Assembly: GCA_018901125.1 (NCBI GenBank)
Contig: JAHIFE010000024.1
Coordinates: forward strand, 1 to 60,380
Reading direction: 5' to 3'
DNA: 60,380 bases
Source of the DNA: Pseudomonadota bacterium
GTDB taxonomy: Bacteria > Desulfobacterota > Desulfobacteria > Desulfobacterales > RPRI01
Part shown: positions 1-60,380 of the stretch, piece after piece
How positions within the stretch are numbered: the first letter of the stretch is position 1
Layout of the letters: each line of letters opens with the position of its first letter
Translations under genes and position numbers: made by a program
The notes under the pieces: model-generated
Told to the model about the DNA's origin: nothing
Seen by the model: the letters and a program-made list of their open reading frames with translations, nothing else
The model's database searches: none

Positions 1-144
1 GAGCCAGTTTCAAAACGTCCCATTTTGGCCGATCTCTGCGTTGGGTGAAAATTCTAATCCTCGAAATACCGCATGTATTCCTGTGGTTAAAATTTTCACC
101 CGCCTTGACCTTGACCAAACTGAAACGTTTTGAAAGTGGCTCGC
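1..144. repeat. Palindromic intergenic repeat (MITE-like)
   Basis: The two ends are inverted copies: GAGCCAGTTTCAAAACGT at 1-18 pairs with the reverse complement of the stretch ending at 144 (ACGTTTTGAAAGTGGCTC), with one mismatch. A nested pair, GGGTGAAAATT and AATTTTCACCC, lies inside, so the whole segment can fold into one long hairpin. It carries no gene and stops 15 bases before the ribosome binding site of the ATPase gene. Part of the core (TCTGCGTT, then AAATAC and ATGTA) resembles the element after 48012, which suggests a dispersed family. Confidence 0.7.
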
Positions 145-168
145 AGGAATATGAGATTAGGAGGAGAT

Positions 169-1698
169 ATGCTCGCCAGGGTATTAAGCAGCGCAGTTAT
201 TGGTATAGATGCTTATCTTGTGGAAGTGGAAGTAGATATTGCTAAGGGGCTTCCTTCTTTTACTACAGTTGGGCTTCCGGAAACAGCGGTAAAAGAAAGC
301 AGAGAACGTGTTAAATCCGCTATTACAAATTCCGGATATTTTTTTCCGGATGACAGGATAACCGTTAATCTTGCACCTGCAAACATAAAAAAAGAAGGAA
401 CCGGATTTGATCTGCCTATCGCGATTGGAATTCTTGCTGCAACCGGAATCATTACACAAAAAAAGCTTGCAGGGTATTTTGTGCTTGGAGAACTTTCCTT
501 AGACGGCCGTATAAAACCTGTAAACGGGTCTCTTCCGATGGCGCTTTCAGCCAAAGCCGCCGGTTATGAAGGTATTATAGTTCCTTTTGATAATGGTAAG
601 GAGGCCTCAGTCGTTGATGGAATTTCGGTTTATCCGGTAAAAACACTTTCTCAGGTTGTTGATTTCTTTCGTGGCTCTGTAAGACTTGAAGCGGCAAAAA
701 CCGATATAAGCTCGCTGTTTGACAAAAACACCGGATTTGAAGTTGATTTTTTAGAGGTAAGGGGACAGGAACATGCAAAACGGGCGCTTGAGGTTGCAGC
801 CGCCGGTGGTCATAATATTATAATGATAGGACCTCCGGGTTCAGGAAAGACAATGCTGGCCAAAAGGCTTCCTTCAATATTACCCCCCATATCTTTTGGG
901 GAGGCGCTGGAAACCACAAAAATATACAGTGTTGTCGGCATGCTTGACCAGGGAGATGCCATGATCGTAAAAAGACCTTTCAGATCTCCTCACCATACGA
1001 TTTCAGATGCAGGCTTAATAGGAGGAGGTCATGTGCCAAGGCCGGGGGAAGTCAGCCTTGCGCATAACGGAGTCCTTTTTTTAGACGAGCTTTCCGAATT
1101 TAAAAAACATGTGCTTGAAGTATTGCGGCAGCCGCTTGAAGACATGAAGGTTACAATTTCCAGAGCATTATCGTCTATAACATATCCCGCAAGCTTCATG
1201 CTTGTTGCGGCCATGAATCCATGCCCCTGCGGCTTTTTTTCAGATCCCAAGCATGAATGTAAATGTACATATCAGCAAATACACAAATACAGAGCAAAGA
1301 TATCAGGACCTTTAATGGACAGAATTGATATTCACGTTGAGGTGCCGGCAGTACATTACAGGGATCTTATGACTGATTCTGTTTCCGAACGTTCGGAAGA
1401 AATAAAAAAACGTGTTTCAGCAGCCCGCCTTGTTCAGGCTGATAGATTCTCTAAATCTAAAATATACTGCAATGCTCAGATGAACAGCCGCCACATAAAA
1501 AAATACTGTGTAATTGATGATATTGCATGCGCTCTTATCGAATCTGCCATGGATAAACTCGGGCTTTCCGCAAGGGCTTTAAATCGCATTCTAAAAATTT
1601 CCCGAACAATAGCGGATCTTGCAGGGAAAACGGATATTGATTCTGATCACGTTTCCGAAGCTATTCAATATCGAAATCTTGACAGGGGCAAACTATAG
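169..1698 (+). CDS. ComM/YifB-family Mg-chelatase-like AAA+ ATPase
   Basis: A 509-residue protein of the YifB/ComM family. Members are hexameric AAA+ ATPases; ComM is a branch-migration helicase used in natural transformation. The N-terminal third (from MLARVLSSAVIGIDAYLVEV) has the ChlI/Lon-S5-like fold sequence. A Walker A motif (GPPGSGKTMLAKRLP) sits near residue 220 and Walker B is in GVLFLDELSEF. The conserved MNPCPCG segment and a C-terminal Mg-chelatase region (RALNRILKISRTIADL) follow. Start chosen at ATG 169, because AGGAGGA at 159-165 precedes it, over an earlier in-frame codon at 130. Length is normal for the family. It is the gene just upstream of the signalling block and probably belongs to the older chromosome backbone. 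Confidence 0.93.
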   Translation: MLARVLSSAVIGIDAYLVEVEVDIAKGLPSFTTVGLPETAVKESRERVKSAITNSGYFFPDDRITVNLAPANIKKEGTGFDLPIAIGILAATGIITQKKLAGYFVLGELSLDGRIKPVNGSLPMALSAKAAGYEGIIVPFDNGKEASVVDGISVYPVKTLSQVVDFFRGSVRLEAAKTDISSLFDKNTGFEVDFLEVRGQEHAKRALEVAAAGGHNIIMIGPPGSGKTMLAKRLPSILPPISFGEALETTKIYSVVGMLDQGDAMIVKRPFRSPHHTISDAGLIGGGHVPRPGEVSLAHNGVLFLDELSEFKKHVLEVLRQPLEDMKVTISRALSSITYPASFMLVAAMNPCPCGFFSDPKHECKCTYQQIHKYRAKISGPLMDRIDIHVEVPAVHYRDLMTDSVSERSEEIKKRVSAARLVQADRFSKSKIYCNAQMNSRHIKKYCVIDDIACALIESAMDKLGLSARALNRILKISRTIADLAGKTDIDSDHVSEAIQYRNLDRGKL

Positions 1699-1726
1699 TC
1701 CGCCTATTTCAAGAAGAGGAGAGAAT

Positions 1727-1858
1727 ATGTATTGTTTGCTGGAACATATAGTATTGAATATGGAAGATGATGTGAAGATTTTGCTGTTCTATAGCGATTG
1801 TCATAAAATTTATATGCTCCGTTTGAAAGGTTATCATCGATGCTATAATGTTTTCTGA
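1727..1858 (+). CDS. Possible small protein, 43 residues
   Basis: A short open frame starts at ATG 1727 with a good upstream purine stretch (AAGAAGAGGAGAG). It reads MYCLLEHIVLNMEDDV and ends in RLKGYHRCYNVF. No family is recognised. It fills the gap between the ATPase and the sigma54 activator. A decayed remnant of a longer gene is an equally good explanation, since nothing but the ribosome binding site supports it. Confidence 0.25.
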   Translation: MYCLLEHIVLNMEDDVKILLFYSDCHKIYMLRLKGYHRCYNVF

Positions 1859-1896
1859 AGAACTTCAGGAACTAATTGTATTTAAGGATAAGGGTT

Positions 1897-3786
1897 ATGC
1901 AAACTATTATCTCCATATACAAAGGTATTGCCTTACAAAAAAACGAAGATATTACTTTGCTCAAGGTAATTTCTATCGGTAGACACAGATATAATAACAT
2001 TCAACTGGCTGATTCAAAGATTTCAAGATTTCATGCAGTGCTCTTTTATGAAGATGAAGATAAGTACTTGTTGCAAGACCTCGGCAGCCAGAACGGACTA
2101 TTGGTTAACGGGGTGAGAAGTGATTTCGGGCCTGTCAGCATAGGGGACAAAATAGATATCGGCGATTTCACATTAGTTCTTCAGAAGCAAACCAAAAAAT
2201 CAAAAAAACATAAAATAGCCATTTATGAAGATATCACCGATAACCCCGCTAAAACCGCTTTTTCTCCTGTTACCCTTCAGACCCAAAAAATTAACAGATC
2301 TCTTCTTGATGCCGATGGGCTTTTTGTTTTGTATCGGATATGCCATATTGCTAATGCATCTTCAGAGCTATCAGAATCGTTGCAATTGATTGTCGACGAA
2401 CTATATAAAATCTTCAAGCCGGATAGAGTATTGGTTGCGGCGCTTGAAAACAACGGAGAAGGACTCAATTGTTTGGCAAAAGTGCCGGGGGAAGATACCG
2501 AAGTAAAGATCAGTCGAACAATGCTTACGCATCTTCTTGAAAAAAAGCAGATTATCATAACAGAAGATGCTCTGTCCGATGAAAATTTCAAGGTAGGTGG
2601 AAGAACTGCGAAGAGCATTCTTCAACTGAAAGTAAAGTCAGTAGTTTGCATCCCTTTAAAATGGGATGCAGAGATTGGAGGCGTCCTGTATATGGATTGC
2701 TTCAACAATAAGATATTGTCCAAGGATAAAGATTTGCAGCTTTTCGCTTTGATAGGAGAGGAGCTATCCGTGTTAATCGCGCGTGATTCGCTTTATAAAA
2801 CTGTTATAGATGAAAAGGCAGTTCTCGAAGAAAAGCTTGAAATGAAAGAACTGGTAATCGGGAACACCCCGGTAATTAGAGATATTATGCACAAGGCCGG
2901 GAATGTTCTGGATACTGATATTACAGTTTTGATTACAGGTGAAACCGGGACTGGCAAAGGCAATCTGGCCAAATTTATTCACAAAAGCTCAAGTCGCAAG
3001 TACAAACCTTTTATCAAGATAAACTGCTCATCCATACCGGAAAACCTTCTTGAGTCAGAACTGTTTGGTCACGAAAGAGGTGCGTTTACGGGTGCTGAGA
3101 AAAGAATCGGCAAAATCGTATTAGCGGATGGAGGGACACTGTTTCTTGATGAAATAGGCGAATTAAGTTTTGCACATCAGGCAAAACTATTAGATGTTCT
3201 CGATGATAAGGTCGTCTGGCCCATAGGAGCTAAGAAACTAATATCTATTGATATACGGATTATTGCGGCAACAAACAAAAACCTTGAGGAAGAAATAAAA
3301 AAAGGCACTTTCAGGCAAGATCTTTTTGCCCGGTTAAAGATGCGTCGCTTGCATATCCCTCCTTTGCGGGAACGTAAAGAAGACATCCCTTTACTTGCAG
3401 GCTATTTTCTCAGTATTCTGCGGCCTAAATACGGCCTTGGCATCAAAAGGCTTTCGAATAAGAGTATGAATTTCATTATTCGGTACGATTGGCCTGAGAA
3501 TGTCAGAGAATTAAACGATGCGATTTTGATAGCGATAACGAATCATCCAAACCGGCATAATATGTCACTACCAAATACTCTTTCCCCCGATCATTTCGAA
3601 TTAGGACGCTCAAACGAAAAATTAAAGTCACTTGATGAAGTCGAGAAAGAGTACATCATTAAGGTGTTAAGGCACGCCAGGGGGAATAAGGAGAGGTCAG
3701 CAAAAATCCTCGGTATCGTCAAAGAGACTCTCTATAACAAGCTTGAGAAATACAGGATAAACGAACCTATGTACAAGGATGAATGA
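1897..3786 (+). CDS. FHA-GAF-sigma54 enhancer-binding transcriptional activator
   Basis: A 629-residue activator of sigma54 RNA polymerase. Residues about 25-96 are an FHA phosphothreonine-binding domain (SIGRHRYNNIQLADSKISRFH, LGSQNGLLVNG). About 150-310 is a GAF-like sensor region (ending DLQLFALIGEELSVLIARDS). About 325-560 is the AAA+ domain with Walker A GETGTGKGNLAKF, the sigma54-contact loop GAFTGAEKR and Walker B GGTLFLDEIGE. The C-terminus has a Fis-type helix-turn-helix (NKERSAKILGIVKETLYNKL). Start chosen at ATG 1897 behind AAGGATAAGGG rather than a TTG at 1876. The canonical sigma54 promoter 104 bases after its stop, facing the next genes, makes it the obvious local activator. The FHA domain suggests control by one of the kinases encoded downstream; that link is inferred. 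Confidence 0.93.
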   Translation: MQTIISIYKGIALQKNEDITLLKVISIGRHRYNNIQLADSKISRFHAVLFYEDEDKYLLQDLGSQNGLLVNGVRSDFGPVSIGDKIDIGDFTLVLQKQTKKSKKHKIAIYEDITDNPAKTAFSPVTLQTQKINRSLLDADGLFVLYRICHIANASSELSESLQLIVDELYKIFKPDRVLVAALENNGEGLNCLAKVPGEDTEVKISRTMLTHLLEKKQIIITEDALSDENFKVGGRTAKSILQLKVKSVVCIPLKWDAEIGGVLYMDCFNNKILSKDKDLQLFALIGEELSVLIARDSLYKTVIDEKAVLEEKLEMKELVIGNTPVIRDIMHKAGNVLDTDITVLITGETGTGKGNLAKFIHKSSSRKYKPFIKINCSSIPENLLESELFGHERGAFTGAEKRIGKIVLADGGTLFLDEIGELSFAHQAKLLDVLDDKVVWPIGAKKLISIDIRIIAATNKNLEEEIKKGTFRQDLFARLKMRRLHIPPLRERKEDIPLLAGYFLSILRPKYGLGIKRLSNKSMNFIIRYDWPENVRELNDAILIAITNHPNRHNMSLPNTLSPDHFELGRSNEKLKSLDEVEKEYIIKVLRHARGNKERSAKILGIVKETLYNKLEKYRINEPMYKDE

Positions 3787-3788
3787 AA

Positions 3789-3805
3789 CGTCTAATAAAT
3801 AGACG
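3789..3805. promoter_or_regulatory. Inverted repeat, candidate upstream activator site
   Basis: CGTCTA and TAGACG form a perfect 6-base inverted repeat around a 5-base AT spacer, just after the activator's stop codon. It lies about 85-100 bases before the sigma54 promoter, a usual distance for an enhancer-binding protein site. A weak terminator stem is the alternative, but no T run follows. Confidence 0.4.
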
Positions 3806-3889
3806 CTTAGTTAGGTAAGGAAATTCTTCGCCACTGTAACCATGCACTTAACTTACTTATTATAAACATAATTAATTAATCTAAACAGG

Positions 3890-3904
3890 TGGCATGAGAA
3901 TTGC
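3890..3904 (+). promoter_or_regulatory. Sigma54 (-24/-12) promoter
   Basis: TGGCATGAGAATTGC matches the consensus TGGCACGNNNNTTGC at all key positions except one C-to-T. The invariant GG (3891-3892) and GC (3903-3904) are exactly 10 bases apart. The expected transcript start is near 3916, which puts the AAGGAG ribosome binding site (3917-3922) almost at the 5' end of the message. Confidence 0.82.
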
Positions 3905-3929
3905 CGGTACTTTTGCAAGGAGTTAATTA

Positions 3930-5414
3930 ATGATGAAAACAACTTATTCTGCTATCGCAATATTTTTTTTGACAATATTATTTTTCTTCTCGAGCAGCTT
4001 TGCCCTTTCTTCTAAATCAGACATCCTCTTTGTGCTCGACAACTCAGGATCGATGAAAAAAAATGATCCTGAGTTCTTAACTCGAAAGGCGGTTACAAAC
4101 CTTATTGAAGGGTTAAACAAGGATTCAAGAGTTGGGTTTGTTATTTTTGATAATAAGGCTGACCTTGCAATGCCTCTTACTTCCATTGTGAATCCCAACC
4201 TGGGAAAGGATGTAGCGAATACGATGGGAAAGCTTGTTTACAACGGCAAGTATACAAATATTCCGACAGCTATAGAAAGGGCCATCTATGACCTGAAACA
4301 GAATGGGAGAAAGGATGCCGAAAAACTGATTGTTTTCATGACTGACGGATTTATAGATACCGGGGATGCAAAAATAAATGGTGAGCGGGGAAAGTGGCTT
4401 AAAGAGGAACTTACTCTGGAGGCAAGGAATGCGGGGATAAGAATTATCAGCGTGGCATTTACCGAAGAGGCGGATTTTGAACTTATTCAGACATTGGCAG
4501 TAAAAACCGGGGGTGGATACTATCGTGCCATAAAAAATGAAGATCTGCACAATGTGTTCGGCAATATTCAGCAAGCTATACTCACACCTCAGACAACGCA
4601 AAAGGAGAAAGCCACGCTCCAGACAAAACAAGAACCAAAAGCAGAAAAAGATGTTGTATCAAAGAGCTTGCTGGTTATTTCAGTCGTTGGCCTGATCGTT
4701 CTGGGGATAGTGATAATAGCAGTGATTTCCAGAGGCAGGAAGAGAGAAGCTAATAATATTAGATCTGAACTTATTGGAGTCCCTGATAAAAAGCAGCCAG
4801 CTATTCCTGACGCAATACTCGAAGATATGGAGTCAATAACCGGCAGGAAAGAGATCCGGCTATTCAAGAAAGAAATGACGGTTGGCCGCGCTGTTGACGT
4901 CGGGAAGCCATCGGTGGATATTGCCATTCCTCAAAATACGGTGTCAGCACTTCACGCCACTATCGAATACCGGGACAACAGCTTTTTTGTTATAGACTGC
5001 AGAAGCACAAACAAGACATATCTTAACAATCAGGTCTTGCCTTCAGACATTGAACAGAGGTTGAAATCAGGAGATATAATCACTTTTGACAAGTATAAAT
5101 TCCGGTTAATCATTAAGGAACAGACCGGTAAGAGCGGTACGGTTCTTCGGCCTGCAGCTGCGGGAGGTACAATCATCCGCCCCAAGGGTGCGCCACCGGA
5201 ACCTAATCATCTGCCACCTACATCCGAGGCAGGGCTTCCACAATATGCTCAGTCAGACAAGGTTGAAAGAGAAACACGTTTAAAACCAAATGTATGCGAA
5301 ATACATCCGAGCTATAAGGCAACAGAATTTTGCCCGGTTTGTAAGAAGGGATATTGCACGGAGTGCATGATCGAAAAAGACGGGAAAAAGATATGTCGGA
5401 CATGTGCTTCATAG
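3930..5414 (+). CDS. Membrane VWA-FHA-zinc-finger protein
   Basis: A 494-residue protein with an N-terminal signal/anchor (hydrophobic residues about 5-25). A von Willebrand A domain follows, with the metal-site motif DNSGS at 37-41 and the later MTDGF motif. A transmembrane helix lies near residues 247-268 (LLVISVVGLIVLGIVIIAVI) and a basic stop-transfer RGRKR comes next. An FHA domain sits at about 308-398 (MTVGRAVDVG, NTVSALHATIEY, RSTNKTYLNN). The C-terminus is a B-box-like Cys/His finger (CEIHP, FCPVC, YCTEC, ICRTC). The predicted topology places VWA outside and FHA plus finger inside. It is the first gene behind the sigma54 promoter. ATG 3930 and ATG 3933 both fit the AAGGAG site. VWA plus kinase plus PP2C sets are known regulatory triads; the exact role here is unknown. 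Confidence 0.88.
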   Translation: MMKTTYSAIAIFFLTILFFFSSSFALSSKSDILFVLDNSGSMKKNDPEFLTRKAVTNLIEGLNKDSRVGFVIFDNKADLAMPLTSIVNPNLGKDVANTMGKLVYNGKYTNIPTAIERAIYDLKQNGRKDAEKLIVFMTDGFIDTGDAKINGERGKWLKEELTLEARNAGIRIISVAFTEEADFELIQTLAVKTGGGYYRAIKNEDLHNVFGNIQQAILTPQTTQKEKATLQTKQEPKAEKDVVSKSLLVISVVGLIVLGIVIIAVISRGRKREANNIRSELIGVPDKKQPAIPDAILEDMESITGRKEIRLFKKEMTVGRAVDVGKPSVDIAIPQNTVSALHATIEYRDNSFFVIDCRSTNKTYLNNQVLPSDIEQRLKSGDIITFDKYKFRLIIKEQTGKSGTVLRPAAAGGTIIRPKGAPPEPNHLPPTSEAGLPQYAQSDKVERETRLKPNVCEIHPSYKATEFCPVCKKGYCTECMIEKDGKKICRTCAS

Positions 5415-5463
5415 ATAAGAAAGTATAGAATAGAAATGGTTCTTAAACTGATTGGATATAGCG

Positions 5464-5483
5464 CTCTTTGAATGCGCAAAGAG
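5464..5483 (+). promoter_or_regulatory. Intergenic hairpin
   Basis: CTCTTTG and CAAAGAG form a perfect 7-base stem with a 6-base loop in the 111-base gap between the VWA gene and the acyl-carrier-like gene. No T run follows, so it is more likely an RNA processing or stability element than a terminator. Confidence 0.4.
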
Positions 5484-5525
5484 GTTTAAGTAAAAAATAA
5501 ATATCCAACATAGAAAAGGAGCAAT

Positions 5526-5924
5526 ATGAAAACATTCGAGAGACTTCAAAACATTATAGCTGAACAATTTGGCGTGAATCCGGATGATGTGACAAATAGC
5601 GCTAACTTTACAGATGACTTAGGAGGCGACGCAGCAGATGTCATGGAACTTGTAATGGAGATTGAAAGCGAGTTTGACATAAGCATCAGCACACCAGAAC
5701 AGATCAAGACAGTAGGCGATGCTTTAGCCGTGGTGGAGAGACTCACAAATACTGTTCAATCCGAAACTGAAAATAAACTGAACCACGTAAGAAGAACTAT
5801 CCAAATACTTGAGATGGATATACGGCAATCTCAAGCACGAGGAGACTTTGTACGCGCTGAACAATTGGAGATGGAGCAGCGTAAATATCAACAGATTCTT
5901 GATGGTCTTGAGAAGAATACGTGA
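5526..5924 (+). CDS. Acyl-carrier-like protein lacking the phosphopantetheine serine, with UVR-like C-terminus
   Basis: A 132-residue protein. Residues 1-75 align by eye with acyl carrier protein (FGVNPDDVTNSANFTDDLG, ELVMEIESEFDISI). The attachment motif DSL is replaced: the sequence reads GGDAADVMEL, with Ala at position 36 where Ser carries the 4'-phosphopantetheine. It therefore should not carry acyl groups. Residues about 88-130 form a charged helix (IRQSQARGDFVRAEQLEMEQ) resembling the UVR motif of ClpC and its adaptor McsA. The ribosome binding site AAAAGGAG precedes ATG 5526. Position in the train with a Clp unfoldase and ClpP makes an adaptor or scaffold role attractive, but that is inference. 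Confidence 0.8.
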   Translation: MKTFERLQNIIAEQFGVNPDDVTNSANFTDDLGGDAADVMELVMEIESEFDISISTPEQIKTVGDALAVVERLTNTVQSETENKLNHVRRTIQILEMDIRQSQARGDFVRAEQLEMEQRKYQQILDGLEKNT

Positions 5925-5955
5925 AAAGCTTAATGATTAAAGGAGGGTTGTAAAC

Positions 5956-7626
5956 ATGCCAATATCATGTGTGGTTGGATTACACAACTGGGATGGGTGT
6001 AAATGCAGAAAATGCGGCAAGGTTCGTGATGAAGGACACGATTGGAGCAAGGACTGTGAAAAATGCGCAAGGTGTGGCGTAACTCGGCAGAACTCCCACA
6101 ACTGGAAGGGCTGTAAATGCGAATTATGTGGTAAGACCCGAGATCAGGATCATGACTGGGTGAAGGACTGTGAGCGATGCTGGAAATGTGGCGCAACACG
6201 CAAGGATGCCCATGACTGGAAGGCCGACTGTGAGCACTGTAGCCGATGTAGCGTTACACGTAGTAATACACACCAATGGGACGGCTGCAAATGCATTAAG
6301 TGTGGTAGTTTCAGAGATCAGGATCACGATTGGAGTAAGGATTGTGAAAGGTGCTCTCGATGCAACGTGACCCGGCAGAATGCCCACAAATGGAATGGCT
6401 GCACGTGCGTTACATGCGGTAAGACCCGCGAAGGTGGACATGATTGGTGGAACAAACCTGGAACTTGCACGATCTGCGGGCAAGAAAGGCCACGGATCAA
6501 TTTCAATATGTCCGCTCTTGGCAATTCGGAAGCAGCCCGTCAGTTCACAACGCGCCATGCTTGCATTACCAAGACACTTATTGTGGATTCCGAACAGTCG
6601 ACACCCGTCATTATCGATCTAAATACCGGCAAATCAACGGCTATGCTTCCCATAGGAGAATTTATTGAGTTTACCGGATTCGACAAGGGAATCAATTCAA
6701 TTCGCACGGACAACGGATGGGCAGTTATCCATCATGCCGTCAATTCTAATGATATAGGATTAATCCAAAGGGTTATTGATCTGAAGGCCGAACTCGATGT
6801 CGTTGACGGAAAAGGATGGACTCCAATGCACCACGCCGCATGGATAGGAAACGGAGATATCGTGCGTCTGCTCCATAAGCATGGAGCGCCTTTAAACGTT
6901 CTCACATACAAGGATGTGTTGTCGCCGTTGCATACGGCAATTGCAGTGGATGCCCCCGATGCGGCTGATGCACTGCTGGCTTGCGGAGCAGACAAGGAAG
7001 TCAAGTCGAAGGGCGATGTTCGTCCCCTCCATCTTACCGCGATGAAAGGCCGGAAGGAAATAGCGATGCTTCTTTTGGATTACCAGGCTGAGCTTGATGC
7101 ACTGGAGGTAAATCAGAGTACAGCTCTCCATGCCGCTGCTTATTACGGACATGAGGGGATCGTTCGAATACTGCTTGCTGCCGGCTGTGCGCCCGGGCTT
7201 TCCGATCTGCGAGGCAATACGCCGTTGTCATTAGCGAAACAGGGAAAACATCAGGCTATTGTTACTCTGTTATCTGACAAAATAGCAGGCGATGCCTCTC
7301 AAACGGACAGTGGCGGTAGCATGACCGACGACATCGTAGGTATGACGGCTGAGCAATTGCTGCAACAACTGGAACAGTTCGCTCGCGAAGGCCTGCCAAT
7401 CATTTCAAACTCCAAGAAAGAGCACTTTGCAAATATCGTCGAGATCATGGATTTTGTAGGTGCAACACGTCACGGGTCCCAAGGGCAACAGGGCACAGAC
7501 GGAAGGTACTACATTTTTGATAATTATACTCTTCCAAACGGAGCGAAAGTCAAGGCAGGATACGAAGACAAAGCGTCACGGGTCTCAAGGGCAACAGGGC
7601 ATAGATTGAAGGTGCTACATCCTTGA
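5956..7626 (+). CDS. Cys/His-Trp repeat plus ankyrin protein, copy 1 (C-terminus rearranged)
   Basis: A 556-residue protein. The first ~185 residues are nine tandem units of 18-20 residues with the pattern H-x-W, then C-x-C-x-x-C or C-x-x-C-x-x-C, then an Arg (for example HDWSKDCEKCARCGVTRQNS). They look like small zinc-binding knuckles. Ankyrin repeats run from about residue 255 to 440 (KGWTPMHHAAWIGNGDIVRLL). A tail of unknown fold starts near MTAEQLLQQLEQF. Strong ribosome binding site AGGAGGG. The reading frame ends abnormally because a 106-base tandem duplication (7468-7573 repeated from 7574) shifts the frame; the likely ancestral C-terminus survives out of frame to 7738. It is a tandem paralogue of the next gene. 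Function is unknown; ankyrin and zinc repeats suggest protein binding. Confidence 0.85.
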   Translation: MPISCVVGLHNWDGCKCRKCGKVRDEGHDWSKDCEKCARCGVTRQNSHNWKGCKCELCGKTRDQDHDWVKDCERCWKCGATRKDAHDWKADCEHCSRCSVTRSNTHQWDGCKCIKCGSFRDQDHDWSKDCERCSRCNVTRQNAHKWNGCTCVTCGKTREGGHDWWNKPGTCTICGQERPRINFNMSALGNSEAARQFTTRHACITKTLIVDSEQSTPVIIDLNTGKSTAMLPIGEFIEFTGFDKGINSIRTDNGWAVIHHAVNSNDIGLIQRVIDLKAELDVVDGKGWTPMHHAAWIGNGDIVRLLHKHGAPLNVLTYKDVLSPLHTAIAVDAPDAADALLACGADKEVKSKGDVRPLHLTAMKGRKEIAMLLLDYQAELDALEVNQSTALHAAAYYGHEGIVRILLAAGCAPGLSDLRGNTPLSLAKQGKHQAIVTLLSDKIAGDASQTDSGGSMTDDIVGMTAEQLLQQLEQFAREGLPIISNSKKEHFANIVEIMDFVGATRHGSQGQQGTDGRYYIFDNYTLPNGAKVKAGYEDKASRVSRATGHRLKVLHP

Positions 7627-7679
7627 TAAATATGCTCTTCCAAATGGAGCGAAAGCCAAGGCAGAATCAATGGGACTGA
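7468..7679 (+). repeat. Imperfect 106-base tandem duplication
   Basis: The segment from 7468 (CGTCACGGGTCCCAAGGGC) recurs from 7574 (CGTCACGGGTCTCAAGGGC). The two copies stay aligned at a constant offset of 106 bases for about 92 bases, with roughly a dozen substitutions. Because 106 is not a multiple of three, the insertion shifts the reading frame of the ankyrin gene. Confidence 0.8.
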
Positions 7680-7753
7680 CGCCTTTCATAACGAAAAGTT
7701 GCTATGACTATAAAGTCGTTTTTCATGGAAGTGGGTGAAGGAGAACTGAACAT

Positions 7754-9130
7754 ATGCCAATATCGTGTTTGTTTGGATTTCATGACTGGAGCGGCTGTAG
7801 GTGCACTAAGTGCGGTAAGGCACGCGAGGAAGGTCACGACTGGCGTTGCGACTGTGAAAAATGCTCGGGATGCGGTGCGACCCGGCAAAACGCCCACAAA
7901 TGGAATGGCTGCAAATGTGGGTTATGTGGTAAAACGTGCGATGAAGGTCATGATTGGAGCAAGGACTGCGAGCAGTGTGATAAATGTGGCGCGACCCGGC
8001 AGAACATTCATAAATGGAATGGTTGCAAATGTTCGAAGTGTGGTAAAACCCCCGACGAAAACCATGATTGGAGCAAGGACTGTGAGAAATGCGCTAAGTG
8101 TGGTGCCATCCGACAGAATGCCCACAAATTAGATGGTTGTGTATGTGAATCCTGCACGAAAACCGAAATGTTTTTTGAGGCTTGTAAAAAGGGGTTATCG
8201 AGTGAGATGGAGTTTCTCATAACCAATGGTGTGAATGTAAATACAATAATAAATAGTGGCGAAACCGTTTTGCATACTACTGTTTATGGAGGTAATAACA
8301 ATATCGTAAAGTTTCTTATTGCCAAAGGCGTTGATGTAAATGCTAAAGACAATAGAGGTATTTCTCCACTTCACATTGCTGTTCGGAAAGGCCGGAAAGA
8401 TATTGCGGAATGTCTTATTGCAAAAGGTGCAGATTTCAATATTAAAGACAACGATGGCAATACTCCGCTGCATTGGGCCGCTCAGAAAGGCCGTAAAGAT
8501 ATCGTAGAGTTTCTCATTGCCCGCGGAGCGGATATAAATGCCAAAGATAATAAAAATTTTATCCCTTACGATATTGCCAATCAGTGTGGCCATAAAATAA
8601 TTGTGAAACTTCTCGATATTGCTCGCGAGAGGAAACAATTCAAATTTGTGGAAGCTCTTATCGCAAAAGGGACTAATGTGAAAACACAGAATATCGATGG
8701 CTTCACTCATCTGCACGATGCTGCCAATAAAGGACTCAAAGATAAAGTTGAACTTCTCATAGCCAAAGGTGCTGATGTTAATGCCAAAGGATATGCCGGT
8801 CTCACTCCATTGTATATTGCAGTTTATAGAGGCCAAAAAGATATTGTTGAACTTCTTATAGCTAAAGGCGCAGATGTTGATGCCAAAATAGTCGACGGAT
8901 CAACCCCTTTAAGTTTTGCTTTAAATAACTACTCAAAATATTATATGGAATTAACCAAGCGGCCTGATATAAAAAAAAGGACTGACATAGAAATAAATAA
9001 CGATAAGGGCAAAATCTTTGAAATTCTTTTTGCTGCAATAAAAGTCGATGAAACATCGCCAAAAATTTTAAATATATTTCCGGAATCACGAGATCCCGGG
9101 GCGATGACCGGTGGTAGTGGCTGGAGATAG
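7754..9130 (+). CDS. Cys/His-Trp repeat plus ankyrin protein, copy 2
   Basis: A 458-residue paralogue of the preceding gene; both begin MPISC with a similar following sequence. Seven Cys/His-Trp units fill about residues 9-135 (HKWNGCKCGLCGKTCDEG, HDWSKDCEQCDKCGATRQNI). Around eight ankyrin repeats follow, such as DNDGNTPLHWAAQKGRKDIV and repeated LLIAKGADVNAK blocks. The end (FPESRDPGAMTGGSGWR) differs from copy 1. GAAGGAG precedes ATG 7754. The last codons reach the possible start of the radical SAM gene, so the two are probably translationally coupled. That coupling raises the idea that this Cys-rich protein is a substrate or partner of the radical SAM enzyme; no direct evidence. Confidence 0.87.
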   Translation: MPISCLFGFHDWSGCRCTKCGKAREEGHDWRCDCEKCSGCGATRQNAHKWNGCKCGLCGKTCDEGHDWSKDCEQCDKCGATRQNIHKWNGCKCSKCGKTPDENHDWSKDCEKCAKCGAIRQNAHKLDGCVCESCTKTEMFFEACKKGLSSEMEFLITNGVNVNTIINSGETVLHTTVYGGNNNIVKFLIAKGVDVNAKDNRGISPLHIAVRKGRKDIAECLIAKGADFNIKDNDGNTPLHWAAQKGRKDIVEFLIARGADINAKDNKNFIPYDIANQCGHKIIVKLLDIARERKQFKFVEALIAKGTNVKTQNIDGFTHLHDAANKGLKDKVELLIAKGADVNAKGYAGLTPLYIAVYRGQKDIVELLIAKGADVDAKIVDGSTPLSFALNNYSKYYMELTKRPDIKKRTDIEINNDKGKIFEILFAAIKVDETSPKILNIFPESRDPGAMTGGSGWR

Positions 9131-10406
9131 TAACCATATATCTGGCTGGGGCAAATGTATGCGCAGATTTATAAATCCTAAAATAAGCAGGAGATATTCC
9201 GCATTATCGGATGAATTGGAAATACTGCCTCCTGTATCGTCTGCCTGTATTAAACAGGTAATACTGAACGTAGCTTCGATCTGTAACATGTGTTGCCCCT
9301 ATTGTTTTGCCAGCCAGGGTGCTTATGGGCTTTCTTGTCCGAATTTCATGGACGCTGAGCCCGTTCTTGTTTTTCTTAAACGTCTTGCGATTAAACGTCG
9401 TGGTATTGAACAAATCAAATTTTTTGGTGGTGAGCCATTTCTGAATGTTCAATGCATTGAAATTATCTGCTCTGCTTTTCATCGCTGGTTTGCTTGCGGA
9501 GAAATTGTCAAAATGCCTTTTTTCCATATCAACACAAATCTTACGCTATTGGATCAAGCCATTGTTGAACTGATACAAACATACAACATATCAATTACCG
9601 TGGGGCTTGACGGCCCGCCAAAAATCCATGACCGTCTGCGCGTATATCCGGATGGAAGGGGATCTTTTGAATTGGTTGATAAGCATATTATTAAGCTTGT
9701 CACGATTTGCGGTCAGCCCAGATCGATTGAGGCTGTATATACGGCGGAACATGCCCGTTTGGGGGTGTTGCCCTCTGCTCTTCATGAGTTTTTTGGCGAG
9801 AGATACGGTGAGCGCAATTTCATCATACACCCTTCAGTATCACCTTTTATGGGTTTACCCGCCCTGAACAAAGGCAAGAACTTTGATGACCAAGAGTTGG
9901 ATAAACAGATGCTTTATGATGCTTTTTTTGACTATGGTCGTTACGTTATGATGAAAAAGCTTTGTGATAATCCGGCCCTTCCTAAGGATGGTGCCAGCTT
10001 GTTAAAAAACCCACAAATTGATTGTCAATGCGATCAATGCCTGGAGGATATATTTATCACTACGAGCGGTGATATCTACCCCTGTTCCGGCTTTGTTGGC
10101 CGTGAGGAGTTTCGGATCGGGAATATTGGGGACGATGGACAGGGCTTTGATGCCTCTCTGGAATTGATTCGAGGGAGACTGTCCAATAGTCGCAGATCTA
10201 CCAACCAGACATGTAAAACCTGTCCTATCTCCAAAACATGCAAGACTTGTCCGGCGGCAATGCTACAAAGAAATGGCTCCATTCATGTTCCGGACGGATA
10301 TCTATGTACTTATCACATTGGTTTTACGGAAGGAATGGTATCAGGACTGGAAAATTGTTCCGGATCTATCAATTTGGAAGATAGGGGCGTAAGTGACGAT
10401 ATCTAA
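9111..10406 (+). CDS. Radical SAM/SPASM-domain enzyme
   Basis: Up to 431 residues. The radical SAM cluster motif CxxxCxxC is in ASICNMCCPYCFASQG, and the GGEPFLN strand follows. The C-terminal third is Cys-rich in the SPASM style: CQCDQC, then TTSGDIYPCSGF, then CKTCPISKTCKTCPAAM and a last Cys near GYLCTYH, which would hold auxiliary Fe-S clusters. SPASM enzymes such as anSME and PqqE modify peptides or protein side chains. The start is uncertain: GTG 9111, GTG 9117 or ATG 9159; none has a strong ribosome binding site, consistent with coupling to the upstream gene. It sits between Cys-rich ankyrin genes and kinase genes, so a protein in this train is the likely substrate (inference). Confidence 0.9.
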   Translation: MVVAGDSNHISGWGKCMRRFINPKISRRYSALSDELEILPPVSSACIKQVILNVASICNMCCPYCFASQGAYGLSCPNFMDAEPVLVFLKRLAIKRRGIEQIKFFGGEPFLNVQCIEIICSAFHRWFACGEIVKMPFFHINTNLTLLDQAIVELIQTYNISITVGLDGPPKIHDRLRVYPDGRGSFELVDKHIIKLVTICGQPRSIEAVYTAEHARLGVLPSALHEFFGERYGERNFIIHPSVSPFMGLPALNKGKNFDDQELDKQMLYDAFFDYGRYVMMKKLCDNPALPKDGASLLKNPQIDCQCDQCLEDIFITTSGDIYPCSGFVGREEFRIGNIGDDGQGFDASLELIRGRLSNSRRSTNQTCKTCPISKTCKTCPAAMLQRNGSIHVPDGYLCTYHIGFTEGMVSGLENCSGSINLEDRGVSDDI

Positions 10407-10456
10407 TACTAAGAGGCCTTATGCAATGAGCTTCAAGATTTTATAAGGAGTTTTAA

Positions 10457-13400
10457 ATGTCCTTTCTAAACAATTTATTCGGCAAAGACCAAAAGAAAGT
10501 CATAAAGGAGTCTGTTGATGGATCGCGGGAACTATGCGAGACGTGCCTATCACAAAATCCTCAGGGCACGCCTCCTCCGGCCACTAAACATGGGCCTTTC
10601 TTCCTCGGTGTCGGTGATACTATCCTATCTGCTTATCGAATAGAAGATATTATTACTACCGGAGGTATGGGGCTTATCTTCGTAACAACACATCTGGGCT
10701 GGAAAATTAAGGTGGCCATAAAGGTTCCAACTGAGGAGGCTCTTTCCTGGCCGCATTATGCAAAAAGAGTCCGGAAGGAAGCCGAGGCGTGGATCAATCT
10801 GGGGCTTCATCCTAATATCGCATACTGTTATTTCGTGCGCAATATTGAGAACATCCCATGCTTTTTTGTAGAATATGTCGATGGAGGTAATCTTACTACA
10901 TGGATAGAGAATCGCAGATGTGCTGACCTTAAAACAGGTCTCGATGTAGCCATCCAGTTCTGCCATGGAATGGCCTATGCCCACAGCAAAGGGATGATTC
11001 ACAGGGACATCAAGCCGGCAAATATACTTATGACTGAAGATGGCATCCTCAAGGTGACAGACTTCGGTATAGCCAATATGGGAAAAGACGGGTGCGTATG
11101 TGGCCCCTCAGCGAGTTTCGATCCGACAAAAACTGTGGGCTTTATGGGTACGATGCCTTATGCCTCTCCTGAACAACTGAGGGACACTCATGCTGTTGGT
11201 ACAGCAGCTGATGTGTATTCATTTGGAGTATGTATCTGGGAGATGCTGCTGGGGAGAAGACCCCGTTCCAATGCGTGGGAGGATAGTCAGCTGCCTGATC
11301 TCAGAAAAGCAAGATCGGACCTTCCTGATAATTTATATCCTCTCTTAACGCAACTGGTATCCTTTGATTCCGAAGCTCGGGATGCTCTGGGAGGTTTCGG
11401 GGCATTGAGGGAGCGTTTCAAGGCAATCTATAAAGATCTCTTTCACGAACCATCTCCTCACAGTGTTCTCGAGGATCTCAATCTTCTGGCAGATGGTTTT
11501 AACAACCGGGGGGTTTCCTATATAGAACTGGGCAGGGAGGGAGAAGCCCTTTATTGCTGGCAACAGGCTCTTGTTGTTGACCCACATCATTTGGAAAGTA
11601 CTTTCAATCATGGATATTTTGAATGGCTCAGAGGCTTGCCTTACCATAAGGCTTTGGAAGCCCCACTGTCCGCCTTGAGGGGGACTCATAAGGAAAGTCC
11701 TGACTATTGGCGACTTCTTGCCTGGCTTCTCTATGAACGAGGAGAGATGGAGGCCATCGATGAAATACAGAGATCAGCTTACAAGGTTACGGACACAGAC
11801 TTTTTGAACGCTCTGGACGATCAGAAAAGGCCTAAAAAGAAACTTTTGAGAAACTTTAGAGGCCATACTGCCTGGGTGCGCAGAGTATGCTTTTCCCCCG
11901 ATGGGCTATTCGTCTTATCCTGCGGCGGTGATAAAACTATCAGGCTCTGGGATGTCACAACAGGTCAGGAGGTAAGGCGATTTGAGCTTACGGAAGCTGC
12001 CATACGGACTATAGCCTTCTCTCCTGACGGCAGGCATGTAGTTTCGGGAAGTGACGACGGAATCTTGCGACTCTGGGAGGTTGCAACTGGTCAGGAGATA
12101 CAAACGCTGCATGCCACCCAGGGGCTCCTGCTTTCCGTAGCGTATTGTTCGGACGGCATACATGTCTTATCTAACAGCAACGGCAATGCTTTTGTTCTGT
12201 GGGATATATCGTTGGGCAAACAAATCCGTAGGTTCGAAGGCCACGAGAACCAAGTAGCCTCAATCGTTTGCTCAGCAGACGGAAGGTATGTCCTTTCCGG
12301 CAGTGATGACACTACCGTACGTCTATGGGAGTTGGATAGTGGTCTGGAAGTAATGTGTTATGTGGGGCATTCCGATAACGTGCTTTCCGTTGCTTTTTCG
12401 CCTGACGGCAGATATGCGGTTTCGGGAAGCGATGACAGTACTATCCGGCTCTGGGATATTGTTGTGGGCTCTGAAGTCAGGAGGTTCGACAGCCATTTGG
12501 CGTCAACAACTTCAGTCGCCTTTTCGCCTGATGGTAAGCACTTGCTTTCAGGAGACAAAAGCAGCATAGTCCGTCTGTGGGATGTGTCCTCCGGAATGGA
12601 AATAGCGCGATTTGAAGGACATTCGGGTAATGTGCTTTCTGTCGCTTTTTCACCAGGCGGCAAGCATGCGGTTACCGGGAGTCAGGGCGAGAGCATATGC
12701 CTTTGGGACATCTCTGAATCTCAACAATATCATAGGTTGGAGATATTCCCTGTCTTATCAAGGCCGCGTTCATCCTCGCTGCTGATAAGACAGAACTTTG
12801 AAATGCGACGACTGCTTAAGGACGCAAATAATGCCCTGAAAAAGGGAGAATTACGCCAGGCTTATGAATTGGCTGGGCAGTTACGATCCATTGCAGGATA
12901 TGAAAGGGATAAAGAGGCATTGGGACTTGCTGCTCTTGCTGTGAAGAAAGGCCATGCCAGAGTGAGGAACCTGAAGGCTTTTTGGCACCTTAGAAAGTTT
13001 GAAGGCAATCCCTGGGAACCGGTCAGTATTGTTTTTTCACCGGACGGTCGGTATGTCATTTCGGGAGGCGAGGACAAGAGAATTAATATCTGGAACCCGA
13101 TGACCGGCCAAAAGGTAAGGCAATGTGAAGGGCATTCCGGTCCTGTGACCACAGTAGCCTGTTCCCCGGATGGTTGGCACATTCTCTCGGGAAGTCAGGA
13201 CAAAACCATCAGAATGTGGGATGTGATGACCGGAGAGGAAATACGACGGTTTGAAGGTCATCTTGATACTGTTGGAGCTGTTGCCTTCTCTCCGGATGGC
13301 AGCATTATTGTATCCGGCGAAGGTCACAGGGTAATTGGCCAGGGCCGGTCGTGGAGCGGGGTAGACAATGCCGTCCGCCTTTGGGATGTATCGACTGGTC

Positions 13401-13927
13401 TGGAAGTAAGGCGACTTGAGGGGTTGCGAGGTTCGGTATATTCTGTTTCCTTCTCCCCGGACGGACGTTTTATCGTCTCGGGTAGCGCAGACAAAAGCGT
13501 TGTTCTCTGGGATAACATTACATGCAGGGAAATACGACAATTCGCAGGACATACTGCCGCTGTGAACTCTGTTGCCTTCTCTCCAGATGGCCATTTTATT
13601 CTTTCAGGGAGTGAGGATAATACCATCCGCCTCTGGGACATCATTACAGGCCAGGAAGTGCAGCGGCTTGAAGGGCAGGCGAACCGGGTGTATTCGGTTG
13701 CCTTTTCCCCCGACGGCCAATATGCTGTGTCAGGTGGAGGAGACAGGACTGTCCGCCTGTGGGATCTGGCTGCCGGTTATGAAGTAGCGCGGTTCGAAGG
13801 ACATTCAAACTGGGTATATTCCGTCGCTATTTCTCCCGACAGTAGATTTGTGGTCTCGTGTGGAAAAGATAATGCAGTTTGCCTGTGGGAACTCGACTGG
13901 GCATGGGAGTTTAATATGGAAGTTTGA
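10457..13927 (+). CDS. Ser/Thr protein kinase with TPR-like linker and two WD40 propellers (1)
   Basis: A 1156-residue protein. The kinase domain spans about 58-320, with K89 in VAIKV, H182-R183-D184 in the catalytic loop and D202 of DFG; the glycine loop is unusual (ITTGGMGLIFV). A TPR-like helical segment follows (FNNRGVSYIELGREGEALYCW). It then has seven WD40 repeats (about 470-760), a helical linker (KKGELRQAYELAGQLR) and seven more (about 850-1150), enough for two seven-bladed propellers. Typical units read VAFSPDGRYAVSGSDDSTIRLWD. No transmembrane helix is seen. AAGGAG lies before ATG 10457. It is followed after 21 bases by a paralogue of the same architecture. Kinase-WD40 fusions are known in several phyla; two side by side with a PP2C suggest sensing by the propellers coupled to phosphorylation. 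Confidence 0.93.
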   Translation: MSFLNNLFGKDQKKVIKESVDGSRELCETCLSQNPQGTPPPATKHGPFFLGVGDTILSAYRIEDIITTGGMGLIFVTTHLGWKIKVAIKVPTEEALSWPHYAKRVRKEAEAWINLGLHPNIAYCYFVRNIENIPCFFVEYVDGGNLTTWIENRRCADLKTGLDVAIQFCHGMAYAHSKGMIHRDIKPANILMTEDGILKVTDFGIANMGKDGCVCGPSASFDPTKTVGFMGTMPYASPEQLRDTHAVGTAADVYSFGVCIWEMLLGRRPRSNAWEDSQLPDLRKARSDLPDNLYPLLTQLVSFDSEARDALGGFGALRERFKAIYKDLFHEPSPHSVLEDLNLLADGFNNRGVSYIELGREGEALYCWQQALVVDPHHLESTFNHGYFEWLRGLPYHKALEAPLSALRGTHKESPDYWRLLAWLLYERGEMEAIDEIQRSAYKVTDTDFLNALDDQKRPKKKLLRNFRGHTAWVRRVCFSPDGLFVLSCGGDKTIRLWDVTTGQEVRRFELTEAAIRTIAFSPDGRHVVSGSDDGILRLWEVATGQEIQTLHATQGLLLSVAYCSDGIHVLSNSNGNAFVLWDISLGKQIRRFEGHENQVASIVCSADGRYVLSGSDDTTVRLWELDSGLEVMCYVGHSDNVLSVAFSPDGRYAVSGSDDSTIRLWDIVVGSEVRRFDSHLASTTSVAFSPDGKHLLSGDKSSIVRLWDVSSGMEIARFEGHSGNVLSVAFSPGGKHAVTGSQGESICLWDISESQQYHRLEIFPVLSRPRSSSLLIRQNFEMRRLLKDANNALKKGELRQAYELAGQLRSIAGYERDKEALGLAALAVKKGHARVRNLKAFWHLRKFEGNPWEPVSIVFSPDGRYVISGGEDKRINIWNPMTGQKVRQCEGHSGPVTTVACSPDGWHILSGSQDKTIRMWDVMTGEEIRRFEGHLDTVGAVAFSPDGSIIVSGEGHRVIGQGRSWSGVDNAVRLWDVSTGLEVRRLEGLRGSVYSVSFSPDGRFIVSGSADKSVVLWDNITCREIRQFAGHTAAVNSVAFSPDGHFILSGSEDNTIRLWDIITGQEVQRLEGQANRVYSVAFSPDGQYAVSGGGDRTVRLWDLAAGYEVARFEGHSNWVYSVAISPDSRFVVSCGKDNAVCLWELDWAWEFNMEV

Positions 13928-13948
13928 GTTTGACAAGGAACAATAGAC

Positions 13949-16900
13949 ATGTCGTTATTTTCGAACATAAAGTATCTGCTTAACAAAGATAAAGATATTA
14001 ATCACATTGGACCGGATAGACAAGAAGCATTCCAAACCCTTCCGAAAGCTGTCCTTTCTCCCGGTAAAGAAGATAAGGAGAAAGTTAGCGGCGGCACGGT
14101 AGTAAGGCAGGAAAAAGCGCTTCAGCATCAGAATACGGTAGTCCGTCAAAAAGATCCTCAGCTTACGAGCCTTGAGATGCCTGAAGAGGGCGGATGGGCG
14201 TGCAAGGCAGCAACGGTCTATCACACAGGGGATCTGATAGCAAACCGTTACAAGGTTGAGAATGTTCTTTCAGGCGCAATGGGCTATGTCTATATCTGTA
14301 AGGACACCAGCCAAAGGATCATGTTTGCGATCAAGCAGCCGAAAACAGAGATGCTTGCCGATCGTGAGCTGTTCTCACGAGTATTGCTGGAGGCAGACGC
14401 ATGGACCAAACTTGGGATGCATCCGAATATTGCCTACTGTTACTTTGTAAGAGTGATAGAGGAAGTGCCCTATATATTCATCGAGTATGTAGATGGAGGC
14501 AGTCTTGAAGACTGGATAAGCGATCGCCGGTGTGCGGACTATAAGACAGGCATCGATATGGCCATACAGTTCTGTCATGGGCTTGAGCGAGCCCATGACA
14601 GGGGCATGATCCACCGTGACATAAAACCGAAGAATATATTGGTAACAAAAGACGGGCAGGTGAAAGTCACAGATTTTGGTCTTGTAGGAGGCGGAAGGGC
14701 AGGGGGAAAGGTAAGCACAATGCCTGGAGATCAGCATGGGACGCGGATGGGAGACATAATGGGCACCCCAGCGTATATGCCGCCTGAGCAGTGGAATGAC
14801 CCGAGGCAGAAAAGCGCTGAAGCGCCGGAAGGCGTGTGGTATGAGTCTGATGTGTATAGTTTTGGAATCTGCATGTGGGAGATGTTCTGCGGCAGAAAAC
14901 CCTATGAGGTATCCATAGGAGTCAAGGGAGGGCCGCCTGATCCGAGAGAGCTGAAGAGGGATATACCTGATGGATTGAGGGAGTTACTTTTAGATAGCGT
15001 TGCGCTTGAGCGGGGGAAAAGACAGGCAGACTTCAGAGATTTGAAGGAGGAGTTGAACAGGGTATACCGTGAGCTATACGGAGGAGATGCGCCGCATTAC
15101 AAGCTTGAGCTTCATGACACAACGGCTGATGAACTGAACAACCAGGGTTATTCCTTCCTTGAGCTTGGCAGGAAAGAAGAGGCAAGAAAGTGTTATGAAG
15201 AGGCGGTGAAGGCAAGCAAAATCCATCCTGAGGTGGTGTTTAACCTTGCTCTCCTTCAGTGGCGTGATAATAAAATAGATGATTTAGAAGTGATAAGGAG
15301 AATCAGGAATTGTTTGAGTAACCCTGTCGTAAGTAAGGAAAAGATAGCAGAGTTGCTGGCTTATATCCATGCAGAGAGGTTTGACCTTAGCTCTGCAAAA
15401 GAGGAGCTCAGTGAATACTCTGGGAAATTCGATAAGCTATATCAAGGCAGAATAATAAGTACTATAGGATGTCGCTCCTTCACGGGACATAGTGATTCTG
15501 TCACTTCCGTGAGTCTGAGCTACGACGGCAGATATGCCTTATCGGGGAGTCGAGACAATACGCTTAAGCTCTGGGAGGTAGAGACAGGAAAGTGTCTGCA
15601 CACCTTCGAGGGACATATTGATAGTGTCGAATCCGTGAGTCTAATGGCTGATGGTAAATATGCCTTATCGGGAAGCAAGGACAAAACGCTTAAGTCTTGG
15701 GAGGTAGAGACAGGAAAGTGTCTGCACACCTTCGAGGGGCATAGTAACTGGGTAACTTCCGTATGTCTGAGCACCGACGGAAGGTATGCAGTTTCGGGGA
15801 GTATGGACAAGACGCTTAAGCTTTGGGAGATAGAGACAGGAAAATGTCTGCGCACCTTCGAGGGCCATAGTCATTGGGTCAGTTCCGTATGTCTGAGCTC
15901 CGATGGCAGATATGCCTTATCAGGGAGTTACAATACGCTTAAGCTCTGGAAGATAGAGACAGGGGAATGCCTGCGCACTTTCGAGGGCCATGGTTATGGT
16001 GTCAATTCCGTATGTCTGAGTTCCGACAGCAAATATGCCTTATCGGGGAGTTCGGACAATACGCTTAAGCTCTGGGAGGTAGAGACAGGAAAATGCCTGC
16101 GCACCTTCGAGGGTCGTAATGAGCGTTTCGAATCAGTCAGTCTGAGTGCCGATGGAAGATATGCCTTATCGGGGGGTGATACGCTTAAACTCTGGGAGAT
16201 AGAGACAGGGAAGCTTCTGCGCACCGTCGAGGGTCACGGTAGTCATGTCCAATCTGTTATCCTTAGCGCCGACGGCAGGTATGTCTTATCAGGTAATTTG
16301 GACAAGACGCTCCGGCTTTGGGATGTGAATTTAAACAATGATGCATATATCTGTGACTTTCAGGTGACTGCCTTTAAGGGCTTTGAAGAGATTAAGGGAG
16401 CGCAAGATGAGCTAAGTTTGGCAATTACCCAGGCAGAGAGGTTGACAAATGAGGGGAAACACACGAAAGCCTTTGCTATGCTTTATAGCGCATGGGAGAG
16501 GGATAATTTTAAGTATAATAAGCGTTTGATGGAAGTATACTTAATGCTCTATGCCAGGGCAAGCACAAGGACCTTTTCATTCGGTTATTTGGAAAACACC
16601 TTCGAGGGCCATAGTGATTTTATCTTATCCGTGAGTTTTAGTGCTGACAGCAGATTTGCCTTATCGGGTAGTTTTGACAAAAAGCTCAAGCTTTGGGAGG
16701 TGGATACAGGGAAATGCCTGCGCACATTCGGGGGCCAAAGTAACTGGGTTAAGTCCGTGCGTCTTAGCGCAAACGCCAGTTATGCCTTATCGGGCAGTGA
16801 GGACAAAACGCTCAGACTTTGGGAGGTGGAGACAGGTAAGTGTTTGCGCACCTTCGAGGGCCATAGTAGTGATGTTAACTCCGTGAGCCTCAGCGCCGAC

Positions 16901-17491
16901 GACATATATGCTTTATCGGGGAGCCGAGACAAAACTCTAAAACTCTGGGAGGTTGAAACAGGAAAGTGCCTGCGCACTTTCGAGGGTCATAGTGATATTG
17001 TCTACTCATTAAGCCTGAGCATTGACAGCAGATATGTCTTATCGGGTAGTTATGACAAAACGCTTAAGCTCTGGGAGGTAGAGACAGGGAAATGCATACG
17101 TACCTTCGAGGGCCATGATGGATGGGTCCGTTCAGTGATTCTGAGTGCCGATGGCAGATATGTCTTATCGGGTAGTTATGACAAAACGCTTAAACTCTGG
17201 GATGTGGAAACAGGTAAATGCTTGCGCACCTTCGAGGGCCATAGTAAAAGCGTTAATTCCGTGAGTCTGAGCTCCGATAGCAGATATGCCTTTTCGGGGA
17301 GTTCGGACAATACGCTTAAGCTTTGGGAGATAGAGACAGGTAAGTGCCTGCACACTTTCGAGGGCCATAGTGGTATTGTCGACTCTGTGAGTCTGAGCGT
17401 TGACGGCAGATATGCCTTATCGGGAAGTTGGGATAAAACGCTTAAACTCTGGCGGCTGATATGGAAGCTGGAGTTCGACGAGAACAAATAG
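13949..17491 (+). CDS. Ser/Thr protein kinase with TPR-like linker and two WD40 propellers (2)
   Basis: A 1180-residue paralogue of the previous gene. An unstructured N-terminal stretch of about 95 residues precedes the kinase domain, with K129 in FAIKQ, H222-R223-D224 and D242 of DFG. A TPR-like segment (LNNQGYSFLELGRKEEARKCY) leads to 7 WD40 repeats, a helical spacer (about 805-870) and 7 more. The repeats are strikingly uniform in protein (NTLKLWEVETGKCLRTFEGH) and in DNA (unit of about 126 bases), unlike the more divergent repeats of the first kinase. That uniformity indicates recent repeat expansion or gene conversion. The ribosome binding site is AAGGA before ATG 13949. Its C-terminus (WKLEFDENK) resembles that of its neighbour (WAWEFNMEV). 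Confidence 0.93.
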   Translation: MSLFSNIKYLLNKDKDINHIGPDRQEAFQTLPKAVLSPGKEDKEKVSGGTVVRQEKALQHQNTVVRQKDPQLTSLEMPEEGGWACKAATVYHTGDLIANRYKVENVLSGAMGYVYICKDTSQRIMFAIKQPKTEMLADRELFSRVLLEADAWTKLGMHPNIAYCYFVRVIEEVPYIFIEYVDGGSLEDWISDRRCADYKTGIDMAIQFCHGLERAHDRGMIHRDIKPKNILVTKDGQVKVTDFGLVGGGRAGGKVSTMPGDQHGTRMGDIMGTPAYMPPEQWNDPRQKSAEAPEGVWYESDVYSFGICMWEMFCGRKPYEVSIGVKGGPPDPRELKRDIPDGLRELLLDSVALERGKRQADFRDLKEELNRVYRELYGGDAPHYKLELHDTTADELNNQGYSFLELGRKEEARKCYEEAVKASKIHPEVVFNLALLQWRDNKIDDLEVIRRIRNCLSNPVVSKEKIAELLAYIHAERFDLSSAKEELSEYSGKFDKLYQGRIISTIGCRSFTGHSDSVTSVSLSYDGRYALSGSRDNTLKLWEVETGKCLHTFEGHIDSVESVSLMADGKYALSGSKDKTLKSWEVETGKCLHTFEGHSNWVTSVCLSTDGRYAVSGSMDKTLKLWEIETGKCLRTFEGHSHWVSSVCLSSDGRYALSGSYNTLKLWKIETGECLRTFEGHGYGVNSVCLSSDSKYALSGSSDNTLKLWEVETGKCLRTFEGRNERFESVSLSADGRYALSGGDTLKLWEIETGKLLRTVEGHGSHVQSVILSADGRYVLSGNLDKTLRLWDVNLNNDAYICDFQVTAFKGFEEIKGAQDELSLAITQAERLTNEGKHTKAFAMLYSAWERDNFKYNKRLMEVYLMLYARASTRTFSFGYLENTFEGHSDFILSVSFSADSRFALSGSFDKKLKLWEVDTGKCLRTFGGQSNWVKSVRLSANASYALSGSEDKTLRLWEVETGKCLRTFEGHSSDVNSVSLSADDIYALSGSRDKTLKLWEVETGKCLRTFEGHSDIVYSLSLSIDSRYVLSGSYDKTLKLWEVETGKCIRTFEGHDGWVRSVILSADGRYVLSGSYDKTLKLWDVETGKCLRTFEGHSKSVNSVSLSSDSRYAFSGSSDNTLKLWEIETGKCLHTFEGHSGIVDSVSLSVDGRYALSGSWDKTLKLWRLIWKLEFDENK
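15480..17450 (+). repeat. Homogeneous WD40-coding DNA repeats
   Basis: Within the second kinase gene the same DNA phrase, close to CTTAAGCTCTGGGAGGTAG followed by AGACAGG and then TTCGAGGGCCATAGT, recurs about 14 times at roughly 126-base spacing. It is interrupted by a non-repeat spacer at about 16340-16600. Identity between units is much higher than in the neighbouring kinase. Confidence 0.8.
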
Positions 17492-17544
17492 ATATCTCAT
17501 TCAAACATTAAAAGGCTGCTAAACAAACTTATCAGGAGACAAAT

Positions 17545-18315
17545 TTGAAGAGATTATTTCAAAGAACAAAAGAGTTCATTATTGAGTTCGCGTTTGGAAT
17601 GACTGATGTTGGCATGAATAGAGACAGCAATGAGGACGCCTTTCTGTTGCTGCCGGACAAACAGTTATATATAGTTTCAGACGGCATGGGCGGGCATAAT
17701 GCCGGCGAGGTTGCAAGCCATACAGCGGTCAATGCATTGGAGACTTATTATGCCCAGCTTGCCATATCAACAAACAATGCGGAAGCAATAAAAGAGACAA
17801 TGATCGATGCTATTTCAGAGGCCAATAAAAAGGTCTGGGATATGAGCCGGTCGAGAAGTGAATATTCCGGCATGGGCTGCACAGTTGCAATGGTTTTTAT
17901 TGACGGAAACAAGATTCATGCCTGCCATATCGGAGATTCAAGAGTTTATGTTATTAACAGGAAAGAAATAGTTCAGGTGACAACTGATCATTCTGTTGTC
18001 ACGGAGCTGGTACAAGCCGGAACAATGACCAAGAAAGAAGCAAGGTTCAGTGATCTGAAGAACCAGCTTACCCAGGCTATCGGTATATCTTCTTCTATAA
18101 GACCCGGGTATAATATGCGCCAGGTTGAGAAGTGCGATATCGTGCTTCTCTGCACCGACGGGCTTTGGGACATGCTGGAGGATGATAAAATTTTTAAGGC
18201 AGTCCATAAAGGCGGCATGCCTGAAGAAATCTGCGCCAGGCTGATCCATATGGCAAACGAAGCAGGTGGGGAAGATAATATAACCGTTATAGTTGCCAGG
18301 ATATCCGGCAAATAA
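17545..18315 (+). CDS. PP2C-family Ser/Thr protein phosphatase
   Basis: A 256-residue PP2C. The metal-binding motifs are in order: RDSNEDAF near the N-terminus, VSDGMGGH, GDSRVY, LLCTDGLWD and GGEDNITVIV. It starts at TTG 17545, supported by CAGGAG at 17533-17538 and by the lack of another start before the first motif. Soluble and of normal size. It lies 53 bases after the second WD40 kinase and 20 bases before the FHA kinase. It is the only phosphatase in the train and is probably the counterpart of its three kinases. Confidence 0.95.
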   Translation: MKRLFQRTKEFIIEFAFGMTDVGMNRDSNEDAFLLLPDKQLYIVSDGMGGHNAGEVASHTAVNALETYYAQLAISTNNAEAIKETMIDAISEANKKVWDMSRSRSEYSGMGCTVAMVFIDGNKIHACHIGDSRVYVINRKEIVQVTTDHSVVTELVQAGTMTKKEARFSDLKNQLTQAIGISSSIRPGYNMRQVEKCDIVLLCTDGLWDMLEDDKIFKAVHKGGMPEEICARLIHMANEAGGEDNITVIVARISGK

Positions 18316-18335
18316 GTCCAAATTGAGGCAATGAA

Positions 18336-19850
18336 ATGAAGCTGCGTCTGGAAGTAATCAAGGGCCCGGAAACCGGCAGATATTTTGAGTTCACTCAGCC
18401 CGACACCTTTATTGTAGGGCGTGGGGGGAAAGACAGACCTGTCCACTTTAAGCTTTCAGATGATGATCCATATGTTTCAAGACAACACTTCATGCTTGAA
18501 ATAGCTCCGCCGCGAATCTATTTTTTCGATCTTAGGAGCACAAATCCGCCTTGTGTCAACGGGGTTGAAGTGAAAGAGTCTGAGCTCAAGGAAGGCGACG
18601 TGATAGAGGTTGGCTATACGCAAATTAAGGTTCGGATCTTTCCGGAGTTACAGCTAAAACGCATCCCATTCTATTGCGAAAGGTGCAGGGAAACTCTTGT
18701 ATTTGAAATGATGGAGGGAAAAACCTCTCCTGTCATTTGCGCATCATGCGAAGATGAGATAGAAGAAAAAAAGAGGAAAGAATCGGTTGGGATTAGATTC
18801 ACTGTTAACTGCAAATGCGGGAAGGACTTATCAACGATTGCCAACAGCGATGGAAGGGCGCATGAGCTGACTGGCGTTGTTAGCTATTGTTGTGACGGAT
18901 GTGTACAGGAAATGATGGCAGGCAAGAACGCCGGCAAGATGGTAGATGGCTACACGGTAATCAAAGATCTGGGCGCCGGAGGAATGGGCAGGGTCTATCT
19001 GGTCCGTCAGAAAGAAACCGGAAGAGTAATGGCGTTGAAGCAAATGCTTAACCTGAAGGACGAAGAGTCGATGAAACGGTTCTCCAGGAGAGAAATGAAG
19101 TATATGAAGGAAATTACTCATCCTAATGTCGTTAGATTCATAGATAGTGGCGCGACACAGGAAGGGCCGTATATAGTGATGGAACTGCTCTCCGGTGGGA
19201 ACCTTGATAAATTGATGGACCCCGTAAAGGGATTTATGAGCCCTGATCTTGCAGTGCCATATATTATCGATGCCATCAAAGGCCTTGAATTTATTCATGC
19301 CCATAAATTTGTGCACCGTGATCTCAAACCGGAGAATATCCTTCTGCAGGAGAATAATAACGGCAGGCTGATACCCAAGATAAGCGATTTCGGTCTTGCA
19401 AAGAAATATTCCGAGGCAGGCGGTTCTTTAATGACACAGGCCAATGTAGGTATGGGTACGATAATATATATGTCGCCCGAGCAGATAAAAGATACCAGAA
19501 GTGTGAGAGAACCGGCTGACATATACTCGATGGGTGTTACCCTTTATTATCTGCTGACCGGTAAATTTCCATATCATTTTCCAACACAACGGGAAATTGA
19601 AAAGTTTCTGAATGAAAACAGGGCAAAGGCTCAAAATATGAAAGAGGCACTGGATCTGATTATGCGGATAGAGGATATGAAACATCCCCATGTGATAATT
19701 TTGACACAGGAGCAGATACCCATTCAGAAGCGCAATCCGGGTATCCCTGTTAAATTGGCAACTGTTGTTCATAGGGCAATAAAGAAAGAAATTTCTGAGC
19801 GTTATCAGACTGCCGCAGAGCTAAGGTGTGCGCTGGAAAGCGTGATATAG
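18336..19850 (+). CDS. FHA-zinc-ribbon Ser/Thr protein kinase
   Basis: A 504-residue protein. FHA domain at about 1-102 (FIVGRGGKDRP, YVSRQHFMLEI, RSTNPPCVNG). Cys pairs C114/C117 and C135/C138 form a zinc ribbon, and a second Cys set (CKCG near 159, CCDGC near 185) follows. The kinase domain starts near 205 (VIKDLGAGGMGRVYLV), with K235, H327-R328-D329 and D351 of DFG. Unlike the WD40 kinases it has a canonical glycine loop. It starts at ATG 18336, 20 bases after the phosphatase. Its FHA domain should bind phosphothreonine on a partner or on another kinase of the set, which would give a cascade; the partner is not known. Confidence 0.94.
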   Translation: MKLRLEVIKGPETGRYFEFTQPDTFIVGRGGKDRPVHFKLSDDDPYVSRQHFMLEIAPPRIYFFDLRSTNPPCVNGVEVKESELKEGDVIEVGYTQIKVRIFPELQLKRIPFYCERCRETLVFEMMEGKTSPVICASCEDEIEEKKRKESVGIRFTVNCKCGKDLSTIANSDGRAHELTGVVSYCCDGCVQEMMAGKNAGKMVDGYTVIKDLGAGGMGRVYLVRQKETGRVMALKQMLNLKDEESMKRFSRREMKYMKEITHPNVVRFIDSGATQEGPYIVMELLSGGNLDKLMDPVKGFMSPDLAVPYIIDAIKGLEFIHAHKFVHRDLKPENILLQENNNGRLIPKISDFGLAKKYSEAGGSLMTQANVGMGTIIYMSPEQIKDTRSVREPADIYSMGVTLYYLLTGKFPYHFPTQREIEKFLNENRAKAQNMKEALDLIMRIEDMKHPHVIILTQEQIPIQKRNPGIPVKLATVVHRAIKKEISERYQTAAELRCALESVI

Positions 19851-19887
19851 GCGAAAGCAATGAATACATTTATGAGGTGAATTGAAT

Positions 19888-22332
19888 ATGCGTTCTTTAT
19901 CCGTTTCTTCTCAAATAGTTTATAGCCTTGCCGCAGGCGAGGCCCAGGCGCTTCATAGTAAGGACATTGATAGCGAACATTTGTTCCTCGGGCTATGCAA
20001 GCTTGAAGATGTATTGCATCTCGAAAGAACCGCTATATCCGATATAGATGAAAATCAGTGGCAGCAGGTGCTGCAGGATGTTAAGGAATTCAGGGATTCT
20101 CTTTCGCTGTCGGATTTTGATCCGAAAAAGGCCCGCAGACGGTTAAGAAAAATATTGCATGAGTCAGAGCCAGGCGCAGAAAAGTTTTCAGGCCATCGCA
20201 CGCAACGTTGCAGGGATATGTTTTCAATCGCCGAGAACATTTGCATACAGACATCTGCAGGAGATATTCTTCCTAAACATCTTTTAGCCTCTATTTTAGG
20301 GCAGTACTCACTGCCTTTGGATCGGCTTTTCTCCGAACTTTCGGTTAAAAGGACCGACTTGTTAAAGGTGATGGAGGTATCCGCACGGGCGGACAATGAT
20401 GCGCTTGGGATTATTATTCATGACGCTCAGAAAGAAGAGGCTAAAGGCGAAGAGAAGAAGATGCAGCCGAACAAAAAGAGCGATACCCCCATATTGGATA
20501 AATTCGGCAGAGATATTACTAAATTGGCGAGGGAAGGAAAGCTCGATCCATCTATAGGCAGAGGAAAGGAGATAAAGAAAATTGCGCAGATTCTTATGCA
20601 GAAGAAAAAGAACAATCCGATACTCATTGGGGAAGCAGGTGTCGGTAAAACTGCGGTTGTTGAGGGATTTGCCATTAAAATAGCCCAAGATGGCGCTTTG
20701 CAACAGATCAGAAATTTCAAGGTTCTGGAACTCAATATGGGATCTCTTGTAGCTGGTACCAAGTACCGGGGTGAATTCGAGGAAAGACTGGAAACAATCC
20801 TGAACGAGGCATCCTCAGACCCTGACATCGTATTGTTTATAGATGAGATACATACTATGGTAGGCGCAGGAGCCGCCGGTGGATCTATAGATGCCGGAAA
20901 CATTTTAAAGCCGGCCCTTGCAAGAGGTGCGATAAAATGTATCGGGGCTACGACTACTGCCGAGTATCGTAAGTATATTGAAAAGGATCCTGCATTGGAG
21001 CGAAGGTTTCAGGTGGTCTGGATAGATGAGCCCACCAAAGACGAGGCTATACAAATTCTTAAGGGTCTCAGGCCGAAATTCGAGGAGCATCATGGTGTTA
21101 AAATCCCCGATGAGGTAGTCGAAAAGGCAGTGGAACTGTCTATGCGTTATCTCACGGATTTCAGACTGCCGGACAAGGCGATAGATATCATAGACCAGGC
21201 ATGTGCAAGGGTTATGCTGAAGACTTTTTCTCCAGGAACCGTTCCAACAAAAATGAATGTGGAACTGGCGATAGAGGATATCGCACGGGTTGTTTCCGAA
21301 AGGTGCAGGATACCTGTTATCAGCCTGACAACAGAAGACAAGAGCAGGCTTCTGAAGATAGAAGATTACCTTAAACAGAGGGTGATGGGTCAGAATCATG
21401 CTGTTAAAGAAATTGGAAAGGCGATCAGGTCTGCAAAGGCAGGACTTAAGGATCCGAATAAGCCGATTGTATTTCTCTTTGTCGGCTCAACGGGGACAGG
21501 CAAGACTGAGCTTGCAAAAGCTCTCGCAGAGTTTTTGTTTTATGATGAAAACCGCCTCATTACTTTTGATATGTCCGAATATCAGGAAAAACAGTCAATA
21601 GCAAAACTGATAGGCTCGCCGCCCGGCTATATAGGTTATGACGACGAAGGGCAGCTAACCGGAAAAATCAGGACAAATCCTTACTCGGTTATTCTTTTTG
21701 ATGAGATAGAAAAAGCACATCCAGATATCTTTGATATTTTCCTTCAGATATTTGACGAAGGAAGATTGACCGATGCTCATGGAAGACGGGTCAATTTCTC
21801 CGAATCGGTGGTTATTCTTACATCAAACCTCGGAAGCGGTTTTGGTCAAAACAGCGGTGAGAGAAAGCCGATAGGTATTGATATAGACAAGGCATATTCG
21901 GATGAAAAAGAGACAGTGTCAGGCCTTGGTATAGAAGAAGATTCAAAAAAATGGAAAGATTATGAAGATCAAATTAAGAAGGTAATTGGTAATGCATTCA
22001 GGCCTGAATTTTTAAACAGGATACAAAAGAGGATTACATTTTATCCTCTTGGAAAAGGAACAGTTAAGCAGATAATATCTGTAAAAATCCTTGCGGAGCT
22101 AAATAACAAGTTAAAATCAAAGGGAATCCAAGTGGTTCTTTCTCAGGATGCTCTGGATGCTCTGATAGAAAAGGGATTTAGCGAGGTGTTTGGTGCAAGA
22201 GAAATAAAGCGCGTTTTTGATCAGTATATATCCGAGCCATTATCTCAAATGATTCTTGAAGGTGAGATAAAATCAGGGCAGGAAGTAAAGATTTCCATGT
22301 CCTCAAATGGACTCAGGTTTGATATTTTTTAA
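19888..22332 (+). CDS. ClpA/ClpC-type AAA+ unfoldase
   Basis: An 814-residue Hsp100 protein with an N-terminal Clp-N region and two AAA+ modules. Walker A1 is GEAGVGKTAVVEG, with ATTTAEYRKYIEKDPALERRF following; Walker A2 is GSTGTGKTELAKALAEF, and the ClpB-D2-type small domain closes the protein. The joint between modules is short, so the long ClpB coiled coil is absent. After NLGSGFGQNSGERKP comes IGI, in the place where ClpA and ClpC carry the IGL/VGF loop that docks on ClpP. Start chosen at ATG 19888 with GAGGTGA upstream. clpP follows after 47 bases. It should deliver proteins, perhaps marked by the neighbouring kinases or by the acyl-carrier-like protein, to ClpP. Confidence 0.92.
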   Translation: MRSLSVSSQIVYSLAAGEAQALHSKDIDSEHLFLGLCKLEDVLHLERTAISDIDENQWQQVLQDVKEFRDSLSLSDFDPKKARRRLRKILHESEPGAEKFSGHRTQRCRDMFSIAENICIQTSAGDILPKHLLASILGQYSLPLDRLFSELSVKRTDLLKVMEVSARADNDALGIIIHDAQKEEAKGEEKKMQPNKKSDTPILDKFGRDITKLAREGKLDPSIGRGKEIKKIAQILMQKKKNNPILIGEAGVGKTAVVEGFAIKIAQDGALQQIRNFKVLELNMGSLVAGTKYRGEFEERLETILNEASSDPDIVLFIDEIHTMVGAGAAGGSIDAGNILKPALARGAIKCIGATTTAEYRKYIEKDPALERRFQVVWIDEPTKDEAIQILKGLRPKFEEHHGVKIPDEVVEKAVELSMRYLTDFRLPDKAIDIIDQACARVMLKTFSPGTVPTKMNVELAIEDIARVVSERCRIPVISLTTEDKSRLLKIEDYLKQRVMGQNHAVKEIGKAIRSAKAGLKDPNKPIVFLFVGSTGTGKTELAKALAEFLFYDENRLITFDMSEYQEKQSIAKLIGSPPGYIGYDDEGQLTGKIRTNPYSVILFDEIEKAHPDIFDIFLQIFDEGRLTDAHGRRVNFSESVVILTSNLGSGFGQNSGERKPIGIDIDKAYSDEKETVSGLGIEEDSKKWKDYEDQIKKVIGNAFRPEFLNRIQKRITFYPLGKGTVKQIISVKILAELNNKLKSKGIQVVLSQDALDALIEKGFSEVFGAREIKRVFDQYISEPLSQMILEGEIKSGQEVKISMSSNGLRFDIF

Positions 22333-22379
22333 CTGAAAAGGTGTTATAAATTAATTAAATGAGATAGGAGCGTGTGACT

Positions 22380-22973
22380 ATGGGAGTTCTGAAAATTCCT
22401 TATGTTGTTGAAAGGACCCAGCAGGGTCAAAGACAGGTCGATATTTATTCGCGTCTTCTGTCGGACCGGCTGATATTTTTAACAGGTGAAGTCAATGATG
22501 ATGTTGCAGATATAATAATCGCACAATTATTTTATCTCGAATCGGAAGATCCCAAAAAGGATATCCATTTTTACATCAACAGCCCAGGCGGGGTAGTAAC
22601 CGCAGGCCTGGCAATCTATGACACTATGCAATATATATCGTGTGATGTTGCAACAATATGTCTCGGGCAGGCTGCGTCAATGGGTGCTGTTCTCCTTGCG
22701 GCAGGGGAAAAAGGCAAGAGAATGGCTTTGCCTAACGCTCGTGTGATGATACATCAGCCGCTTGGGGGTGCTCAGGGTCAGGCATCTGATATGGAGATTC
22801 AGGTAAAAGAAATGAACAGAATCAAATGTCGGCTCAATGAAATTTTATCATACCATACGGGAAAAAATATGGACGTTATGACAAAAGATACCGACAGGGA
22901 TTTTTTCTTGACAGCCGAAGATGCTGTTGAATATGGTTTGATTGATAGAGTCATCAGGCAAAGAGACGTGTAG
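22380..22973 (+). CDS. clpP: ClpP-type ATP-dependent serine protease subunit
   Basis: A 197-residue ClpP. The catalytic triad is visible: S100 in GQAASMGA, H125 in [11 protein letters not shown] and D174 in TDRDFFL. Start chosen at ATG 22380, nine bases after TAGGAG, rather than GTG 22374. No long propeptide is present. It is paired with the Clp unfoldase rather than with trigger factor and clpX, so it is likely a second, system-specific copy, although the rest of the genome is not visible. Confidence 0.95.
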
Positions 22974-23101
22974 CTTTGTCTTTATATTTTAGTGTAAAGT
23001 AAAATAATATCATATTACTAAAAACAGATTATTACTTAAGCTGTTGGGAAAACTTCAAACTGGCTCAATTTTCAGTTCCTAAGTAAAATGGGAGAACCGT
23101 T

Positions 23102-26100
23102 ATGGCGAATAAGCGCTCTTTTTGTATATTTATTATTCTCGGTATTGTTTTTATTACAGCGGCTGGAGTTCAAAGTAAGGAGACCAAACCAAATGCGACG
23201 ATGCGTTCTGGCAAAGTTCATTCCGCACCTGCCAGGCAAACTGCCAGGGAACCAAAGGCTATGCTTGATTCAAAGCTTCTCTTTAATGCTGTGCGTGAGA
23301 ATGCTGTTGAAAAAGTGCGATCGATTATTGCCGGGGGTGCTGACCTCAAAGGCAGAAACGATCAAGGTGAAACTCTATTTATGCTGGCTCTATCACTTAA
23401 GGAGAATGAAATCGCCAGCCTGCTTATGGAAAAAGGATCGGATATAAATGCCGTAAGCAAGGAAGGCTGGACCCCTTTGATGTATGCGCTTCGGTACGGA
23501 AAAGGCGATCTTGCCCGCGTTCTCATCAAGAAAGGAGCAGACATTCAGATACAGAACAAGTCGGGCTGGACTCCCCTGATGTTTGCTTTGCGCAACAAAG
23601 AGAAGGAATGTGCCCGCCTTCTTATCGAAAAGGGAGCAGACCTCAATGTAGTTAATTCCGATGGCTGGACGCCTGTAATGTTTGCCTTAAGGTATGGCCC
23701 GGTTGAAATTGTACCTATTATGATAGAAAAAGGAGCCCAACTTAATGTGAAAAACTCGGGAGGCTGGAGCCCTCTGATGTTATCCATTAAATACAGTACT
23801 CCTGAAAATTCTTTGTTGTTGATTAATAAAGGTGCTGAAATTCGGTTTAAAGACAAAGACGGTGAATCGCCGCTGCTGCTCTCTGCTGCCGCAGGAGATG
23901 TTCGTGTGCTTGCAAACATTATGGAAAGTGTGAAGTGGAAAGATGAAAAGGACAAGAAGGGCAATACCTTGCTGCATCTTGCGGCCGAGAATGGAAAAAC
24001 AGGCGCGGTAGAGCTGTTACTAAAACATGGAGCCAAGATAGAACAAACTAATCAGGAAGGATTGACTCCTCTTCTATCGGCATTAGCGGCAGGACAAACG
24101 GAAGCGGCTTCGTTTTTGCTTGGTAAAGGAGCCAGGCTCACAGCTCTTGCCAATGGCAATAGCGCACTTCATTATGCCGCAAAAAGCGGAAAGAAAGAAT
24201 GTGTTGCTCTTGCATTAGCCGGTAATATTCCGGTTAACATAAAAAACTCCGTTGGAGCAACTCCACTTCATGATGCATTCAACAGGGAAGTAGCTGAGTA
24301 TTTATTGTCTCAGGGCGCTATGCTTAATGCAACCACAGATCAGGGAATAACGCCATTGCATTTGGCTGCCTACGAAGGGCATCAAGATGTTATTGATTTT
24401 CTCATAGATAGAGGTGCCGATATCAATGCTGTGGGAAAAGGATCCACTATAGAGGAGATAACTCCTTTATATATGGCAATTACAAACAAGCAATCCGCTG
24501 CTGCGGCTCGATTAATTGAAAGAGGGGCAAACTGGCAGGCGGAAAGAAAGGATGGCTTGCATCTTTTCTTTCTATCAGCAGGCAGAGACCTTCATGATAT
24601 TGTCAAACTTATGCTGGCCAAAGGGCAAAATGTCAATTATCGAAACAAGCAGGGAAGGGTTGCCATTCACTATGCGGCCAGTAAAGCCATGCTGGAATTA
24701 TTGCTGGCTAACGGGGCTAAACTCAATGATTTGGATCAGGATGGAGCCTCAGCTCTTCATTTTGCGGCAGTTGACGGAAGGCGCGAGGTAGTGCAGGCAT
24801 TGTTGGAGAAAAAAGCGGATATTATGCAGAAAACCAAACAAGGTGATACTCCGCTGCATTTTGTTAATGATCCGCAAACGGCAGAGTTGCTGATAGCCAA
24901 TGGGGCTAAACTCTATGTTAAGGATCAGAGCGGAATGACGCCCCTCGAATTTGCCCGGTATTTCGGAAGGCCCAAAAGCCTGGTTTCGTTTTTGATGGAA
25001 AAGGAGCTTAAACAGGATGAAAAAATTAGTGCCGTTTCAGAAAATAAAGTTCAGGTAATTCGTGTAACCGATCCTGACAGCAAGATGGTAAACTCAGTCA
25101 TATCTGATGTGGCCTATGATAATTTTCTTGGTGCTTTGGCTATGATGGCCAGTCCAAACATTTCCGGAAATGTTGGTATGGCGGCAGGGCTCATGCGCTC
25201 GGCTGCGAATACCGGTTGCTGTGAGGCTTGCTATTATATTGGTGAATGGGCTGCTGCAGGTAAAGGGATGACAGCAAATGAATGTGATGCTATCAATCTT
25301 TCACAGGGATTTCCTGATTTTGATGCAGATCCTGAGTTGATAGATCTTGTGCATAAAAACATGAAAAACGGTTATAACCAGTATGCTCCCATGCAGGGCG
25401 TAATGCTTCTTAGAGAAAAAATAGCTGAAAAAACATTAAAACTATACAATGCATCATACGATCCGTATACCGAAATTACAGTTACTTCCGGAGCAACTGA
25501 GGCATTGTTTGCTGCTATTATGGCGGTTGTTAAAAAAGGAGATGAAGTAATCGTTTTTGAGCCGGCTTTTGATTCCTATGTTCCTGCGATTATTTTAAGC
25601 GGTGGTGTCCCGAAATTTATCAAGATGAAACCACCTTATTACAGCATAGACTGGGAAGAAGTAAAAAATTCTGTATCGAAAAGAACCAGGCTTATGATTT
25701 TAAATTCACCGCATAATCCGACAGGTTCCGTTCTTTTGGAAGAAGACATTCGGGCTCTTTATGATATTGTTCAAAAAACCGGCATTTTTATTTTAAGCGA
25801 CGAGGTTTATGAGCACATAATCTTCGATGGCCTGAAAAACGAAAGTATGGCAAAGTATCCGGATCTTGCAAACCGCAGTTTTGTGATATGTTCTTTTGGC
25901 AAAACATATCACACGACAGGATGGAAAACAGGTTATTGCCTTGCTCCAAAAAAGCTTTCCTCAGAATTTCAAAAAGTCCACCAGTTTCTGACATTTGCTT
26001 CAAATACTCCCATACAGTATGCATATGCCGAATTTTTGCAGAATGAAAAAGCTTATCTTGATTTATCCGGCTTTTACCAGAAAAAAAGAGATAAGTTTTT

Positions 26101-26353
26101 ATCTCTTTTAAAAAATTCACGTTTCAAAGCGATACCATGCAAGGGAACATATTTTCAGATGCTTGACTATTCATCTATCTCTGATGAACCGGATACTGAT
26201 TTTGCAAAACGTTTGACGATTGAAAAAGGTGTGGCTTCCGTTCCTCCTTCGGTATTCTACCATGACAATGATGATCATAAAATGCTTCGCTTTTGTTTTG
26301 CAAAAAAAGATGAAACACTTGAAAAGGCAGCGGAAAAATTATGCGGGATTTAA
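23102..26353 (+). CDS. Exported ankyrin/Sel1 protein fused in frame to a truncated class I aminotransferase
   Basis: A 1083-residue chimera. Residues 1-25 are a signal peptide (RSFCIFIILGIVFITAAG). About 17 ankyrin repeats follow to about residue 640. Then comes a Sel1-like start (NTGCCEACYYIGEWAAAGKGM) that breaks off near residue 725. From ECDAINLSQGFPDFD onward it is a PLP-dependent methionine/glutamine-type aminotransferase with SPHNPTGS and the PLP lysine K934 in SFGKTYHTTGWKTGY. That enzyme lacks its usual first ~25 residues. Sense through the join is perfect, so the fusion may be translated, or an internal ATG at 25268 (residue 723) may give a 361-residue enzyme. A signal peptide on a PLP enzyme makes no obvious sense, so a deletion or insertion event is likely. 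GGAG precedes ATG 23102; the 3' end overlaps the amidase gene by 13 bases. Confidence 0.85.
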   Translation: MANKRSFCIFIILGIVFITAAGVQSKETKPNATMRSGKVHSAPARQTAREPKAMLDSKLLFNAVRENAVEKVRSIIAGGADLKGRNDQGETLFMLALSLKENEIASLLMEKGSDINAVSKEGWTPLMYALRYGKGDLARVLIKKGADIQIQNKSGWTPLMFALRNKEKECARLLIEKGADLNVVNSDGWTPVMFALRYGPVEIVPIMIEKGAQLNVKNSGGWSPLMLSIKYSTPENSLLLINKGAEIRFKDKDGESPLLLSAAAGDVRVLANIMESVKWKDEKDKKGNTLLHLAAENGKTGAVELLLKHGAKIEQTNQEGLTPLLSALAAGQTEAASFLLGKGARLTALANGNSALHYAAKSGKKECVALALAGNIPVNIKNSVGATPLHDAFNREVAEYLLSQGAMLNATTDQGITPLHLAAYEGHQDVIDFLIDRGADINAVGKGSTIEEITPLYMAITNKQSAAAARLIERGANWQAERKDGLHLFFLSAGRDLHDIVKLMLAKGQNVNYRNKQGRVAIHYAASKAMLELLLANGAKLNDLDQDGASALHFAAVDGRREVVQALLEKKADIMQKTKQGDTPLHFVNDPQTAELLIANGAKLYVKDQSGMTPLEFARYFGRPKSLVSFLMEKELKQDEKISAVSENKVQVIRVTDPDSKMVNSVISDVAYDNFLGALAMMASPNISGNVGMAAGLMRSAANTGCCEACYYIGEWAAAGKGMTANECDAINLSQGFPDFDADPELIDLVHKNMKNGYNQYAPMQGVMLLREKIAEKTLKLYNASYDPYTEITVTSGATEALFAAIMAVVKKGDEVIVFEPAFDSYVPAIILSGGVPKFIKMKPPYYSIDWEEVKNSVSKRTRLMILNSPHNPTGSVLLEEDIRALYDIVQKTGIFILSDEVYEHIIFDGLKNESMAKYPDLANRSFVICSFGKTYHTTGWKTGYCLAPKKLSSEFQKVHQFLTFASNTPIQYAYAEFLQNEKAYLDLSGFYQKKRDKFLSLLKNSRFKAIPCKGTYFQMLDYSSISDEPDTDFAKRLTIEKGVASVPPSVFYHDNDDHKMLRFCFAKKDETLEKAAEKLCGI

Positions 26354-27141
26354 ATATAACAGTCGTACAGTCAAATCTTTTCTGGGAAGATATAAAATCA
26401 AATCTTTCTTTATTTGATAAAAAAATAGATAGTATAAGGGAGAAGACGGATCTTATAGTACTTCCAGAGATGTTTACAACCGGGTTCAGCATGAATGCAA
26501 AAAAGCTTGCCCGGGAAATGGGGAGTGCTTCAGTTGAATGGCTGAAAAATAAATCATGCAGTAAACAGGTGGATATAACAGGAAGCATGATTATTAAAGA
26601 AGACGGAAAATATTTCAACCGCTTATTATGGGCAAAACCTGACGGGAAATTGCTTTATTATGATAAAAAACACCTGTTTCGCATGACAGGTGAAGAAAGA
26701 GTTTACAGTGAAGGAAACAACAATTTAACCGTTGAGCTTAATGGCTGGAAAATCAGGCCGTTTGTCTGTTACGATCTGAGGTTTCCCTGCTGGACAAGAA
26801 ATTTTAATAAAGCCTATGATGTTGCAGTATTTGTAGCAAACTGGCCCGAGGCCCGCTCTTATCACTGGGAAACATTGCTTCTTGCAAGAGCAATCGAAAA
26901 TCAATGTTATGTTGTGGGTGTAAACCGGGTGGGAAAAGACGGAAACGGCTATAACCACATAGGAAACTCTTCAATAGTAGATCCGGCAGGAAATATATTA
27001 TTCAGAAAGCAAGATGAAGAATGCATATATACGGCAACACTTTCATATTCGGTTTTAGAGGAATATCGAAAGTCTTTTCCGGCATGGATGGATGCGGACA
27101 GTAATGAATATCAAATATTGAACAAGGAATTTTGTGATTAA
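26341..27141 (+). CDS. Carbon-nitrogen hydrolase, omega-amidase (Nit2/YafV-like)
   Basis: A 266-residue nitrilase-superfamily enzyme. The Glu-Lys-Cys triad is visible: E in VLPEMFTTGFS, K in YYDKKHLFRM and C in PFVCYDLRFP. Family knowledge: such enzymes hydrolyse 2-oxoglutaramate or 2-oxosuccinamate, the alpha-keto products of glutamine/methionine transamination. The gene overlaps the aminotransferase by 13 bases, an arrangement that fits a transaminase plus omega-amidase pair. The pair is probably older than the fusion that affected its upstream partner. Confidence 0.9.
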   Translation: MRDLNITVVQSNLFWEDIKSNLSLFDKKIDSIREKTDLIVLPEMFTTGFSMNAKKLAREMGSASVEWLKNKSCSKQVDITGSMIIKEDGKYFNRLLWAKPDGKLLYYDKKHLFRMTGEERVYSEGNNNLTVELNGWKIRPFVCYDLRFPCWTRNFNKAYDVAVFVANWPEARSYHWETLLLARAIENQCYVVGVNRVGKDGNGYNHIGNSSIVDPAGNILFRKQDEECIYTATLSYSVLEEYRKSFPAWMDADSNEYQILNKEFCD

Positions 27142-27193
27142 GAACCTCATGCCCTTTTCTTTCTTCGATATTCATTATTCCTTGTTCAATATT
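27114..27193. repeat. 17-base inverted repeat between convergent genes
   Basis: AATATTGAACAAGGAAT at 27114-27130 and its exact reverse complement at 27177-27193 flank a 46-base loop. The left arm lies in the last codons of the amidase gene. It may end transcription of both converging genes, or be a member of a dispersed repeat. Confidence 0.55.
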
Positions 27194-27205
27194 CGGTTTT
27201 CAGTA

Positions 27206-27595
27206 TTACGGTACTTTCATATCAAACTTTGGTGAATGACATTCGTTGCAATAAAGAATCGATGAGGCATGATTCTTATGGCACAAGGTGCAGCGGGCTT
27301 CACCCATATGCGATTTGTGCGGGTTTTCAATTCCTGCCTTGATATTTTCAAGCTTAGCTGTCTTTTCGGCAAGCTTTGCATAACTGTCATGGCAGTTCAT
27401 ACAGGTATCATCTCCCGGTCTTGCGTACAGTGAGCCCTTTTCATGGCAGGATTCACAGGCAATCTCTTTTTCTTTATGTTTGTTTATCTTCGGCAACTTT
27501 TCCGCACCGGATACAGCCGGGGTCGGCAAATTTATAATCATAAATAATGTCAATAATACTATTATCACCACAGGGACTTTTATCGATTGCTTCAT
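27206..27595 (-). CDS. Tetrahaem c-type cytochrome, flavocytochrome c haem subunit
   Basis: A 129-residue exported protein with a signal peptide (VVIIVLLTLFMIINLPTPAVSGA) and four CxxCH haem sites (CESCH, CMNCH, CTLCH, CNECH). Size and spacing resemble the haem domain of tetrahaem flavocytochrome c3 fumarate reductases. It sits 92 bases downstream of a Tat-exported flavoprotein on the same strand, so the two probably form a split flavocytochrome in the periplasm. The ribosome binding site is AAGGAG before the ATG at 27595. Confidence 0.9.
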   Translation of the reverse strand: MKQSIKVPVVIIVLLTLFMIINLPTPAVSGAEKLPKINKHKEKEIACESCHEKGSLYARPGDDTCMNCHDSYAKLAEKTAKLENIKAGIENPHKSHMGEARCTLCHKNHASSILYCNECHSPKFDMKVP

Positions 27596-27687
27596 CAGAA
27601 TATTCTCCTTAGGTTTTCTTTTATAATTTCACAACTTGAAAGCTGGTTATGAATCAGAGGTATATTAAGTGTTTCCAATCACACAAC

Positions 27688-29457
27688 CTATCCCAAAACC
27701 TCTTTGGCCGCAAATATACCGGCTAAGCGACCGCCGGGAAGCACGAATCCCACAGTTCCGCCGCCGAAGGTATTTTCTCCTGCTACAAACAGGCCGGGAA
27801 TAGGGTCCCAGTTTTTATCCAGAACGTGGAATTGTTCATCAACTACAAGTCCGCCATGGGTGTTGAAACAGCTTCCGCCTTTTTGGCCAACTCCATAAAA
27901 AGGAGCTGTGCGGATAGGATGCATATAAAACGGTTCTTTAAAAAAGTCGCTATCTTCGCCTTTGGCACAAAGCATATTGTAGCGATCAACCGTTTTTACC
28001 AGCTCATCGGGATCAAGGCCTAATTTTTTTGCCAGTTCAACAATAGTCCCAGCCTTTTTGATGACACCTTTGGCTACATAGTTTTCAAATTGCTCTTCAA
28101 ACCATGGACAGGGATATTCACAAAAAAGCGGATGAAACTTATTGATAATATCTTCCTTACTGATTGTGTTTGCATCAAAGAGTGTAAAAGATTCCATATC
28201 CGGCTGGGCAATCGTCTGCGATCCCTGATAGGTGTATACCATACCCCTGTTAAGACTTTCGCAGAAGAATCTCTTAGCCTTCTTGTTAACTGTAAGAGAT
28301 TTCTGGCGGGCCAATTGATTCGGGGCACTGTATACCGTTGTAGCACCATGCTCACGAAGAGCTCCGCCGTCCCAGATCTCGATTTCATCCATTCCACGCA
28401 TATCAGCGCCCAGCGCTTGGGCCATCCTGATTCCGTCTCCTGTTGCGCCCGGCATACCCCAATATCTGGCTGCTTCAGCCCTGCGAGGTGAGCAATAAGC
28501 TTTAAGCATATCGGTATTTGCACCAAAACCACCTGTTGCAAGTATAACCGCCTTTGCTTTCACATACACCATTTTACCGTCAATGTTGTGTGCGGCAATA
28601 CCGATCACACTTTTGTCTGATGTTACAAGTCCTTTTGCAGGATGTTCTTTTAGAATCTTAACACCAAGAGCTTTTGCTTTTTTCTCCAAAGCCAGCGTGA
28701 AGCCTTTGGCATTGTGCGGGTGCCATCTATACCAGCCTTCTTCGGGATGTTCCGGATCAATGGGAACATGGACAAGACCGGGAGCAGGCATACCGCCTGC
28801 CGGCTCGGTGGAATAAACTACTCCCATATCTTCAAGCCAGTCTACGGTGTCTTTTTGTTGTTCCATAATCTGACGCACAAAAGTAGCGTTTCGTCCCGAA
28901 GTTGGGTTTGGAGTTGCAACGTTTTGAGAACCATCCGGATTTTTGGAACCCTCAGCCAGAACCCTTGCTGCGAGTGGTGGGGCCTTTATTCCAAATCTGT
29001 CCTGGAATCTACTCCCAATGCCTCCGCCAATACACTCGGCAATTGATGTGTCACCACCGCAAAACGGATTTTTCTCCAGCACTATAACCTTGGCACCATT
29101 TTCTGCGGCGGAAACAGCAGCGGCCAGACCCGCTCCGCCACCGCCGGCAACGATAATGTCGGTCTCATAATCCCATTTTGCGGGAGCAGCCAGATTCGGG
29201 AGCGGTTCTGCGTTTGGATGTTTTTCGGCTTTGTTTCTTTTGGTACGCGAGGATTTACCTGCTGTGGCTTCCGCATTTTTTATCCCTAATTCAGCCATTG
29301 CAACTGAACCGATAATGCCTGCACCACCGGCTCCTGCCGCAGTCAGAGCGCCCTTTAAAAAACCTCTTCTTGATAATCCTTTATTAGATTTGGTTTCCAA
29401 AGGCTCAAGGTTTGTTTGGACAACATTTTCCGTTTGATCAACTGTAGGTTTCTTCAT
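27688..29457 (-). CDS. Tat-exported FAD-dependent fumarate-reductase-like flavoprotein
   Basis: A 589-residue flavoprotein. A Tat signal (SRRGFLKGALTAAGAGGAG) lies near residue 30. The FAD dinucleotide motif is DIIVAGGGGAGLAAAVSAAE, with the adenine-binding Glu in VIVLEK. The C-terminal FAD closure GLFVAGENTFGGGTVG is present. The family includes fumarate, urocanate and methacrylate reductases and ketosteroid dehydrogenases, so the substrate cannot be read from this. Electrons would come from or go to the tetrahaem cytochrome encoded next. GGAGG precedes the ATG. The segment PAKWDYETDI is shared with the flavoprotein at 51789-53417, so the two are related. Confidence 0.9.
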   Translation of the reverse strand: MKKPTVDQTENVVQTNLEPLETKSNKGLSRRGFLKGALTAAGAGGAGIIGSVAMAELGIKNAEATAGKSSRTKRNKAEKHPNAEPLPNLAAPAKWDYETDIIVAGGGGAGLAAAVSAAENGAKVIVLEKNPFCGGDTSIAECIGGGIGSRFQDRFGIKAPPLAARVLAEGSKNPDGSQNVATPNPTSGRNATFVRQIMEQQKDTVDWLEDMGVVYSTEPAGGMPAPGLVHVPIDPEHPEEGWYRWHPHNAKGFTLALEKKAKALGVKILKEHPAKGLVTSDKSVIGIAAHNIDGKMVYVKAKAVILATGGFGANTDMLKAYCSPRRAEAARYWGMPGATGDGIRMAQALGADMRGMDEIEIWDGGALREHGATTVYSAPNQLARQKSLTVNKKAKRFFCESLNRGMVYTYQGSQTIAQPDMESFTLFDANTISKEDIINKFHPLFCEYPCPWFEEQFENYVAKGVIKKAGTIVELAKKLGLDPDELVKTVDRYNMLCAKGEDSDFFKEPFYMHPIRTAPFYGVGQKGGSCFNTHGGLVVDEQFHVLDKNWDPIPGLFVAGENTFGGGTVGFVLPGGRLAGIFAAKEVLG

Positions 29458-29506
29458 TATTTATTCCTCCATATTGTTGATTACGACAATAACCTTCCTT
29501 CATAAT

Positions 29507-29722
29507 TTATTCTAAAACAATCAGTAACCGGTCTACATCTACAGCATCCTTCTTTTTGACTTTAATTTCCTTTACTGTTCCGTTTGATGGGGCATAGATA
29601 GAATTTTCCATTTTCATTGCTTCAAGAATCAAGAGCTCATCATCTTGTGCTACTTTATCGCCTTCATTAACAAATATCTCCAGAATAACTCCCTGCATCG
29701 GTGATCTAACTTCCTTGCTCAT
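29507..29722 (-). CDS. Stand-alone biotinyl carrier protein
   Basis: A 71-residue biotinyl domain with the attachment lysine in LLILEAMKMENSI. It matches the carrier domain of acyl-CoA carboxylases and biotin-dependent decarboxylases, without linker or enzyme domains. AGGAG precedes the ATG. No biotin carboxylase or carboxyltransferase gene is present in the window, so its partner is elsewhere. Confidence 0.9.
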   Translation of the reverse strand: MSKEVRSPMQGVILEIFVNEGDKVAQDDELLILEAMKMENSIYAPSNGTVKEIKVKKKDAVDVDRLLIVLE

Positions 29723-29763
29723 TTATATTATCTCCTGTCTTCTTTCAACATATTTAATGCCTT

Positions 29764-30196
29764 TTATCCTCTTGCCATGCGTCTGATGCAATCCACCCCC
29801 TCCAGGTATAATGCCTTCTGTGCACAACTGCATACACATAGGCCGCAGCCAAGACATTTTTTCTCATATACGGAAGCTGTGATCCCGCCCCTGGTTTTTT
29901 CATATGTTCCGACTCTGAATTCCCCCACTGACAGACACATGAATATCCTGATATTGTTCCCGTTGACTTAAAAGAGCTACAAAATATGCGTGTTTTGCCG
30001 CTTTGGAACCGGAAATAAATACTGATGAGGTAATTACCGGCTCAATTATCTCGAGGTTTATGCCGGGAGCAGCCGGAAAAACAGTGGCTATTGTCAGCCA
30101 ATCCAATTCAGCTTTTTTAGGTATCTTAAAAGGAGATAAGCCCAATAAGGACTTATGAAAAATCCATCCGGTTATAGCACAACCGGGTAACCGCAT
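29764..30196 (-). pseudogene. Frameshifted ferredoxin-type protein gene
   Basis: One frame runs from ATG 30196 (MRLPGCAITGWIFHKSLLG) to about 29925. The next frame continues to 29764 and holds a [4Fe-4S] motif CLGCGLCVCSC. Removing a single G from the five-G run at about 29921-29925 joins the two into one ~142-residue protein (…VSVSGEFRVGTYEKTRGG…). It is therefore a recent indel, a sequencing error or slippage. It lies between the biotinyl carrier and the benzoyl-CoA-reductase-like genes. The N-terminal part is not recognised. Confidence 0.55.
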
Positions 30197-30212
30197 TTTG
30201 GAATTAATATCT
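30190..30212 (-). repeat. Short dispersed sequence, copy 1
   Basis: Read on the minus strand this is ATTAATTCCAAAATGCGG followed by TTACC. The plus-strand stretch 37809-37830 is nearly the same, one A shorter. Here the ATG forms the start of the frameshifted ferredoxin-like gene. Confidence 0.4.
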
Positions 30213-30248
30213 TCTTAGATATAGCTGGTGTGCGCTCACAGATTACAA

Positions 30249-30374
30249 CCCCCCGGCCCCCTTTGTTAAGGGGGAATTAAAGCGGGTACATGACCATTTG
30301 CGCTTATCAATCCCCCCAAGTGGGATTAAGTATCCCAATAATTTCCCCTTAGAAAAGGGGGATAAAGGGGGCTG
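30249..30374. repeat. C/G-tract palindromic repeat, possible terminator
   Basis: The left arm (CCCCCGGCCCCCTTTGTTAA then GGGGGAATTA) and the right arm (TAATTTCCCCTTAG, AAGGGGGATAAAGGGGGCTG) are inverted copies around a 60-base centre, and each arm can also fold on itself. It lies just downstream of the minus-strand operon ending at 30388 and could end its transcription. Elements of this look are dispersed in many bacterial genomes. Confidence 0.65.
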
Positions 30375-30387
30375 CAAAAATATAACT

Positions 30388-31683
30388 CTATGCTACTTTC
30401 CTTTTAGCGTTATCCAGAACGAGAAAGAACTGTTCCAGTTTCTTTTTAAGTTCCTCTTCCACAGCGGCAGAATTCTCCATAACGTCAACATCTACGGTCA
30501 GGGTAGAGAGTCCGGCCTTGTCTCTTAGCTGATCCTTTATCAGCCGGGATACCGCACCGCACATACGGCAATTGGTATTAAAAAAGTTTACTGCGCCATC
30601 CGCACCGCTTTGTATTGCATCGTTTATAATCATATCTGAGAACACTTCATAAGGTCCATAGAACCCATGGTATGGCTCAACATAAAAAATTCTGGCAAGC
30701 GCCTCAAGTGGTTTGGTAGGATCTATCTTTGCAACCTCAGCTTCATTATAGTAATGATACATGGGTTCCGCCACTAAGGTGGCGCCTTGCGTTTCCATCC
30801 AGTCAAGCAAACCATGCATTCCGGGAGGAAAAGTATAACAACTGACCAGGCGGTATTTTTCCTCAGGTGTATAACCTTTACCGCTGGCAACACGTTCTTT
30901 CATTTCATCCAGAAATGCCTGACAATAATCCACTCCCTCCTGTCTTCCGGCATACATCATACGGAGGAAGTGAATTAAAAAACCGGTTCCGCTTTTTACA
31001 GGGCAGGGTCTTGCCGTCTTAATAAGATTGTGGATCTCAACGCTGATCTCCATCTGCTTCTTGGTCAGCCTTGTTGCTTCCACAAGTTTGTCATAGTTCA
31101 TCTTATGCCCGGTAGTTTTTTCCAGAAAGGAGATTGCATCCTTAATTTCTTCTACCATGAAATCGAGTCCCTTCTGGGTCCAGAAGAGATAAGGCCTGGT
31201 AATGCAAAAGACAGGCACATCATAGAGAGCGCCCATAATATTTGCGTTCTGAGCACAATTATCGCATTGGCATAAACTCGTGTTTACGATAGCAGTCGGT
31301 TTTGGAAACCATCCTTTTGCAAACCAGCCTATGGGAGCGCGCTGGGCGGAACAGATTTCCGGCCGGATACCAATGGATTTTGCAGCAGTAAAAATCTCAT
31401 CTTTATTGCCCATATATAAGGAAAACATACCGGCGATAAAGTCGTATTCTATACCCGCAATATCCATAGCCCAATAGATTTCAGTAGGAAAAGACATAAC
31501 ATTTGTAACAAAAGGCCTTCCTCCCTTTACTGCTGACATCACTTCATCGCATAGCTTTATTGTCAGATCATAAAACATGGTTTCCGCCCGGGTAGTGCTA
31601 TGATGGTCCCTCAATTGCGCCATGATAGGGATGCCCTGTTCAAACATTGTTGTATCAATATTTTCTATCTTTCGTAATTTCAT
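30388..31683 (-). CDS. Benzoyl-CoA reductase/2-hydroxyacyl-CoA dehydratase family subunit (BcrB-like)
   Basis: A 431-residue subunit. Conserved Cys that would hold an Fe-S cluster are seen in TSLCQCDNCAQNAN and FFNTNCRMCGAVSR. The C-terminal half has the family pattern of a second Rossmann-like domain. Members of this family use a low-potential electron supplied by an ATP-driven activator to reduce an aromatic ring or to dehydrate a 2-hydroxyacyl-CoA. Its start overlaps the end of the next subunit by four bases (ATGA). With the three genes upstream it makes the full BcrBCAD-type gene set; which substrate it serves cannot be told. Confidence 0.88.
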   Translation of the reverse strand: MKLRKIENIDTTMFEQGIPIMAQLRDHHSTTRAETMFYDLTIKLCDEVMSAVKGGRPFVTNVMSFPTEIYWAMDIAGIEYDFIAGMFSLYMGNKDEIFTAAKSIGIRPEICSAQRAPIGWFAKGWFPKPTAIVNTSLCQCDNCAQNANIMGALYDVPVFCITRPYLFWTQKGLDFMVEEIKDAISFLEKTTGHKMNYDKLVEATRLTKKQMEISVEIHNLIKTARPCPVKSGTGFLIHFLRMMYAGRQEGVDYCQAFLDEMKERVASGKGYTPEEKYRLVSCYTFPPGMHGLLDWMETQGATLVAEPMYHYYNEAEVAKIDPTKPLEALARIFYVEPYHGFYGPYEVFSDMIINDAIQSGADGAVNFFNTNCRMCGAVSRLIKDQLRDKAGLSTLTVDVDVMENSAAVEEELKKKLEQFFLVLDNAKRKVA

Positions 31684-32831
31684 ATTTCCACCTCCAAAGA
31701 TAACATTTCAACGAATGCTTCAATTCTTGTTCTGATCTGCCCGCTGAAACCTCCTCCATATTCTATGTCCAAATCTAAAACGGTTACTCCCTCGTCCTCA
31801 AGTCTGGTCTTCCACATCGGCAGATTAAGGATATAAGGAGCGCAGCATCTCATGGTTAGAGCAATTATCCCGTCAAGTCTGAAATCTTTTGCTATTTGTG
31901 ATATCCAGTCGGTTCTGTTTTGAGGCGGATTGATTCTGGGGCAGGAACACTTGGGAAGCAGATAGCGTTTTGCAAGCGCCTTCCATGGGTCTCCATCTTC
32001 CACCTGCTCCCACCAATACCGGGAACCGTTGCAGAAATCATCAACAACTACGTTTACCCCCAGACTCTCAACACTTTGTACGAAAGAAGGGGTGTTCAGT
32101 AACGCACCGCTGATCATGATTCTTGGCGCAGCAGGAAGAGATCGGCCTGTGGTTTTAATTTCCTCCAGCAGCTTTTCCAACAAGGTATTGAAATCTTCCC
32201 TGGGCATTCTGACCGCAGCATTTAAGACTTCCAGCATTTCGGCGCCGGAAAGCGGCGGAGTATTGCTTTTCATCAGATCGTGGAGTTTTTTCAAATCTGT
32301 TCTTGTCTTGTTATAAAGTGCGATTGAATCAACAATAGCCTCATCTGTGATTGTTACGCCAAAAAATTTCTCCAGGTTCTTTTTAAACTCCATAACCTCG
32401 CCATGATAAAATTTATAAGCCAGGTCATTGAATTTGCGCGGAGTATCAAGAAGGGGTAGGGTTGGGATATTGTGATAATAACTGCCCACTTCCGCCAGAC
32501 GGATGACTCCTTCGCAAGGAGTAGCTCCCGCAATACAATCCAGAAATCCGTATTCACCTCTTAGCTGCAATTCCAGTATTGTCCGGCTGAAGGAACAGGT
32601 GCCGCCGCTGAAGAGATATTCATTGGCCAGATCCAGGGAGATTTCTTCATTTCCGCCTGTGAGCCGGAAAGGCATCATGCCCGCGGCGTGAATTACCTCT
32701 TCCGGCACGTTGATGCAAATCCATCCGACAATTTTCTTTCCCTGTTCTTTCCATTTCCTGGCCGGTTCAGTAAAGGGAAAAGAAGCATTCACCTTCCCGA
32801 TTTCTTCGATAGTTTTAAGCATCTCTGCCAT
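31680..32831 (-). CDS. Benzoyl-CoA reductase/2-hydroxyacyl-CoA dehydratase family subunit (BcrC-like)
   Basis: A 383-residue partner subunit. Family features are IVGWICINVPEEVIHAAGMMPFRL at the N-terminus (quoted in part: GWICINVPEEVIHAAG), Cys in GTCSFSRT and DCIAGATPCEGVIR, and a late KCSCPRIN and MRCCAPYIL. These Cys probably ligate the active-site cluster. Stop and start overlap with the following subunit gene, so the two are translated together. AGGAGG precedes the ATG at 32831. Confidence 0.88.
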   Translation of the reverse strand: MAEMLKTIEEIGKVNASFPFTEPARKWKEQGKKIVGWICINVPEEVIHAAGMMPFRLTGGNEEISLDLANEYLFSGGTCSFSRTILELQLRGEYGFLDCIAGATPCEGVIRLAEVGSYYHNIPTLPLLDTPRKFNDLAYKFYHGEVMEFKKNLEKFFGVTITDEAIVDSIALYNKTRTDLKKLHDLMKSNTPPLSGAEMLEVLNAAVRMPREDFNTLLEKLLEEIKTTGRSLPAAPRIMISGALLNTPSFVQSVESLGVNVVVDDFCNGSRYWWEQVEDGDPWKALAKRYLLPKCSCPRINPPQNRTDWISQIAKDFRLDGIIALTMRCCAPYILNLPMWKTRLEDEGVTVLDLDIEYGGGFSGQIRTRIEAFVEMLSLEVEI

Positions 32832-32860
32832 TTGGTTCCTCCTTTGATTTTATTTTCTCT

Positions 32861-33751
32861 TTAAGCCGCCGACATCTTTTTGTTTTGTTTTTTATAGATA
32901 GCATTGGCGAACATTGCAGCTCCAAGCGCGCCGGCAATCTGGGTATCATATTTTGGTATCAAAGCCTCAACTCCAATGAGTTTTTCAATTCGTTTAACAA
33001 TACCCTTGTTTTTGGCAATTCCGCCGGTGATGGCAAATTCTTTCTCCACTCCGATTCTTGTAAGAAGTTCCAGAATTCTTGTGGCCATTGCCTTGCAGTA
33101 TGCCGCCAAAACCATATTTTTTGACCAGCCGCTTTTTAAAAGGCCGCTAGCCTCGGATTTTGCAAATACCACACAGGTACTGCTGACAGCTTCCGGTTCT
33201 TCGGCTACGTCAAGCGACATGTCGCCGATCTCGGTTACCGGAACCTTCAACATCTCTGCAAACACCTCCATGCCGCGTCCGGTTCCTGCTGCGCATTTGT
33301 CGTTCATAAGAAAGCTTAAGCATTTTCCCTTCTCATCAATATGGATGGTCTTGCAGTCCTGCCCACCCATATCAAGCACGGTTCTGACACTAGGGCCATA
33401 CATGAAATTTGCTCCCAGCGCATGACATGATATCTCTGTTATAGCCTTGTGAGCGAAGGGAATATTTACCCGGCCATAACCTGTTCCAATCAGATAATTG
33501 ATCCTATCAAAGGTGAGGCCTGGGATATCTTTAAGACACAAATCCATGGCATTATTAGCGCTTTTCGGACTGCTTGAACCGCTTCTGGTATTACTGTAAG
33601 CGTATATCTGACCATCACATAAAACAACCATCTGCGAACTTACCGAGCCCACATCAATACCGGCAGAAATAATATCTGCTTTTTTCCAATCCATTTCGGG
33701 GTTTACATAGGTTGACTCCACCCATCGAAAATATTCTTTTTTTTCTGCCAT
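32861..33751 (-). CDS. BadF/BadG/BcrA/BcrD-type ATPase, electron activator subunit 1
   Basis: About 296 residues with the ASKHA fold: phosphate-binding ISAGIDVGSVSSQ, then VLDMGGQDCK and the cluster-bridging Cys in NDKCAAGTGRG and SSTCVVFAKSE. These proteins form a pair that shares one [4Fe-4S] cluster and uses ATP to drive an electron into the reductase or dehydratase. Start chosen at ATG 33751 because AAGGAGG lies 11 bases upstream; a TTG at 33781 is less likely. The coding region is closely packed with the second ATPase, as expected for the two halves of the activator. Confidence 0.9.
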   Translation of the reverse strand: MAEKKEYFRWVESTYVNPEMDWKKADIISAGIDVGSVSSQMVVLCDGQIYAYSNTRSGSSSPKSANNAMDLCLKDIPGLTFDRINYLIGTGYGRVNIPFAHKAITEISCHALGANFMYGPSVRTVLDMGGQDCKTIHIDEKGKCLSFLMNDKCAAGTGRGMEVFAEMLKVPVTEIGDMSLDVAEEPEAVSSTCVVFAKSEASGLLKSGWSKNMVLAAYCKAMATRILELLTRIGVEKEFAITGGIAKNKGIVKRIEKLIGVEALIPKYDTQIAGALGAAMFANAIYKKQNKKMSAA

Positions 33752-33767
33752 TTTTTGTATTTCCTCC

Positions 33768-34547
33768 TTATCCCTGCGCAATTAGCGCCGCACCAACGGC
33801 GCTTGTAAAAATCGGATCTTCCGGCACTGAAATTTTTGTTTTCAAAAATCCTTCAAGACCGTCAATGAAGCCTTTATTCAGTGAAACTCCGCCGATAACC
33901 GTTACGACATTTTCCATTCCAACCCTTCTGACCATTGATGAACACCTCTCGGCTACGGCTTTGTTAATCGCTCTTGAGATGTCCGCCGTTGTAACTCCCT
34001 CTGTATTTATCAACGATACCACTTCCGATTCGGCAAAAACGGCACACTGAGCATTCAATGGAATGTTCTTGTCGGACTCAAAATGAAGCTTAATAAAAGT
34101 TTCAAGATCTGATTGAAGGGCCCTGGCCATCGACTCTATAAAGGCACCGGCTCCTGCCGCACATCTTTCATTTGTGGCAAAATCAACCACATTCCCATCA
34201 GTATCGCATTTTGCTACCGCGGCCTTCTCGGCGCCCATATCAACAACCGTTCTTGAAGCCGGTACTTCAAATATGGCCCCTTTTGCGCCTGAGGAAATTT
34301 CTGTTGCCACATCATCAGCAAAGCCAACTTTCTTTCCCCCACCGCCGGTGGCGACGATTTTGCCGATAGCATCTCTGCCGATTCCCGCCTTGGCAAGCAC
34401 TCCGTTTAATGCATTATTGATGACCTGTTCTTCATCCTGTTCTTTCTCCCCCCCGGCCAAGTGGCAATACTTTGCCAGGATCTTGTTGCCATCCATGATT
34501 ACCGCTTTTGTGCTGGATGCACCCACGTCTATGCCCATAGTAATCAT
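33768..34547 (-). CDS. BadF/BadG/BcrA/BcrD-type ATPase, electron activator subunit 2
   Basis: A 259-residue ASKHA ATPase: TMGIDVGASSTKAVIM for phosphate binding, VVDMGAEKAAV, and bridging Cys in NERCAAGAG and NAQCAVFAESE. It is shorter than and diverged from the neighbouring ATPase, which suggests a heterodimer as in class I benzoyl-CoA reductase rather than the homodimer typical of dehydratase activators. GAGGAGG precedes ATG 34547. First gene of the four-gene set. Confidence 0.9.
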   Translation of the reverse strand: MITMGIDVGASSTKAVIMDGNKILAKYCHLAGGEKEQDEEQVINNALNGVLAKAGIGRDAIGKIVATGGGGKKVGFADDVATEISSGAKGAIFEVPASRTVVDMGAEKAAVAKCDTDGNVVDFATNERCAAGAGAFIESMARALQSDLETFIKLHFESDKNIPLNAQCAVFAESEVVSLINTEGVTTADISRAINKAVAERCSSMVRRVGMENVVTVIGGVSLNKGFIDGLEGFLKTKISVPEDPIFTSAVGAALIAQG

Positions 34548-34693
34548 AAAATTATACCTCCTCTCGCATTAAATTAATTTTAAAATGACAGCATTTATAT
34601 AAAACAACAAAAACTGTTAATTAAATGCTAACAGGATTGGTATTAAATACAACTCCAATAAAACAAGGGGATAACTATAGGATAAACCTATTG
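34548..34693. other. Intergenic segment with a diverged copy elsewhere
   Basis: The stretch 34608-34690 (CAACAAAAACTG, TTAACAGG-like and ATTAAATACAACT, AACTATAGG, CTATTGTTA) resembles 37424-37517 along its length. It flanks the 3' end of the first PAS-LuxR gene, and the second copy lies beyond the 3' end of the second. This marks an old segmental duplication. Confidence 0.6.
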
Positions 34694-35872
34694 TTAATGA
34701 AGGCTTAATAAATAGGATCTAAGGTTGGCGTCTCTTTCTTTCAAACCAAATTTTTTTCTGAGACTGTTTCTGTGAAATTGTACGGTAGTAATGCCGATAC
34801 TTAGCAATTCAGCGATATCTTTAATTGATCTTCCTTCTTTTACGAGGGAGGCGATTTCAATTTCTCTTGGAGTAAGATTATGATGTTTAAGCTTCAATAG
34901 CGGCAAGAATGATGAAATAATATTATTAAGATTTGATTCAACGATATTTAAAACAGATAGCTGCCGGGAAGACAGATTACTGTTCTTAAAGTTATCAATA
35001 TAGGGCAAAACCAGTTCACGGACATTTGATAGAATTTTCCCTTCTATATCAGCTTTACTGCCTTCAAGTTGCCGCAATAAAACCTTCAAAGCGGCATTGA
35101 CCTCTTCAAGGCTTTGAGTCTTCATCCTTAATGTTTTTTCCGCCCGTTTACGTTTGGTGATGTCTTTAAAATATACGGAAAGTCCCTCTTCCGATGGATA
35201 AGCGTGGGCCTCGAACCATCTGCCGAAAAGAAAAAGAGCATCAAAGAACATAGGTGTACGACTCGCCATTGCAGTCCAGTAAAACTGGAAATATTCTTTC
35301 TTGGTTTTAGGAAATAGCTCGGTCAATCGATTGCCGATCGCTTCATTTCTTGTCTTCCCCATAACTACTTCTGCCTGCTGATTCAGGTCGGTAAAACGGC
35401 CTTCCCGATCCCATGTAAAATAAATATCTGTGATGCTATCCAGAACGGTAGCAATCTTCTGGTTAGCTTTGTGTAAGGCTTCGTCAAGACGCTTGTATTC
35501 GGTAAGGTCATGGATAACCAAAACAGTAATCTTATTGCCGCTGTCATTTTCGTATTCGGAAGCTGATAAATCGGCGGGAAATTCAGCTCCGTCTTCTTTT
35601 CGCAGGAAAAGATTGCCCCTGGCATTACCGGCGCTGGTTTGCTCTGCCAGAAATACGGGCAATCCGGGATCATCATGATCAAAAAGTTCACTACTGCCTA
35701 TACGACGCAACTCTTCTTCCGAACGTCCCAGCATCTCACAGGCAATAGGATTTGCAGCAGTTATCGAGCCATAACCCAACCCTATGAGAACGCCATCAAG
35801 AGAGGTTTCGAGTAATAAACGAAATTTATCTTCATTACCCATCAGACTTTTAATAGTTTCGTTTTGTTTCAT
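34694..35872 (-). CDS. PAS-PAS-LuxR-type transcriptional regulator (1)
   Basis: A 392-residue regulator: PAS domain about 10-125 (FRLLLETSLDGVLIGLGYGS), second PAS about 135-245 (VLDSITDIYFTWDREGRF), a helical linker, and a C-terminal LuxR helix-turn-helix (LTPREIEIASLVKEGRSIKD, then TVQFHRNSLRKKFGL). No transmembrane segments, so a cytoplasmic sensor, perhaps of a small molecule. Its ATG overlaps the stop of the upstream DUF1329 gene (TAATG), so the two are translationally coupled. A close paralogue is at 37876. Confidence 0.92.
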   Translation of the reverse strand: MKQNETIKSLMGNEDKFRLLLETSLDGVLIGLGYGSITAANPIACEMLGRSEEELRRIGSSELFDHDDPGLPVFLAEQTSAGNARGNLFLRKEDGAEFPADLSASEYENDSGNKITVLVIHDLTEYKRLDEALHKANQKIATVLDSITDIYFTWDREGRFTDLNQQAEVVMGKTRNEAIGNRLTELFPKTKKEYFQFYWTAMASRTPMFFDALFLFGRWFEAHAYPSEEGLSVYFKDITKRKRAEKTLRMKTQSLEEVNAALKVLLRQLEGSKADIEGKILSNVRELVLPYIDNFKNSNLSSRQLSVLNIVESNLNNIISSFLPLLKLKHHNLTPREIEIASLVKEGRSIKDIAELLSIGITTVQFHRNSLRKKFGLKERDANLRSYLLSLH

Positions 35873-37182
35873 TATTTAGACAACAGCAAAAAATTATTGC
35901 TGCTGAAAAAGCCGGGGTCCAGCGTTGAAGCCGGCATATATATGAATGATTCCGGATGCGCCGATCGGCTTACGCATGTAGCATGATGAGATTTTTCATC
36001 AATGTAAAGCTGAGCGTCATGATCCCCTGCGTTATTTTTGCCGCTCGAACCCTCACTGTAATGCATTAAAGAAGAGACCCATATCCGGGAATCACCGGAT
36101 TGTTCACATACCTCCTTATACCAAATAGTATAAGTTTCCTGATCAATATAATTTACGTGCAAGCCCCAGTTATAATACGGATCTTTAGGCATCTGTTCCA
36201 CAACCCATACTTTTCTTGGAACATAGGTAATATTCATAGGTGCCCAGGATGCGCCCTTCCACTTCGGATCTTCATAGCCTAATTTAGGATGGGTGCCACT
36301 ATAGGGAAACACCCTGGTCATTCTTCCATCATGCAATTCCTGTGCCGGCAGCATATTGGGACTGGTGAAAGAAACAAGAATTGTTTTTTCTCCCACATAC
36401 TTCCATCTCATGTTACTGTCTTTACCATCCCACATATAATTTGTATCCAGCCATGCATCAGATCCCATATAAGGGTCAGACCTCGTTGTTGAGCCGGTTT
36501 GCCGAATCCTGCGAATGGCAGGAACATAGGCATAATTGGTATCTTGCCTTGCGTCCATGTAAACATAGCACATTGTATTGGTTCCCTTGACGCTCATCGG
36601 CTCCATAACATTCTGGAATTGATAGTAGAGAACCTTCTCCGGATTTTTTATTTCACGGCCTGGCGGTCGGCCATTTAAATAAAGGCGCTGATCCAAGCCC
36701 TGAGCATAACGTTCCTCTCCTTTTTCGTTTACCCACATAACACGTGTGTTCTCTCTTGAACCCATGAAACGATATCTCTGGAAATCGAAGTTGTATATGA
36801 TCTTTTCTGCAGCCTTGGGATCTTTCAGATCAATCTTCGGAAAAGGGAGCCCATAAATATTTTCGGGATATTTTCCAGTGTGTTTATCGATCAATTCTCC
36901 ATCAGAGCCTATATCAAATTTACCTTCATTTATTGCGCTTGCCGCAAGAAAGGTGTCATTATGTTTGTATTTGAAGTTTATTTTCCCAGGGGTAATAACA
37001 TAGTCCCCCTTTTCAACCGCGCGGTACATAGCAGGAATGAGAAGTTCTTTGTATTTACTGCAGTTAGTCTTGTCGATCACATTGGGTAAATCCATAGCCT
37101 GAACGTTACCACCACACAAAAACAGAACGAACAAAGAATACAATGACAAACCAAAATACTTTAATATATTCATTCGCTTCAT
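35872..37182 (-). CDS. Exported DUF1329 family protein (1)
   Basis: A 436-residue protein with signal peptide (YFGLSLYSLFVLFLCGGNVQA). The rest matches the DUF1329 pattern (GDYVITPGKINFKYKH, IIYNFDFQRYRF, VPRKVWVVEQMPKDPYYNWG). DUF1329 proteins are related to outer-membrane lipoprotein-carrier folds and often accompany genes for degrading hydrophobic compounds; their biochemistry is not settled. AAGGAGG precedes the ATG. It is coupled to a PAS-LuxR regulator and has a paired palindromic site upstream. The second copy is at 55584-56894. Confidence 0.88.
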   Translation of the reverse strand: MKRMNILKYFGLSLYSLFVLFLCGGNVQAMDLPNVIDKTNCSKYKELLIPAMYRAVEKGDYVITPGKINFKYKHNDTFLAASAINEGKFDIGSDGELIDKHTGKYPENIYGLPFPKIDLKDPKAAEKIIYNFDFQRYRFMGSRENTRVMWVNEKGEERYAQGLDQRLYLNGRPPGREIKNPEKVLYYQFQNVMEPMSVKGTNTMCYVYMDARQDTNYAYVPAIRRIRQTGSTTRSDPYMGSDAWLDTNYMWDGKDSNMRWKYVGEKTILVSFTSPNMLPAQELHDGRMTRVFPYSGTHPKLGYEDPKWKGASWAPMNITYVPRKVWVVEQMPKDPYYNWGLHVNYIDQETYTIWYKEVCEQSGDSRIWVSSLMHYSEGSSGKNNAGDHDAQLYIDEKSHHATCVSRSAHPESFIYMPASTLDPGFFSSNNFLLLSK

Positions 37183-37225
37183 TTGTTTCTTTTCCTCCTT
37201 CAGTTTTCTTGGTTATTTTATGTTT

Positions 37226-37241
37226 TTCTCATGCATGAAAC
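37226..37241. promoter_or_regulatory. Palindromic operator candidate, promoter-proximal copy
   Basis: TTCTCATGCATGAAAC, containing the perfect palindrome TCATGCATGA. An exact inverted copy lies at 37312-37327. It is 44 bases before the DUF1329 start codon. Confidence 0.6.
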
Positions 37242-37311
37242 TGTCTTTCTGAAGATCATATCAACTTCTAAACGTTGTCAGGCAAGGCATGAAATAACAA
37301 AAGGGCTGTTT

Positions 37312-37327
37312 GTTTCATGCATGAGAA
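37312..37327. promoter_or_regulatory. Palindromic operator candidate, distal copy
   Basis: GTTTCATGCATGAGAA, the exact reverse complement of 37226-37241, with centres 86 bases apart. It lies upstream of a possible minus-strand promoter (TTGCCT then TATGAT with a long 19-base gap, about 37260-37290). A LuxR-type dimer is the likely reader, since the regulator is in the same operon. Confidence 0.6.
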
Positions 37328-37703
37328 AACTTGATGCATAAATGATTACTGAGTCAATGACCGGTTTCAGAGTAAATAAATGTCAGGATCTGGATTTAAT
37401 TATTATTTGCAAAATTTATATGAGCCAACAAAAACGTAAAGAAACATTAACAGGATTTTTATTAAATACAACTACAAATAAACTACTAAATAACTATAGG
37501 CTAAAACTATTGTTATTCAAGATTTAACCCAACTTCATGGTTTTTAGTGGAAAGGACTTGCAGACCATATCGAAAGCATTATTTCAGGTGTAAAAATGTG
37601 TAGCTCAAATGATTAATCTTGAAAAAAAGATTTGTTTATATGATTTGACGAACACCTTTTTTAGATTTCATAGACATGTAAAAAGCTGGAAAACTCCACT
37701 TTT

Positions 37704-37774
37704 GTCATTCCGGCGAAGGCCGGAAACCAGTAATTCCATTGGGTTCTGGATACCGGATCAAGTCCGGCATGACG
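37704..37774. repeat. GTCATTCCGG-type palindromic repeat
   Basis: GTCATTCCGGCGAAGGCCGG at the left and CCGGATCAAGTCCGGCATGAC at the right (ends only shown: CCGGCATGAC) are inverted halves with CCAG/CTGG inner arms. This is a widely known dispersed palindrome in Proteobacteria and related groups. It interrupts the duplicated flank of the second PAS-LuxR gene. Confidence 0.8.
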
Positions 37775-37808
37775 ATTTGGGTGTTTCACAAAATTATTAA
37801 ATGGCATA

Positions 37809-37830
37809 TTAATTCCAAATGCGGTTACCC
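37809..37830 (+). repeat. Short dispersed sequence, copy 2
   Basis: ATTAATTCCAAATGCGG followed by TTACC, nearly the same as the minus-strand stretch 30190-30212. It opens a 20-odd-codon frame beginning MRLPW that soon stops, so no gene is claimed. Confidence 0.4.
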
Positions 37831-37875
37831 TGGCCGGGAACTTTGGAAAAGATTTTGTCTCATAATAATTAAAGT

Positions 37876-39066
37876 TTATTTTGAAGCTTGAAGCTGGGTT
37901 AATAAATAGGAACGAAGATTGGCTTCTCTTTCTTTCAAACCAAATTTTTTTCTAAGACTTATTCTGTGGAATTGTACCGTACTGACGCTGATAGTTAGCA
38001 GTTCCGCAATATCTTTAATTGATCTTCCTTCTTTTACGAGAGAGGCGATTTCAATTTCTCTTGGAGTAAGATTATAATGTTTAAGCTTCAATAGCGGCAA
38101 GAATGATGAAATGATATTATTAAGATTTGATTCGATGATATTTAAAATAGAGAGATGACGGGAAGACAGATTACTGTTCTTTAAGTTATTAATGTAAGGC
38201 AATACAAGTTCTCTGACATTTGATAAAATTTTACCCTCAATATCTCCTTTGCTTTCTTCAAGTTGCTGCAATAAAACCTTTAAAGCGGCATTGACTTCTT
38301 CAAGGTTTTCGGTCTTCAACCTTAATTTTTTTTCCGCCCGTGTACGTTTGGTGATATCTTTAAAATAAACGGACAGCCCCTCTTTCGATGGATATGCGTG
38401 AGCTTCGAACCATCTTCCGAAAAGAAAAAGAGCATCAAAGAACATATGGCTATGACTTGCCATGGCAGTCCAGTAATACTGCATGTATTCCTTTTTTGTT
38501 TTTGGGAAAAGCTCAGCCAATGACTTGCCGATAACTTCATCTCTTCTTTTTCCCATTACTACTTCTGCCTGCTGATTCAGGTCAGTAAAACGGCCTTTTC
38601 GATCCCAGGTAAAATATATATCTGTTATGCTGGTCAAAACAGTACTAATCTTCTGGTTCGCATTATGTAAAGCATTGTCAAGACACTTGAGCTTGGTCAG
38701 GTCACGGATAATCAGTATGCTAAATTTATAACCGCTGCTATCATCAAATTCCGAAGCTGATAAATCGGCTGGAAATATAGAACCGTCTCCTTTTCGCAGG
38801 AAAAGTTCACCCCTGGCTATACCGGTGTTAGCCTGTTCTGCCAGAAATATGGGTACCCGCGGATCATCATGATCAAAAAGTTCACTAATCCCTGTATTGT
38901 GTAACTCTTTTTCAGAACGGCCCATCATCTCACAGGCAATGATATTTGCAGCAGTAATTGATCCATCGGATAAACATATGAGAACAGCATCAAGAGAGGT
39001 TTCGAGCAGCAAACGGAATTGTTGTTTACTATCCATCAGATGTTTTATTGTTTCTGCCTGTTCCAT
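37876..39066 (-). CDS. PAS-PAS-LuxR-type transcriptional regulator (2)
   Basis: A 396-residue paralogue of the regulator at 34694 with the same order: PAS (FRLLLETSLDAVLICLSDGS), PAS (VLTSITDIYFTWDRKGRF), linker, LuxR helix-turn-helix (TPREIEIASLVKEGRSIKDI). The last helices are almost the same in the two proteins, so they probably read the same DNA site, while the first PAS domains have diverged more, suggesting different ligands. It is transcribed divergently from the antiporter gene. Start at ATG 39066 behind AAAGGAAAG. Confidence 0.92.
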   Translation of the reverse strand: MEQAETIKHLMDSKQQFRLLLETSLDAVLICLSDGSITAANIIACEMMGRSEKELHNTGISELFDHDDPRVPIFLAEQANTGIARGELFLRKGDGSIFPADLSASEFDDSSGYKFSILIIRDLTKLKCLDNALHNANQKISTVLTSITDIYFTWDRKGRFTDLNQQAEVVMGKRRDEVIGKSLAELFPKTKKEYMQYYWTAMASHSHMFFDALFLFGRWFEAHAYPSKEGLSVYFKDITKRTRAEKKLRLKTENLEEVNAALKVLLQQLEESKGDIEGKILSNVRELVLPYINNLKNSNLSSRHLSILNIIESNLNNIISSFLPLLKLKHYNLTPREIEIASLVKEGRSIKDIAELLTISVSTVQFHRISLRKKFGLKEREANLRSYLLTQLQASK

Positions 39067-39311
39067 TTGCCGCTTTCCTTTTTTTCACAAGAACTATTTT
39101 GCTCATAATGCTTTATAAGTTATAATGCCAATAAATAAGCTTTCTTATCATAATAAAATATTCTCCCTTTCATTGCAAAAAGAAACTTATAAATATATAC
39201 TACCTAATGTTTCCTTACAGCAATAAAGCAAATTTGTTAAGTAATGTTAATATGTTCCCAAACTAAACATATTTATAACAAATGTTTAAAAACGTTTACC
39301 CGGGGGAATTG

Positions 39312-40550
39312 ATGGGTTTATTCAATATAATTGCGGTGCTTGTAACGCTTGCAGCCTTGTTCGGTTATGTTAATTACCGATACATCAAGCTTCCAACTAC
39401 TATAGGCTTGATGTTTATATCCATACTGATGTCTGTTCTAATGGTAATACTGGGACATCTGGGGCAGACAGGATATGGAATTGAAAAGCTGTGGCTTGAC
39501 GTAATACGCAAAGTGGATTTCAACAAAACACTAATGGTAGGGATGCTGAGTTTTCTGCTGTTTGCCGGCGCTCTTCATGTTGATTTGAATGAGCTGTTGA
39601 AGCAAAAATGGCAAATTCTTGTCTTTTCAACTATTGGGGTCATGCTTTCAACTATATTAGTCGGATATTCTGCATTCCTTTTCTTAGGCTGGCTGGGAAT
39701 TAATCTTAATTTAATATACTGTCTGCTTTTTGGTGCCCTTATTTCTCCAACGGATCCTATTGCGGTACTGGGAATACTTAAAAAGGCGGGTGTTGCAAAA
39801 GAACTGGAAATAAAAATCACCGGTGAGGCGTTGTTTAATGACGGTGTAGGTGTTGTAATATTTATTACCCTCTTAAAATTAGTTGATGGCGGGTCGGATA
39901 TTTCGCCTGTACAAATATTAGTGTTTTTTGGTAAAGAAACAATAGGCGGAATTGTAATAGGTTTAATAAGTGGTTGGTTTGCTTATCTAATGCTAAAAAG
40001 CATAGACAATTATCAGACTGAAATTCTTATTACCCTTGCTTTGGTAATGGGCTGTTATGCCCTGTCAACAGCCATTCATTTCTCAGGCCCCATTGCTATA
40101 GTTATTGCCGGTCTTTTAATAGGTAATCATGGCAGACAATTTGCCATGTCTGAAAAAACACGAGAAAATCTCGATACATTCTGGGAGCTTATAGACGAAA
40201 TACTAAACGCTCTGCTTTTTGTTTTGATCGGGATAGAACTTCTTATAATAACACTGACAGGCAGATATATTATTGCCGGTTTTATAGCCATACCCATTGT
40301 ACTTTGTGCACGTTTTCTATCTATAGGAGCACCCCAGTTTTTTATGCCTGTTAGAAAGAAAATCACCTTAAAATCTATGCAGATAATGACCTGGGGTGGT
40401 TTGCGCGGCGGCATATCGGTTGCTCTTGCCCTGTCCTTGCCAATAGGATATGCAAGAGATACTATTATTACAATGACCTATATTATAGTAGTATTTTCAA
40501 TCATGTTCCAGGGATTAACCTTAAAATATATTGTGAAAAATAATCAATGA
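39312..40550 (+). CDS. Na+/H+ antiporter, CPA1 family
   Basis: A 412-residue membrane protein with about 12 hydrophobic segments. Family motifs are present: LISPTDPIAVLGILKKAG, TGEALFNDGVGVVIF with the ion-site Asp, and TWGGLRGGISVALALSLP near the end. It would exchange Na+ or K+ for protons across the inner membrane. Start chosen at ATG 39312 behind GGGGGA; an upstream ATG at 39282 lacks a ribosome binding site. It lies alone between a regulator and the sensor kinases. Confidence 0.92.
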   Translation: MGLFNIIAVLVTLAALFGYVNYRYIKLPTTIGLMFISILMSVLMVILGHLGQTGYGIEKLWLDVIRKVDFNKTLMVGMLSFLLFAGALHVDLNELLKQKWQILVFSTIGVMLSTILVGYSAFLFLGWLGINLNLIYCLLFGALISPTDPIAVLGILKKAGVAKELEIKITGEALFNDGVGVVIFITLLKLVDGGSDISPVQILVFFGKETIGGIVIGLISGWFAYLMLKSIDNYQTEILITLALVMGCYALSTAIHFSGPIAIVIAGLLIGNHGRQFAMSEKTRENLDTFWELIDEILNALLFVLIGIELLIITLTGRYIIAGFIAIPIVLCARFLSIGAPQFFMPVRKKITLKSMQIMTWGGLRGGISVALALSLPIGYARDTIITMTYIIVVFSIMFQGLTLKYIVKNNQ

Positions 40551-40822
40551 GCTGATTAACATTTTTGCAACTGGCTCAAATTATTTTTATTATCCCTCAC
40601 GGATATTGAGGGAAACCCCCCAAACAAAATGAAGCTTGAAAAAAACCAGTGCTTGTATTATTAATTAGCTATATTCTTTTATATTTTTAAAGATAAGGTT
40701 AAAAAGTACATTATCTCAGTTATATTCAGAAAATCACTTCGATCCGGATCTAAATTTAAAGTAAATTATCATTATTACCGATAAAAAGGTTAGGCCTTTT
40801 GATTTCTTTGCTCTGGAGAGCT
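40551..40822. other. AT-rich intergenic segment with a small hairpin
   Basis: CCCTCA (40594-40599) and TGAGGG (40607-40612) form a 6-base stem with a 7-base loop 44 bases after the antiporter stop. No T run follows, so a terminator is doubtful. The rest is AT-rich with no gene seen. Confidence 0.35.
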
Positions 40823-43800
40823 ATGAACAGCGAAAATGATCCGAAATCTGTTTTAACAAACATATCTATATGGTGCCTATTCATAACAGCATGCATCAGC
40901 GTTCTGGCTTTTACCGGATGGGTAGCAGGTTCTGTATTTATCACCAGCATAAGTCCGAATTACAAGCCTATTCCTCCAAGCACTATCTTATGCCTTTTCG
41001 TAATTAGTGTTTCTTTTTCGTTTTATATCAAAAAACCCGAAAATCATGTTCTACGGATTATTGCTATAACATGCGCAATTGTTGTTATGTGTATTTGCGT
41101 TTTAATATCCGTCTGTTTTTTCGCGGGAATAAGAATTGAACCGGAACATCTGTTCTTTGTACCTCAGAATTTCCCGATAGGCCATATGGCACCCGCCACT
41201 TCAACAAGGCTTGCAGCCATTTCTCTGGGTATTTTATTGTTGACCTTTCCTTCTTATAAAAAGAAGCTTTATAATAATTTAGCGGCTTTTTGTGCAATAA
41301 TATCTATTGTTACCGGATTGTTCGTACTTATCGGCTATCTTTATGAAACCCCTGTTTTATATAGAGAGGACACAATACCTGTTTCCATACCCGGAGCAGT
41401 ATCTATGATATTTCTTGGCATGGGTCTTTTGGCGGCAGCAGGGCCAAATACAATTCCAGTTAAATTTTTTATAAGCACATCTGTCCGCAGTCGCTTAACC
41501 AGGGCGTTTTTACCCGTCATCCTTGCTGCTGTTTTCATAAACGACATACTGGTAAGAATACTGACATCTTTTGCGAAAGTTAACATTGCTTTTGCAAGGT
41601 CCTTAATTGCGATAGCATCAGCTGCAATAGTCGGCATAATAATTGCCAAACTGACAAAATCCATCGGAACCCAAATAGATGATATTCATAATGAGCTTGT
41701 TAAAAAGGATGAGGAGCTTGTTACAAGCAATGATCGTTTCAAAATGATTGCCGAGAATATTAATGAAGCTTTCTGGGTGCTGGATGCAAAGATAGGAAAT
41801 ATAATTTATATAAGCCCGGGTTACGAAAAGATATGGGGGAGATCGGAGGCAGATATATATCAAACCCCGCTGTCTTTTTATGATTCGGTTATTGCCGAAG
41901 ACAGGGATAAGCTGAAATCTGCTATTCTATGCCATAAAGCAGGAGAAAAGAAACAGGTTGAATATCGTATCCTGCGTCCGGACGGATCTATGCGGTGGAT
42001 TGAGGGGCAGGGGTATTCGGTAAAGGATGCCTCGGGGCAGGTCAAATATAATATCAGTGTAATTAGAGACATTACCGAGCGAAAGCAGGTTGAGGAAAAT
42101 CTGAAATCGGAAAGAGATTTTTCGGATACGGCTTTAAACAGTCTTCCTGTTGTTTTCTATCTTTTTGACAATACTGGTCGATTTTTAAGATGGAATAAAC
42201 ATGTTGAACTAGTTACCGGATATTGTGCAGAAGAAATTGGAAAGATGCATCCACTTGATTTTATATCTGATTCGGATAAGGCTTTGGTGGCGGAACGTAT
42301 TGAAACAGCTTTTAAAAAGGGTGTTGCAGATGTCGAAGCAGATTATGAAACTAAAAGTGGAAGAAGAATCCCCTATTATTTTACCGCAAGGCCGTTTCAT
42401 TTTAAAGGTCTGCCATGTCTTATCGGTATTGGTATTGATATAACTGAACGCAGAATAAATGCTCTTGCATTGAAGAAAGAAAAGGAAACGGTTCAAAAAT
42501 ATCTCGATATTGCAGGGGTTATGATTGTGATAGTTGATCTTGATATGAAAGTTCTTGTAATAAATAAAAAAGCTTGTGAAGTTATTGGGTACGAAGAAAA
42601 AGAAGTAATGGGAAAAAACGCCATTGATATTTTTATCCCTGAAGATATCCGGCCCGAAGTGAAGACTTATATAAACAAATTAATAGCAGATAATATAGAT
42701 AAGATCGAATCAACGAAATTTAATGATATTGTTTTGACCAAAAATGGACAAAGAAGAACTATAGCATGGGATCTTGTTTTTCTCAAAGATGACATGGGCA
42801 AGGTAACCGGAATTTTAAGTTCGGGAGAAGATATTACTGAGCGTATAGCGATGCAGAATATGCTCATGCAGGCCAAAAATGAATGGGAAGAGACCTTTGA
42901 CACAATAAATGATGCCATAACCATTCATGATAACAAGCATAATATAATCCAGGCAAATAAGACCGCAAAGGAGTTACTTGGAAGATCTTTTGATGATATA
43001 AGAAAATTGAAATGCTTTCAGTTATATCATGGCTACAATAGCCCCTTGCCTGATTGCCCATGTTGCAATGTTTTGAAAACAGGCGAAATATCCGTTCAGA
43101 GAATATTTGAACCCCATCTTAACAGACATCTTGAAATCAAGGCGATTCCCAGATTTGATAAAAACAACCAGCCTGTAGGTGTAGTACATATTGTAAGGGA
43201 TATCAGTGATCAGGTGAAAGCGGGAGAAGAACAGCGCTTATTGCAATCACAGTTTTTACATATACAGAAGATGGAATCCATCGGCAGACTTGCAGGTGGA
43301 GTGGCTCATGATTTCAATAATCTGCTAAGCGGCATATTGGGATTCAGTGAGTTAGCGCTGCTTGATATACCTGAAGATGATCCTTTAAGAGAACGAATAG
43401 AGCTTATCATAGGACTGGGAGAAAAGGCCGGATCTCTTACGCAACAGCTTCTTGCTTTCAGCCGAAAGCAACAACTTGTAATGAAAGGTATCAATCTTAG
43501 CAATGTGGTAAATGATATAGCCAAGATGCTAAAAAGGATCATAGGCGAAGACATAAAGCTTGAGTTAATAACTCCAAAAACAATCAGAGGCGTTATGGCC
43601 GATCAGGGCCAGATGGAGCAGGTGTTGTTGAATCTGGCTGTAAACGCCAGAGACGCCATGTCAAATGGCGGGGTTTTGACCATCGAAACATCTGAATCAG
43701 TATTAAGAGAAGATAATATCCAAGAGTTTGAAGATATGTATCCCGGAGAATATGTAAAGCTTGCTGTCAGTGATACCGGGTGCGGCATGAGCAGTAAAGT

Positions 43801-44398
43801 GCTTGAGAATATATTTGAGCCTTTTTTTACCACAAAAGAAGTGGGGAAAGGAACCGGCTTAGGTCTTGCAACGGTTTATGGAATAATTAAACAGCATAAA
43901 GGGCATATTGATGTTAAAACCGGGCTGGATGAAGGATCGGTGTTTAATATATATTTGCCAGTTTCAACTGATAAGGGGATCAATAAAGTATTTGAACCTG
44001 ATGTTAAACAGATAGGAGGGGGGACTGAAACGATTCTTGTAGTAGATGATGAACCGATATTGCTCTCAATCATAGAAAAAGCCTTAAAGCCTCTTGGGTA
44101 CAGACTTCTTATAGCTGTTTCTCCTCAGGAAGCCATAAAAATTAATGAGTCCTACGATGAAGCCATAGATATGTTGCTGACAGATATCGTTATGCCTAAA
44201 ATGAATGGTAAACAGCTTGCAGGTATAATCAAGGCCAAACATCCGGGGATAAATGTGGTTTTTATGTCGGGATATCCTGAAGATGACTTAAGGCAGCAAA
44301 ATGATGAAAAAGATAATGAGCTTTACCTCAGAAAGCCATTAAGAATAAACAAATTAAGAAAAATTGTACGAGAAGTATTAGATAATAAGAATATTTAA
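40823..44398 (+). CDS. Membrane hybrid histidine kinase with four PAS domains (1)
   Basis: A 1191-residue sensor. The first ~280 residues carry about eight hydrophobic segments. PAS domains follow at about 300-420, 425-545, 550-680 and 685-810; the last has a Cys-rich segment LPDCPCCNVL that could hold metal or sense redox. The HisKA H-box is GGVAHDFNNLLSGILGFSEL. The HATPase has NLAVNARDAM, DTGCGMS and GTGLGLATVYG. A C-terminal receiver has the phosphoacceptor in LLTDIVMPKMNG. Start chosen at ATG 40823 with GGAG before it, not the TTG at 40799. A tandem paralogue of equal length follows after 38 bases. No partner regulator gene is adjacent. Confidence 0.93.
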   Translation: MNSENDPKSVLTNISIWCLFITACISVLAFTGWVAGSVFITSISPNYKPIPPSTILCLFVISVSFSFYIKKPENHVLRIIAITCAIVVMCICVLISVCFFAGIRIEPEHLFFVPQNFPIGHMAPATSTRLAAISLGILLLTFPSYKKKLYNNLAAFCAIISIVTGLFVLIGYLYETPVLYREDTIPVSIPGAVSMIFLGMGLLAAAGPNTIPVKFFISTSVRSRLTRAFLPVILAAVFINDILVRILTSFAKVNIAFARSLIAIASAAIVGIIIAKLTKSIGTQIDDIHNELVKKDEELVTSNDRFKMIAENINEAFWVLDAKIGNIIYISPGYEKIWGRSEADIYQTPLSFYDSVIAEDRDKLKSAILCHKAGEKKQVEYRILRPDGSMRWIEGQGYSVKDASGQVKYNISVIRDITERKQVEENLKSERDFSDTALNSLPVVFYLFDNTGRFLRWNKHVELVTGYCAEEIGKMHPLDFISDSDKALVAERIETAFKKGVADVEADYETKSGRRIPYYFTARPFHFKGLPCLIGIGIDITERRINALALKKEKETVQKYLDIAGVMIVIVDLDMKVLVINKKACEVIGYEEKEVMGKNAIDIFIPEDIRPEVKTYINKLIADNIDKIESTKFNDIVLTKNGQRRTIAWDLVFLKDDMGKVTGILSSGEDITERIAMQNMLMQAKNEWEETFDTINDAITIHDNKHNIIQANKTAKELLGRSFDDIRKLKCFQLYHGYNSPLPDCPCCNVLKTGEISVQRIFEPHLNRHLEIKAIPRFDKNNQPVGVVHIVRDISDQVKAGEEQRLLQSQFLHIQKMESIGRLAGGVAHDFNNLLSGILGFSELALLDIPEDDPLRERIELIIGLGEKAGSLTQQLLAFSRKQQLVMKGINLSNVVNDIAKMLKRIIGEDIKLELITPKTIRGVMADQGQMEQVLLNLAVNARDAMSNGGVLTIETSESVLREDNIQEFEDMYPGEYVKLAVSDTGCGMSSKVLENIFEPFFTTKEVGKGTGLGLATVYGIIKQHKGHIDVKTGLDEGSVFNIYLPVSTDKGINKVFEPDVKQIGGGTETILVVDDEPILLSIIEKALKPLGYRLLIAVSPQEAIKINESYDEAIDMLLTDIVMPKMNGKQLAGIIKAKHPGINVVFMSGYPEDDLRQQNDEKDNELYLRKPLRINKLRKIVREVLDNKNI

Positions 44399-44436
44399 AA
44401 AGCTTAGTACAAATTTAATAATGGATTGGCAGATTA

Positions 44437-47400
44437 ATGGACAGCGCAAAACATCCGGAAACTTTGTTGAGAGATATTTCGTACTGGTGTATGTTTATAA
44501 CAGCATGCATCAGTATTCTCACTTTTGCCGGATGGATGACAGAATCTGTTTTTATTACCAGCATAAGCTCCAAATACAAGCCTATTTCCCCAAGCACTAT
44601 TTTGTGCCTTTTTATAATCAGCGTTTCTTTTGCAACTTATATAAAAAAACCGGAAAATCGTGTACGGCGGATTATTGCCATAACATGCGCAATTGCTGTC
44701 ATATGCATCTGTCTTGTAATATTTATCTGTTTCTTAACCGGCATAAGACTTGATGCGCAACTTCTATTTTTTACACCCCGGCGGTTTCCTGCAGGGTATA
44801 TGGCGCCGGTAACGGCAGCAAAGCTTTTCGATATTTCCATTGGAATATTATTTCTGACTTTTCCTTACAGCAAAAAAAATATCTATAACAATATAGCGGT
44901 CATTTGTGCAACAATATCAATCTTAACCGGATTATTAATACTTGTTGGTTATCTTTACGAATCACCTTTTTTATACAGAGAATCTACAATACCTGTTTCA
45001 ATACCCGGAGCAGTATCTATGGTATTTCTTGGCATGGGTCTTTTAGCAGCAGCCGGGCCAAATACTCTGCCTGTAAAATATTTTGTAGGTTCATCTGTCC
45101 GCAGCCGCTTAGCCAGGGTGTTTTTTCCCGTTATCCTTGCTGCTGTTTTCATAAACGACATAATGGCAAGAGTGTTGACATCTTTTGCAGAAGTTAACCC
45201 TACTTTTGCAAGATCGTTAATTGCAATAACATCTGCTTCAATAGTAGGCATAATAATAGCCAAACTGGCAAAATCGATCGGCACACAAATAGATCATATT
45301 CATAATGAGCTTGTTAAAAAGGATGAGGAACTTGATATAAGCAATGAACGTTTCAAAATGATTGCAGAAAATATCAATGAGGGTTTCTTGATTTTTGATG
45401 CTAAAATTGAAAATATAATTTTTGTCAGTTCCGGTTATGAAAGGATCAGGGGAAAATCTATGGAAGATTTTATTAAAAAGCCATTCTTCCAATTTGAAGA
45501 GGTTTACCCTGAAGACCTTAATCGTGTGCTTGCTTCTTATCAAAACCATAAGAATGGCAAGTCCGAACCCATTGAGTATCGTGTTAAATTTTTGGACGGA
45601 TCCATCCGCTGGATTGAGGCCCAGGGATTTCCGGTAAGAAACGATTTTGGAGAAATTATAAATAATATCTCTGTGATCAGAGACATTACAGAACGCAAAC
45701 AGGCAGAAGAAAATCTGAGTTCGGAAAGAGACTTTTCGGATGTGGCTTTAAACAGCCTGCCTGCAATTTTTACCCTTAATGATAGTACTGGAAAATATTT
45801 GCGTTGGAATAAGAATTTTGAAACAATAACCGGATATAGTGCAGAAGAAATTATAAGTTTGCATCCTAGTGAACTTGTTATTGGTTCGGTTAATGCATCA
45901 GTTCGAGAACGGATTAAATTAGTTTTTGAGCAGGGTTTTGCAGATTCCGAGGGTGACTTAATCTGTAAAAACGGTAAGACAATTCCCTATCATTTTACCG
46001 GCAGACCTTTTTACTATAAAGATATCCAATGTGTTATCAGTATAGGAATAGATATAAGCGAACGCAAAAAAAATGCTCTTGCATTGCAGCTGGAAAAAGA
46101 CACGGTTCAAAAATATCTCGATATTGCAGGAGTAATGATTGTAGTAGCTAATGCTGATTTGGAAATAGTTCTTGTAAACAAAAAAGCTTCTGAAGTTATC
46201 GGATATGAAGAAAAGGAAATCATCGGAAGAAACGCTGTTGAAATTCTTATCCCGGAGGAAGAACGTCACAAGGAGGAATCTTTTGTACAAAAAATGATTA
46301 CGGGTGAAATAAAAGCAACCGGAGCAGATAAATCACAAACTACCGTTCTTACAAAAAAAGGTGAAAAAAAAGTTATAGAATGGAGCGGTGTTCCGTTAAT
46401 AGATGAAACAGGCAAGATAACAGGAATAATAGCTTCAGGAGAAGATGTCACTGAGCGAATAAAAATGCAGAACATGCTTTCGCAGGCCAAAAATGAATGG
46501 GAAGAGACCTTTGATACAATAAATGATGCCATAACCATTCATGATAACAAGCATAATATAATTCGGGCAAATAAAACGGCATCGAAGCTGCTTGGAAGAT
46601 CTTTTAACGATATAATAAAGTTTAAGTGTTTTGAGTTATATCATGGTTCCGATAGTCCCATGCCAAGCTGTCCATGTCATATTTCTCTTAAAACAGGCGA
46701 AATATCCGTTCAGAGAACATTTGAACCCCATCTTAACAGACATCTTGAAATAAAGGCGATTCCCAGGTTTGATAAAAACAACCAGCCTGTAGGTGTAGTA
46801 CATATTGTAAGGGATATCAGTGATCAGATGAAAGCGGAAGAAGAACAGCGATTGTTGCAATCACAGTTTCTACATATACAGAAGATGGAATCCATCGGCA
46901 GGCTTGCAGGAGGAGTGGCTCATGATTTCAATAATATATTAAGCGGTATATTGGGATTCAGTGAACTTGCGTTGCTTGATATACCCAAAGATGATCCTTT
47001 AAGAGAACGCATTGAACTAATCATGGGGTTGGGAGAAAAGGCGGGATCACTTACACACCAGCTTCTCGCTTTCAGCCGCAAGCAAAAGCTTGTGATGAAA
47101 GATATCAACCTTAACAATGTAGTAATAGATATGGTCAGGATGTTAAAGCGGATCATAGGTGAAGATATAAAGCTTGAATTAAGGCCTTGCGTAGCAATCA
47201 GAGATGTTCTGGCGGATCAGGGTCAGATGGAACAGGTATTGTTGAATCTTGCTGTAAACGCCAGAGATGCTATGCCATATGGCGGCGTTTTGACCATCGA
47301 AACAACTGATACAGTATTAAACGAGGAAAATATCAAAAAACATGAAGGGGCAGATCCCGGAGAATATGTAAAGCTCACAGTAAGCGATACCGGATGCGGA

Positions 47401-48012
47401 ATGAGCAGTAAAGTGCTTGAGAATATATTTGAACCTTTTTATACCACAAAAGAAATTGGGAAGGGCACCGGGTTGGGCCTTGCCACAGTATATGGTATTA
47501 TTAAACAGCATAGGGGGTATATTGAAGTAACAAGCAAGCCGGAAGAAGGATCAGCATTTAAAATATACTTGCCTACTTCAACAGATAAGGACATTAAAGA
47601 AATTATTGAAGATGAAATTAAACAGCCAATAGGCGGCGATGAGACAATCCTTGTTGCAGATGATGAACCAATTATGCTTTCAATTATTGAAAAAGCCTTA
47701 ATACCTTTAGGATACAGGCTTATTATTGCCAATTCTCCTCGAGAAGCCATAAAAATTAATGAAACCTACGATGGTGTTATCGATCTTTTACTGACAGATA
47801 TTGTCATGCCGCAAATGAACGGCAAACAGCTTGCAGATATTATAGCAAATAAGCGTCCGGGTATAAAGGTGGTTTTTATGTCGGGTTACCCGGCAGAGAC
47901 ATTCACAAATCAAAGATCAGGTGAAGAATATGGTTTTTATCTTCAGAAGCCATTGAGGATCCACCTGTTTAGGCAAAAGATACGTGAAGTATTAGATAGT
48001 GTCTATCCATAA
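44437..48012 (+). CDS. Membrane hybrid histidine kinase with four PAS domains (2)
   Basis: A 1191-residue tandem paralogue of the previous gene, same length and domain order: membrane region (ISYWCMFITACISILTFAGW), four PAS domains, HisKA (GGVAHDFNNILSGILGFSEL), HATPase (GTGLGLATVYGIIKQH) and receiver (LLTDIVMPQMNG). The catalytic core and the fourth PAS are nearly the same as in the first kinase, while PAS domains 1-3 have drifted. In the fourth PAS the Cys segment is MPSCPCHISL. The ribosome binding site before ATG 44437 is weak (GGCAG), which fits coupling with the first gene. Confidence 0.93.
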   Translation: MDSAKHPETLLRDISYWCMFITACISILTFAGWMTESVFITSISSKYKPISPSTILCLFIISVSFATYIKKPENRVRRIIAITCAIAVICICLVIFICFLTGIRLDAQLLFFTPRRFPAGYMAPVTAAKLFDISIGILFLTFPYSKKNIYNNIAVICATISILTGLLILVGYLYESPFLYRESTIPVSIPGAVSMVFLGMGLLAAAGPNTLPVKYFVGSSVRSRLARVFFPVILAAVFINDIMARVLTSFAEVNPTFARSLIAITSASIVGIIIAKLAKSIGTQIDHIHNELVKKDEELDISNERFKMIAENINEGFLIFDAKIENIIFVSSGYERIRGKSMEDFIKKPFFQFEEVYPEDLNRVLASYQNHKNGKSEPIEYRVKFLDGSIRWIEAQGFPVRNDFGEIINNISVIRDITERKQAEENLSSERDFSDVALNSLPAIFTLNDSTGKYLRWNKNFETITGYSAEEIISLHPSELVIGSVNASVRERIKLVFEQGFADSEGDLICKNGKTIPYHFTGRPFYYKDIQCVISIGIDISERKKNALALQLEKDTVQKYLDIAGVMIVVANADLEIVLVNKKASEVIGYEEKEIIGRNAVEILIPEEERHKEESFVQKMITGEIKATGADKSQTTVLTKKGEKKVIEWSGVPLIDETGKITGIIASGEDVTERIKMQNMLSQAKNEWEETFDTINDAITIHDNKHNIIRANKTASKLLGRSFNDIIKFKCFELYHGSDSPMPSCPCHISLKTGEISVQRTFEPHLNRHLEIKAIPRFDKNNQPVGVVHIVRDISDQMKAEEEQRLLQSQFLHIQKMESIGRLAGGVAHDFNNILSGILGFSELALLDIPKDDPLRERIELIMGLGEKAGSLTHQLLAFSRKQKLVMKDINLNNVVIDMVRMLKRIIGEDIKLELRPCVAIRDVLADQGQMEQVLLNLAVNARDAMPYGGVLTIETTDTVLNEENIKKHEGADPGEYVKLTVSDTGCGMSSKVLENIFEPFYTTKEIGKGTGLGLATVYGIIKQHRGYIEVTSKPEEGSAFKIYLPTSTDKDIKEIIEDEIKQPIGGDETILVADDEPIMLSIIEKALIPLGYRLIIANSPREAIKINETYDGVIDLLLTDIVMPQMNGKQLADIIANKRPGIKVVFMSGYPAETFTNQRSGEEYGFYLQKPLRIHLFRQKIREVLDSVYP

Positions 48013-48120
48013 ACGGCATCTTGCGGCCCATATCTGCGTTCTCGCGTTTTAGAAATACTCGATGTAAGTCCCCATTACGCCTGCGTCTTCAAAAACGCTG
48101 CGGCCTTGAACTGAACCACA
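48013..48120. repeat. Palindromic intergenic repeat after the kinase genes
   Basis: GGCCCATATCTGCGTT and CGCGTTTT on the left are partly mirrored by AAAAACGCTGCGGCC on the right, around a core AAATACTCGATGTA. The core and flank resemble the element at 1-144. It follows the stop codon at once, so it may end the transcript. Confidence 0.5.
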
Positions 48121-48171
48121 ATCCACCACACGGTGAAGTAATGCTATCCGCCACCGTTTACCCGACCTTTT

Positions 48172-49203
48172 TCAGTGCAGGTCCTCCTTATTTACCAACT
48201 CTTTTATCAGCGCATCATCAGCCTTTTTTTCAAGAGAGAGCGATTCGCCGGGGCAAATGGTAACACATAGTCCGCAACCCATACATCGTTCAAGGTTTAT
48301 CACTGCGACCTGATCTTCACCAATTGTGATGGCTTCGATCGGGCACCGCTCAAGGCATTCTTCGCATCCCGTACAGGATTCAGTATCTACCTGGGAATAA
48401 TAATTCGACTTAAAATGATCAGCCGGCCTGCGGTTTCCCCACGAACGAAGGGCAATACAATGCTTATCACAATGACACATGATTTGATGATCCTTCATGA
48501 CCGTGCTCATGGTTACCAACCCTGCTGCTTCGCATTGCTTTTGAATTTCTATGGCCTCGTCAAGACTTAAATAACGCCCCTGCTTCCGTTCTTTGGCATA
48601 ATAATCAGCGTATTCATTAAAAGAAAAACAGACCTCAATCGGTTTTGTCGGCGTCCCGGTCAGACTCACCTGTTTTCTGCAGGCGCACTCAATGACGGCT
48701 ATTTTATTTTTGCTCTTAAGTATTTTTAATACATCATCGTGGGGAAATACCTCAGGTGTTGCTTCCAAAGCCTCCTGTACCGGAATATACTTTATAAGCG
48801 GCGGAGCATTATCAGCAAAATGTTTAAAATAGACTTCTTTATGATATTGTTCAAGCAGTCCGGCCACTTCTTTATCCATTAGTTTAACTATATTTTCGTA
48901 AAGACCAACCATATAGGGTGCAGGTGAATAAACTTTACGGCCTTCCATTTCCATGCAAAGCACAGAGCCTCTTTCCACCATCCGTTCCATATCCATAGTG
49001 GTCTTATCAACGTCTTCACCGAACCTTTGGGCGATCATTTCCAAAGTTTCAGGAACAGAGTCCATCTTCATATATATTTCGGCGTCCTCTTCGGAAAAAA
49101 GAATCTTTAAAATTTTCAACTCAACACCCGAACTTGTTGCAGGGTAGCCGGGAAAATATCCATTGATTTTTTCCTGAAGACGCCTGTAAATACTGTCCTC
49201 CAT
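48172..49203 (-). CDS. Two-cluster [4Fe-4S] ferredoxin-domain protein
   Basis: A 343-residue protein. The N-terminal two thirds has a winged-helix-like start (SSGVELKILKILFSEEDAEI) and Cys in IECACRKQ and CHCDKHC. The C-terminus is a 2x[4Fe-4S] ferredoxin: CTGCEECLERCPIEAI and CMGCGLCVTICPGESL. Start chosen at ATG 49203, nine bases from AAGGAG; an ATG at 49212 touches that site and is unlikely. It begins 14 bases after the flavoprotein gene, so it is probably the electron-transfer partner of that enzyme. Confidence 0.88.
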   Translation of the reverse strand: MEDSIYRRLQEKINGYFPGYPATSSGVELKILKILFSEEDAEIYMKMDSVPETLEMIAQRFGEDVDKTTMDMERMVERGSVLCMEMEGRKVYSPAPYMVGLYENIVKLMDKEVAGLLEQYHKEVYFKHFADNAPPLIKYIPVQEALEATPEVFPHDDVLKILKSKNKIAVIECACRKQVSLTGTPTKPIEVCFSFNEYADYYAKERKQGRYLSLDEAIEIQKQCEAAGLVTMSTVMKDHQIMCHCDKHCIALRSWGNRRPADHFKSNYYSQVDTESCTGCEECLERCPIEAITIGEDQVAVINLERCMGCGLCVTICPGESLSLEKKADDALIKELVNKEDLH

Positions 49204-49217
49204 GGGTTTCATCTCCT

Positions 49218-51116
49218 TTACAGGGCAAATTTATTGTCTATGAATTTTTTTACCTGCTCCGGGGTGTAGTCCAGACATACGATCGGTTTTTTCTCAAGTT
49301 GCATGCTCCCGTTTACTAGTTTCACGGTAATATTGCACAGCCAGTTTTCGTTATCCCTTTTTTCAAAATCCGACCGATAATGCTGCCCCCTTGTCTCAGT
49401 TCTCATCAATGCCGCCCGGCACATGGCTTCGACCATATCAATCATGTTATAGTTTTCAATGGCTTCTTTCCATTCCGTATTAAATGTTTTCGTTTTGTTG
49501 GAAACTATCATTCTCGGAAGATCTTCTTTCCTGATACGGTCAAGCTCTTTAATAGATGCTTCAAGGCTTACCCCGTTTCGTATCGGTCCCAAAGCCTTAT
49601 AAGAAGCTCTTTGAATGGCGTGTCTTACAACATGAGGACGAACGGGTTTATTCGCCTTTCTGTTAAGTATTTCATAGACTCGCGTAAATTCTTTATTCAC
49701 CGGTTGCCAGTCTATCTTATTAATACGCATATCTTTGATATATTCAACCGCCTTAATTGCTGCAAGCGAGCCGCCACTCATATTCATATCAATACCGCCG
49801 GTTCTCGCGCCTCTAACACCGCCTCCCAAGGGGCAGAAAAGACCCGGAATATCGGTTGCCAGATTTTCATCAACGATCGGATGCGCATTGGATTCATACC
49901 ATTCAAGATTTACTTCCAAAAGTTCTTTTCTGACGTCAAATCCGAACTGTTCCTTGTAAGGCTTAACATTACGCCGGTATGTATCTCTTAATCCGGCGAT
50001 ATGAGTGTCGGAACGGCAATCAACATACACACCTCCGTTAGGACTTCCCTTACCCTCTTGAATCTTTTTGGCGATCTCGCGCGCAAATAAACCTCTGTTC
50101 ATTTCTTCCCTGGTATAATGTTTCATCCAGTAATCACCATTCTTGTCGCATACATAAGCCCAATCAAGATCGTCGGCACCGATACCTCCGTTGTAACTTG
50201 CCGCAAGGCCGGTTGGATATATACTTATCAAGTCATTTGCCATAAATTCGCAGTCGGACAATCTGGCGCCATGTCTTAAGGCAATGGCATCCAGATCTCC
50301 CGTATTATCAGGGCTGCCGAGAGAAATCGGGCTTACGGAAACCCATCCATAGTGCCATGTACACGGACCTGTGGCGGCAATAACGGCTTTTGCCCTGAAA
50401 ACACGAAACGTTCCCGTTGGCAAATTAATCCCCATCGCTCCGATGCACCGCCCATCCTGCATAAACAGGTTGGTAATCATGGTTCTGTCAACCACATTTA
50501 TTGCATTTCTTTTAACCTCATCGGCTTCATGTCTGCTGAATCCATGTTCCATCATGTCCATACCCGGCATTAAGGGTATCATTACTAATTTTCCATCTTT
50601 GGTTCTACTGAAAGCAGTTGTCCCACGGTTGGCCACCTCAAGTAATAACTTGTGATCCGGCATATGATTGTAGACCGCACTCATTACCTTCTGGTTGCCC
50701 ACACCCTCTGAGTACCAGAAATTGAACCGGTATGCCATATCTCCGTCTTTCATGCTGGCAACATAATTATCCCAATTCATGCCAAATCCGCCGCTAAATC
50801 CGAATGGCCCTTTATCTACCATGATCAAATTGGCACCCTGACCAAATGCCTCTAATGCTGCGGATACAGCAGCAAAACCTCCACCAAGAATCAGCACATC
50901 CGTATCATATACTTCGTAAACAGGCTCAGGCACTGAAACAGTCTTTCCCGGGCGGTGGATTTCTTTTGCAGTGATTTTCTCGCCTGTTGCTCCTTCCGCC
51001 AGATTAACCATGCCAAGACCACCTGCTATACCACCGGCAAAAAGCCCTGCATTTTTTAAAAACTCCCTGCGGGATGCTTTGTTGTCCTCTTTCTCCTTCT
51101 TTTTCTTTGTTGACAT
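49218..51116 (-). CDS. Tat-exported FAD flavoprotein, fumarate reductase/AprA-like
   Basis: A 632-residue flavoprotein with a Tat signal (SRREFLKNAGLFAGGIAGGLG). FAD binding is in TDVLILGGGFAAVSAALEA, with Asp in IMVDKG. The long C-terminal helical domain (ALMRTETRGQHYRSDFEKRD) is of the succinate dehydrogenase/fumarate reductase/adenylylsulfate reductase type. Together with the ferredoxin-like protein downstream it would make a two-subunit oxidoreductase. The Fe-S partner lacks an obvious export signal, so co-export is assumed. It differs from the two other flavoproteins of the window. Substrate unknown. Confidence 0.88.
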   Translation of the reverse strand: MSTKKKKEKEDNKASRREFLKNAGLFAGGIAGGLGMVNLAEGATGEKITAKEIHRPGKTVSVPEPVYEVYDTDVLILGGGFAAVSAALEAFGQGANLIMVDKGPFGFSGGFGMNWDNYVASMKDGDMAYRFNFWYSEGVGNQKVMSAVYNHMPDHKLLLEVANRGTTAFSRTKDGKLVMIPLMPGMDMMEHGFSRHEADEVKRNAINVVDRTMITNLFMQDGRCIGAMGINLPTGTFRVFRAKAVIAATGPCTWHYGWVSVSPISLGSPDNTGDLDAIALRHGARLSDCEFMANDLISIYPTGLAASYNGGIGADDLDWAYVCDKNGDYWMKHYTREEMNRGLFAREIAKKIQEGKGSPNGGVYVDCRSDTHIAGLRDTYRRNVKPYKEQFGFDVRKELLEVNLEWYESNAHPIVDENLATDIPGLFCPLGGGVRGARTGGIDMNMSGGSLAAIKAVEYIKDMRINKIDWQPVNKEFTRVYEILNRKANKPVRPHVVRHAIQRASYKALGPIRNGVSLEASIKELDRIRKEDLPRMIVSNKTKTFNTEWKEAIENYNMIDMVEAMCRAALMRTETRGQHYRSDFEKRDNENWLCNITVKLVNGSMQLEKKPIVCLDYTPEQVKKFIDNKFAL

Positions 51117-51559
51117 GTTTGTCCCTCCTTTTGTGGAAGCTTGCCATACTCTTTGGCTGCCTTCATGAAAACGTCAAGGTGCTCCGCCGGGGTGTTTATA
51201 TCCAAACCATCGGTAGCCAATACAAATCGGCCGACCGGCCATCCTTCCCGTATGGGCCTTTTCACTTCATCACGAATCCTATCCGTGGGTCCATGCACTA
51301 TCAAATTGCTACTGAAACCATAGCGCAGCGTAAGATCATACTTTACTGCAGTTTTATTGCTATGTCCACCATAAGTTGATGCTGCATGCAGGCTAATCGC
51401 ACATACCTGAATGGGAATCCGACCAGGTGATTCTCCCCGGTATATCGCATCAAAACGCTCACGGGGGGGCGTTGCAACACGCTTCCGGATTTTACCGCAT
51501 ATTTTGTCTACCCTGGTCTCTTCTTCTGTAGTCAGTTGAACTCCATAGTCTTCAACCAT
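51056..51559 (-). pseudogene. Internally deleted UROD/MtaA-type methyltransferase gene
   Basis: A 168-codon frame joins the N-terminus of a uroporphyrinogen-decarboxylase-like methyltransferase (EEETRVDKICGKIRKRV, RERFDAIYRGESPGRIP) to its C-terminus (GRFVLATDGLDINTPAEHL, KAAKEYGK). The central ~250 residues, including the active-site barrel, are missing; the join is near 51250. The last ~20 codons run into the start of the flavoprotein gene and are spurious. Intact relatives are 340-430 residues long, as is the gene at 53936. Confidence 0.7.
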
Positions 51560-51626
51560 GTTACCTTCTCCTTTATATCATGTATCTCCTGGATACCGGC
51601 TAAATCTCTGGCATTTTCCATTACAG

Positions 51627-51722
51627 TCAACATTCCTCAATAAGCCCTGCACTTCCTTTTGCTCTTACCCTAAGAGACTCAACATACCTGTCGTCCATTA
51701 TAAAATCTTTGTCGGCAAACAT
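51627..51722 (-). pseudogene. Unrecognised gene remnant
   Basis: A 31-codon frame (MFADKDFIMDDRYVESLRV… to EEC) has coding-like composition and is preceded in another frame by HARHDLERATEYIS, so it may be the end of a broken gene. No family is recognised. It lies in the 229-base gap after the flavoprotein gene. Confidence 0.25.
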
Positions 51723-51788
51723 AGTTCCGTGAGGTCCGAAATATATTCAGTAGCCCTTTCCAAATCATGACGGGCATGTACCAGACAA

Positions 51789-53417
51789 CTAATACTTTTG
51801 TGATGCAGCATGTTTGGCGGCAGTATAACCGGAGGTAGTCGACATGCTGCAACCACCGAGAAGACCGAAACCCATCGGAGTTCTACCCTCTCCGATACTT
51901 CCGCCAGCCGTAAAAAATGCGGCGTATAGTCCGGGAATGGGCTTTTGATCCTTATCCAATACTTGCATGTCAGGGTTAGTCCTCAAACCACAGCCGATGG
52001 GCCCCATGCTGCCGCCGGCTTTCAACCCATAGAATGGAGCGTGCTTTATCGGGATTAAGAACCGGGCAGGTGTGCCGAATTCCGGGTCCTCTCCAGCCGC
52101 ACAACATTCATTCCATTTCTCTACGGCCTGCTTGAACAGAACCTTATCCAAGCCTAACTTTTCAGCTAACTCTTCCAATGTATTGGCTACTTTTATCACA
52201 TTCACATCGATCGCTTCTTTCACCGCCACTCGCCAATCGTTTGGAGCAAGAGTCTCATTTCTGGTAACTGTATTCACTCCAGGCACATCCGGCGTAATGG
52301 GGCGTTTGCAAGATAGCCCCAATGGAACATCATCCTGAATCTTCCAAATATTTTCTTCATACTTGTTATCGAAAATGACATACGCCCTTCCCCCGGGTTG
52401 TGCCATCATTGCGGGCGGTCTTAACATGTATTGGCCTAAGTTGTTGTCCATCATCATAAATCTTTGGCACGCTTTGTTCAGGTGCAGCCATGGAGCCCTC
52501 GACAACTGGACATCTCCGGAGTATAAAAATCTAAACCACGGGCCGCCATTCTCCGTCCTGTGGTCTATTCCCCCCTCAAAACAAGTACACGAGTCAAATC
52601 CTGCCACATCGGCTCCTACTCCAAGCCCCATTCTGAAACATTCTCCGGTATTGGACGGCAGAGACATCGATACACTACCGACACCCTTATATACTGAGGG
52701 CGCGTATTTCTTAAGCAAGCTTAGATTGTGTTGCATACCGCCGGCAGCCATAATTACAGCTTTTTTTGCTCTTACGTAAATAGTGGTTCCCTCCGGATTG
52801 CCCGTAGCTTTCACCCCATCAATCCTGCCGTTATCTCTCACCAATGCGTCTACTTGAGTATTGACCATGAACTTTACGCCCTTTTCTTTGCACTTTTTAG
52901 CCAGGAAGTTCATGAGATCCGTCATCGGAATCCAACATAATCTCTCGTGGCCGCCTTTGGAAACAACTGCGGGGTACCCTGCTATGTTAACCTCCCATTC
53001 AAAGCCTTGATCTCCCACCCAGTCGACAACTTCACCACTCTTTTTTATCATATTACGAAACAAATGTATGTTGCCTGTGTAACCTGTCTCAAATAGGTTT
53101 CCCATGGCAACCTCATTTACATCCCAATCTATCCCTGCCTTTATCTGGACCCTACTGTTATAAGCGTAAAAGGCGCCGGCGTATTGAGAGGTTCCACCTG
53201 TGGCATCCGTCTTCTCAAGAAGGATCACAGAACATCCTTTATCTCTTGCTATCAATGCACCGGCAAGGCCTCCTCCTCCTGATCCCACCACTACTATATC
53301 GGCCTCCTGATCCCATTTTGCCGGTGGGCCTGCCGGCAGGATCGGTTCCGCATCTTCAGGTTTCTCGAGTGGTTTGTTTCCCAACCTTGTTGGTAAATTT
53401 CTTTTTTCGTCAGTCAT
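51789..53417 (-). CDS. Cytoplasmic FAD-dependent fumarate-reductase-like oxidoreductase
   Basis: A 542-residue flavoprotein: EADIVVVGSGGGGLAGALIA with Glu in VILLEK, a middle substrate domain, and the FAD closure GLYAAFFTAGGSIGEGRTPMG. The order resembles ketosteroid dehydrogenase and fumarate-reductase-type enzymes. It shares the PAKWD lead-in with the Tat flavoprotein at 27688 but has no Tat signal, so it should act in the cytoplasm. GAAGGAG precedes the ATG. The neighbourhood of decayed methyltransferase genes does not indicate a substrate. Confidence 0.88.
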   Translation of the reverse strand: MTDEKRNLPTRLGNKPLEKPEDAEPILPAGPPAKWDQEADIVVVGSGGGGLAGALIARDKGCSVILLEKTDATGGTSQYAGAFYAYNSRVQIKAGIDWDVNEVAMGNLFETGYTGNIHLFRNMIKKSGEVVDWVGDQGFEWEVNIAGYPAVVSKGGHERLCWIPMTDLMNFLAKKCKEKGVKFMVNTQVDALVRDNGRIDGVKATGNPEGTTIYVRAKKAVIMAAGGMQHNLSLLKKYAPSVYKGVGSVSMSLPSNTGECFRMGLGVGADVAGFDSCTCFEGGIDHRTENGGPWFRFLYSGDVQLSRAPWLHLNKACQRFMMMDNNLGQYMLRPPAMMAQPGGRAYVIFDNKYEENIWKIQDDVPLGLSCKRPITPDVPGVNTVTRNETLAPNDWRVAVKEAIDVNVIKVANTLEELAEKLGLDKVLFKQAVEKWNECCAAGEDPEFGTPARFLIPIKHAPFYGLKAGGSMGPIGCGLRTNPDMQVLDKDQKPIPGLYAAFFTAGGSIGEGRTPMGFGLLGGCSMSTTSGYTAAKHAASQKY

Positions 53418-53477
53418 TTTTTCTCCTTCTCCTATAATTTGAATATTTTATGAATTATATCGCATCAAGCAGCACCC

Positions 53478-53607
53478 TTATAATACCAAGGTGCATTCAA
53501 AAAGATAGCAAGGTGGCAAGGAGGTTTTCCAGCAGGCGTATATGTAATAATCCGAGGACAAACCGACGAAGCCAACACAGGTAGAATTTGAATGCAACTT
53601 GGTATAA
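53478..53607. repeat. MITE-like palindromic element
   Basis: The 130-base element has inverted ends: TTATAATACCAAGGTGCATT at the left and AATGCAACTTGGTATAA at the right, followed inward by TCAAA/TTTGA. No coding frame. It abuts the stop codon of the truncated corrinoid gene. Confidence 0.7.
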
Positions 53608-53949
53608 CTACCTGTCTTTTAATCTTGCCATTTCACCCGATTTTATCATCTTAACCTTGCGAATAGCTTCAATAGCGCTAATTCCGGCAGCATCGGCCCC
53701 GTATTCTTCGGCCTGCTCATCAGTGAAGGCCCAGCCTCCGACAATGTAAATCAAATTATCCCGCACACCCGCATCAACAAGCGCTTTATTTACATTCCCG
53801 CAATATGCTTTTACAGGTGATAGAATAGCGGAAGCGCCTGCTACCGTTGCGTTATGTTTTTTTGCGGCATTCGCAAAATCTTTGGCCGATTTGTTCTCAC
53901 CGATGTCAATTACATTATATCCATTGTGATGATTCTTATATCTTAGCAA
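53608..53949 (-). pseudogene. Truncated corrinoid-binding protein gene
   Basis: A 113-codon frame corresponds to the C-terminal two thirds of a B12-binding domain (GYNVIDIGENKSAKDFANAA, ATVAGASAIL, IYIVGGWAF, ADAAGISAIEAI). The N-terminal helical cap and the DxHxxG motif that ligates cobalt are missing, so it cannot bind cobalamin in the usual way. It overlaps the end of the methyltransferase-like gene by 14 bases. It may still be translated by coupling, but is most simply a remnant. Confidence 0.65.
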
Positions 53950-55171
53950 ATTTCATAGCTGCCGCCATACTGGCGTCCATATGTTCAGGGGTTGTATAAT
54001 AGTCAATAGCACCCAAACCTATCGTACATCTGTTGTTGGGTATTTTTTTGGCTGCATCACATCTTCCTTTTATCTCTTCTTCTATTTTGGATATAGGCCC
54101 GCTAAGCAGTAGTTTGTCTGAAGGAGCATAGCATCCGTACATGTTATTTTTATGCAGAAAATCATTTACAATATTATAATCGTTAATATCCCCCGTACAC
54201 ATAACGCCGTCAAAGCTGTCATCCCCCAAAGCGCCGGCTTTAAGCATTTCATCCAGCCAATCGATTGCTCCATTAAAAGCCCAGGCATGAACGATCGGCT
54301 TTTTCACCGCCGCTTTCACGGCCTTGCCGATTCTGGCGTACTCACCGGCAGCCCACTCTGACCCTTTTACAGGATACATTCCGACATCTGAGCACATGTA
54401 GCTGTAATCTACTTTCCCCAAATTAGTTACTGCTATGCCAAGTTTTATCAACCAGTCAGAAGCTAGGTGCGTCGCCTTTTTGCAGAATTCTTGATTTTTG
54501 CGGAGATTTTTCATAAATTGATTACAACCCATCATATGCATGGCGACAAATCCGTCCGGCCCTTCACAAAAAGACCCTTCAATGGGCATAACATTGCTTA
54601 GTTCATATTTATCAAATATCCGCCTCACTTCCTGGCAAAACCAGAGATATTGAGCAAACATGCCATGTTTTGTTGGATCGGGTGCTTCCAGTCCTTCCAG
54701 ATCTTCAATTGTCCTTATCGGCAGTTCTCCGTCATGTACAGGATTGCCGTTTTCTATGAACATAGAATCACCACCGAACAATTCTTCGCCATAAGAGATT
54801 GGTGCACAAAACATTCTCTCAAACTTGTAGCGAGCTGTGGTCGCCAGATGGGATTTAACCAACAGCTTGGGATAAAAGTAAGCATCGATGGTTTTTATGG
54901 CATTGGCAAACCCATCCAGAGTACGCACGGCATAGGAGGGAAAGTAAAACGTCTCCACAACCAGACGGTCTCTTTCCTTGCCTTCCATCGTTGCCTTGAA
55001 GCGTTCCATCGGCGTCATCTCTTCTTCTGAGATATTTTTGTGAATCTTCTCGCAGTAACGTTCGATCTCTCTTTCCTCTTCAGGGCTCCATGTAAGACAG
55101 ACTTTCAGTTCGTCCAATGATTTCCCATAATACGGTCCAGCACCTTTCATCTTTCCCAATTTAATAGCCAT
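53936..55171 (-). CDS. UROD/MtaA-CmuA-type methyltransferase-like protein
   Basis: A 411-residue protein of the uroporphyrinogen decarboxylase-like superfamily, whose MtaA/CmuA members move methyl groups between corrinoid proteins and thiol or pterin acceptors. N-terminal MTPMERFKATMEGKERDRL and C-terminal TIGLGAIDYYTTPEHMDASM are typical. In the place of the H-x-C zinc ligands of MtaA (after the VH strand) the sequence reads IVHAWAFNG, so the usual zinc site may be altered. Start chosen at ATG 55171 behind AAAGGAGG; a longer frame to 55228 lacks a site. It is followed by a truncated corrinoid gene, and a second corrinoid remnant precedes it. Confidence 0.85.
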   Translation of the reverse strand: MAIKLGKMKGAGPYYGKSLDELKVCLTWSPEEEREIERYCEKIHKNISEEEMTPMERFKATMEGKERDRLVVETFYFPSYAVRTLDGFANAIKTIDAYFYPKLLVKSHLATTARYKFERMFCAPISYGEELFGGDSMFIENGNPVHDGELPIRTIEDLEGLEAPDPTKHGMFAQYLWFCQEVRRIFDKYELSNVMPIEGSFCEGPDGFVAMHMMGCNQFMKNLRKNQEFCKKATHLASDWLIKLGIAVTNLGKVDYSYMCSDVGMYPVKGSEWAAGEYARIGKAVKAAVKKPIVHAWAFNGAIDWLDEMLKAGALGDDSFDGVMCTGDINDYNIVNDFLHKNNMYGCYAPSDKLLLSGPISKIEEEIKGRCDAAKKIPNNRCTIGLGAIDYYTTPEHMDASMAAAMKFAKI

Positions 55172-55242
55172 GTTCTTTTGCCTCCTTTTGATATATATTA
55201 ATATTCTTATGTGGTTTGCACATAGCAATATCCCTCTCTTTA

Positions 55243-55445
55243 TTATCTGTCCTTCAGTCTGGGCATCTCGCCCGACTTTATCTTAACCTTGCGAATAGAG
55301 TTAACAGCGTTGGTTTCTGTCGGGTCCGCTTTATATTCACCTGCCTGCTTATCGGTAAAGGTCCAGCCTCTATGATATAAATTAAATCGTTTTTCTTATA
55401 CCTGCATCCACCATTGCTTTGTTTACAACTCAGCGATATGCTAAA
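55243..55445 (-). pseudogene. Decayed corrinoid-protein gene remnant
   Basis: In shifting frames it reads AYR-stop-VVNKAMVDAGIRK, then WTFTDKQAGEYKADP-like sequence, then NSIRKVKIKSGEMPRLKDR and a stop at 55243. This matches the end of the frame at 53608 (VNKALVDAGVRD, IRKVKMIKSGEMARLKDR) almost word for word, with at least two indels and a stop. It is a dead second copy. Confidence 0.75.
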
Positions 55446-55583
55446 GTTCAGTTAATTCTATATATTTATTATTTTAGTTTACCCCGGATCGTCAAAACTT
55501 ACCGGGATAGCCTCAATATTTTCAAATCTTTCTTCCTCGCCATATCCTTATATTTTATTATTACTGGAGAATTAACTGCTTCC
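55446..55583. other. Non-coding segment, probably decayed sequence
   Basis: Together with the adjacent corrinoid remnant this fills the 354-base gap between live genes. Short frames such as EEERFENIEAIPVSFDDPG on the minus strand look coding-like but stop soon. No regulatory element recognised. Confidence 0.3.
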
Positions 55584-56894
55584 TTATTTAGATAACAGCA
55601 AGAAATTATTCGTGCTAAAAAAGCTGGGGTCCAGTTTTGAAACAGGTATAAATAGGAATGCTTCGGGGTGCGCTAATCGGCTTACACATGTAGCATGATG
55701 AGTTTTTTCGTCAATAAAGAGCATAGCATCAAAATCTCCTGTATTGTTTTTACCGCTCGGGGTCTCGCTGTAGTGCAATAAAGTAGTGACCCATGTCCGG
55801 AAATCACCGGATTTTTCAAATACCTCCTTGTACCATATGGTATAAGTTTCCTGATCAATATAATTTACGTGCAAGCCCCAGTTATAATACGGATCTTTAG
55901 GCATTTGTTCCACAACCCACACTTTTCTTGGAACATAGATAATATTCATAGGTGCCCAGGATGCGCCCTTCCAGTTCGGATCTTCATAGCCTAATTTGAT
56001 ATGTGTGCCGGTATGGGGATATGCCCTGGCCATCCTTCCATCCGGCAACTCCTGTACCGGAATCATATTGGGACTGGTAAAGGGAACAAGTATTGTCGTC
56101 TCGCCAACATATTTCCATTTCATGTTTCTGTCTTTCCCATCCCACATATAATTCGTATCCATCCATGAATCAGAGCCCATATAGGGGTCGGACTTCGATG
56201 TTGCGCCGGTTTGTCGAATTCTGCGGATGGCAGGAACATAGGCATAATTGCTATCTTGCCTTGCGTCCATATAAATGTAGCTCAATGTATTGGTTCCTTT
56301 CACGCTCATCGGCTCCATAACATTCTGAAATTGGTAGTAGAGAACCTCATCGGGATTTTTTATTTCCTGACCTGGCGGACGGCCATTCATATAAAGACGC
56401 TGATCCACGCCTTGAATATAGCGTTCCTCTCTTTTTTTGTCGATCCAACTGATATAGATATGCTCTCTTGAGGCTATAAAACGATATCTCTGGAAATCAA
56501 AGTTATATATGATCTTTTCTCCGGCTTTGGGATCTTTGAGATCAACAGCGGGAAAAGGATAACCGTAAATATTTTCTGGATATTTCCCGGTGCGTTTATC
56601 GATCAAATCGCCCTCAGGAGTTACGTCGAATTTTCCTACATTCTTTGCACTTGCGGCAAGAAAGCTGTCCATATGTTTATATTTGAAGTTTATTTTCCCA
56701 GGTGTAATAACATAATCGCCCCTTTCAACCGCACGGTACATAGCAGGAATTAGAAGATCTTTGTATTGACTACAGTTTGTTTTATCAATCACCTTTGGCA
56801 AATCCCCAGCCTGCACGATACCACTACACAAAAGCAGAATTAACAACGAAAACAGTGACAATCCAAAATGCTTTGAAATTCTCAATTGTTTCAT
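55584..56894 (-). CDS. Exported DUF1329 family protein (2)
   Basis: A 436-residue close paralogue of the protein at 35872, same length, with signal peptide (HFGLSLFSLLILLLCSGIVQA) and the same blocks (GDYVITPGKINFKYKH, IIYNFDFQRYRF, PRKVWVVEQMPKDPYYNWG). Most of the two sequences are the same by eye; differences cluster in the signal peptide and near residues 80-100. GGAAGGAG precedes the ATG. Unlike copy 1 it has no LuxR gene behind it and lacks the TCATGCATGA operators, so it is probably controlled differently. Confidence 0.88.
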   Translation of the reverse strand: MKQLRISKHFGLSLFSLLILLLCSGIVQAGDLPKVIDKTNCSQYKDLLIPAMYRAVERGDYVITPGKINFKYKHMDSFLAASAKNVGKFDVTPEGDLIDKRTGKYPENIYGYPFPAVDLKDPKAGEKIIYNFDFQRYRFIASREHIYISWIDKKREERYIQGVDQRLYMNGRPPGQEIKNPDEVLYYQFQNVMEPMSVKGTNTLSYIYMDARQDSNYAYVPAIRRIRQTGATSKSDPYMGSDSWMDTNYMWDGKDRNMKWKYVGETTILVPFTSPNMIPVQELPDGRMARAYPHTGTHIKLGYEDPNWKGASWAPMNIIYVPRKVWVVEQMPKDPYYNWGLHVNYIDQETYTIWYKEVFEKSGDFRTWVTTLLHYSETPSGKNNTGDFDAMLFIDEKTHHATCVSRLAHPEAFLFIPVSKLDPSFFSTNNFLLLSK

Positions 56895-56988
56895 TTTTTT
56901 CTCCTTCCAGCTTTATCTGTTATTATTTTCTCTCCCAATAAATATAATTAATGATCAATGGTCGCTTTTAAAAACTCATCCATTTAAA

Positions 56989-57010
56989 TTAACGTTGAAA
57001 TTTGCGTTAA
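56989..57010. promoter_or_regulatory. Dyad in the divergent intergenic region
   Basis: TTAACG and CGTTAA form an inverted repeat around a 10-base spacer, between the DUF1329 gene (minus) and the XRE-type regulator gene (plus). It could be a binding site for that regulator. Confidence 0.4.
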
Positions 57011-57020
57011 CTCTTGGCTC

Positions 57021-57049
57021 TTGACAAAAAAACCTCCGCTCAGTAAATT
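57021..57049 (+). promoter_or_regulatory. Sigma70-type promoter candidate
   Basis: TTGACA (57021-57026) and TAAATT (57044-57049) are 17 bases apart, facing the regulator gene at 57203. The rest of the 308-base gap between 56895 and 57202 is AT-rich and holds only this and the dyad. Confidence 0.5.
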
Positions 57050-57202
57050 GATCAATAAAATCTACATGGAGCATATTGCTTGCGATAGATTAAGCCGTTA
57101 ACAAGAATAAATATATGAGCGCTCCAAGTTTTGTTTTTGATGCATGTGCTTGACCAGTTAATGTGTCCTGTTGCTTGATTCTAAAAGGAGTGTAAATAAT
57201 CC

Positions 57203-58858
57203 GTGGTTCCCTTACGAGGAAAAATCATTGCCGATATTTATAATAGTGATACCAAGCTCTATAAATCACTTGGATCTCTAATCCATGACTATCGGCAATG
57301 CTATAAACTGAGCCAGGAAAAAATTTCGGAACTGATCGGAATCAGTATCCGGGAATTAAGGAATTGGGAAACTGATCGTTGTCACGCTCGTATAGAGAAT
57401 CTTCATGATCTTTCCGAAGTCACTGGAATCCCGATGCAGGTATGTGTGGCTCTTAACGCAGATCAGCCAATCTGGTATTCTTTACAGGAAAGGCGTTTTG
57501 CATACTCGTCGATGGAAGCCCAAGCTTATTCCCATGAACTTTACAAATTCAGTGAACAATTGGGCGACAGATTTATTGTAAGAGCTGAAAAAATTTCAAA
57601 AGATAAGCATATTAGTATGATTCTTTCATACCATAGGGAGATTTACCATACGGTAAAACCCCTAAGGAAGGATGTTGTTGAGACGGCAGCTTCGATCCTT
57701 CCTGATTTGAACCATATAATCTTTGACTCATGGGGGCACTATGTGGGTCATGTTATCTTTCTGCCTTTAAGATCGGATGTATATAAGAAACTCAAGATGC
57801 AGAAAAGCTTCGAGAGTTATCTGTCACGCGAAAAAACCAGCGACATTGTTGCTCTAAGTGAAGGTGTTTTTTTAAATTATTCTTCATATGCGGCCAGCAT
57901 AAATGCTTCACACCAGAATATTGTAAGTATTGTGCGATATCTTGCTAAAATAAAACAAAAAGAAAAATATATGGTTGCCGGTTATTCACCTGTGGAAGAA
58001 ACGTGCAAACTCTATAATAAGATCGGTATGAACATGGCAAGAGATTATCAAAGTACGAGCTCTGAAATTAATTGTAAACTGTATGAGATTGAACTGGATG
58101 CCCTTATGAGGCCTAATCAGCCTTTATGGAATTTGTTATGCATGATTGAACAGTATGATAACCAATTGTTTCCAGACAGCCTGATTAAAAAAGTCAAACA
58201 GGACTGGTCTATGCTCCCTGTTACTCAGGAGTCGAATCATAACAGCAACAAGTTTGAAAAATATTCATCAGGAAAACCACAAGTCTATAATTCCTCAAAT
58301 CAAAATATGCCGGTAAGTGTTGGTGATATACCGGTAAGTGTTGATAACATAATAGATGATGGCAAAGATGAATCAAAGTCCCAAATATATAAGTTACAGA
58401 AAGATGCCTGTCAGAATCCTGAATGCACGTTACATAATAAAACGAACAAAGACAATATCATCTCTTACGGGACGTATCGGTCAAAAGCAGGTGTCTTATC
58501 GCGTCGGTTTATTTGCAAAGAATGCGGTAAATCATTTTCACATAGAACAGCAGGTGTTTTTTTTGATCTTTTTGGCCTCCGGTCTCCGGAAGAAAAAATT
58601 CTGATGGCTCTTAAGTATTTGGTCAAGGGCATGCCCTTGCAAAATGTTGCAAAGAACATAGGCATTAAATCACAAACGGTTCAACACTGGTTAAAAGTTA
58701 TTTCCGAACAAAGTGAAAAAATAGACGCCATACTTATAAAGGAATATAATGTATCTCCTGCAAAGTTAGCTGTTTTATGGTCTTTTGTGAAAAAAAACGC
58801 CCTTCGCCAAAGAGCAGCTCTTTATAATAGAAACAACGAGAATGGTTGTAGACGATAA
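57203..58858 (+). CDS. XRE-type helix-turn-helix protein with IS1-like zinc-ribbon C-terminus
   Basis: A 551-residue protein. Residues about 20-85 are an XRE helix-turn-helix (YKLSQEKISELIGISIRELR). The middle (about 120-300) has a GNAT-like feel (HQNIVSIVRYLAKIKQ, AGYSPVEETCKLYNKIGM) but this is not certain. The C-terminus from about 395 has CQNPECTLHNK and FICKECGKSF, a zinc ribbon of the kind in IS1 InsA and similar transposase DNA-binding parts, followed by a helix-turn-helix (MPLQNVAKNIGIKSQTVQHW). No catalytic transposase core follows. GTG 57203 is used, with AAAGGAG 12 bases before it. Probably a regulator built partly from a transposase module. Confidence 0.75.
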   Translation: MVPLRGKIIADIYNSDTKLYKSLGSLIHDYRQCYKLSQEKISELIGISIRELRNWETDRCHARIENLHDLSEVTGIPMQVCVALNADQPIWYSLQERRFAYSSMEAQAYSHELYKFSEQLGDRFIVRAEKISKDKHISMILSYHREIYHTVKPLRKDVVETAASILPDLNHIIFDSWGHYVGHVIFLPLRSDVYKKLKMQKSFESYLSREKTSDIVALSEGVFLNYSSYAASINASHQNIVSIVRYLAKIKQKEKYMVAGYSPVEETCKLYNKIGMNMARDYQSTSSEINCKLYEIELDALMRPNQPLWNLLCMIEQYDNQLFPDSLIKKVKQDWSMLPVTQESNHNSNKFEKYSSGKPQVYNSSNQNMPVSVGDIPVSVDNIIDDGKDESKSQIYKLQKDACQNPECTLHNKTNKDNIISYGTYRSKAGVLSRRFICKECGKSFSHRTAGVFFDLFGLRSPEEKILMALKYLVKGMPLQNVAKNIGIKSQTVQHWLKVISEQSEKIDAILIKEYNVSPAKLAVLWSFVKKNALRQRAALYNRNNENGCRR

Positions 58859-58952
58859 AATGAGCCAGATAGAATAAGCATTGGTAACAGTGAGGTTAAA
58901 AGCAACAAAGTTTTCTATGGTGGAGATGAGAGCGGGGATAAAATCGAATGAC

Positions 58953-58988
58953 AAAAAAAAGGGGCTGCGGTATTTCTTCGCAACCCCT
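58953..58988 (-). terminator. Rho-independent terminator of tRNA-Lys
   Basis: On the minus strand GGGGTTGCG pairs with CGCAGCCCC around a 9-base loop, followed by eight T residues. It begins about 10 bases after the tRNA 3' end. Confidence 0.85.
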
Positions 58989-58997
58989 TGATATATC

Positions 58998-59074
58998 TGG
59001 TGGGCCGTGTTGGAATCGAACCAACAACCTACTGATTAAGAGTCAGGTGCTCTGCCTAGTTGAGCTAACGGCCC
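58998..59074 (-). tRNA. tRNA-Lys (anticodon CTT)
   Basis: Read on the minus strand it is a complete 77-base cloverleaf: acceptor GGGCCGT paired with ACGGCCC, D arm GCTC..GAGC, anticodon arm CTGACTCTTAATCAG with CTT, T arm with GGTTCGATTCC, and an encoded CCA end. Followed by a good terminator. Confidence 0.95.
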
Positions 59075-59198
59075 TTGATGTAAAATATTCCTCAAAACCG
59101 GGTATGCACGTACCAGCTTTGAAATAACTTGTCAATTTTTTTATGCCTGTTTAGGCAAAATGTTGCAACACTTATTTTAATGGCTTGGCAGAAAATGC

Positions 59199-59933
59199 CT
59201 AAATTTTATCTCTGCTTATGCGCTTTCTTTCTTTTTTCCAGTCGATTTCTTTTTTCTTTCTTTGAAGTTTTGTTCTCTTTTTTTCTTCTTCAGCAAGCTC
59301 CATGTTCAGAATATAGCTGCCCGCCATGGATTTTGGGGCAAATTCCTTTTGTTTTTCTGTGTGCCTGGCTTCTTCTTTTTGTTTTGGTAATGGCGGCCCG
59401 GTGAAACAGTCCGCAGGAATCGTATCTGATGTATATAAATCTCCGGTATTGTGAAATATTACTCCTGCCTCAAGAGCTTTTTGTACATTTACAGTAAGAA
59501 CAACAGGTAATGGATTAAAACGCTTTCCTATTCTTTCCGCCATATCTTTTTCGGGTGACAAAACCACCCTGTTGTTGCCAACAGGAAATATTCCTTTTTC
59601 CAGTGTAAAATTATAGGCTTTTTTCCTTACACAGGTATAAAGAAGCTTTGGCGGATTTTCCGAAATAGTTTGTTTCGGCAAATTATCGCGGCATTTTGAG
59701 CGTATTTGGTCATCTTTTATTTCGAGTTGAGACTCCGGGATTAAAGGCAAAAGATTATCTATATGGTGCCGCCTTACAAATTTATACCCATCTTCTTCAT
59801 TTAAAGCCAGGAGCAGAGACTTTATTTTTATATATCCATTTTCATCCAGGACAAGGCCAAACTCGTCCGGTTTGCGCTCAAGTATATATGAGATAAATTT
59901 TGAAATCTGTTTAAGCGATCTCAGTGCATCCAT
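59199..59933 (-). CDS. KptA/Tpt1-like RNA 2'-phosphotransferase
   Basis: A 244-residue protein. The N-terminal winged helix is typical of KptA (SKFISYILERKPDEFGLVLD, NGYIKIKSLL), with RRHH after it. The ADP-ribosyltransferase-like half includes VGNNRVVLSPEKDMAERIGK and VVLTVNVQKALEAGVIFH. Where family members have a Y-H-G-T block, this one reads LLYTCVRKKAY, so a usual NAD-contact residue may be altered. A lysine/glutamate-rich tail of about 40 residues is extra. Start chosen at ATG 59933; a TTG at 59957 is possible. In yeast Tpt1 removes the 2'-phosphate after tRNA splicing; the bacterial role is unclear. Confidence 0.8.
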   Translation of the reverse strand: MDALRSLKQISKFISYILERKPDEFGLVLDENGYIKIKSLLLALNEEDGYKFVRRHHIDNLLPLIPESQLEIKDDQIRSKCRDNLPKQTISENPPKLLYTCVRKKAYNFTLEKGIFPVGNNRVVLSPEKDMAERIGKRFNPLPVVLTVNVQKALEAGVIFHNTGDLYTSDTIPADCFTGPPLPKQKEEARHTEKQKEFAPKSMAGSYILNMELAEEEKKRTKLQRKKKEIDWKKERKRISRDKI

Positions 59934-59957
59934 ATTATCACTTTTCTCCCAAAGCAA

Positions 59958-60380
59958 TTTTGCTAATGAAGTATTGTAGCGTTTTTTACGAGTCCATGTC
60001 CTTTATTTATCAGCCAAAATTAGTTAGACTTATTCTGCTTAAATTTTTATTAATAATCATTTAGTGATGAGAATAGAAAAAATACCTATATCTGTCAACG
60101 GGAATCGGATTTTGATGAAATTTATGTGAGCAGTGATTTATTTATGCAAAAGCAGGAAGATTCATTCAGGAATGAGCGGGTTAAAGCTGCTAAAGACATG
60201 ACTATGTGATTTAAAGGGTAAGGAAAATATATAAATTGATTTGAGCCTCTACAGGAATAACGTTTCGATTGCAGCAATAAAAAAAATTTGTTAATAATAG
60301 TTTACTAAAGTTTCGCAGTTGAGTAATCGAGTTGATTACAAAGTACATTTTCAATAACTTCAAGAATATATAATATATTA
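59958..60380. other. AT-rich segment without recognised genes
   Basis: The last 423 bases have stops in all frames at short intervals. No repeat, RNA gene or regulatory element was recognised. Confidence 0.5.

Follow-up and report, generated by a model that had tools for sequence, protein, structure and literature searches.

An acyl-carrier-like protein without the phosphopantetheine serine and with a predicted helical hairpin, a candidate docking scaffold in a signaling and protease locus

Acyl carrier proteins (ACPs) bind their partners through the acidic face of helix II, and the phosphopantetheine prosthetic group often assists this docking. ACPs also moonlight as subunits of unrelated machines, in which the site of the prosthetic group is normally intact. 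For E. coli ACP, residues D35 and D38 were required for binding of IscS, and an S36T change led to a loss of IscS binding, indicating that Ser36 matters too (PMC13343975). Since IscS binding needed Ser36, docking by an ACP that lacks the prosthetic group is not guaranteed. Our literature search returned nothing on point for ACPs without the serine or for an ACP combined with UVR.

Here we describe an ACP-like protein encoded in a window of 60,380 nucleotides, which is the whole stretch of DNA that was analyzed. The protein resembles AcpP of type II fatty acid synthesis in its fold, length, core of residues 1-73, and acidic helix II, and relatives are about 42-54% identical to it. Unlike AcpP, it has Ala36-Ala37 in place of Ser-Leu, a 59-residue tail predicted to be helical, and a region after helix II that is two residues shorter, and no fatty-acid-synthesis genes are among the examined neighbors of its gene. 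The likeness we propose is to MukBEF, NFS1-ISD11, and the Ycf2-FtsHi motor, where an ACP fold sits within a complex outside fatty acid synthesis; however, the solved entries of these complexes are labeled as ordinary ACPs, whereas our protein lacks the serine for attachment and has a predicted hairpin fused to it. The UVR-containing Clp partners McsA, chloroplast CLPF, and EXECUTER offer a further comparison, since our small protein is predicted to end in a helical hairpin and its gene shares a run with that of a Clp unfoldase. In contrast to those proteins, the tail shows no match to UVR by sequence, the unfoldase is of the ClpA kind and lacks an M-domain, and contact with Clp is putative. 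Lastly, the locus recalls TIGR04069 (peptide-maturation ACP-related protein) in pairing an ACP-related protein with a radical SAM protein, but our protein scores far under that family's cut-off and ordinary ACP models fit it better. With a probability of roughly 55%, we propose that the protein is a non-carrier ACP serving as a protein-docking scaffold in a signaling and protease locus.

An intact open reading frame spans 5526-5924 on the + strand; it begins with ATG and encodes a product of 132 amino acids. Its features are as follows.

5514 to 5521, + strand: AAAAGGAG, a likely ribosome-binding site that precedes the ATG; read from the sequence
5526 to 5744, + strand: ACP domain, residues 1-73; Pfam, NCBIfam, and PDB matches, AlphaFold2 (AF2) model, and fold search
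5628 to 5639, + strand: D35-A36-A37-D38 at the site of the phosphopantetheine motif DSLD; read from the sequence
5712 to 5837, + strand: predicted long helix, residues 63-104, in which ACP helix IV continues into the tail; AF2, block mean pLDDT 90-98
5847 to 5915, + strand: predicted returning helix, residues 108-130, closing the hairpin (the "UVR-like" tail); AF2, not UVR by profile

The ACP domain is matched by Pfam PF00550 (PP-binding) at E 1.9e-11, with 44.5 bits, above the cut-off of 20.8. The NCBIfam ACP subfamily model NF002148 gave 77.5 bits against a cut-off of 71, NF002150 was likewise over its cut-off, and a PDB sequence search returned ACPs, down to E 2e-14. Helix II and the core positions are conserved, including the acidic helix II residues D35, D38, E41, E45, E47, and E49; judged by sequence, the docking face appears largely preserved despite the loss of the serine. 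An earlier note on this DNA had claimed that the sequence of the ACP fold is preserved, which both the alignment and the confident predicted structure bear out.

As for the active site, DAAD (residues 35-38) aligns without gaps with the DSLD of solved ACPs, and both Ser36 and Leu37, which are present in 62 of 62 fetched ACP relatives, are replaced. The codons at residues 36-37 are GCA GCA. Because the change of Ser needs at least one base and that of Leu two, a single sequencing error is insufficient to produce Ala36-Ala37. The DSL motif had already been read as DAAD, and we find the same, with Leu37 lost besides Ser36; the further claim, that the protein could not be loaded, draws support from the alignment and the confident model. 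Given the missing attachment serine, the prosthetic group would be absent, and the ACP-like protein can presumably no longer take up phosphopantetheine. Its role is probably one of binding or scaffolding rather than that of a carrier. The genome holds a single copy of the ACP-like gene and two other ACPs with DSLD (L002, L003), so fatty acid synthesis would be independent of the ACP-like protein.

The AF2 input consisted of the 132-aa protein and three ACP relatives, with the tail modeled from a single sequence, and gave a mean pLDDT of 92.9 in which the tail was confident too. Structure prediction of the protein alone, one check suggested in the earlier note, yielded an ACP fold plus a helical hairpin. 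The predicted helices of the ACP domain span residues 3-15, 36-50, and from 63 on, and the 59-residue tail is predicted to extend the last of these as an antiparallel helical hairpin. Foldseek and VIA-align, in searches that covered the ACP part only, matched ACPs over about residues 1-75, and the structural neighbors include the ACPs in the MukBEF complex, in NFS1-ISD11 complexes, and in the Ycf2-FtsHi motor. A fold that is predicted to be intact could also serve a non-covalent binder of acyl groups, with a fatty acid or other ligand held in the ACP core and a role as a sensor; however, Leu37 is lost too, and we give this explanation a very slim chance.

The tail had been described as UVR-like. 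Pfam PF02151 (UVR) had no match to the tail at E<=10, either in an hmmscan of the tail alone or in a search of the genome, where the same model recovered two true UVR domains with E values of 1e-9 or below. Both of these searches use prefilters, and we ran a UVR profile of our own with the filters off. This profile, for which 24 sequences were taken from related genomes, all of them UvrB/UvrC-type and none McsA or ClpC, gave the tail 0.6 bits, a score equaled by 12.6% of shuffled tails. An ungapped position-specific UVR score, in the register around DFVRAEQL, placed the tail above most shuffles (p 0.0004 to 0.045, length-dependent), however, the log-odds on this same score were -1 to -6 bits as compared with +52 to +97 for true members. 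We do not count this score as homology because the log-odds are negative and the shuffled tails do not preserve helical periodicity. With Pfam silent and our own profile at the level of shuffles, we rejected the tail as a UVR domain and read it as a helical hairpin whose resemblance to UVR is due to chance or is very remote. Sequence homology to UVR therefore fell away, whereas the predicted hairpin shape is compatible with such a tail, and the original observation as a whole is partly confirmed: it holds except for the UVR part, which the sequence does not support. A PDB sequence search with the tail gave no match below E 0.2, and no second copy of the tail was found in the genome.

Searches of 96 relatives, 395 genomes from the phylum, and 380 from the order, overlapping samples that together make about 870 genome scans, turned up no full-length relative of the ACP-like protein, and neither did a GTDB contig scan or searches of viral contigs, plasmids, and phages. 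All homology matches that we inspected were ordinary ACPs covering the ACP part only. In a weakly resolved tree the ACP-like protein lies on a long branch and does not group with the ACPs of its order, and duplication of the genome's own ACP is not favored there as its origin. This position, together with the two active-site changes and the orthologues that were not found, would suit a decaying or functionless ACP copy, laterally acquired and heading for loss. However, the frame is intact and continues into a helical hairpin that is coherent in the prediction, the ribosome-binding site is kept, the codon-position composition resembles that of the neighbor genes, and helix II and the core positions are conserved, and we consider decay quite unlikely.

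The reading we prefer, a docking scaffold, leans on the gene neighborhood as well. The ACP-like gene belongs to a run of 12 co-directional genes from 1876 to 22973, with intergenic gaps of -20 to 143 nt, in the order FHA-GAF-sigma54 activator, VWA-FHA, ACP-like, two Cys/His-repeat-ankyrin, radical SAM/SPASM, two kinase-WD40, PP2C phosphatase, FHA-kinase, unfoldase, and ClpP. A promoter and terminator scan found sites no more numerous than chance expectation. The neighbors are listed below.

3930 to 5414, + strand: VWA-FHA protein that also weakly matches a B-box-like zinc finger, upstream neighbor of the ACP-like gene; Pfam
5956 to 7626, + strand: Cys/His-repeat and ankyrin protein, downstream neighbor; Pfam ankyrin, Cys repeats from the translation
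9111 to 10406, + strand: radical SAM/SPASM protein; Pfam, NCBIfam
10457 to 13927, + strand: Ser/Thr kinase-like N-terminus and WD40 repeats; Pfam WD40, blastp of the kinase region to kinase ORFs
13949 to 17491, + strand: second Ser/Thr kinase-like protein with WD40 repeats; same basis, Pfam WD40 and blastp of the kinase region to kinase ORFs
17545 to 18315, + strand: PP2C-type Ser/Thr phosphatase; NCBIfam Stp1 above cut-off
18336 to 19850, + strand: FHA and Ser/Thr kinase protein; Pfam
19882 to 22332, + strand: ClpA-type AAA+ unfoldase without M-domain; Pfam, NCBIfam, alignment with E. coli ClpA and ClpB
22374 to 22973, + strand: ClpP; NCBIfam clpP above cut-off, directly after the unfoldase

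The proteins at 5956-7626 and 7754-9130 are paralogues with N-terminal Cys/His repeats of the CxxCG-x-R-x-H-x-W type followed by ankyrin repeats, and their Cys-rich repeats matched no Pfam family at E 0.01. The FHA-kinase at 18336-19850 has a Cys-rich stretch between its FHA and kinase domains. The ACP-like protein had no match in a defense-system library, and the matches of neighbor genes to this library seem to reflect the general resemblance among kinase domains and among AAA domains.

The radical SAM/SPASM gene lies 3.2 kb downstream and, together with a weak match of the ACP-like protein to NCBIfam TIGR04069 (E 6.7e-5 and 23.3 bits, where the cut-off is 70), raises the idea of an ACP-related helper that partners the radical SAM/SPASM protein in a peptide-maturation system. 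However, ordinary ACP models score far better, the radical SAM/SPASM protein does not reach the cut-off of the peptide-maturase families listed, and no precursor peptide was identified, which makes this role very improbable in our estimation. The radical SAM/SPASM protein is rare among relatives, with one match, at 30% identity, in 95.

At the far end of the run, the RKPIGID sequence of the unfoldase aligns with RKSIGLI of E. coli ClpA and has no counterpart at that place in E. coli ClpB. The IGL/IGF loop is the ClpP-binding loop. With no M-domain, a sequence like this loop, and clpP as the next gene, the unfoldase plausibly forms part of a private ClpAP-like protease encoded beside the kinase, phosphatase, and FHA genes. 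A ClpA/C unfoldase encoded in the same train as the ACP-like gene had been noted earlier, and this held: the unfoldase is ClpA-type, and ClpP is also encoded in the same run. The N-domain of the unfoldase is weakly recognizable (Pfam Clp_N, E 0.035), and a single-sequence structure model of this domain alone was poor, with a pLDDT of 48.

This gene context, an unfoldase with a ClpP-loop-like sequence and ClpP in the same co-directional run, is the basis for viewing the ACP-like protein as a specific adaptor of the unfoldase-ClpP pair. The hairpin or the ACP face would dock on the unfoldase N-domain and bring substrates, perhaps phosphorylated ones. The predicted helical-hairpin tail agrees with this, as does the occurrence in chloroplasts of the UVR-bearing Clp adaptors or interactors CLPF and EXE1/2 (PMC8889267). 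However, the tail is without UVR homology, the unfoldase is without an M-domain, and about 14 kb and seven genes lie between the ACP-like gene and the unfoldase gene. In addition, in genome G308 the best kin of the unfoldase is encoded directly after a TPR-like kinase gene, with no ACP-like gene. We therefore regard an adaptor of the same-run pair as unlikely, if deserving of some weight, and as a shade less likely again the stronger statement that the serine-less ACP with its hairpin serves a kinase-linked ClpAP-like protease as its dedicated adaptor, in which case the ACP fold would be reused for proteolysis.

A docking scaffold fits best because the protein has lost carrier chemistry, retained the docking face, and gained a helical surface, and because the neighbors are concerned with signaling and proteolysis. 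We hypothesize that a divergent ACP lost phosphopantetheine uptake and works as a protein-docking module. The retained acidic helix II face would bind partners, the hairpin grown from helix IV would provide a second binding or dimerizing surface, and together the ACP domain and hairpin would form a scaffold within the product of the kinase, phosphatase, FHA, and ClpAP-like locus. What the analysis shows is ACP homology, the loss of Ser36 and Leu37, a predicted fold with its hairpin, and the gene context; expression and folding of the ACP-like protein, its binding to other proteins, and the choice of partners are inferred. Because the ACP-like protein is a single sequence so far, support comes from context and prediction. 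If the scaffold reading is true, a natural ACP that cannot be loaded and carries an interaction hairpin in a phospho-signaling and protease locus would separate docking from the carrier role, and it would show a route by which the ACP fold turns into a pure adaptor.

A divergent ClpA-like unfoldase without an M-domain adjoins kinase genes both here and on C71 of G308 (L115, L116), a distant genome of the phylum; ClpP follows the unfoldase in the window, and none was seen adjacent to the G308 unfoldase. From this one genome, we speculate that the kinase and the divergent ClpA-like unfoldase may be an older pairing to which the ACP-like protein is an addition. In genome G287, VWA-FHA, FHA, kinase, and PP2C genes lie together, with no Clp and no ACP-like gene. 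Genome G014 has a kinase match with no cluster around it, and a protein there that is 44% identical to the FHA-kinase at 18336-19850 (L073 5789-7198) is solitary, outside any such cluster.

Elsewhere in the window, a single ORF at 23102-26353 joins a secreted-looking N-terminus, ankyrin repeats, and a complete methionine-aminotransferase-like domain, and a nitrilase-like gene overlaps its end. Two very similar secreted-looking proteins of 436 aa are encoded at 35872-37182 and 55584-56894, and near them are the ORFs 34694-35872 and 37876-39066, which are apparently paralogous to each other.
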